Source: a virus. From it: a DNA stretch of 28,171 bases. Below, one piece after another: positions 1 through 28,171 of this stretch. Made by a program: the position numbers and the translations under genes. The stretch is from the IMG/VR virus record IMGVR_UViG_3300025769_000634, positions 1 to 28,171 of that record. The stretch is one strand, 5' to 3'. Every line of letters starts with the position of its first letter. The first letter of the stretch is position 1. The notes beneath the pieces are model-generated. The model did no database searches, was not told the origin of the DNA, and saw only the letters and a list, made by a program, of their open reading frames with translations.

Positions 1-1776
1 CATTTCCACATTAACTTTACCAATTAAAGGGTTTTGAAGGTCTTCATATATTTTTGCGCTTTGCTTAAACTCATAATCTTTTAAATTGGCTACGTCTACA
101 ACCTCAAGTAAATCAAAAGAGGAATTTCTGTAAGTTCTCTCAAAAGTTTGCCCTACGCCTGTAGATATGTTAACTACCTTAGGATAAACTCTTACCGTTG
201 AGTTTGCAAACAAGTCATCTTGGTCTTTAGCTCCAGACTCTCTAGGTAGTTTGTTCACGTTGTCAGCGTGAATTACAAAATGGCTTCTTTCTCTTCCGTA
301 ATTCCAAACACCAGGAGTATAAACATTGTAATATTCTTGTTCAGTTTGTTTTACAACAATTCTATAAGAATACCATCCAGTAACATTTGTCGATGCGTTG
401 TAGAGCGTATCTGTAGCTATAGAAGAATTAAATAAAACTTTTAATGAATCTCCATCAAAATCAAGATTATCAAAATCTTTTCCTTTTGCTTCTACGGTTA
501 TTGTAGAGCTATCACTTAGTATAACAGGAGAGGTTCTACCGAATATATCAGAAAGAACAATTCCCACTTCATAAGTTCTTCTTTGTTTTATACTTTGATT
601 TCCTAAAATATAATTAGAGCTTGACTCTGTTGAAACTCCTCCAGATTCAGAATACGTTTCTCCTCTTTTTGAATAAGAAACAGAATAATCTATACTTGGT
701 AAGTCTTGCTTTGTAGTTATATTACCATAAACGACTCTATTGCCAACAATTTCTTGCGCTTTTGCTTTTATAGGTATATTGTCAAAAACTCTTGTAATCT
801 GATCTTCTGGAAGAGTGGATTTAAAGTTTGAAGATTTGTAGGTGTATGATTTTGATGTGCCATCAGAATCTGAAACATCTAAAGACTCTATTATTCTTAC
901 TGCATTGCTATCAGACTCTTTGTAAAGTATTTCTATTTTTTCTATCTCATAATCACTTGTAGGATTAGTAGGTAGAGGTATGGTCATAGGAACTTTATTA
1001 ATCTTATTGACCATATTGCTTATTGTGGTTTTAGAAGCAAGCTCATACAAGTCGCTTGTTCTAAATGCACTATCACTATTGTATCTTTTTGTTGTGTTTA
1101 TAACATTACTGTCCATTCTAAAAACAATAGGTGTGAATGGAGATAATATAGAATACTCATTGTCTTTAAACTTGTATCTATAAGCGAATCTAACAAACTC
1201 TTCTTTTATTCTTTCTGAACGTATGTCAGCGTCATAAAAATCACTAGCTGTTGTTGATGTTATTTGAGGAGGTAAATATGGAGCGTACCTAGCTACAGAT
1301 ACTTTTATGTCTGAATCATAGTAGCTGTTATCCGATACAGCTCTAGGTACATTTATTCTTCTTGGCTGATTTCTATTGTCTGTCCAGAAAAATAAATCTT
1401 CAAGAATGTTTACTCCAGTTATCTTGTTTGATTTATTAAAATTTAACCAAGTCCCAGAAACTATAGCTGAAGCAGTAGAATCTCCGACGTTCCATAAATA
1501 AATGTAGTTGTTTGTGTTGTTGGTTACAAACCAAAAAATCCTATCGTTTTTTTCGTCAAAAAAAGAACCAATAGTCTCATGGCCTTCTCCAACAGGAGCT
1601 AAAGCTGTATGAGCTATTTTATTTCCTTTTATATTATGTATAACACCTACATTAGAACCTTCTGATTTTGTAACTTGAACGTTCAATGCGTCTCTGTATT
1701 CGCCTTTAGGAACAATTCTGTCATCAAGACTCTTGTTCATCTTTCCAGCAAGAAACGTGTTTTTAATTTCTGGCAT
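1..1776 (-). CDS. Large tail protein, C-terminus beyond the left edge
   Basis: The frame is open from an ATG at 1776 to the window edge, giving 592 codons without a stop, so the gene is cut by the window. The N-terminus contains the stretch KMNKSLDDRIVPKGEYRDAL, which I associate from memory with a large virion protein common in uncultured marine phages. Residues of about 60-200 contain short repeats rich in aromatic residues (for example RIFWFV, YIYLWN, LFFWTD) that suggest a beta-propeller or similar beta-rich fold; later parts are also beta-rich. It starts 4 nt after the stop of the upstream connector gene, so it belongs to the tail end of the virion operon. A tail hub, tail needle or fibre-base role is likely by position; the exact role is unknown. 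Confidence 0.8.
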   Translation of the reverse strand, partial: MPEIKNTFLAGKMNKSLDDRIVPKGEYRDALNVQVTKSEGSNVGVIHNIKGNKIAHTALAPVGEGHETIGSFFDEKNDRIFWFVTNNTNNYIYLWNVGDSTASAIVSGTWLNFNKSNKITGVNILEDLFFWTDNRNQPRRINVPRAVSDNSYYDSDIKVSVARYAPYLPPQITSTTASDFYDADIRSERIKEEFVRFAYRYKFKDNEYSILSPFTPIVFRMDSNVINTTKRYNSDSAFRTSDLYELASKTTISNMVNKINKVPMTIPLPTNPTSDYEIEKIEILYKESDSNAVRIIESLDVSDSDGTSKSYTYKSSNFKSTLPEDQITRVFDNIPIKAKAQEIVGNRVVYGNITTKQDLPSIDYSVSYSKRGETYSESGGVSTESSSNYILGNQSIKQRRTYEVGIVLSDIFGRTSPVILSDSSTITVEAKGKDFDNLDFDGDSLKVLFNSSIATDTLYNASTNVTGWYSYRIVVKQTEQEYYNVYTPGVWNYGRERSHFVIHADNVNKLPRESGAKDQDDLFANSTVRVYPKVVNISTGVGQTFERTYRNSSFDLLEVVDVANLKDYEFKQSAKIYEDLQNPLIGKVNVEM

Positions 1777-1780
1777 TTAA

Positions 1781-2680
1781 TTAGTGTTTAATATGTTTGG
1801 ACTTGCCCCGCATCACATTTGTCATTTCTGACATTTTTAAATCGTATAGTCTTAACTTAGCGCTTCTCATAGCTCCTCTACGCTCTCTTTTAAAGCGGTT
1901 TACTATATACTCTGGAACATTAGCCATAGAAGACAAAATACCGTGCGCTACGTGCTTGTAAATAGCTTCTTCTGCAAACTTATGAACCTTCATTTCATCA
2001 TCAGTACCTAATCCGTCTGAAATATATTTCAACGTTATCACGGTTTCTACCAGATTACTGCTAAAATTAATTTTTCCGTTAGCCTCGTCAATAATAAACA
2101 TGCCGTTTGTGTTAGCAAGTTCTGGTTCTGCTCCATATCTTTTTCCAGACTCTAAAAATCTTTCAGCTGGAAAATCAGAATTGTAAAAATAGTCATTATT
2201 AGAACCTCCTCCAGATAATTCATTAGCGTTTAAATCGTTAAATCTTTGTACTGTATCTGATGTAGTTTCTGTCGCTAAGTTTCCGTTAGAAAAAGTATAA
2301 TCTCCATCACTGTCTTGCACGATAGCCTCTGATGGAGAAGATGTTATTCTACCCTTTGGTATTGGGTGCTCTACACCAGCTTTATCAACCCAAGATATAG
2401 CTACGTAGTTAACATAATCTTGAGGCATCGGTATAGATAATGTAGAAGGTATTTCTACTTCTTGTATTTTTTCTACTCTTGTAATATCATAAGAGAACTC
2501 TTGGATAGCTCTTTTTGTATGAAAAACAACATCTCTTCTGTTTGCTCTGCCAATAATTTTACCCTCTCCTACGTAAGAAAACATAAAGTTATTGACGATG
2601 TCTGAAAGAGAAGTGTATCTGTATCCACCAAAATCAGAGCCCTCGTAGTATGTTTGATTGTTATCTGTTATTAGTCCCAT
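1781..2680 (-). CDS. Virion structural protein, probable head-tail connector or tail tube
   Basis: A 299-residue protein. Its N-terminal part (about residues 25-110) has a helical segment, VVFHTKRAIQEFSYDITR, followed by a beta segment with PMPQDYVNYVAISWVDKAG. This arrangement is typical, as I recall it, of connector or ring proteins in marine and crAss-like podoviruses. The middle (about 120-170) is low-complexity and rich in Gly, Asn and Ser. The C-terminus is helical and basic. Its start overlaps the stop of the upstream gene by one base (TAATG), which points to coupled translation and a shared complex. The order portal, scaffold, capsid, then this gene fits a neck or tail-tube component. 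The family is not identified with certainty. Confidence 0.72.
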   Translation of the reverse strand: MGLITDNNQTYYEGSDFGGYRYTSLSDIVNNFMFSYVGEGKIIGRANRRDVVFHTKRAIQEFSYDITRVEKIQEVEIPSTLSIPMPQDYVNYVAISWVDKAGVEHPIPKGRITSSPSEAIVQDSDGDYTFSNGNLATETTSDTVQRFNDLNANELSGGGSNNDYFYNSDFPAERFLESGKRYGAEPELANTNGMFIIDEANGKINFSSNLVETVITLKYISDGLGTDDEMKVHKFAEEAIYKHVAHGILSSMANVPEYIVNRFKRERRGAMRSAKLRLYDLKMSEMTNVMRGKSKHIKH

Positions 2681-3375
2681 TATAAGTTGTCTTGATTAAA
2701 ATCGTTAGCTTCTTTTTGCGCTGCAATTTGTATCACAGTTGGGTCTTTTATTATTACACCAGAATAAGCTAAAATTTTTGTTACTAAATCTGTTTCATCA
2801 GACTGGTGTATTGAAAAATCAGTTGACTCATCCGCATCATAAGTATATGCGTTTGCACCACCACCAGAATAACCCCATATAGGGTCAGAAGGCAATGTTA
2901 AGTAGTCAACAAGAACACTTATAGTGTCTGAAGGGATTATTTTTATTGAACTACCTTCTTGGTAAAAAACAGGATATGTTGAAGTGGGTTGATTTAATTT
3001 TGAGCCTTTAAGATAAGGTATTTCTTCTTTTCGTACTTCCTCAAACTCTTTGTCTCTTGTTGTAGAAAAAACACCAATAAGTCTATGCAAATCTGTAGGT
3101 TGAGAGCCTACCCCACTTGAGCAAGAAACAGTAGCTTCTTTTGCGAATATGTCTATTTTTTCTTTTATATTTGAAGCTATGTCGCTGTATTCTCTAAAAT
3201 CTCCTACAACTTGCTTCCTAACAGCCCTATTGTAATCGTAGAATGTTTTTTCATACACATCAAGCTGTGCTTGCCTTGCAATACGATTAAACTGGTCTGG
3301 GGTTAAGTATCCTCTTTGTTCTTTGTTTAAAATGGATAACACTACCCTGTAAACTTTATTTACGTTAATAGCCAT
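2680..3375 (-). CDS. Virion structural protein, probable head-completion/connector
   Basis: A 231-residue protein. Its N-terminus is helical, with YRVVLSILNKEQRGYLTPDQ followed by FNRIARQAQLDVYEKTF. The middle is beta-rich and the C-terminus reads VIIKDPTVIQIAAQKEAND. This helical N-terminus followed by a beta sandwich resembles adaptor or connector proteins of podoviruses; I recognise the pattern from uncultured marine phages but cannot name a family. It is the first gene after the intrinsic terminator at about 3.4 kb, and it is translationally coupled to the next gene by TAATG. No Shine-Dalgarno sequence precedes its ATG. Confidence 0.72.
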   Translation of the reverse strand: MAINVNKVYRVVLSILNKEQRGYLTPDQFNRIARQAQLDVYEKTFYDYNRAVRKQVVGDFREYSDIASNIKEKIDIFAKEATVSCSSGVGSQPTDLHRLIGVFSTTRDKEFEEVRKEEIPYLKGSKLNQPTSTYPVFYQEGSSIKIIPSDTISVLVDYLTLPSDPIWGYSGGGANAYTYDADESTDFSIHQSDETDLVTKILAYSGVIIKDPTVIQIAAQKEANDFNQDNL

Positions 3376-3380
3376 ATTCT

Positions 3381-3407
3381 ATAAATAAAATGGGGCCGAA
3401 GCCCCAT
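3381..3407 (-). terminator. Intrinsic terminator downstream of the 244-residue structural gene
   Basis: On the minus strand the stem ATGGGGC / GCCCCAT closes a TTCG tetraloop (3390-3407) and is followed directly by TTTTATTTAT. It begins 3 nt after the TAA at 3411-3413. GC-rich stem, stable loop and T-rich tail are all present. It would end or attenuate leftward transcripts before the connector and tail genes. Confidence 0.85.
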
Positions 3408-3410
3408 CGG

Positions 3411-4145
3411 TTATTTCAATTTCTTTTCAATTGCCCCATAAACTTCAACACCTTCATCTGTTTTAAACCAGGCTGCAAGTGCAGAGTATGGATTTTCATC
3501 AAAAGGAACTGTCATTAGTTTCCTTCCGTTCGACGCCCACTTAAAAGTACGTTGGTCGTCTGATAGTTTTATTACATTAGCTTCTACAGCTTTTATCCCT
3601 ACGTTTCGAATTGCTACGTTTTCATCGTTAGCAAGTTCTAAAAACTCTTTAGGATTATTTCTTGCAAAAACTAGTAAATCTCTTTTAAGTTCTTTAGATG
3701 TCATCTTAGATACAGAAGAACCTATTTCTACACGCATAATTGCTTCGGCTTGATCTACATCCATTTGCCTTGCTGCAATTAACGCATCTACCTCATATTC
3801 AATTATTTCTAATTCATCTTCTGCCTCTGCAACAGCGTCAAATTCATAATAAACCTTGTTCAGACCAGGATGATATAGAGATAGTAGTTTTTGTAGTATT
3901 TGCTTTTCTTTAGGTACGTTCAATACCCCGTCTTCAAAAACAATGTGTTCGAGTCTTTGGACTCCTTGCATTTCATCTACAAAAACTGTTTTTTGATTTC
4001 TTGTGTTTTTTAATTCTCTTTCATAACCTTTTTCTTCATCAAACCAGAATATATTTCTTGATTTTAAAGTAAAAGTTAAAGGAGACATCCCTTTTTTCAA
4101 AATGTACGCGCGGTCTTTAATCTCCCAATTTTGTTTTTTTGCCAT
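3411..4145 (-). CDS. Conserved virion-block protein, probable structural
   Basis: I place the start at 4145, giving 244 residues beginning MAKKQNWEIKDRAYILKKG. An in-frame ATG at 4199 would add 18 hydrophobic residues, but that stretch runs through the hairpin behind the capsid gene and has no coding look. The protein is mixed alpha/beta. An N-terminal beta part (about 1-100, with SPLTFTLKSRNIFWFDEEKG) is followed by an acidic helical part (about 100-190) and a C-terminal part with FKWASNGRKLMTVPFDEN. It lies directly downstream of the major capsid gene and upstream of the connector genes. A capsid decoration, head-completion or assembly role is possible; the family is not recognised. Confidence 0.72.
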   Translation of the reverse strand: MAKKQNWEIKDRAYILKKGMSPLTFTLKSRNIFWFDEEKGYERELKNTRNQKTVFVDEMQGVQRLEHIVFEDGVLNVPKEKQILQKLLSLYHPGLNKVYYEFDAVAEAEDELEIIEYEVDALIAARQMDVDQAEAIMRVEIGSSVSKMTSKELKRDLLVFARNNPKEFLELANDENVAIRNVGIKAVEANVIKLSDDQRTFKWASNGRKLMTVPFDENPYSALAAWFKTDEGVEVYGAIEKKLK

Positions 4146-4181
4146 GATATAATAATATAAAAATGAATAATATAAGTAAAG

Positions 4182-4208
4182 CCCGAGGCCGATAATCACG
4201 GCCCCAGG
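4182..4208 (-). terminator. Hairpin behind the capsid gene, possible attenuator
   Basis: On the minus strand, CCTGGGGCCG pairs with CGGCCTCGGG over ten base pairs with a 7-nt loop. Two of the pairs are G-U, so the stem is complete only in leftward RNA; rightward RNA would have two mismatches. The trailing sequence CTTTACTTAT is only moderately T-rich. It could partly terminate, or protect the 3' end of the highly expressed capsid mRNA. Confidence 0.55.
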
Positions 4209-4230
4209 TATTACTTAATTGTTATTATGA

Positions 4231-5610
4231 TTATTCGAAGTTTCCGAATAATACAAAGTTGTTCGCTCCTTGTACTACCAAACATCTTTCAGATAAGTAG
4301 TGTACATCCATTACATCGTCTCCAGTAGTTGAAGCACCACCTACAGAACCAGTAATCCAAGTCTTCATTCTTCTATCGTCAGCTTCAGAAGCTCTATAAC
4401 GAACGTGCAAGAATGGACGTTTTAGGTTTTTACCTAAGATTTGGTCGTATACTGAAGAAGTACCAGCTGGTACAAGAAGTCCAGTTACGTCAGAAGCGAT
4501 AGCTCCTCTAGTAGCTGCATCATTTAAGTATTTCCAGTCACTTTTGTAGAAGTCATAAGAACCTCTTCTGAATCCAGAGAAACCTAAGTTAAGAGCCATA
4601 TCCTCAGAGTTGTTAAATACTCCAAAAGAAACCCCTCCACTTGTATGAGGATTTAATCCAGCTAACATATCGTCGAAGTTCAAAGAAAGTGTTCTGTTTA
4701 AGAAAAGAACGTTTTCTTCGATAGCTCCTTGAGCGTCTAGCTTCTGTAACATGTTGTCAAAATCAGTTAAGTCGTCAGCAGCAGAAGAACCGTCTAATCC
4801 GTCTTCGAATACGTGACCTCTGGCTGTAACAGCAGCGAATAAACCTTCAGTACCTTTAAGGTCAAAGCTTGTGTTGTCGTTTTTCTCTGCCTCAACCAAA
4901 GACATTTCTAAGTAATCCTCGAAACGGCTTCTTGTCTCTCCTTCAGCTTTAAGATACCATAAGTATCCAGTTTCTCCAGCCTCTCCAGTTACTTCAACCC
5001 ATCCAATTTGAGACGCATCAGAACCGTTGATTCCGTAGTGGTCTTTGATGATAATAGGTCTGTTAGTGAAAGTAGTGAATTTAGGCTCAACAGATTCGCT
5101 CATAGAAGCAGAACCTTTAGCGAATTCTGAACCATAAACAAATAGTTTAATTGCACTCGCTGTTGTTGCAATACCAGCTGCCACACACCCAGTGTCACTA
5201 GTGTAACACCTTACAGTAATACTGCTAGTACTTGGAACTGCGCTTACATAAGCCTTAACAGTGTCAGTTCCATCTGAAATAACAACTGTTTGTCCAACTC
5301 TAATAGCGTGGTTGGTTAAACCTGTAATTGTGTTAGCTTTGTTTGTGTCAGCTCCCATAGTACCTCCACTGTATGATAAGTGCAAACGACCTTGCTCTGA
5401 CCAAATAACTTGGTCTGAAGCCATAGGCATTTCAGCCCCTACCATTCTTAAAAACCCTCCTACAGAGCGGTCTCCATAAATTTCACTTTCCTGTTCGTAT
5501 AGCTCAGGAAGATATTGTTGCGCCCATCCGTTATTTTGAATATCTAAATAATTAGCGGATGTAGCTTGTTTTATAGGGGACACAGCTGTCCCGTTAAAAT
5601 TAATTGCCAT
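4231..5610 (-). CDS. Major capsid protein
   Basis: A 459-residue protein that forms the capsid shell. It follows TerL, portal and an acidic scaffold-like gene, the usual position for a major capsid protein. The C-terminal half carries PFLHVRYRASEADDRRMKTW and ITGSVGG, then LSERCLVVQGANNF, which I recognise from capsid proteins of marine Bacteroidota and crAss-like phages; an HK97-type fold is expected. Residues of about 90-165 (starting near ITGLTNHAIRVGQTVVISDG) look like a small beta-barrel inserted into the shell fold. The leader is A/T-rich without Shine-Dalgarno. Hairpins lie downstream at 4182-4208 and 3390-3407, which may set its dose relative to the following genes. Confidence 0.9.
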   Translation of the reverse strand: MAINFNGTAVSPIKQATSANYLDIQNNGWAQQYLPELYEQESEIYGDRSVGGFLRMVGAEMPMASDQVIWSEQGRLHLSYSGGTMGADTNKANTITGLTNHAIRVGQTVVISDGTDTVKAYVSAVPSTSSITVRCYTSDTGCVAAGIATTASAIKLFVYGSEFAKGSASMSESVEPKFTTFTNRPIIIKDHYGINGSDASQIGWVEVTGEAGETGYLWYLKAEGETRSRFEDYLEMSLVEAEKNDNTSFDLKGTEGLFAAVTARGHVFEDGLDGSSAADDLTDFDNMLQKLDAQGAIEENVLFLNRTLSLNFDDMLAGLNPHTSGGVSFGVFNNSEDMALNLGFSGFRRGSYDFYKSDWKYLNDAATRGAIASDVTGLLVPAGTSSVYDQILGKNLKRPFLHVRYRASEADDRRMKTWITGSVGGASTTGDDVMDVHYLSERCLVVQGANNFVLFGNFE

Positions 5611-5627
5611 CTTTTAAATTTTAGCGT

Positions 5628-6842
5628 TTATTTTTTCATTTTAATTCTCAGTCGTGAACTATCTTCGCCAGATATAGCTCTCACTTTTACTCCAGAAGTT
5701 TCGATGACTCCAGTTGAGGTTTTTCTTGGGTCCATGTTTATGTTTTTGGACTCCGCCTCTAGCTGTCTTAATGCATCTGCCTTTCCTTGTTCGTAAAAAT
5801 GATTTGCAATAGTATCGGCATTTCTAGCAGCAAACAAAGCCTTGTGGTAACCTTTAGCATCTTTAAGCATGTTATTGTCATCTAAGAACGTCCTAAATGA
5901 TTCTACTATGTCGCTTTGAGCTTGCTTGGTTTGTTGAACATCGTTCACCTTAAACCTATACTTGTTGTCTCCTACTTTGAAATCAAAACCTTTGAACTCT
6001 TCGCTGAAAACTTGATTGGTTAAGTTGGTAAACTGCTCAGACTGTTTTTGCTGCACAGCACTTAGTTCTTCTTGCTGTTTATTGTATGTATTATAAAATT
6101 CAATAGCTTGTTGTTGATCTGTTGTCAGATTTGAGCTCAACTTGACCTCATCATAATACCTATCTTTCAAGCTATTTAAGAACTTTCTAGCTTCATTAAC
6201 CTCTTCTTTGTAGGCTAATTTTTTTCTTTTTATATCTCTAGCATCATCTATTTCTTCATCATACGAAAACTTATCTTCTAAAAGAAAGTTTATCTCATCG
6301 TTATCGAGATGTGATTTTGTTTGTTTGTAATATTCTTTAAGTAATGTTTCTTCGTCAATGTTAGAGTAATCTGCATTGAGTCGGACATAATCTTCAAGAC
6401 TGCCTCCTGTTTCTTTCATAAAGTCTACTACCTTTTGAATATTCTCTGGTAGTACTACTTCTTCTTTTTCCTCTTGAACGACAGGGGCTTCTTCTTGTAC
6501 AACATCCTTTTTCTGGATGTCTTGTGTTTGCATCCGCAACTCATCCTCTTCTTCTTTTACTAATTCTAATACTGATTCTTCTTCTTGTTTGGAAGGTTCT
6601 TCGGAACTCCGTACTTCTTCTTCCACTTTTGGGCTAGTTTCGGGTTCGTCGCGAACAGGTACCTCATCTGCACTTTGCTCTTGAATGGCATCTTTTTCTT
6701 CTGTTTTAGGTGGTTGCCTTAAATCTACTTTGAAAGTTTTTTCTCCTTCAATCTTAACGCCACTGACTTTCAAGACATCGGCTTCTTTTTGTTGAATAGA
6801 ACCTTCTTTTTCTTGTTCTAATTGTTCTTGTACTTCTGACAT
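5628..6842 (-). CDS. Probable capsid scaffolding protein
   Basis: A 404-residue, strongly acidic, Glu- and Gln-rich protein. Residues 1 to about 135 are low-complexity and probably disordered. Residues of about 135-300 are helical and likely coiled coil, and the C-terminal tail is basic, ending RLRIKMKK. An acidic helical rod with a basic C-terminus placed between portal and major capsid protein is the classic form of a scaffolding protein, where the basic tail contacts the capsid subunit. No protease gene is evident next to it, so release of scaffold without proteolysis is possible. The call rests on composition and position, not on a recognised family motif. Confidence 0.75.
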   Translation of the reverse strand: MSEVQEQLEQEKEGSIQQKEADVLKVSGVKIEGEKTFKVDLRQPPKTEEKDAIQEQSADEVPVRDEPETSPKVEEEVRSSEEPSKQEEESVLELVKEEEDELRMQTQDIQKKDVVQEEAPVVQEEKEEVVLPENIQKVVDFMKETGGSLEDYVRLNADYSNIDEETLLKEYYKQTKSHLDNDEINFLLEDKFSYDEEIDDARDIKRKKLAYKEEVNEARKFLNSLKDRYYDEVKLSSNLTTDQQQAIEFYNTYNKQQEELSAVQQKQSEQFTNLTNQVFSEEFKGFDFKVGDNKYRFKVNDVQQTKQAQSDIVESFRTFLDDNNMLKDAKGYHKALFAARNADTIANHFYEQGKADALRQLEAESKNINMDPRKTSTGVIETSGVKVRAISGEDSSRLRIKMKK

Positions 6843-6855
6843 AATAATATATAAT

Positions 6856-9273
6856 TTATCTTGGCTCGAACTGCTCTAGTCCGAATCCTCCTAAAGTATC
6901 AAATCCAGCGGACTCAAAATCTTTTGGAATTTTATTGTTTTTTCTTTGGTCTATAAGTTCAGACTGCTGTGATGCTTGAATTTTAGTTCGTTTATCTTTA
7001 CGGTCTTCTTTATACCTATCTCTTTCATTAATTACTTGCATTTCAGCTTGTTTAAGCTGCATGTTTAGCTCAAACTCTCTTTGCATAAGGTCCATTTTGA
7101 TTTGAGCCTCTCTCTCAAGTTTCTGCATTTCAAGCTGTGCTTTTACTTGCTCTATCTGAGCTTCTGTCTGCGCTAAAGCTTGTTGTTTTTGCATGTCTGC
7201 TTCAGCTGACGCTTGAGCCGACTGAGCATTTGCTTGGCTTTGAGCTTGAATGTTTTGCATTTGCGCCTGTCTATCTTCTTGAGCTTTGTTCTTCCTTCTA
7301 AGCTTCAAGAGTTGATTTGCAAGTTTCAAGTTTTTTACTTCTCGTACATCAATAGCGTCTTCCAAATGTATTTGGTCTCTTTGTAAAGCTACTTGTATGT
7401 TTGCTTCAAGGCGTTGTTTTTCCTCTTCATCTGGAGCTAATTCTAAGAATATTCCAAAATCGTGTAAATGAAGATTTTGTATCTCTTTTAATGTTCCTAC
7501 ATTAAGTTTACCTATCCCAGATAAGAACGAAGCTGTAGTGTTTCCAAACTCTAAAACATCTGATATTCTTAATGATATTGACTCTGCTGCTTTTAAAGCC
7601 AAATACAACACGGACTGCACAATGTGTCTTGTAGCTGTATTTGAGTTAGCCGCTGCCATTTTCTGTATACCAACAAGAGCGTCTTTGTCTGGCATTGACC
7701 CATCTCTAGCTTCATTTAGACCAGTTACATCCCTTATCATATTCAAATAATAGTTGTATGAATTAATAAGAGATGATATTTTACCTCCAGCATTCGACGT
7801 CTGAAGTTCTTGAATCGGTACTCTAGAGTGGTTAAACTCTCCGTCCTGGGTCATTGACCTACCAATAACAGAACCTGTCTGGAAGTACATATTAAGTGCC
7901 TCTTGTGGGCTATAGTATGTTCCGTTTCCAAGGTCTATTTCCGCAATACCGTCAGCGTCCAAATAAACCCCATCTGGAACCATTCTAGATAATACTTGTT
8001 GTATTTTAAGGTGTGTAAGCTGAATCATATCAGCAAACGTAGTCATCCTTGAAACAAGAGACTCTATCTGGCCTTTATACATTCTTGGCGCTACAATATT
8101 GTAAGACATCTGAACTTTTGTGGTATCAGACTTAGGTCTTGTCATATTCTCTGCCATTTTCCATTCCAATAACGTATCAAGACCAATTACTTTAGCACCT
8201 GTATATAGTACCTCGATTGACCTTTGAACCTTTTCAAATCTGGCTCTTTTGTCTTTTGGAGGATTGAATGTGTCGTCTTTCTTTATAATTTTATCAGCTC
8301 CAGTAGATGTCTCCTTAACTTTGTATACTTGGTTTTTGAATGTCTTGTATTCAAAATAAAGAACGTATATATGGTTTGTGTCTTCTGCATCAGAGTAAGA
8401 GTAAGACCTATGGTAATTTACAGCGTTTGAGCCTGTACCTTCAATCTTTTCTATATCTTCTGGAGTTAGATTTGGATATTGTTTTTTAAGTTCTGTAACA
8501 CTAACTCTTCTTATTTCTCCTACATAATATAGGTCATCAAAGTACGGTGACTCTGTGTAGGAATAAACTAAATCAGCTGGGTCAACATATTCCAGTTTAA
8601 TTCCTTCCGATGTATTGAATGAGTTTTTGTGAGCTCCAATACCAAGAGTTACTATATCATAAGCTACCCTGTTTTGTAGTAAATCATATTTATTGTGGTC
8701 TAAAACATTAGAGATAGCTTCTTCTGAAGCAACTTCAATAGATTGTTTGTAATCTAATTGCATGTGAAGTTGTAATTCTTCTGTTGTCTCTGGAAGTTCT
8801 TCTTGATTTGTTTTAAACATATTAACTCCGAACTCTTGCTGAACAGCTTGTAATAACTGTTTATTCTGCATGTCCGAAACTAATTTCCCTAAATACTCTG
8901 TTTTTTCCTTTATAGATGCTGGGTCTTGAGAGTAAGCCTTTATTTCGTAAGGTCTGTCATTAATACCGTTAACAACAATGTCAACAAACTTAGGGATAAT
9001 AGCAACTGGCTTCCAGTCTAAATTTAAATAAGACAAATCACCATTAATTGACAACTCATCTTTATACTTTTGTATAGACTGCTCACCACGAGCATATAAT
9101 CTTAATCTATGAAAATTATCTCTGTTAGCGTAATACCTGGTTGCTCCACTATCTCTTCTAAACCATTCGCCCTCAATAGCTCTAGCTACTTCCATTCCAT
9201 ACTGGCTGGATGCTTTCTCTGCGTCACTTACTGCTTGTGAAGGGAATATACCTTTTGGTGGTGTCTTTTGCAT
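6856..9273 (-). CDS. Portal protein
   Basis: An 805-residue protein that starts directly after the TerL stop (TAA followed by ATG, no gap). It would form the dodecameric DNA channel at one capsid vertex. The N-terminal region contains LRLYARGEQSIQKYKDEL and LNLDWKPVAIIPKFVDIVVN, then a long alpha/beta body typical of large portal proteins. The region around 480-540 (NYYLNMIRDVTGLNEARDGS) fits the stem and clip-helix area. Residues 656 to about 785 are a long Gln/Ala/Glu-rich coiled coil, followed by a short tail ending in EQFEPR. The long coiled coil could form a barrel inside the head. The protein is long compared with the 500-600 residues of many portals. Confidence 0.9.
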   Translation of the reverse strand: MQKTPPKGIFPSQAVSDAEKASSQYGMEVARAIEGEWFRRDSGATRYYANRDNFHRLRLYARGEQSIQKYKDELSINGDLSYLNLDWKPVAIIPKFVDIVVNGINDRPYEIKAYSQDPASIKEKTEYLGKLVSDMQNKQLLQAVQQEFGVNMFKTNQEELPETTEELQLHMQLDYKQSIEVASEEAISNVLDHNKYDLLQNRVAYDIVTLGIGAHKNSFNTSEGIKLEYVDPADLVYSYTESPYFDDLYYVGEIRRVSVTELKKQYPNLTPEDIEKIEGTGSNAVNYHRSYSYSDAEDTNHIYVLYFEYKTFKNQVYKVKETSTGADKIIKKDDTFNPPKDKRARFEKVQRSIEVLYTGAKVIGLDTLLEWKMAENMTRPKSDTTKVQMSYNIVAPRMYKGQIESLVSRMTTFADMIQLTHLKIQQVLSRMVPDGVYLDADGIAEIDLGNGTYYSPQEALNMYFQTGSVIGRSMTQDGEFNHSRVPIQELQTSNAGGKISSLINSYNYYLNMIRDVTGLNEARDGSMPDKDALVGIQKMAAANSNTATRHIVQSVLYLALKAAESISLRISDVLEFGNTTASFLSGIGKLNVGTLKEIQNLHLHDFGIFLELAPDEEEKQRLEANIQVALQRDQIHLEDAIDVREVKNLKLANQLLKLRRKNKAQEDRQAQMQNIQAQSQANAQSAQASAEADMQKQQALAQTEAQIEQVKAQLEMQKLEREAQIKMDLMQREFELNMQLKQAEMQVINERDRYKEDRKDKRTKIQASQQSELIDQRKNNKIPKDFESAGFDTLGGFGLEQFEPR

Positions 9274-11484
9274 TTATTCTATTATTTTTGAAAAGGCTCC
9301 TGAGTTATTATATTTCTTGAAACCAAAATCTAATCGTTTTGTTGTTTTCTCCTGTACTGGTTTATATAAGTTTCTGTTACAGGCCATAATCGCTAATCCA
9401 GAGCTAATTGCTGCATCATACTTTGTTCTATTGTTTATATCAAATCCAGCCCAATCCTGTAGTGTTCTGTTAAAGTAAACCGTACCATAATTACCATCTC
9501 CAAGATGACCTACGTGGTTTTCAATATAACTTTCAATAGCTGCTGCGTGAGCTTGCTTTATATCTTCTCCAGAGTTAGGAATACCACCTATCTCTTTTTC
9601 CGATGCTGATAATCGTGTATAGGTTTTGTCTGGTCTATTCATCGAAAACCCACGATACCCTCTTCGTTTAATATAATATAATAATCTTGGCTTGTTGTTC
9701 TCCGCTAATATTGGCATTCCATAAAAAATAAGTGCCATAAGCACGTCTTCAAAAAATATCTCTGCCGTTTGCGGTCTTGCAATATATTCTAGAAAAAAAG
9801 TATTTGATGGAGCTTCATCCATAGAAAACTTAGTTAGTCCGTGCAATGCACCTTTTGAACCTCTCTTATCTACTGTACCAGATATATCGTAACTATCGCA
9901 ACCAAATGCACCTAGATGTTCATTACCTGGCATTTTAACTCCATTTCTTTCTATTACACGGTTTTGTAGATTTATACTTGGTATCCATGACACCTTAAAC
10001 CTACCATTACTGTCAGGCACAAATATAACTCTTGTATCCCTTATTCCGTTCTCCCATTGAAAGTTGCCCTTGTTTATCACATTGGAGTAACCTATACCCT
10101 CGTTGTAGTCTATTTGTTCGTATATCTTAACTAAGTTAAATATACTGTTTTTAGTTTCATCTCTAAAAGCGTGCTGCTCTGTTCTTGGGAACTGACGGTA
10201 AAATTCATTTAATCCGTCTTGGTCATCTTTCAGACCCTCTGCTTCATTTTCCCAATGCTCTATTACTCCAGTATCAATAACCTCTCCCAGCGGTCCTTCA
10301 ACTTCTTGTTCTGGTGTATCGAAGAGAGGTAGTCCAAAAGAGTCAATGTATCCCTCGTAGTTCCATTCCATAGGTATGAACAAACTATATAATCCACTGC
10401 GAGTTTGTCCATTGCGGTTTCGTTTTGTAACGTCTGAATCTTCATAAAGCTTTTTAAAGTTATTACCACCTTTGTCAAGTGCGTTGGATGTTGAACCCAT
10501 CATACACTTTCCTGTTATTCTACTACCTAGTCTTAGAGTTGTTTTTGTTACCCTCCAGTTATTTAATATATTGTCTGGCTTTAACCATTTACCAGCTTCA
10601 TCATGAACTAGTAACGCAAGTTTTTCACCGTCATACGAGTTGTCCCCTGTGTTCTTCCAGTCGATTGTTGTATCAAGACCTTCGAGAACTTCTCTCTCCT
10701 TGTTTTGTATTGATTTTCTTGTAAGCTTCGAGGCTGGAACCCTATATGCGAGTTCTGTTTTTGGTCTGTCCATACCGTCTTGTATCGGTTTGAAGAAGAA
10801 CGGGTAGTTAACCGATATTGGTACAACCTTATCTGTGAACATCTTTTTAGCATCAGACCCAGATTTGGACAATATCCCAAATCGTGAATCAGATGAAATC
10901 GTGGCAAGGTTGACAGTTTCAGCCGAGGACATAAACGAGAATCCAGATCGACGATTTTTAAGGTAACACATTCCATAAGACCTTGAGTCGGCTTTGCAAG
11001 CCTCCCAGAAAATGAAAAATAATCTATTTGCTTCACGGAAGTCTGGTTTGCCAACATCAATCTTGGTCCACTGCAAGTACATGTAATGACTGCCAGTAAT
11101 GTAAGTATAAGTACCATTATTGGAAAACCAATGGCCTTTTTCGCGTCTTTCAAATTCTTCATTAATGTAATCCTCCCATTTTTCTTTGAACTCTTCTGGA
11201 TATTCCTTCCAATCAAAGATACTTTTTATTTGCTTCAGCTCTCTTGGATACTCTTCAGCAACCCACTTGTTTGCGCCTTTAGGAACTTTTACTGGAGATT
11301 TAGGTAGAGCTATTCTTAGATTTTGTATTTCGTATATCTCCCCTATTTGTCCTGTCTTGCTTATAACTACAATGTCATGTTCTTTATCGTAGCCATACTT
11401 CCAAGCTTTCTTTTTATTGAGCCTAGTTAATGTATTTATTCTTATAGGCTCAACAACTTTATATAATGTTTGTTGGTAAGCCAT
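9274..11484 (-). CDS. terL: Terminase large subunit (TerL), packaging ATPase/nuclease
   Basis: A 736-residue packaging motor protein. The ATPase half has a deviant Walker A around residues 175-186 (LKNRRSGFSFMS), a Walker B at 289-296 (LALLVHDE, with D295 and E296), and a coupling motif GSTSN at 330-334. The C-terminal RNase H-like nuclease half has candidate metal ligands D530 (in GAFGCDSYD), E595 (in PILAENN) and D690 (in RTKYDAAISSG). It cuts and translocates phage DNA with the portal encoded next door. Its ATG overlaps the previous stop by one base. The upstream sequence AAGGAGGT, 7 nt from the ATG, is the only strong Shine-Dalgarno-like site seen, but it also encodes the end of the previous gene. 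Confidence 0.93.
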   Translation of the reverse strand: MAYQQTLYKVVEPIRINTLTRLNKKKAWKYGYDKEHDIVVISKTGQIGEIYEIQNLRIALPKSPVKVPKGANKWVAEEYPRELKQIKSIFDWKEYPEEFKEKWEDYINEEFERREKGHWFSNNGTYTYITGSHYMYLQWTKIDVGKPDFREANRLFFIFWEACKADSRSYGMCYLKNRRSGFSFMSSAETVNLATISSDSRFGILSKSGSDAKKMFTDKVVPISVNYPFFFKPIQDGMDRPKTELAYRVPASKLTRKSIQNKEREVLEGLDTTIDWKNTGDNSYDGEKLALLVHDEAGKWLKPDNILNNWRVTKTTLRLGSRITGKCMMGSTSNALDKGGNNFKKLYEDSDVTKRNRNGQTRSGLYSLFIPMEWNYEGYIDSFGLPLFDTPEQEVEGPLGEVIDTGVIEHWENEAEGLKDDQDGLNEFYRQFPRTEQHAFRDETKNSIFNLVKIYEQIDYNEGIGYSNVINKGNFQWENGIRDTRVIFVPDSNGRFKVSWIPSINLQNRVIERNGVKMPGNEHLGAFGCDSYDISGTVDKRGSKGALHGLTKFSMDEAPSNTFFLEYIARPQTAEIFFEDVLMALIFYGMPILAENNKPRLLYYIKRRGYRGFSMNRPDKTYTRLSASEKEIGGIPNSGEDIKQAHAAAIESYIENHVGHLGDGNYGTVYFNRTLQDWAGFDINNRTKYDAAISSGLAIMACNRNLYKPVQEKTTKRLDFGFKKYNNSGAFSKIIE

Positions 11485-11762
11485 TATTTAGACCTCCTTT
11501 CCGCAAACCCTTTAAATACTTTTTTGTCTTCCGTATCCTTAGGCTTGTTTTCAAGGATGTTTTTTTCTTCCTCTATTCTATTGAGTATTTCAAAAGCATC
11601 AAAAATTGCAAGCTTCTTTGTTGCCGCTGCATTCTTTAATCTATCAGCAGATACATCATCCTCTGTATTGGTTATAATTTTTTCTTCAGCTACTTTGATT
11701 AGTTCTTCTACCGCCTTATAACCAGCTTGGACTATACTCTTTTTTGTCTCCTTTATGTTCAT
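11484..11762 (-). CDS. Candidate small terminase subunit
   Basis: A 92-residue, mostly helical protein with SADRLKNAAATKKLAIFDAF followed by EILNRIEEEKNILE. It lies directly upstream of terL, coupled to it by a TAATG overlap, the usual place for TerS. No clear helix-turn-helix is visible, so DNA recognition is not shown. The chosen start overlaps the end of the upstream tandem GroES-like gene by 47 bases; a later start would remove part of the first helix. The sequence pattern is familiar from uncultured marine phages. The TerS role is inferred from size, helical content and position. Confidence 0.6.
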   Translation of the reverse strand: MNIKETKKSIVQAGYKAVEELIKVAEEKIITNTEDDVSADRLKNAAATKKLAIFDAFEILNRIEEEKNILENKPKDTEDKKVFKGFAERRSK

Positions 11763-12315
11763 ATTTTATACACATCGAACTCGCTTTCACCCTATACAGT
11801 ATCTCATTGTCTATCTCAAACTCAAACTCACTGTAGGGCGTGAACCCGACTAAATCATTTAATTTTATACCATTTTTTTGAAGAGAATTGTCGATATATT
11901 TTACAACACCTATGTTTCTCTCTTTTTTAGCCAAGCTCAAGTTATCTGAATTTTGTATTGGTTTTACAAAACAATAACCCTCTAATGGCTTCCAAGAGTC
12001 TTTTCTCCTGTACATATATATTTGGTCTTCTTCTGCAAAAAACTGATTTTCATCAAAATAAGACCTGCTATTTTTTTCCTTACCACTTATGTCGTAAAAC
12101 CTTCTAAATACATTGTGATGTAAAAGAACATCATCTCCTTTTTTTATTCCAGTAGTACCATTTATGGGTGTTTCAACAACCTCACCTATTCTATTTACAA
12201 AATTATGATTTGACATTTCTGTATTTAAAATAAGGTTTACGTCTTGTATTTTTTTAGTGTTTTGGTATCTTAGGTCGTATTTTGGTTTTACAATAAAGCT
12301 GTATAAACTTCTCAT
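11716..12315 (-). CDS. Tandem GroES-like protein (two fused co-chaperonin folds)
   Basis: A 199-residue protein that reads as two GroES-type beta-barrels in a row. Repeat 1 (about 4-103) has FIVKPK, then IGEVVETP, then GIKKGDDVLLHHNVF, then FAEEDQIYMYRR. Repeat 2 (about 112-186) has GYCFVKPI, then NIGVVKYIDN, then GIKLNDLVGFTPYSEFEFEI, then ILYRVKASSMCIKYE. Each copy follows the GroES order of N-terminal strand, G-x-V strand, KxGDxV turn and closing strand. The mobile-loop regions (about 15-40 and 121-133) lack a clear GG-hydrophobic motif. It could be a second co-chaperonin for the phage GroEL, or a structural protein reusing the fold. It is coupled to the upstream gene by TAATG. Confidence 0.65.
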   Translation of the reverse strand: MRSLYSFIVKPKYDLRYQNTKKIQDVNLILNTEMSNHNFVNRIGEVVETPINGTTGIKKGDDVLLHHNVFRRFYDISGKEKNSRSYFDENQFFAEEDQIYMYRRKDSWKPLEGYCFVKPIQNSDNLSLAKKERNIGVVKYIDNSLQKNGIKLNDLVGFTPYSEFEFEIDNEILYRVKASSMCIKYEHKGDKKEYSPSWL

Positions 12316-12533
12316 TAATATTCTAAATTAAATTCAACACTTATTGCCATGTTTTTATTAAAGTCCTTCCATGGTAGAACCTCGTTGTTTTTTGATATGT
12401 AGATTCTGTATTTGTCATCTTCTTCTAAGATGTCGCAAATCTTATGACCTCCATATACTTCTTGTCCAACCGCATAATGCATAGCAGAGTCTTTGTAGTC
12501 TCTACCAATACTTATTTTTCTAATTAAATTCAT
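12315..12533 (-). CDS. Small conserved phage protein, unknown function
   Basis: A 72-residue protein with IGRDYKDSAMHYAVGQEVYG near the N-terminus and an acidic C-terminal half with PWKDFNKNMAISVEFN. It looks like a compact alpha/beta or all-beta protein without membrane segments. It begins one base after the holin stop and shares a TAATG overlap with the tandem GroES-like gene, so it is part of the same operon. The pattern is familiar from marine phage genomes but I know of no assigned function. Confidence 0.7.
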   Translation of the reverse strand: MNLIRKISIGRDYKDSAMHYAVGQEVYGGHKICDILEEDDKYRIYISKNNEVLPWKDFNKNMAISVEFNLEY

Positions 12534-12534
12534 A

Positions 12535-12984
12535 TTATTTTCCTTTTATCTGAGCGTATTTTTCAACTCCTCTTGATCCAAAATACGCAACATAAACTGT
12601 AACAAGCAGAGTTTCAATGAGTTTTACCCATTGGTCATCTACAGAAAAAACGCCTATAGAGTCAAGCACAATGTACACACTCATTATAAACGTTAAATAC
12701 AATACAATTACAGGTCTTGCAATCTTAGTTATTTTGTTGTCAGATTTAGCATCAGCCTCCCATCTCCTAGTCACTGCCTCTGCCTCTTCTTCATCCATCT
12801 TAATAAGGTGCATCGCCATTGCTTTTTGTTGCTCTGACATTTCCTTATCATCTGTAACTAAGTTTTTTACAAGCCCTAAAAGACCTTTATCTGGGATTGA
12901 ATCTCCAAGAGCGTCTATAATAACAGAACCACTCTTAGAGAGAAAGCCACCGACTTTTGTGTCTTTAAACTTCTTTTTTGGCAT
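12535..12984 (-). CDS. Holin of the 3TM / gene-transfer-agent type
   Basis: A 149-residue protein with an N-terminal amphipathic part (GGFLSKSGSVIIDALGDSI), a charged helix around residues 50-85 (MDEEEAEAVTRRWEADAKSD), and two clear membrane spans at about 91-111 (PVIVLYLTFIMSVYIVLDSI) and 119-137 (WVKLIETLLVTVYVAYFG). The order charged helix, W-x-A-D, then IARP followed by hydrophobic spans matches the 3TM holin family first described in gene transfer agents. It would permeabilise the inner membrane at lysis. No endolysin is present in this window, so the partner must lie elsewhere. It is coupled by TAATG to the 36-residue gene upstream. Confidence 0.82.
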   Translation of the reverse strand: MPKKKFKDTKVGGFLSKSGSVIIDALGDSIPDKGLLGLVKNLVTDDKEMSEQQKAMAMHLIKMDEEEAEAVTRRWEADAKSDNKITKIARPVIVLYLTFIMSVYIVLDSIGVFSVDDQWVKLIETLLVTVYVAYFGSRGVEKYAQIKGK

Positions 12985-13094
12985 TATTTTTTTCTTGTTC
13001 TTTTCATGGCCTTGAAGTCGGCTCCTGTGATTTTATTTTTTGGAGTTGCCATTCTAGCAATAGACCTTTGCTTTGGTGTAAGTTTCTTTTTCAT
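12984..13094 (-). CDS. Very small basic protein (36 residues)
   Basis: An ATG at 13094 opens a 36-codon frame reading MKKKLTPKQRSIARMATPKN then KITGADFKAMKRTRKK, ending with TAA at 12984-12986. Both ends have one-base TAATG overlaps with neighbours, which is strong support for a real gene despite the length. About one third of the residues are Lys or Arg. The core KLTPKQ...KNKITGADF is a pattern I recall from many phage genomes, always small and without assigned function. Binding to DNA or to acidic capsid proteins is possible from the charge. Confidence 0.78.
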   Translation of the reverse strand: MKKKLTPKQRSIARMATPKNKITGADFKAMKRTRKK

Positions 13095-13393
13095 TAGTAT
13101 TTGCCTTGTCTTGATTTAGGGCTAGATTTAGTTGAACCACCTTTTCCAGCCCAAAGGTTTTTACAGGCCCAATATCTAGCTGTTAATTTACTCTTAGCTG
13201 TGCTACATTTATGTCTAGCTCTGAAGCTTTTTCTTGCTGCTGCTGAATAATTGTGTCCGTATCCTGTAGCCCCGAAGTGAATAATTTTTTCTCTTCCTCC
13301 CTCACAACCTTTAACCACTTTTTTCTTCCCAGCCTTTGGGCTTTTTCGTGGCTTGTTGCAAGGCATTTTTGATTTGTCTAGTCGTTTGGCCAT
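13094..13393 (-). CDS. Basic Gly/Lys-rich conserved phage protein
   Basis: A 99-residue, strongly basic protein. The N-terminal 35 residues are Lys-rich and probably disordered. The core (about 36-85) contains IIHFGATGYGHNYSAAARKS and FRARHKCSTAKSKLTARYWA, and the C-terminus is Gly/Ser/Lys-rich. The core is a widely seen motif in marine phages and giant-virus-like genomes, as I recall, without firm function. Cysteines at several positions (for example in GCEGG, HKCST and WACKN) could bind metal or form disulfides. The charge suggests binding to packaged DNA or to an acidic virion surface. Coupled on both sides by TAATG. Confidence 0.75.
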   Translation of the reverse strand: MAKRLDKSKMPCNKPRKSPKAGKKKVVKGCEGGREKIIHFGATGYGHNYSAAARKSFRARHKCSTAKSKLTARYWACKNLWAGKGGSTKSSPKSRQGKY

Positions 13394-13506
13394 TATTTTT
13401 TCTTTTTAGCCTTTTCAGCTGCTGTCATTTTTTTCTTTGCTTTAGCTTTTGCTGCTTTTGATGGTCTTCCTCTTTGTGAGCCATAAGTTCCTTTTCCGCT
13501 TGGCAT
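13393..13506 (-). CDS. Very small basic protein (37 residues)
   Basis: An ATG at 13506 opens a 37-codon frame beginning MPSGKGTYGSQRGRPSKAAK and ending in KKKK, with TAA at 13393-13395 overlapping the next ATG by one base. The N-terminal GKGTYGSxxGRP motif is a conserved phage small-protein signature that I recall from many tailed phages; GRP may act like an AT-hook for the minor groove. The leader before the ATG is pure A/T (AACCCTTAAATTTTAAAATT), with no Shine-Dalgarno, as expected for Bacteroidota. The function is unknown; a DNA- or capsid-associated role fits its charge. Confidence 0.78.
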   Translation of the reverse strand: MPSGKGTYGSQRGRPSKAAKAKAKKKMTAAEKAKKKK

Positions 13507-13528
13507 AATTTTAAAATTTAAGGGTTAG

Positions 13529-13969
13529 TTATCTATCTTTATCTTTTATCATATCATCAGTAGCTTTGTTAAAAACTTTATCTGTGTATGATTTGTTTTT
13601 GTAAAACACACTCACCTTTGATGTTGGTAAGTCTTCGTATCCTAAAAGTATCTTATACATCCTTGTTATAAGAGACCTTGTCTTAAATGAAACTTTGAAT
13701 ATACTGTATCCTCCTGTTTGTTTAGACTTGTTTCTCCAAGCATCAATCCATCCTTCTTTACGAAGTCTATTCCATCTGTGTTTGTCCCAAGAATATATAT
13801 ACTCTCCGTTTTTAAAATCTTTTAAAGTAAACCTATCTAGACAATCTAAGTATATAAGAAGTTCAAGGTCGCCATCTGTGAGCCCGTTGGTTTTACAGGC
13901 CCACTTGCGAACCAGTCTGTAGTATTTAAAAAGTTTTATTTCTCTTAAATCACTAGCATCTATCCTCAT
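13529..13969 (-). CDS. Winged-helix-like DNA-binding protein (MarR-type fold suspected)
   Basis: A 146-residue protein. Residues of about 10-110 have the order of a winged helix: helices at LFKYYRLVRKWACKT and LTDGDLELLIYLD, a recognition-helix-like segment RWNRLRKEGWIDAWR, and a wing with GGYSIFKVSFKTRSLITRMY. This resembles MarR-like regulators in general form. The C-terminal 30 residues are charged and probably flexible. Its ATG overlaps the groES stop by four bases (ATGA), so it is made together with the chaperonins. It may regulate late phage genes or act in packaging. The fold call is by eye. Confidence 0.6.
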   Translation of the reverse strand: MRIDASDLREIKLFKYYRLVRKWACKTNGLTDGDLELLIYLDCLDRFTLKDFKNGEYIYSWDKHRWNRLRKEGWIDAWRNKSKQTGGYSIFKVSFKTRSLITRMYKILLGYEDLPTSKVSVFYKNKSYTDKVFNKATDDMIKDKDR

Positions 13970-14223
13970 CCTATCAAAACTATGTCCCTTTGTCTGATAA
14001 CACGATATTGGTTATTATCAAACAAAATAGAATGCCCAGCGTGACGGTCATAGTAGATAGTATCAGATTCATTGATTCCTTGAGTTAGATTACCACAACT
14101 TATTATTACACCTTTTAGGTATCTTATATCTTCTGTGGTTGTATCTGTTACAATAAAACCGCCAACGTTTTTAGGCTCCTCTTTAACTTCCTGTATTACA
14201 ACATAATCATTAATTGCTTGCAT
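13966..14223 (-). CDS. groES: GroES-type co-chaperonin
   Basis: An 85-residue homologue of GroES (97 residues in E. coli), the lid of the GroEL folding chamber. The mobile loop is visible at about 14-28, with GGFIV (21-25) matching the GG-hydrophobic tripeptide that docks on the GroEL apical domain. The part corresponding to the E. coli roof hairpin is cut to a short turn (GNLTQGINESD), so the dome roof is probably open, as known for phage T4 Gp31. The gene starts inside the last 14 bases of groEL, so the two are translated together. By analogy with Gp31 it likely helps fold the capsid protein. Confidence 0.88.
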   Translation of the reverse strand: MQAINDYVVIQEVKEEPKNVGGFIVTDTTTEDIRYLKGVIISCGNLTQGINESDTIYYDRHAGHSILFDNNQYRVIRQRDIVLIG

Positions 14224-15775
14224 TCTCTATTCTTTTATTAGAAATTACACAATCTGCTGATATTATTGTAAGGGCAACACTAACTGCATTTTTCAAAGCT
14301 GTCTTTGTTACAAGAGCTGGGTCAATAATTCCAGACTCAATCATATCGACAACTTCCCCTGTTATTACATTTATCCCTTTTCCTTCTTTTTCTAAATCAA
14401 CGTTGGGATACATTCCAGCGTTTTCAAGTATCATCTCAAAAGGTCTTCTGATTGCTTTTAGTAATATACCTTGAGTTTCATTCTCTGGCCTTAATTTACT
14501 TGAAGCGTTCAAAAGAGCTATTCCTCCCCCTGGAACTATACCTTCTTGAAGTGCCGCTTTAACAGCATATATCGCATCTTCAACCCTGTCTTTTTTCTCT
14601 TTTAACTCAACTTGACTGTGAGCTCCTACTTTTATAACAGCAACAGAGCCGTTAAGCATTGAGAGTCTTTGTTCAAGTTTCTTTTTTAAAAACGGATTAT
14701 CCTCGTTTTTAATTTTATCTTCTACGGATTTTATTCTTTCTTCAAGCTCTGGTATATCTTCAGAAACCTTTAAGACAGTATTTTTATCATCTGTAGTGGA
14801 TTTTAATACCTCTCCGAGTATAGAAGCATCCATAAGTTCTAAATCATCTCCAAGAGATTCGTCTATTAGTTTTGCTCCTGTAAGCAAACAAAGGTCTTGT
14901 AAAGTGTCCATCTTAGTTGGACCAAAACCTGGCAAATCAACAACGTTTACCTTTATGTTTCCTTTCACTTTATTCATTAGTAGCGCAGACATTGGTTGCT
15001 GTTCCACCTCTCCAACAATAAGCAAAGACCTTTTTTCTTTAATAACATACTCTAATATTCCTTGTATCTTTCGTATACTCTCTATTGGAGTTTTACATAC
15101 AAGAACAAGAGGATTATCAAGTTCTGCTTTGTCTTTTTCTTCGTTTGTAGCTAAGTGTTGTGCTTTTAGTCCAGAATCAAAATGAACTCCTTTTTCAAAC
15201 TCAAGGTGTGTTTTTTCAGAGTCAGACTCTTCCATTGTTACAACACCGTTTTTACCAACAAGGTTATAAGCCTCGGCTATTAAATCTCCAAGCTCTTTAT
15301 CATTGTTTGTTGATATAGTAGCTACGTGTGATAGGTTATCTCCTTTTACATCTTTCTTTATTTTGTCGATGTACATAATAACCTTTTGTTGCATTAGTAC
15401 TACTGCATCTTTTAGTTCTCTTGGATTTACATCCGTAGCGGCTTTTAATTCTTTTAGAAGTGCGTTTGCAAGTACAGTTGCTGTTGTTGTTCCATCTCCA
15501 GCTTGTCTTACTGTGTTTCTTGCAGCTTCTTTTATTAATGTAGCACCCATGTTTTCTACAGGGTCGATAAGTATTACGCTTTCAGCTACAGTTACTCCGT
15601 CTTTTGTTATAACGGGTTTGCCAAGTGCATCTTCATAGATTACACATCGTCCAGAAGCACCGAGAGTGGAGCTGACCGCATTGGCCAGCTTCTCGACTCC
15701 CTTCATTATTTTACTACTTGCTTCCTTACCGAAAGTCAAGTCTTTTACAATCTCACTAGGGTTGTTGTATTCCAT
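14210..15775 (-). CDS. groEL: GroEL-type chaperonin (Cpn60)
   Basis: A 521-residue ATP-driven folding chamber subunit. ATP-site residues are conserved: ITKDG with D59 (E. coli D52), GDGTTT at 93-98 with D94 (D87), RVED with D400 (D398), and PGGG at 415-418. The apical domain (about 195-380) has PGFG and LQDLCLLTG, but binding-face positions differ from E. coli: Y199, Y203, F204 and L234 become L203, H207, L208 and Q238. At the ring interface R452 and E461 become E447 and Y456. The C-terminal GGM tail is missing. The start lies behind an A/T-only leader, and the gene precedes groES, opposite to the bacterial order. Likely clients are the phage's own virion proteins. Confidence 0.96.
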   Translation of the reverse strand: MEYNNPSEIVKDLTFGKEASSKIMKGVEKLANAVSSTLGASGRCVIYEDALGKPVITKDGVTVAESVILIDPVENMGATLIKEAARNTVRQAGDGTTTATVLANALLKELKAATDVNPRELKDAVVLMQQKVIMYIDKIKKDVKGDNLSHVATISTNNDKELGDLIAEAYNLVGKNGVVTMEESDSEKTHLEFEKGVHFDSGLKAQHLATNEEKDKAELDNPLVLVCKTPIESIRKIQGILEYVIKEKRSLLIVGEVEQQPMSALLMNKVKGNIKVNVVDLPGFGPTKMDTLQDLCLLTGAKLIDESLGDDLELMDASILGEVLKSTTDDKNTVLKVSEDIPELEERIKSVEDKIKNEDNPFLKKKLEQRLSMLNGSVAVIKVGAHSQVELKEKKDRVEDAIYAVKAALQEGIVPGGGIALLNASSKLRPENETQGILLKAIRRPFEMILENAGMYPNVDLEKEGKGINVITGEVVDMIESGIIDPALVTKTALKNAVSVALTIISADCVISNKRIENASN

Positions 15776-15805
15776 TTAATTAAATTTAATTTTTTTTCTT
15801 AGTGG

Positions 15806-16090
15806 TTATTCAAAGGTTTTAACGACTACGGGTCCTTTTAGGAAATCTAATCGTTTTTGATAGTGTGCGATTGAGGCGTCTATTGCCCTTTCACATGATT
15901 TAACAGTTTCTCGACGCGTTACGTCTGTCCACTTGTTATCCCATTGGTATTCGGCTTGGAAATATCCGTTGGGTAGTTCAGTAATTCTCCAGTTCTTTTT
16001 CTGCACAATGTGCTCCCAAAGCTTCCTGGTCTCTTCGGGTATACTAGCATCTCCTTGAGAACTAGTAATGGTTGAGTAAAAATAGGTCAT
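15806..16090 (-). CDS. Conserved small phage protein, unknown function
   Basis: A 94-residue protein that lies 30 nt upstream of groEL. It has a helix at PEETRKLWEHIVQKKNWRIT, a beta part with ELPNGYFQAEYQ, and a C-terminal helix at CERAIDASIAHYQKRLDFLK. There are no membrane segments or known catalytic motifs. The pattern is familiar from uncultured marine phages but the function is not known to me. Its position between the adhesin cluster and the chaperonins gives no firm hint. Confidence 0.68.
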   Translation of the reverse strand: MTYFYSTITSSQGDASIPEETRKLWEHIVQKKNWRITELPNGYFQAEYQWDNKWTDVTRRETVKSCERAIDASIAHYQKRLDFLKGPVVVKTFE

Positions 16091-16106
16091 TTGGTTTATA
16101 GAGGTT

Positions 16107-16349
16107 TTATTCCTCTTCTTTGTTTTCTTTGTACTCTCCAGTCTCCATATCTACTGTGATGTTTCCATATTTTTCCCTAAGATCTTTTTGAGACAACTGA
16201 AGGTCTGATTGGATTGTAGATAATTCATGCAACGCTTCATGCTTTACAGATTCTAAAGAACCTATCCTCATCTGGAGTTCTCTTGCAGAGCTTACTAATG
16301 ACTTTAGGTTTTCGTACTCTTTTTTTTGAAGTTTTTTGTTTTTTTCCAT
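16107..16349 (-). CDS. Small coiled-coil protein
   Basis: An 80-residue, highly charged protein. Residues of about 1-62 form one long helix with heptad-like hydrophobic spacing (LKSLVSSARELQMRIGSLES, then HELSTIQSDLQLSQ), so a coiled coil is likely. The C-terminus (ITVDMETGEYKENKEEE) is acidic. It ends 16 nt before the next gene and starts behind an A/T-rich leader. It could be a tail or fibre chaperone, or a small assembly factor; no family is recognised. Confidence 0.65.
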   Translation of the reverse strand: MEKNKKLQKKEYENLKSLVSSARELQMRIGSLESVKHEALHELSTIQSDLQLSQKDLREKYGNITVDMETGEYKENKEEE

Positions 16350-16411
16350 TTTAAATGTTTGTTATGTAATTAAATAAAATTTTCATTAATCTTTGCCATA
16401 TTTTATATTTT

Positions 16412-17104
16412 TTATGCAGGTTTAAGTGCAATTCGAAAACTAACATTTGGGTCAGGCGTTGGCACAAAAAAACTACCACCACTTTCAGTTCCCGCAGTAG
16501 TTTGAGTTTTATAAACTTTTACATTTGAACTACTTCCTCCTGTTGTGTTATATACTCCTTCTAAAAACGTATAGCCTGATGGTATTGTCATACCTGAAAA
16601 ATTATCATCATCTAAAGCAAAACCTGCTATTATAACACAACCATCAACTGTTGTCGTTACAGAGGGTAAAGGAATTGTTGTACTTGTTGATGATGTTTGG
16701 CTTGAAGTTGCAAAATCTTCAATAGGGTTATTAGTGTCACAGCCTCTCCAAACTGAATAAACCACATTTTCCATTTCAAAAAATTCATCTCCATCAGCAA
16801 CTGTAGAAAAAGTTTCGCTTGTGCCTGTTGCAACATAATAACCTGCAATAGATGTAACTGATTGGTCTACTGACCAAATACTAGTTCCTTTGTCAAAAGA
16901 TTCAGACCAAACATCATTACCTGTATCTGAAGCCATGTGAATAATTATAACATCATTCGCTTGAATGCCTGTAATTGTAAAACTGTCTTGCGTTGTACCG
17001 TCTCCATCTCCATTGTAAGACCCAGATGTAACCAAAGTTATTTCCGAAGCAACTGCACTACCCGATTGAAATTTTCGTAAATGGTTCCAATGAACAAGTA
17101 TCAT
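16412..17104 (-). CDS. Beta-rich adhesin-like virion protein
   Basis: A 230-residue protein that is almost entirely Ser/Thr/Gly/Asp-rich with alternating hydrophobic residues, so probably a beta-sandwich. Segments such as SFTITGIQANDVIIIHMASD, VVYSVWRGCD and SGYTFLEGVYNTTGG resemble lectin-like C-terminal domains of phage adhesins that I recall from marine metagenomic phages. Its ATG overlaps the stop of the C1q-like gene by four bases, so the two are coexpressed and probably act together at the fibre tip. A receptor-binding role is inferred from fold style and location. Confidence 0.68.
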   Translation of the reverse strand: MILVHWNHLRKFQSGSAVASEITLVTSGSYNGDGDGTTQDSFTITGIQANDVIIIHMASDTGNDVWSESFDKGTSIWSVDQSVTSIAGYYVATGTSETFSTVADGDEFFEMENVVYSVWRGCDTNNPIEDFATSSQTSSTSTTIPLPSVTTTVDGCVIIAGFALDDDNFSGMTIPSGYTFLEGVYNTTGGSSSNVKVYKTQTTAGTESGGSFFVPTPDPNVSFRIALKPA

Positions 17105-17958
17105 ATCTCTAAAAGGAAATAATAATTAGCAGTTCCATCTCTATAAACAATCAACTTCATATCTGTATTGGCAGTAAAATCAGCCCCCATCATTTTAGTT
17201 GCATTTGTAAAAGAAGGTTCTGAAGCAGCGTTAATACAAATATGAGCAAACCCTCCTGTAACTGCTCCATTTGCAACAGTGTAACTTGTGGTGTTATTTG
17301 CATCTGTGTAATAAGTTCCCGCTACATTTGAGAGGTCTATAGTACTTGGGTCTGCAGTTGAGTTTGTTGCTGAAGAAACACCTGTCGCTGCAGTAGAACC
17401 CGCTATTTGAGTTATTGAAAAAACACTATCTCCACTTATCATTGTTATAGAACCTGTGTTACCTTGAGTAATACTTCTAATATCTACAATTTCTCCTGCG
17501 CTTAAATCAAGTAAAGCCGTTATGCTTGAAGAACCAACTGTCAAAGAACCTGAAGAACGCAAATACATATCTGAACCTCTATATCCTGTAGATGTGGCAT
17601 CTACAAAAACTTCAAGACCAATCCTACCCCTTTGCATAGCACCTGTTGCGTTTACAATAGCTGAAACTAAATATTTTCCTGCGTTAGTAACTGTTACTCT
17701 GCCACTTGAAAGTGAATAATTTGTAGTATCAGTTATGGAATCAGTAACATTAAAAGGAACAATAGTAAAACTTGCAGTATTTAAATCTGTCGTTGTGTTT
17801 GTTGAGCCATATTGAGCCACACTCACAGTAGAACTTCCACCACCTCCACTATAATTAGCATCAGCGTATGCCTTTGTAATTAACGCATCATTCCCCTGCG
17901 AAGTAATTTGAGTATTACTTGCAGAAGAAGATACTACTGTATTAAAATTTGTTGCCAT
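17101..17958 (-). CDS. C1q/TNF-like adhesin of the tail fibre complex
   Basis: A 285-residue protein. Residues 1-40 form a short attachment segment with QGNDALITKAYADANYSGGG. Residues of about 45-187 show the strand pattern of a C1q/TNF jelly-roll trimer domain (for example FTIVPFNVT, GRVTVTNAGKYLVSAIVN, GRIGLEVFVD, ITALLDLSAGEIVDI). The C-terminal part (about 205-285) is another beta domain ending TANYYFLLEI. Such trimeric domains commonly form fibre tips that bind surface glycans. A perfect Bacteroidota promoter ends 4 nt before the ATG, so this gene and the next can be transcribed on their own, apparently from a leaderless mRNA. Confidence 0.75.
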   Translation of the reverse strand: MATNFNTVVSSSASNTQITSQGNDALITKAYADANYSGGGGSSTVSVAQYGSTNTTTDLNTASFTIVPFNVTDSITDTTNYSLSSGRVTVTNAGKYLVSAIVNATGAMQRGRIGLEVFVDATSTGYRGSDMYLRSSGSLTVGSSSITALLDLSAGEIVDIRSITQGNTGSITMISGDSVFSITQIAGSTAATGVSSATNSTADPSTIDLSNVAGTYYTDANNTTSYTVANGAVTGGFAHICINAASEPSFTNATKMMGADFTANTDMKLIVYRDGTANYYFLLEI

Positions 17959-17962
17959 TCGA

Positions 17963-17993
17963 CAAAGATATGAATTTAATTTTTATTTACAAA
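17963..17993 (-). promoter_or_regulatory. Bacteroidota-type promoter TTTG-N19-TATCTTTG
   Basis: On the minus strand, TTTG (17990-17993) and TATCTTTG (17963-17970) are separated by 19 nt. This is an exact match to the known Bacteroides/Flavobacterium consensus TTTG (-33) and TAnnTTTG (-7). It fills the 38-nt gap between the 723-residue fibre gene and the C1q-like gene. The expected transcript start is at or next to the ATG at 17958. No other intergenic gap in the window has this match. Confidence 0.72.
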
Positions 17994-17996
17994 ATA

Positions 17997-20168
17997 TTAG
18001 GTGTATGCTACTGAACCAGCAGTCGCTCCTTTCACAGAGGTTATTACAACCCTAAGGTCGTTTGAAGGTACGGCAGCAAAAACAATTTTTATTTTACTAG
18101 TGCTTGCCGAATCAGACTTATCTGTTCTGAATACATCTGCAAAAACAGTGGCTTCTGTGGTTTTATCATAAATTTGAACTACAATGTCAGCTGTTCCTAA
18201 GTTGTGAGTTACCTCTGCATATAAGTTTGAGGAGTTTACACTTGCTGCCGCTATGTCAGCTACAACGCTTTTAGCTGCTAATGTGTCTGGAGTAACTACT
18301 TTGGTACCTAAGGTTCCTGTCTGGACTTCCGCGGCACTTGCGTAAGCAACACCTAAATTTGTTCTTGCTGTTGAAGCGCTTGAGGCTCCAGTACCTCCAT
18401 CTGCGACAGGTAAATCTCCCGTAACATCTGTAGTTAGATTTATGGCGTTTCTAGTAATCTCTTGACCACTAATAGTAATATAATCTAACGAACCAATTAA
18501 AGTAACATCTGTTGAGTTATCAGTACCCGCTTGATCTACATCTAAGTTTGCTCTTGCGTCAGTTGCATTTGTAGCTCCAGTACCCCCATCAGATATAGCT
18601 AAAGTTCCTGTAATACTACTTGCACTTAAATCAACAGCGAGCTCTGTGCTTTCAAAAACAAGACCTCCATTTGCTTTAATATCTGCGCTAATAGTACTTG
18701 ATGTTATATCTATACCATTACCATCTGTAAAGTTTGTAATGTCAGATGTCAACGCTACTGTACCAGAGGCATTTGGCAAGTTAATTGTTCTGTCAGCAGT
18801 TGGATTGACAACATCTAATGTTGTTTCAAAATCATTTGCTGTTGCCCCTTCAAAAATAATACCACTTGAAGTGTTAATGACTTCAACATTATTAACTGTT
18901 TGCGTTCCAGCTACAGTTATGTTTTGTACACTCAAGGTTTGTGTACTTGGATTGTAGTGGAAATTTGCTGCATCAGCCTCGTCTAATAATCCATTACTTC
19001 CGTTGTGATAAACAATGTTGAAATCAGAATTTGAAGCAGAATCTTCTGTTACACTCACAGTAGATGCAAGAGAAGGCATTGTAACTGTTTTAGTGTTTAC
19101 CGCTGTTACGTGTCCTTGTGTCGATGTTGTAATGCTGTCTATAGCTGTAAAGGTTGCTCCAGCGGCTGGAGTTGCAGTAGACGTATTGTTTGTTCTTGAT
19201 ACAGAGTCGTGGGTTATTGAGATTGTAGGTGACGTTGCTGAGTTAGCAGTAAATGTCCCGCTTCCTCCTAACACACCAGTACCTTGAACTGTTAAAGTCC
19301 CATTGTTTACAGTTGGCAAATCTCCCGTTGTTATAAAGCCACTAGTAGTGTTGTCGTAGTTCGCCAAATCATTATCCACCACAAAATCCATGTTATTGTT
19401 CGCATCATCATACGTAACTGTGATTAATGTTTTCGTACCTCCTGTAGCGATAAAAGGACCAACAATGTCTTGAACTTGCTCAGTAGATAATTGTGTGTTA
19501 GTGTTAGTGTCTGTCCATGGCACGTTAACAACCATTTGGTCGTCACTATTAAGTTGAACACCATAAGTTCTGCCAGCTGTTGTTGTAACACTATTTGCAG
19601 CTACTGTCTGGTCTGTATTGCTAAAAAGCTGAACACCACCTGTTACTGTAGATGTAGCTAAAGGAAGCGTATAAACCGTATCGGTATCTGTCCATGGCAC
19701 GTTAACAACGGCTTGACCACTTGAGTTTAGTTGGATACCATAGGTTCTCCCACTTGTTGATGAAACAGCATTTGCAGCTACAGATTGGTCTGTATCACTA
19801 AATAGTTCTATACCACCTCTAACACTACTTGTCGCTTCATTTAAGTTTATTTGAACCGTGTCTGTAGCTTGAACAACTGTTGAAATACCAGTTCCTCCAG
19901 CAATATCAAGATTAGCTGCGTCGTCAATAGTCTGGTTTGTTCCACTATCTGCTGTTAGAGTAAAACTACTCATTGTTCCAGAAGAAGTACCTACTGTCTG
20001 CCAACTGCTTCCATCATAAAACTTTAAAGAAGTCCCATCAATAATAATAAGACCTTTGTTTCCAGTACCTAGTCCTGTGAAACTTGTTTCAGCCGCGTTG
20101 TGTACACGCGTATTTTTAATCTCTGCTACTTTTTGTAGATCTAAGTGATTTAAAATTGGTATTGCCAT
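17997..20168 (-). CDS. Tail fibre protein with internal repeats
   Basis: A 723-residue fibre protein. Residues 35-60 contain the common virion phrase KFYDGSSWQTVG. Two 59-residue repeats follow (about 115-165 and 174-224), each with GG[IV][EQ]LFS[DN]TDQ, then GRTYG and VVNVPWTDT; their DNA shares an identical 23-nt block. Two phage_fiber-type repeats with DGGTGA lie at 521-544 and 584-607. The C-terminal domain (about 655-723) has VTHNLGTADIVVQIYDK and is a likely tip domain. The protein is Thr/Ser/Asp-rich throughout, as trimeric beta-helical fibres are. It sits in a run of appendage genes. Confidence 0.85.
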   Translation of the reverse strand: MAIPILNHLDLQKVAEIKNTRVHNAAETSFTGLGTGNKGLIIIDGTSLKFYDGSSWQTVGTSSGTMSSFTLTADSGTNQTIDDAANLDIAGGTGISTVVQATDTVQINLNEATSSVRGGIELFSDTDQSVAANAVSSTSGRTYGIQLNSSGQAVVNVPWTDTDTVYTLPLATSTVTGGVQLFSNTDQTVAANSVTTTAGRTYGVQLNSDDQMVVNVPWTDTNTNTQLSTEQVQDIVGPFIATGGTKTLITVTYDDANNNMDFVVDNDLANYDNTTSGFITTGDLPTVNNGTLTVQGTGVLGGSGTFTANSATSPTISITHDSVSRTNNTSTATPAAGATFTAIDSITTSTQGHVTAVNTKTVTMPSLASTVSVTEDSASNSDFNIVYHNGSNGLLDEADAANFHYNPSTQTLSVQNITVAGTQTVNNVEVINTSSGIIFEGATANDFETTLDVVNPTADRTINLPNASGTVALTSDITNFTDGNGIDITSSTISADIKANGGLVFESTELAVDLSASSITGTLAISDGGTGATNATDARANLDVDQAGTDNSTDVTLIGSLDYITISGQEITRNAINLTTDVTGDLPVADGGTGASSASTARTNLGVAYASAAEVQTGTLGTKVVTPDTLAAKSVVADIAAASVNSSNLYAEVTHNLGTADIVVQIYDKTTEATVFADVFRTDKSDSASTSKIKIVFAAVPSNDLRVVITSVKGATAGSVAYT

Positions 20169-20171
20169 AAT

Positions 20172-20801
20172 CTATTTTTTTATATACGCGTATCCGCTTT
20201 GTGATTGTAAAAAATTTATTGTTAATCGATTTTCGTTTATATAAGTAACAATGCCCATTGCTTGAACATCGTTGTATACAGCCCCTTCCGTTAACTTTAC
20301 AGTTATCGTCGGAAGATAATTTTGCAACCCTAAATTATGGGTTATATCCCAAGTTTCTGAAGAGTTGTTTTGAAAATGTTTATGCGTTACTTTTTTGTTC
20401 TGCCAAGCTGAAGATGTTGAACTGTATTCTAATATATCTCCATCAGATACGTTAGAAACGATAACATCACTTGCTGTATCTATAGTCCCTACAGAACCAG
20501 TAGCTCCAGTTTCACCTTGAGGTCCAGTTAAATCTGGAGTTGTAAAAGTAGTGGAATCTGTAAAGTTAAATGTAAATGTTCCATCTTGATTGTCTGTAAC
20601 AGAATCAATACCGTTTCCGTCATTACCATCAGCTCCAGCGGCTCCTTGGGCATAGTTTATAATACCGCCAGAAACCACAACGTCAACACTAACAGGAGAT
20701 GTTTTATCTACAAGTTCTACCGTTATTGAATTTGTTTTTTCAATAACATTGACAGTAGTTGCGCTAGTTTTTTCTATTAAATTAACTGTACTTACCGCCA
20801 C
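20172..20801 (-). CDS. Collagen-like fibre protein
   Basis: A 209-residue protein. The N-terminus has three and a half 11-residue repeats (TVNLIEKTSAT, TVNVIEKTNSI, TVELVDKTSPV, SVDVV). A short Gly-X-Y stretch follows (GAAGADGNDGNGIDS, about 53-67), then a beta segment (DGTFTFNFTDSTTFTTPDL), then a second Gly-X-Y stretch (GPQGETGATGSVG, about 93-105). The C-terminal half contains DITHNLGLQNYLPTITVKLT, a small beta tip similar in style to the C-terminus of the neighbouring 723-residue fibre. Collagen-like triple helices are common in phage fibres. It probably trimerises and connects fibre parts. Confidence 0.78.
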   Translation of the reverse strand: MAVSTVNLIEKTSATTVNVIEKTNSITVELVDKTSPVSVDVVVSGGIINYAQGAAGADGNDGNGIDSVTDNQDGTFTFNFTDSTTFTTPDLTGPQGETGATGSVGTIDTASDVIVSNVSDGDILEYSSTSSAWQNKKVTHKHFQNNSSETWDITHNLGLQNYLPTITVKLTEGAVYNDVQAMGIVTYINENRLTINFLQSQSGYAYIKK

Positions 20802-20805
20802 TTTA

Positions 20806-21174
20806 TTATGTTGTTATTTCGCTTAATACTTTTATTTCTCCTTTAACGTATGTTTTTACCTTAGTAGGATTAGTTGTTGTTATCTGCAAGTCATATACAA
20901 AAGTACCAGCACCCCAGTCGATAGCATCTGTCATTGATATTTTCAATATTCCAGAATCTCCATCTTGAGTATCAGTATCAACCCATTCAAGTCCGCTACC
21001 AATAGTCAATGTTTCGACTGCTGTTGATAAATCTTTTTTGTTTTTTATCTGTAATCTGGGAGTAGAGCCCGATAAATCATTTACAGTATTAGTGTCGTTT
21101 ATAAAAAAATTAAACGTTACTTCCTCAAAACTATCTCCGTTATATTGGTCAGGTATGTTAAAAATAGCTGCCAT
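20806..21174 (-). CDS. Small beta-rich appendage protein (Ig/BppU-like N-domain suspected)
   Basis: A 122-residue all-beta protein, beginning MAAIFNIPDQYNGDSFEEVT and containing SGSTPRLQIKNKKD, SGILKISMTDAIDWGAGTF and VYDLQITTTNPTKVKTYVKG. The strand order resembles the N-terminal immunoglobulin-like attachment domains of baseplate upper proteins. It lies between the fibre genes and would fit an adaptor that links a fibre to the tail. A 69-nt A/T-rich gap without gene separates it from the gene upstream. Confidence 0.62.
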   Translation of the reverse strand: MAAIFNIPDQYNGDSFEEVTFNFFINDTNTVNDLSGSTPRLQIKNKKDLSTAVETLTIGSGLEWVDTDTQDGDSGILKISMTDAIDWGAGTFVYDLQITTTNPTKVKTYVKGEIKVLSEITT

Positions 21175-21243
21175 GTTCTATATTTTATTACTTCTTTTTA
21201 TCTTATTTTATATTACGTAATTTGTTTGTATGTTAATTTGTTA

Positions 21244-21804
21244 TTATGGTTGGTTTGGGTCGTAATCTCTACCAGCGGCTTGATAATATTCATAATCTCT
21301 AGGGCTGTTTGTAACGCCCGCACTACCAGAACTAATTCTTATTTTTATGGCCCTTGGAGCTCCATCAATAGCATTCCCAGCTATAGTGACCTGGAAAGTA
21401 TCCCCATCAGAAACACCTGTGTTCCCGCCATTTGGAAAACTAGCCCATGAGGTTCCGTCTCCAAAGTTAACAAAAGAACAACTACCCACAACTGAATTTG
21501 GGTCTGGAGAAACGTTAAAGGTAATCGTAAAGGTTTCGCCTATTGCTGCCCTTGGAGAAGATGATGAAGATGCTGGTATTCCAGAAAGCCCTATACTGTA
21601 CGTTACAGCAACAGCATCATGGTTATAGTTTTGAAACTCGCTCATATTATCAGTTCCAGCTACATTGTATGTTACGTCAAATCCATCTGAGTTTGCATAC
21701 TGAAAAGCCTCTGATAAAGACTGAATATTTTGCACATCACCATCATCTATAGCAACTTTTATGTCATCTTTTAAAGAAAGATTGTTAGTTGGTAAATTAG
21801 GCAT
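21244..21804 (-). CDS. Beta-sandwich appendage protein
   Basis: A 186-residue protein. Residues 1 to about 60 contain helical segments, including SLKDDIKVAIDDGDVQNIQS. Residues of about 67-170 form a probable Ig-like domain with GETFTITFNVSPDPN, VNFGDGTSWASFPNGG, DGDTFQVTIAGNAIDGAPRA and IKIRISSGSAG; VNFGDGT resembles PKD-domain turns. Its start overlaps the end of the S74 fibre gene by eight bases, so the two are translated together and may interact. Likely a virion surface or fibre-adaptor protein. Confidence 0.65.
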   Translation of the reverse strand: MPNLPTNNLSLKDDIKVAIDDGDVQNIQSLSEAFQYANSDGFDVTYNVAGTDNMSEFQNYNHDAVAVTYSIGLSGIPASSSSSPRAAIGETFTITFNVSPDPNSVVGSCSFVNFGDGTSWASFPNGGNTGVSDGDTFQVTIAGNAIDGAPRAIKIRISSGSAGVTNSPRDYEYYQAAGRDYDPNQP

Positions 21805-24800
21805 TTTCTAACTGTTTTATTCTATCTTCAAGCTCTACAATTTTTGCAACAAGAAGGTCGATGTAAGAAACACTCTTATACCCGAGCTCTGTCTCTTTAA
21901 TAAACTCTGGATGATGTTTTTCTAGCTCTTGGGCTACAACACCGAACCTTGTTTGTTTTTTATCTTTAAAGTTATATTCTTTAAAATCTACATTTATTCT
22001 TCTTGGCTTTAGATCTATTATATTTTCTTTTAACCTTTCATCTGAAGTTAATTGAAAGTCTGGGGCTATAAGAGTCGCATCAAACTCTTGATTTGTTGCA
22101 GTATCTTTGTTAGCAAAACTACTTGGGTTCACCCCGTTTAAGTTATCAGTGAAAACATTAAGGAATCTTAGTCCACTAGTTCCTATGTTTATAGCTGAAT
22201 CTGTACTTGGTGTAATATTTCCACTTAAAGAAATCGTACTTAAAGTTGAGTTGTTTGTAACTGTAAGGGAGTTTGCTGTAACCGCATCTTGAAAGTTACA
22301 GGTAGAGCTAACACTTAAAGTCCCTGTAATTGTAGTATTCCCAGAAGAAAGTGTCCCAGATGTAGATACATTACCGTCAGCATCTACAGTAAAATTATCT
22401 GTATCTACAGCAATACCTCCATTAAGATTAGCTACTCCTGTAGCTCTTAAAGTCCCAGATACTGATGTGTTACCGTCTACGTTAAATTTATAGTTATTAT
22501 CAATAGTTCCTATACCTACATTGTCACTCGAATCTATTAAAACACCGCCAGAGGTTGAACTTGCATTAGACAAGAATAAATTGCCACTAGCGGACATTCC
22601 TAAATACCCATAAACTACAGTGTTGTCATTATTAGAGCCGTCACTACCTATACGGATATGACCAGAGCTACCAAAAGTGTCGAACGTAGCTATCAAGTTA
22701 TTTCCAGTAGTATCATTTCTTCTGGCAAGAAGCATGCCGTTTGCACTTTCTGTTCCTACAAGATTTATTTCTGTACTAGAATCATTGTCTTGTGCGAGAA
22801 CTTCACCAATTCCAGGAACTCCGATTTCTTCATCAAGAGCATCGTTAAGGGTTTCTAGCGTTATAACTTTATTGCTTGAAGCGTTGCTGGAAAGGTTTCG
22901 TGCCTCAGTCTCTGTTGCTAGCTGAACCACCCCTTCTGAAGTTGTAGTGGCAACTGGAGTAGATATTGTTAAAGCTGGGTAACTGTTTCCTCCAACAGAA
23001 AAACCTTCACTTTCATAAGAAAAAGTAGTATTGTCGCCTTGTATAAGATAAAAATAACCTGTAGAAGCTGTTCTAGTCACTGCTGAACCATCCAAAGATA
23101 CACCTATTAATGTTTCTGAATTACCCAAATCACTCTTTGTAGCAAGCCCGTTTGGGCTTGTTGTGTCTGCGGCTATTATTGGATTTGCTGGGTCATCATC
23201 ATCTTGTGTGATATTAATATACGCTCCAGCTTTCAAAACGGTTTGAGAACTTAAATCAGTCTCGGTAGGATTATTAATAACCAATCTAATTTGTTCTGAA
23301 TTTGAATCCTTTTCAAACTTTATACTCTCAACTACATTGTTTTTAATAGTACTAAGCTCACCTGAGGTTAAAGAGACTTGGTTCGGTCCCAGGGTAATCT
23401 GGTCTCCTGTAATTATAATGCTGTTAGCAAAAGTTGAAGTACTCGAAGTAAAAATATTACCTCCGCTAGAATCTTGTAAATCTCCTCCTCTTAAATCACC
23501 TTTAAACCATTCGCTCTGTCTATTTAATATTTTAGTTCCGTCATTTTTAAAAAGGTCGGTTTTTGCTTTCCCCTCTATATAAGAAGCTGAACCAGAAACT
23601 GTTAATGTTCCAGTCATTGTATCTCCAGTAACCTCTACATATCTAGCGTCATTAGTGTTATTCAATTCATCTATATCTACAGATATTGAATAATAGTCGT
23701 TATCGGTATCAGCAGTTAAATCTATATACTTAGATCCATATATTCTATTTGAAAGCGTTCTGTCGTCATCTGTTGTTTCGCCTTTTAACTTTATGTCAAT
23801 ACTGTCTGCATTTACTAATGCACTATTTAGATCAGTGAAAGTGACTTCAGTACCATCTCCTGTAAAATACTCAATGTTTCTAACCCAACTTCCGTATGCA
23901 GATTTGAAATTGTTTACATCTACTTTACTAATTGAAGTTTGATTAGCACCTCTATCAAAAACTATAGTTGAAGATTGAGCTAAATCCAAATCCCCTCCAA
24001 CATCAAGGTCGGTTGTAATATCAAGACCTCTTTGAAACACAGGGCCGTTAGAATTGTCTCCTATACTAAGCTCTAAGGCTCCGTCTTGATGATACAGGTC
24101 TCCTCTAAACCAAGAATCTTTTTGATAATTTGACCCGTTTGTAGTTCCGTTATTTAAAAGCCTAGTTGATAGGTTATCTGCATATATATCACCAGCAACT
24201 CCATAGGGCCCAGAAAACTGAAGCATTCCTGTCATTGTATCTCCATCAATGTTCACATAAAGTAAATCTAGAGCACTAGTGTTTACATCTAAAGTTATTG
24301 GGTCGTTTGAATCTGGTCCATCGGTTTCTCCATCGCCTTCTGTAAATGATATGTCTATATATGTGCCACCTGTTATGTTATTTGAGGTAGTAACATAATT
24401 ACTGGACTCATTGTCTTTAACCAGCCTTAACTGAATATCTCCTGTTTGTGTATTAGTATCGTAGTTTACAAGGTCGTAATACAATGTGGTTATTACATTT
24501 GAATCCCAAGTAGATATTTTACTTGCATCAATATATTCTTCTTGAGAAACTCCGTTCCCGTCTTCAATATGTCTTCCAAAATAAATCTGTGAAGTTACTC
24601 CAAGGTCAATATCAAAATTTGTTGTAATAACATCTTGGCCTAATCCGCTATCAAAAACAGGTGTTCCAATATTTAAATCCGTTGTAAAAGCAACTTCGCT
24701 TGAATCGAAAATAGTGGTTCCAGCGGTTAATACTTTAGAAAGTCCACTCCCAGACTGTGTGGCTGTTATAATATCCCCAGAAATGTTACCTTGTAAAATA

Positions 24801-26008
24801 GGGGTTGCACTACTACCACTAGCAGTATATAAAGCCAGAACAGAGCCGTCTGGATTAAAGACTTGCCCTTTTAAATTACCCTGGAAAGTCCCAACAAACT
24901 CTGGGGTACTACCCGCAAAGCCTGTATATGTCGATGCTGAAATTGTTACTGTGTCGCTCTCTCCATCTGAAGACTCGTTAAAAAGAACAACATTTGTTGT
25001 TGTACCTGCGTTAACTCTGTTAGCAACAACACCTTCAGTATCTGAAATAATCAAATCTCCTTCTACATCTCCTTCTAGATTTCCGATAAACCTGGCGTCT
25101 GTTATGTTACCACCGTTTTGTGTTTTTACATTTCCTGTAACAACAAGCATGGCGTAGTCAGACCCATAATCTGTATACCAATCTGTTGTGTCGCTAGGTG
25201 CAAGAGAGACCCCTCCATTACCAATAAGGGTCCATCCTCTTGTGATTTCATCACCACCAATATCAAAGGTAACTTCTGAGAAATCAAAAAATGAAACTGG
25301 CAAGCTCCCAATCTCCACAAGACCATATCCGTCTGAATTGTCTTTTAATATAATTTTATCTGTAGTACCTATAACGATTTCCGAAGAATGGTCTGTTAGG
25401 TTTGAAAGACCGTCAATATCATCTAATATTTCCAGTGCTTTTTGTACATGATTGTCATTATTATCACCCAATGCAGATAAGTTGCCTGTAAAATTTGAGT
25501 TTGCTGTTACAACTGTAATTGTACTTGCTGCTTTTTTGAAATTAGATAAGCTTAACCCAATGTCGTCTTGATTACTAACAGTAAAAGTAACTTGAGCCGT
25601 AGAATCATTAATATTAACTCCTGTTAGAAAATCATTATTATCTGTATTTGTTGTTGGGGCCCACTGAGAGTTAGCATTGTCCCATGCCAAAACTTGCCCA
25701 TCTGTTGGTGCTGTCGATGCTACATTATTAATATCAGCAAGATTATACACAAACCCCGTTATATCTACACCATCAGTAAGGCCATTTAAAGTCAGTGTTA
25801 AAGTGCCTTCAGATAACGAACCTGAGGTTACATAATAATTTGTGTCAGTTACACCCTCGATTAAAATAGATTCACCGTTTTGTTGGTTTAAACTAATAGT
25901 CTTGTTTGTGTCCCCAGACACAGTAGTTGATTTAATACTTCTACTGTAAGCCGTGTCCCAAGTTCTTTTAGTAAAACCTTTTACACTATCAGCTTTTATT
26001 CTAGCCAT
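21797..26008 (-). CDS. Giant tail fibre/spike with C-terminal S74 intramolecular chaperone
   Basis: A 1403-residue fibre protein, the largest gene in the window. The N-terminus (1-90) is a probable attachment domain, and 100-118 carries TDGQVLAWDNANSQWAPT. The shaft has repeated modules: IDGDTMTGMLQFSG (587-600) and VTGDTMTGTLTVSG (793-806), each followed by a segment with DSWFRGDL or SEWFKGDL. The C-terminal 82 residues are a Peptidase_S74 chaperone domain beginning SDERLKEN, with the self-cleavage Ser1322 and partner Lys1327, FGVVAQELEK, and a final coiled coil (VAKIVELEDRIKQLENA). In this family the domain drives trimer folding and then cuts itself off before Ser1322. A 5-nt gap links it to the gene upstream. 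Confidence 0.92.
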   Translation of the reverse strand: MARIKADSVKGFTKRTWDTAYSRSIKSTTVSGDTNKTISLNQQNGESILIEGVTDTNYYVTSGSLSEGTLTLTLNGLTDGVDITGFVYNLADINNVASTAPTDGQVLAWDNANSQWAPTTNTDNNDFLTGVNINDSTAQVTFTVSNQDDIGLSLSNFKKAASTITVVTANSNFTGNLSALGDNNDNHVQKALEILDDIDGLSNLTDHSSEIVIGTTDKIILKDNSDGYGLVEIGSLPVSFFDFSEVTFDIGGDEITRGWTLIGNGGVSLAPSDTTDWYTDYGSDYAMLVVTGNVKTQNGGNITDARFIGNLEGDVEGDLIISDTEGVVANRVNAGTTTNVVLFNESSDGESDTVTISASTYTGFAGSTPEFVGTFQGNLKGQVFNPDGSVLALYTASGSSATPILQGNISGDIITATQSGSGLSKVLTAGTTIFDSSEVAFTTDLNIGTPVFDSGLGQDVITTNFDIDLGVTSQIYFGRHIEDGNGVSQEEYIDASKISTWDSNVITTLYYDLVNYDTNTQTGDIQLRLVKDNESSNYVTTSNNITGGTYIDISFTEGDGETDGPDSNDPITLDVNTSALDLLYVNIDGDTMTGMLQFSGPYGVAGDIYADNLSTRLLNNGTTNGSNYQKDSWFRGDLYHQDGALELSIGDNSNGPVFQRGLDITTDLDVGGDLDLAQSSTIVFDRGANQTSISKVDVNNFKSAYGSWVRNIEYFTGDGTEVTFTDLNSALVNADSIDIKLKGETTDDDRTLSNRIYGSKYIDLTADTDNDYYSISVDIDELNNTNDARYVEVTGDTMTGTLTVSGSASYIEGKAKTDLFKNDGTKILNRQSEWFKGDLRGGDLQDSSGGNIFTSSTSTFANSIIITGDQITLGPNQVSLTSGELSTIKNNVVESIKFEKDSNSEQIRLVINNPTETDLSSQTVLKAGAYINITQDDDDPANPIIAADTTSPNGLATKSDLGNSETLIGVSLDGSAVTRTASTGYFYLIQGDNTTFSYESEGFSVGGNSYPALTISTPVATTTSEGVVQLATETEARNLSSNASSNKVITLETLNDALDEEIGVPGIGEVLAQDNDSSTEINLVGTESANGMLLARRNDTTGNNLIATFDTFGSSGHIRIGSDGSNNDNTVVYGYLGMSASGNLFLSNASSTSGGVLIDSSDNVGIGTIDNNYKFNVDGNTSVSGTLRATGVANLNGGIAVDTDNFTVDADGNVSTSGTLSSGNTTITGTLSVSSTCNFQDAVTANSLTVTNNSTLSTISLSGNITPSTDSAINIGTSGLRFLNVFTDNLNGVNPSSFANKDTATNQEFDATLIAPDFQLTSDERLKENIIDLKPRRINVDFKEYNFKDKKQTRFGVVAQELEKHHPEFIKETELGYKSVSYIDLLVAKIVELEDRIKQLENA

Positions 26009-26013
26009 GTCAA

Positions 26014-26268
26014 TTAAGCGTTTCTTTTCGTATTGTACTTTTTAGTCCCTCTACCGTGTCCACTTCTGTTTTTATTGACAGATACAAAAGACATGGTGTT
26101 ATGGTCAAAATCCTTACCATTTAAGTTCATGCCACGCTTTTTGGCAGCACGACGCTTTCTTTGATTCTCTGCCTTCATCCTTCTTCTTCTTGGCGTCATT
26201 GCGATTGCTTTGTCTCTAATAGCCTTTGCTCTAGCAGCCTCTGGACTTAATTTTTGTTTTCTACTCAT
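26014..26268 (-). CDS. Small basic virion-associated protein
   Basis: I place the start at 26268, giving 84 residues beginning MSRKQKLSPEAARAKAIRDK. An in-frame ATG at 26421 would add 51 residues from A/T-rich leader DNA with no protein-like character. The protein is very rich in Arg and Lys. The part from about 40 to 80, with MNLNGKDFDHNTMSFVSVNK followed by NRSGHGRGTKK, matches a pattern I recall from small head-associated proteins of marine and crAss-like phages (GKDYDH...FxS...NRGN.G.GTK). It is the first gene of the leftward block. A DNA- or capsid-binding role is likely from the charge; the function is not known. Confidence 0.72.
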   Translation of the reverse strand: MSRKQKLSPEAARAKAIRDKAIAMTPRRRRMKAENQRKRRAAKKRGMNLNGKDFDHNTMSFVSVNKNRSGHGRGTKKYNTKRNA

Positions 26269-26554
26269 AGTATATAATATTACACGGGGCATCGAAAAAT
26301 AAAAAGTATGACAATAGCCCCTTATATATATAATATATAACCCTAATGTCATGTTTTTTTGTAAAAAAAGTTGTGAGATATATGGAAGTTGGGGGTTATA
26401 CCATAACTTACTGATACTCAAGCTGTTACGGAAAACGTTTCTTTTTACCCCAGGGGGGTCTGATTTATGTAAATTTAGTGTAAACTTTCAGCTTTTTGTC
26501 TTAACCTTTACTTAACACTGCCCTATGCTACAACTAATCTAGATATTGCTTAGA

Positions 26555-26584
26555 AGCAAATCCACTACGAGACGTTTTTGATAA
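26555..26584 (+). repeat. Conserved 30-bp element, copy 1
   Basis: AGCAAATCCACTACGAG, then seven variable bases, then TGATAA. It lies 84 bp before copy 2, with no ATG between them. The bases after it (TTAAGGTGTAGTAA) resemble those after copy 3 (GTAAAGTGTAACAA). Likely a promoter or operator element of the rightward block. Confidence 0.8.
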
Positions 26585-26638
26585 TTAAGGTGTAGTAAGG
26601 GAAGCAACAGAGCAACCGACACAAGAGAAGAGGAGCCA

Positions 26639-26668
26639 AGCAAACTCACTACGAGATGGAACTGATAA
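26639..26668 (+). repeat. Conserved 30-bp element, copy 2
   Basis: AGCAAACTCACTACGAG, then seven variable bases, then TGATAA. It ends 20 nt before the ATG of the nucleotidase-like gene. It differs from copies 1 and 3 at two adjacent bases in the 17-base part. Confidence 0.8.
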
Positions 26669-26688
26669 CTTAATAAAATAGTAAAGAT

Positions 26689-27162
26689 ATGAACTACAAG
26701 ATTTACTGCGATATGGACGGAGTCCTCGCAAACTTCAACTACCAATTCGAGCGGGCTACCCGCCAAACTCCTAAGGAGTTCCTCAAGTCCAATAGCATGG
26801 AGGACTTCTGGAAAGTAACTGACGAGAACCTTAGCTTCTGGAGTAGAATGCCGATGATGCGTAACGCTCACATACTTTGGAACTACCTCGCTGACAAGAA
26901 TGTAACACTCTTGACCACTCCATCTCCCAACGAGATTTCAAGAATTGGAAAGCGTATATGGAAGTCAAGGTATCTCAAAGGCAAACCTCAGATTATCTTC
27001 TCTGACTCAAAGCATGACTTTGCAAACTCGAGGACTATCCTAATCGATGACTTCAAGGTCAACCTCAACAAGTTCCGAAAGGCTGGCGGTATCGGTATCC
27101 GATGCTACAACGGGAACGCTACCGAAGTCGTAGAGCAACTCAAAGCGATACTCAATGACTAG
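26689..27162 (+). CDS. HAD-family 5'(3')-deoxyribonucleotidase-like phosphatase
   Basis: A 157-residue HAD-fold hydrolase that probably removes phosphate from nucleotides or related substrates. Motif I is DMDGV with nucleophile D8 and acid/base D10. Motif II is LLTTPSP with Thr76/77. Lysines in ISRIGKRIWKSRYL supply motif III, and motif IV is ILIDDFKVN with D120 and D121 for Mg2+. The small cap and length fit the NT5C-like group found in phages, where it may act in dNTP recycling. The DNA is clearly more GC-rich than the leftward block (30 of 60 bases G/C at 26701-26760). It lies 20 nt after repeat copy 2. Exact substrate is unknown. Confidence 0.82.
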   Translation: MNYKIYCDMDGVLANFNYQFERATRQTPKEFLKSNSMEDFWKVTDENLSFWSRMPMMRNAHILWNYLADKNVTLLTTPSPNEISRIGKRIWKSRYLKGKPQIIFSDSKHDFANSRTILIDDFKVNLNKFRKAGGIGIRCYNGNATEVVEQLKAILND

Positions 27163-27304
27163 GGAAGTAAGACGACAACTCGAGGGTCTAGCAGTATTAT
27201 CCTACTACGTAATCAAAGCTGGAGTAATCATAGGAGCGGCAGTAACAGCTATCCTCCTCGCTGAAGCCTTAATGGTCTGGCTCACCATAAAGATATTCGG
27301 ATAA
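27155..27304 (+). CDS. Small membrane protein (49 residues)
   Basis: An ATG at 27155, inside the last codons of the nucleotidase-like gene (8-base overlap), opens a 49-codon frame starting MTREVRRQLEGLAVLSYYVI and ending IKIFG with TAA at 27302-27304. After a charged N-terminus (TREVRRQLE) almost everything is hydrophobic (about 12-46, with VIIGAAVTAILLAEALMVWL), so one long or two short membrane spans are likely. The overlap and lack of internal stops over a gap otherwise without gene support it. Antiholin, superinfection exclusion or membrane takeover are possible but nothing shows which. Its stop touches repeat copy 3. Confidence 0.72.
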   Translation: MTREVRRQLEGLAVLSYYVIKAGVIIGAAVTAILLAEALMVWLTIKIFG

Positions 27305-27333
27305 GCAAATCCACTACGAGCCCAAATTGATAA
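27304..27333 (+). repeat. Conserved 30-bp element, copy 3
   Basis: AGCAAATCCACTACGAG, then seven variable bases, then TGATAA. It begins at the last base of the 49-residue gene and ends 29 nt before the ATG of the 79-residue gene. Its 17-base part is identical to copy 1. Confidence 0.8.
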
Positions 27334-27362
27334 GTAAAGTGTAACAATTAAATTCAAATACT

Positions 27363-27602
27363 ATGCAAGTTTTAAAATCAAAGCGTTTCGTTATTCGCAA
27401 GTCCCTAATCGGGAAAGGTACAATCATCGAGTTCAAAGACTACGATGGCAAAGTGTGGAAGTATGACCACGACAAGGTCTACGAACTTAACAAGGAGCGG
27501 TTCGACAACATGCCGTCCTTCAACAAGTACAAGTCTTACACACAGACTTACAACATGCCCAAGTTCATACGGGCGCAAGCTGACGAGGTGCTGGTCGAAT
27601 AG
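27363..27602 (+). CDS. Small protein of unknown function
   Basis: A 79-residue protein, rich in Lys, Asp and Tyr, beginning MQVLKSKRFVIRKSLIGKGT. The N-terminal half looks like a small beta-barrel or wing (FVIRKSLIGKGTIIEFKDYD, GKVWKYDHDKVYELN). The C-terminal half contains SYTQTYNMPKFIRAQAD. I recognise no family. It lies behind repeat copy 3 and in front of the exonuclease gene, with codon use (AAC, TAC, TTC, AAG) like the other rightward genes. Confidence 0.7.
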   Translation: MQVLKSKRFVIRKSLIGKGTIIEFKDYDGKVWKYDHDKVYELNKERFDNMPSFNKYKSYTQTYNMPKFIRAQADEVLVE

Positions 27603-27648
27603 ACCGCCCTCAAACCTCAGCCCACTTGTTCAACTCTAATTAAACTAT

Positions 27649-28149
27649 ATGTATACTGTTATTGACTTGGAGACCACAGGACTCAACACAAAAACCTGTC
27701 GAATTATTGAGATTGCCATCTTTCACGTTGATGGCGACAAGGTAGAGAAAAAGCTTTCTACACTTGTCAACCCTAAGGTCTTCATCTCACCACTAATCCA
27801 ACGCATCACGGGTATCAAGTACTACGATGCAATGAAAGCTCCAACGTTTAAGGAGATAGCTAACGATGTAAAGAAGTTGTTCAGAGGCAAAGTGTTTGTG
27901 GCTCACAACTCTAAGTATGACTACGAGGTCCTACGCAACGAGTTCTACCGCAATGGAATACCTTTCAGAAGAAAGCACTTGTGCACTCTCGAACTCTCTC
28001 GGGTAGCCTTTCCTAACCTTGGCTCTTACAAGTTGGGTAACCTTTGCGAGCAGTTAGGCATTGACCTAACCAACGCTCACAGAGCAGAAGACGACGCCCA
28101 CGCTACGGCTGTGTTACTACAACGCACCTTAGCGGAGGCTCCCTTCTAG
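27649..28149 (+). CDS. DnaQ-like 3'-5' exonuclease (DEDDh family)
   Basis: A 166-residue exonuclease of the RNase T/DnaQ fold. Exo I is DLETT with D6 and E8, Exo II is HNSKYDYEVL with D91, and Exo III is HRAEDDA with H144 and D149, so all four metal and catalytic residues of the DEDDh type are present. Segments LCTLELSRVAFP and SYKLGNLCEQLGI closely resemble those I recall from Bacteroidota exonucleases, which supports the host call. It could proofread a phage polymerase in trans, or degrade host DNA or RNA early in infection. A hairpin follows 5 nt after the stop. Confidence 0.9.
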   Translation: MYTVIDLETTGLNTKTCRIIEIAIFHVDGDKVEKKLSTLVNPKVFISPLIQRITGIKYYDAMKAPTFKEIANDVKKLFRGKVFVAHNSKYDYEVLRNEFYRNGIPFRRKHLCTLELSRVAFPNLGSYKLGNLCEQLGIDLTNAHRAEDDAHATAVLLQRTLAEAPF

Positions 28150-28154
28150 TCCTC

Positions 28155-28169
28155 ACACCCTTCGGGTGT
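28155..28169 (+). terminator. Probable terminator hairpin after the exonuclease gene
   Basis: ACACCC pairs with GGGTGT around TTC, directly after the exonuclease stop. The sequence after the stem (AT) is cut by the window edge, so the T-tract cannot be checked. Confidence 0.6.
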
Positions 28170-28171
28170 AT

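Follow-up and report, generated by a model that had tools for sequence, protein, structure and literature searches.

A phage groEL-groES pair in reversed gene order, with a probable second, tandem co-chaperonin encoded beside the terminase gene

The virus record studied here (the window, i.e. the whole stretch of 28,171 bases) carries what we regard, with reasonable though not high confidence, as a phage-dedicated group I chaperonin system with two types of lid, most likely serving the late virion proteins of the phage itself. GroEL and a single-domain GroES would probably be made from one late message, a tandem GroES-like protein would probably act as a second lid, on the ring of either phage or host GroEL, and the clients would be late virion proteins. 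This reading draws on sequence and its comparison, that is, on the genes, their order and overlaps, the ATP site and the apical changes of GroEL, selection, the position on the phage side of the trees and the synteny of the tandem gene; the composition of the ring and its function we infer. The features concerned are the following.

groEL, 14210..15775, minus strand: group I chaperonin of 521 aa (PF00118 and phrog_5725)
groES, 13966..14223, minus strand: single-domain co-chaperonin of 85 aa (PF00166 and phrog_3188)
groEL/groES overlap, 14210..14223, minus strand: 14 bases
Protein of unknown function, 13529..13969, minus strand: 146 aa, weak match to phrog_17028, starting 4 bases inside groES
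Holin (3TM), 12535..12984, minus strand: PF11351 and phrog_3427
Tandem two-domain GroES-like (Cpn20-like) protein, 11716..12315, minus strand: 199 aa, phrog_13932 'co-chaperonin GroES'
Terminase large subunit, 9274..11484, minus strand: phrog_6681, about 0.2 kb downstream of the tandem gene
Portal protein, 6856..9273, minus strand: phrog_6547
Virion structural protein, probably the major capsid protein, 4231..5610, minus strand: 459 aa, phrog_13704

Both members of the pair are identified by profile matches. GroEL scores 187.6 bits against the Pfam profile PF00118 (cut-off 34.3), over positions 1-489 of 490, i.e. the full length of the Cpn60 domain, and 460 bits against the GroEL family phrog_5725; GroES scores 44.4 bits against PF00166 (cut-off 21.1; positions 3-90 of 93 of the Cpn10 domain), with a second match to the GroES family phrog_3188. 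In the order of transcription on the minus strand, groEL comes first and groES begins in its last 14 bases, exactly as the earlier note described (14223-14210+1 = 14); this groES start is backed by 80/80 related loci, where overlaps were counted from the homologous start. Since the neighbours are fibre-like genes, a holin, terminase, portal and the probable major capsid protein, the pair sits amid virion and lysis genes. The 459-aa protein would be the capsid protein and is a candidate client of the chaperonin. The 146-aa protein has a homologue downstream of groES in 79 of the 80 loci, close by in 46; in Elemovirus, MW202828 and Panino the homologue is encoded on the opposite strand. Other genes of the window include those for a 99-aa basic protein (13094-13393, minus strand), which matches phrog_7595 and part of phrog_220 (minor head protein and DNA pilot), and for a 1403-aa fibre-like protein (21797-26008, minus strand) that has a Peptidase_S74 (chaperone of endosialidase) domain at its end. 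There is a strand switch near 26.5 kb, and the plus-strand genes at 26689-27162 and 27649-28149 encode a 5'-3' deoxyribonucleotidase-like protein and a DnaQ-like exonuclease.

A search of viral contigs with GroEL yielded at least 586 confirmed relatives, of which the best 80 were kept. All 80 have groEL followed by an overlapping groES, the overlap being of 14 bases in 41 loci, 17 in 26, 4 in 10 and 1 in 3, and the order persists among relatives down to about 63% identity. Isolated Flavobacterium, Maribacter and Manatee Spring phages show it too, with varying spacing: the overlap is 1 base in Elemovirus and 44 bases as annotated in MW202828, where the Cpn10 match proper begins just past groEL, and in Maribacter phage Panino the two genes are separated by a gap. 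Viral-type contigs binned into metagenome-assembled genomes (MAGs) of unrelated bacteria and one archaeon have the same order as well. Among phages, the bacterial order, ES then EL, is found in immuto phage and DAC22, and Callevirus has GroES, a small ORF, then GroEL. In 61 Bacteroidota genomes, by contrast, groES lies just upstream of 62/62 groEL genes and downstream of none. The EL-ES order is therefore not due to chance (80/80 viral contigs, the viral contigs in MAGs and Elemovirus, MW202828 and Panino, against 0/62 in Bacteroidota), and this survey of viral and host genomes, which the earlier note had proposed, bears out its claim that the order is reversed relative to bacteria. Its view that such a pair is uncommon needs correction: at least 586 confirmed viral relatives make a large marine lineage, isolated Elemovirus phages carry an annotated EL-ES pair, and GroEL was already reported in related marine Bacteroidetes phages (Nishimura 2017, PMC5332604).

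What the overlap does is another matter. With the groES start lying inside the end of groEL, ribosomes finishing groEL could restart on groES; the kind of overlap fits translational coupling, as had been suggested, the coupling itself being something we infer. A different view, to which we give appreciable if lesser credence, is that overlap and order have no function: compact packing would have placed groES after groEL once, and the arrangement would then have been inherited. Overlap sizes of 1, 4, 14 and 17 bases, in two frames, would fit such an origin, as would the 4-base overlap of the next gene with groES and the absence of any overlap in Panino. However, the order has been kept over deep divergence and in phages where the surroundings of the pair are different, which argues against its being without function.

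The sequence of GroEL fits an active ring that may have co-evolved with its own lid, given a kept ATP site and altered apical residues. The ATP-site residues T30-G32, D52, G86-T91, D398, G414-G415 and D495 are all present, those for ATP binding and hydrolysis (D52, D87, D398 and GDGTTT) are conserved, and a proline-to-alanine change at position 33 is the only one among the ATP-site residues examined. The apical residues that contact GroES or substrate are altered (Y199L, Y203H, L234Q, V263L and V264M), as expected if the phage GroEL evolved with its own lid. The inter-ring contacts are mostly not kept (E434, R452 and E461 are among those missing, and the region is shortened), so that the oligomer may differ from that of GroEL, and the C-terminus ends without a GGM tail. 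The assignment of residues to particular contacts follows the established GroEL literature. As for GroES, its mobile loop VGGFIVT (GG-FIV motif, with the hydrophobic tripeptide) is kept and aligns with the loop of solved Cpn10s, while the roof hairpin shows a gap of about 7 residues in the alignment with Thermus Cpn10; its roof region may be shortened, as is that of T4 gp31. The dN/dS values against relatives are 0.07-0.11 for GroEL, 0.10-0.15 for GroES (one pair being saturated) and 0.09-0.16 for the tandem protein; by this measure (0.07-0.16 overall), purifying selection acts on all three chaperonin genes.

The most interesting part, in our opinion, is the tandem lid, which lies outside the coordinates covered by the earlier note. 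This second co-chaperonin-like gene, 1.7 kb downstream of the pair and beside the terminase gene, had gone unmentioned there. An AlphaFold2 model of its product, built from 46 sequences of the window family, has a pLDDT of 81, and its best match in the PDB, over residues 1-186 and with a Z of 10.2, is 7ekq_R, a plastid Cpn20 co-chaperonin subunit to which it is 16% identical. When the N-terminal domain is modelled alone, ranks 1-16 are all co-chaperonins (Z 8.5 to GroES), and dehydrogenase domains, which have a GroES-like fold, come below; the C-terminal domain of the model also matches GroES. By predicted fold, then, the protein consists of two Cpn10/GroES domains head to tail. At the sequence level, the tandem family had no meaningful match in the PDB, and a comparison of its profile with that of the single GroES gave no significant match (prob 2.3%), so that the assignment of the fold rests on prediction and on Cpn10 matches of the C-terminal half in relatives: in Callevirus and Pachyviridae this half exceeds the PF00166 cut-off.

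The position of the tandem gene next to terminase is shared by several phage families. In the contigs examined, whenever both genes are present, some 220-235 bases separate it from the terminase gene downstream, one wider gap apart, and in Callevirus, Baltivirus and Bacelvirus it is found at the corresponding position. Among 16 window-like records longer than 42 kb, 15 carry it along with the small GroES, a combination also seen in isolated phages. Among ten contigs found via the tandem gene, seven show GroEL, the remaining three being records of 36-42 kb that may be fragments. The Pachyviridae phi18:3, phi19:3, phi13:2 and phi46:3 have the tandem and the single GroES and gave no GroEL match; in Tenacibaculum phage Gundel_1, neither GroEL nor GroES was found by Pfam search. 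Both lids thus appear to persist in phages where GroEL was not detected. The four Pachyviridae indicate that lids and ring are separable, so that host GroEL can presumably be served by the lids as well. In these phages it presumably is, as it is by T4 gp31.

One could also imagine that the tandem protein is a GroES fold recruited for another task, such as head assembly or packaging, and that the 85-aa GroES is the only one to serve GroEL. We consider this less likely, though it accounts for several features. The conserved neighbours of the tandem gene are terminase and portal, not groEL, and its separation from groEL counts against our favoured reading; domain 1 has a strongly conserved HHNxFRR motif that is missing from the Cpn10 alignments examined here; domain 2 has no obvious hydrophobic mobile-loop motif; and the profile comparison with the single GroES failed to reach significance. 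Nevertheless, a low-confidence loop of domain 1 carries a conserved (E)LILNT motif resembling the GroES loop, the sixteen first structural matches of this domain are co-chaperonins, the C-terminal domain is recognized by PF00166 in the two phage groups named above, and in phi40:1 the tandem protein is not marked as a virion protein by MS/MS, while some of its near neighbours are. A second lid remains our preferred reading of this protein.

The origin of the pair was addressed with trees of both proteins, as the earlier note had advised, and neither gene falls inside host Bacteroidota. The window GroEL groups with viral contigs, separate from the cellular clade; a second tree, in which long branches are less numerous, supports the phage group at 100/99, and the tree of GroES, a short protein, gives a similar phage/cellular split (99/97). 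That a host groESL operon was simply captured and its order later inverted is very improbable: host capture does occur, immuto phage and DAC22 having the ES-EL order and branching with or next to cellular sequences, but both trees place the window clade apart from the cellular one, a union of its GroEL with Bacteroidota is rejected by the AU test (p = 0.0126, the long phage branches limiting this test), and no chromosomal GroEL found in the genome scan comes closer than 39% identity. A second AU test, joining the phages with one Flavobacteriaceae sequence, was post hoc and has been set aside. Host Bacteroidota groESL operons are defined by having groES first and by branching within Bacteroidota, and the window departs from them on both counts. 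This agrees with the earlier proposal that the pair is not a simple or recent capture of a Bacteroidota operon, all 62 of the host operons being ES-EL.

Some of the GroEL matches required a decision. Those in MAGs (Maricaulis, Rickettsiales, Euryarchaeota and others) we did not accept as host genes, as they branch inside the phage clade and have the EL-ES order; the host-type groEL of four such genomes, included in the tree, falls on the cellular side. The presence of phage EL-ES contigs in MAGs labelled Maricaulis, Alphaproteobacteria, Rickettsiales, Euryarchaeota and Aliivibrio probably reflects misbinning. Salmonella, Acinetobacter, Enterococcus and Listeria records among the phage GroEL matches were excluded as phage evidence; the Acinetobacter record resembles a chromosomal contig. 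In the GroES tree the single-domain GroES of phi18:3, encoded at 1609-1863 after an RNase H gene and about 10 kb from the tandem gene, is placed close to the cellular sequences, so the single lids may derive from more than one source. Phages with a related terminase are known from Flavobacterium, Cellulophaga, Maribacter and Tenacibaculum hosts, which makes a member of the Bacteroidota the likely host of the window phage.

Several known systems share parts of this arrangement. Elemovirus, MW202828 and Panino have a full-size GroEL followed by a single-domain GroES, plus a tandem protein of about 200 aa, whose gene is upstream of terminase in MW202828 and Elemovirus as in the window; however, their EL-ES pair stands among other genes, and the Elemovirus GroEL is only about 37% identical to that of the window. 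For Panino, GroEL and GroES homologues have been mentioned (PMC11590407). Callevirus phi38:1 and phi40:1 (Pervagoviridae) also combine GroEL, a single GroES and a tandem protein directly upstream of terminase, and differ in the order of the first two genes; cpn10 is a core gene of Pervagoviridae (PMC8776804), and mass spectrometry found the GroEL of phi38:1 in infected cells as well as in free virions (PMC13288928). In phi18:3 and its relatives, both lids are present with the tandem gene upstream of terminase, and what differs is that GroEL was not found. The chaperonin of Pseudomonas phage EL (gp146) is a phage GroEL homologue with altered inter-ring contacts, as in the window, and does not interact with E. 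coli GroES (PMC7185714); the window phage brings its own lids. T4 gp31 is a phage co-chaperonin too, but is single-domain, works on host GroEL and is a weaker structural match to the tandem protein (Z 6.8-7.5).

The best structural match is the plastid system, where a chain of two Cpn10 domains (Cpn20) likewise has a single-domain partner (Cpn10). The phage protein differs in its low identity and in a second domain without a clear mobile loop, and we found no evidence that one descends from the other. Plastid Cpn10 and tandem Cpn20 form lids thought to be seven-fold hetero-oligomers (PMC5780408), and a phage with both kinds of subunit suggests the same solution. In the open-access literature, no title or abstract dealt with a phage tandem lid, and nothing was found on the EL-ES gene order; tandem co-chaperonins are described, in the literature we found, only from plastids and apicoplasts. 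We found no earlier account of the EL-ES order as a lineage-wide feature, nor of the tandem architecture in phages, which is not proof of novelty.

By analogy with plastids, a mixed lid of seven domains could be formed by three tandem subunits and one single-domain GroES (3x2+1), an arrangement that we put forward as doubtful but worth considering. If it exists, the phage-encoded ring, and perhaps host GroEL too, would be capped asymmetrically, and the phage would have an independently evolved Cpn10/Cpn20 system outside plastids. Isolated phages with the same genes exist (Elemovirus, Callevirus and Baltivirus), and the system is therefore testable. That two lids are kept, sometimes without GroEL, raises the question of how two-domain lids fit a seven-fold ring, and a lineage so widespread that of why phages carry their own folding machine.

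Follow-up and report, generated by a model that had tools for sequence, protein, structure and literature searches.

Putative sigma-70-type promoters with three conserved boxes before early genes of a large uncultured phage group

The rightward gene block of a 28,171-base viral record (IMG/VR record IMGVR_UViG_3300025769_000634, positions 1 to 28,171; this whole stretch is referred to as the window) is headed by copies of an element that we interpret, on balance, as a promoter of sigma-70 architecture, belonging to a group of uncultured phages, which place it before most of their early genes, and most likely read via a sigma factor of the phage itself. The group is large, and its members are relatives of Elemovirus, Pervagoviridae, and Pachyviridae. 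The promoter would consist of a -35 box CAAA, an extra box TACGA, and a -10 box GATAAT, followed by six bases and a purine start, and it precedes the first genes of the rightward block, which we take to be early. It would most likely be read by the host core RNA polymerase carrying a phage-encoded sigma-70-family factor of 251-255 amino acids (aa), while a neighboring HTH protein may serve as a co-activator or, through a dyad of its own, as a switch. We propose more tentatively, as the less probable part of our interpretation, that this widespread group of Bacteroidota-type phages has largely abandoned host promoters, its early genes being run by the three-box promoter and by the phage sigma, which virions might bring along, with its HTH partner, and with about one in seven of these promoters giving leaderless mRNAs that begin right at the ATG. 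The resulting sequence rule predicts transcription start sites of many genes in this large group, points to a likely reading factor and its partner, predicts leaderless phage mRNAs, and makes testable how these phages gain control of transcription when most of their genes lack a preceding host-type promoter. We found no description of the element in the literature searched, although the search was limited and an earlier description is possible.

The element in the window and in related genomes

A first-pass annotation of the window had noted a repeat of the form AGCAAAYYCACTACGAG-N7-TGATAA, and its description is confirmed, with two refinements. Exactly three copies are present in the whole window, all on the plus strand (26555-26584, 26639-26668, and 27304-27333), while 100 dinucleotide shuffles of the window produced none. 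As described, 15 of the 17 bases of the first part are identical in all copies, the second and the third copies are found 20 and 29 nt 5' of the ATGs at 26689 and 27363, and none precedes a leftward gene in the window. The refinements are these: conservation extends beyond the 30-bp repeat, to the predicted +1, 12 nt beyond the start of GATAAT; and AGCAAAYYCACTACGAG, while present, is only the local form of a family core, CAAA-N5-TACGA-N9-GATAAT. The putative promoters and the genes that follow them are:

26557 to 26592, plus strand: putative promoter copy 1, heading the rightward block in tandem with copy 2; CAAA 26557-26560, TACGA 26566-26570, GATAAT 26580-26585 (sequence, PWM, and core scans); predicted start G at 26592, from the statistics of 171 sites given below
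26641 to 26676, plus strand: putative promoter copy 2; CAAA 26641, TACGA 26650, GATAAC 26664-26669; predicted start A at 26676, with a 13-nt leader to the ATG at 26689
26689 to 27162, plus strand: 5'-3' deoxyribonucleotidase (NT5C-like; phrog_2643, E 1.4e-22), the next gene downstream of copies 1 and 2
27306 to 27341, plus strand: putative promoter copy 3; CAAA 27306, TACGA 27315, GATAAG 27329-27334; predicted start G at 27341, with a 22-nt leader to the ATG at 27363
27363 to 27602, plus strand: 79-aa protein without assigned function, directly after copy 3
27649 to 28149, plus strand: DnaQ-like 3'-5' exonuclease (phrog_192, E 2.4e-49)

Copy 1 is located 84 nt 5' of copy 2, and G001, a more distant genome with ten copies in total, has such a tandem pair as well, spaced by 86 nt. 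The early block is truncated at 28171, where the viral record of 28,171 bases ends. A close relative of the same species (G002; first gene with 100% protein identity; 62,447 bases, or 62.4 kb), taken as complete because of its 123-nt direct terminal repeat, spans the window, beginning at about 13322, and possesses six copies; three of them are found just past the window (41628, 42278, and 44585), and all share one strand and precede rightward genes. One of the genes beyond the window end (G002 41689-41928), again following an element copy, encodes a close paralogue of the 79-aa protein, and each of the 79-81-aa paralogues (window 27363-27602, G002 41689-41928, and the G001 copies) is found directly 3' of a copy of the putative promoter.

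Other features of these genomes deserve mention. Repeats of GTATAGCATA, accompanied by TTCTACACTA words, are clustered at the right end of the window (28165-28171), in G002 (41489-41604), and at both ends of G001, with the assemblies of the window and of G001 both stopping at GTGTAT there; the cluster may mark a site of packaging or an origin. An intergenic block of the window (26406-26460), ACTGATACTCA..GTTA.GGAAAACGTTT..TTTTTACCC.AGGGGGGT, is conserved with G001. The early block closes with a gene for a TonB-dependent outer-membrane receptor of 836-848 aa (reverse complement of G001, 19570-22116; G002, 58726-61236), for which the Pfam plug plus barrel were matched on the G001 copy. Such a receptor is unusual in a phage and possibly serves superinfection exclusion.

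Further relatives were gathered via the sigma factor found in both G001 and G002, and motif discovery on their upstream regions, with the element not presupposed, returned it in diverged form, one example being TTTACAAACTAAATACGATTACTTATGGATAATA in G006, with identical spacing within the common core. Among the matches listed in a scan of all viral contigs for this core are many contigs of 40-70 kb with 2-8 copies on one strand. By an estimate of the expected number, most single-copy matches of a first, exact viral scan appear attributable to chance. In 22 related uncultured genomes, many of which were selected because they carry the motif, 171 copies are recognized at no more than one mismatch, all on the strand of the sigma gene, with none on the opposite strand and two in reversed-sequence controls. 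The expectation of the first-pass annotation, that a search of the whole phage genome would reveal copies before other rightward genes, was thus borne out in the complete conspecific and in the relatives, with up to 22 copies per genome, on one strand only.

A signature of transcription starts

In all 171 copies, the seventh base after GATAAT is a purine, compared to 678 of the 1217 other GATAAT sites (56%) in the same genomes. In 25 of the copies an ATG begins at this base, and 24 of these ATGs open frames of 30 codons or more; the ATG spike is confined to the exact +1, with no case at the neighboring offset 5 and one at offset 7, while for the rest of the copies ATG mostly falls in a broad peak, about 23-31 nt after GATAAT. 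The purine rule together with the ATG pattern marks a fixed start point, which places GATAAT at -12 to -7, TACGA at -26 to -22, and CAAA at -35 to -32. As in sigma-70-family promoters, the -10 hexamer ends 6-7 nt before a purine start, and the -35 element lies about 17 bp 5' of it, CAAA beginning 23 nt before GATAAT, equal to a hexamer CAAANN plus a 17-nt spacer. Judged by these sequence patterns, the element is almost certainly a promoter, as the first-pass annotation had suggested, with the placement before rightward genes, the restriction to one strand, and the start-site signature all in support, and transcription would start at the predicted +1. The copies with ATG at +1 (24-25 sites) predict leaderless mRNAs. 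Two cases speak against this (G006 30602 and G018 41758), in which the ATG of the gene directly follows GATAAT, upstream of the predicted start; these genes would need transcription from further upstream or another start codon.

The same patterns bear on two other explanations. Operator or stoperator sites of a phage repressor, the former already raised in the first-pass annotation, would also come in many copies of a single orientation, but the core is asymmetric, with no dyad symmetry, and a fixed distance to a purine, along with ATG at +1 in 24-25 copies, obeys the rules of start sites and not those of repressor sites, making this explanation very unlikely as well as unnecessary, with a separate, more operator-like dyad present in the same intergenic region. 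An RNA-level signal (a translation enhancer, a processing signal, or a regulatory leader) would agree with the proximity of start codons, but the invariant blocks are unable to pair with each other and have no Rfam match, and a translation signal leaves unexplained the bimodal position of ATG, which falls either right at +1 or some 17-25 nt further on; we consider it the most improbable of the explanations discussed here. The dyad sites are:

26306 to 26354 of the window, no strand: 43-bp dyad TGACAATAG-N25-CTAATGTCA, an inverted repeat between the leftward late and the rightward blocks
42093 to 42141 and 48246 to 48294 of G002; 737, 8351, and 62304 of G001: further dyad sites

The spacing of the dyad arms, TGACAnTAG-N25-CTAnTGTCA, is nearly fixed, no instance is found in reversed controls, and the same dyad spans the start codon of the HTH gene in G001, G002, G003, and others. 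It is a probable operator, perhaps of the HTH gene, distinct from the promoter, and its presence both at this start codon and at the late/early junction points to control of both its own gene and the junction by the HTH protein.

Candidate readers of the promoter

A phage RNA polymerase or a phage sigma factor had been named as candidates in the first-pass annotation, and only the latter has been found, being present in all fully examined genomes that carry the motif. A sigma-70-family gene of about 250 aa (251-255 aa) is encoded in 22 of 22 motif-bearing genomes, interrupted in one of them (G024, oriented, about 8705-9458), where it is broken by stops and split between frames and where 13 motif copies remain. 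In six of six members searched it matches TIGR02937, RpoD_Cterm, and FliA_WhiG, its PDB matches are SigA and FliA chains, and the 50 listed Foldseek matches to its predicted structure (moderate confidence, pLDDT 71.5) are sigma-factor structures. The gene is also present in all 11 contigs of at least 57 kb, out of 30 contigs with at least two copies of the element. The sigma and HTH genes have no tblastn match in MW202828, elemoC, or phi38:1, and both the full-length sigma and the element (at no more than one mismatch) are missing from seven relatives by terminase, MW202828, elemoC, phi38:1, phi13:2, phi19:3, Panino, and Gundel_1, the last having one short, weak sigma match of 53 positions. 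In an unselected terminase sample, G044 possesses the sigma and six copies, G037 the sigma and one copy, the fragment G045, with the sigma at its very end, no copies, and the fragment G048 three copies and no sigma. The co-occurrence of sigma and motif is confounded by shared ancestry. No match to the sigma was found among the cultured phages of INPHARED, and a search for hosts through bacterial genomes matched only mixed metagenome bins.

As to a phage RNA polymerase gene elsewhere in the genome, none was found in the phages examined. PF04998, representing multisubunit (beta'-like) or two-barrel enzymes, is absent from these phages while positive controls were matched, although a very diverged enzyme could escape such a search; PF00940, for T7-like polymerases, matched nothing in the phages, nor in the control set; and no long early protein of G001 or G002 is left unassigned. 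The giant virion protein of these phages, roughly 2.2-3.3 kaa in size, was considered as a polymerase and rejected, having no PHROG or PDB polymerase match and no conserved DxDxD motif. In G002 (543-8204, minus strand) and G001 (L134), this protein is 2.5-2.7 kaa and belongs to no known family, and in most relatives it contains an HExxH metallopeptidase-like motif.

The primary sigma of Bacteroidota recognizes TTG at -33 and TAnnTTTG at -7. The family core possesses neither box at those positions, in agreement with the first-pass annotation. A host-type TAnnTTTG promoter at the elements was rejected, as it is absent as a family feature; a single copy (G002 41630) has TATTTTTG across the variable spacer, taken as chance. 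On the late strand, TAnnTTTG is found before genes 0-3 times in the sigma phages, versus 15 times in MW202828 and 11 in elemoC, and the leftward late genes of the 22 sigma phages have almost no host-type promoters. A k-mer search for a common promoter of these late genes gave scattered words and no clear motif, probably representing lineage-shared sequence. In MW202828.1 (L132), without the sigma, a perfect palindrome containing TGTCGTTAACGACA is instead found before several early genes (examples at 44535, 44801, 45880, 47647, and 48916).

The gene order raises a further alternative. The sigma gene closes the motif-bearing stretch, with 164 of the 171 copies upstream of it, within 15.7 kb, and the motif might thus act before sigma is made, as expected for pre-sigma genes, being read by whatever is available at infection (host RNA polymerase using a host sigma, or else a polymerase or other factor delivered by the virion), with the phage sigma and the HTH protein, made from the end of this block, switching transcription to later genes. 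The -35/-10 spacing, however, is that of a sigma holoenzyme, and the element is unlike the Bacteroidota consensus (TTG..TAnnTTTG). A conserved box followed by N6 and a purine is also seen in promoters of phiKZ-like polymerases, such as AR9 AAATATATATTAT-N6-G (PMC5312081), and the polymerase residing in a giant tail protein of P23-45 reads a pre-early motif (PMC10770324), a giant virion protein being present here too; but here the giant proteins lack the polymerase signatures, as described above, and the motif-less MW202828 and elemoC carry one as well. We consider such an infection-time reader rather unlikely.

The HTH protein (206-216 aa), encoded on the strand of the sigma gene, adjacent to it or within about 3 kb, might instead be the main specificity factor, a MotA-like activator on TACGA/CAAA recruiting the holoenzyme to GATAAT, an explanation that partly overlaps with ours. 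In its favor, the gene is present in 22 of 22 motif-bearing genomes, an extra conserved box is positioned inside the -35/-10 spacer, and motif differences follow HTH distances beyond those of other genes (partial r 0.50, P 0.0015, versus 0.23 for sigma, two other genes controlled, 15 genomes), although the Mantel-type test is weak and confounded. Against it, the start of the HTH gene is covered by a different palindromic sequence, likely its own operator, and the structure model of the N-terminal half is poor, leaving this role doubtful. With the sigma gene at the end of the motif stretch, and with motif variation closer to the HTH protein, we are much surer of the promoter than of its reader, for which the phage sigma appears a reasonably probable choice. 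We infer this identity from the sequence comparisons, which favor a phage sigma over a phage polymerase.

Comparison with known phage promoters

T4 middle promoters combine a MotA box with a -10 element. The element described here is similar in joining an activator-like box near -30 to a sigma -10, but differs in having CAAA and TACGA as its upstream boxes and in being accompanied by a gene for a full sigma factor. The early promoters of the AR9/phiKZ type are read by a virion multisubunit RNA polymerase (PMC5312081). The conserved box, the six bases, and the G start are shared with these, as are the many early genes with a copy of their own, but no such polymerase was found here, and the -35 and -26 boxes lack a counterpart in the reported AR9 consensus. 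The pre-early promoters of P23-45 are read by an RNA polymerase fused to the tape measure protein (PMC10770324). Across relatives, the presence of the motif tracks that of the reading factor in both cases, but the tracking factor here is a sigma gene, with the giant virion protein showing no polymerase signature. In phiEco32 and 7-11, the phage-sigma motif is short (TAATGTATA or TGATGT-type) and was assigned to middle and late genes (PMC4331800). These share with our phages a phage sigma gene and a conserved motif, in few copies per genome, found via intergenic comparison, while in our case three boxes span 29 bp, before early-block genes, with up to 22 copies per genome and with ATG-at-+1 copies. 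Promoters of phage sigma factors are thus of a known kind, represented by phiEco32 and 7-11, and what would be new here is the -26 box, the many copies in the early block, and the predicted leaderless class.
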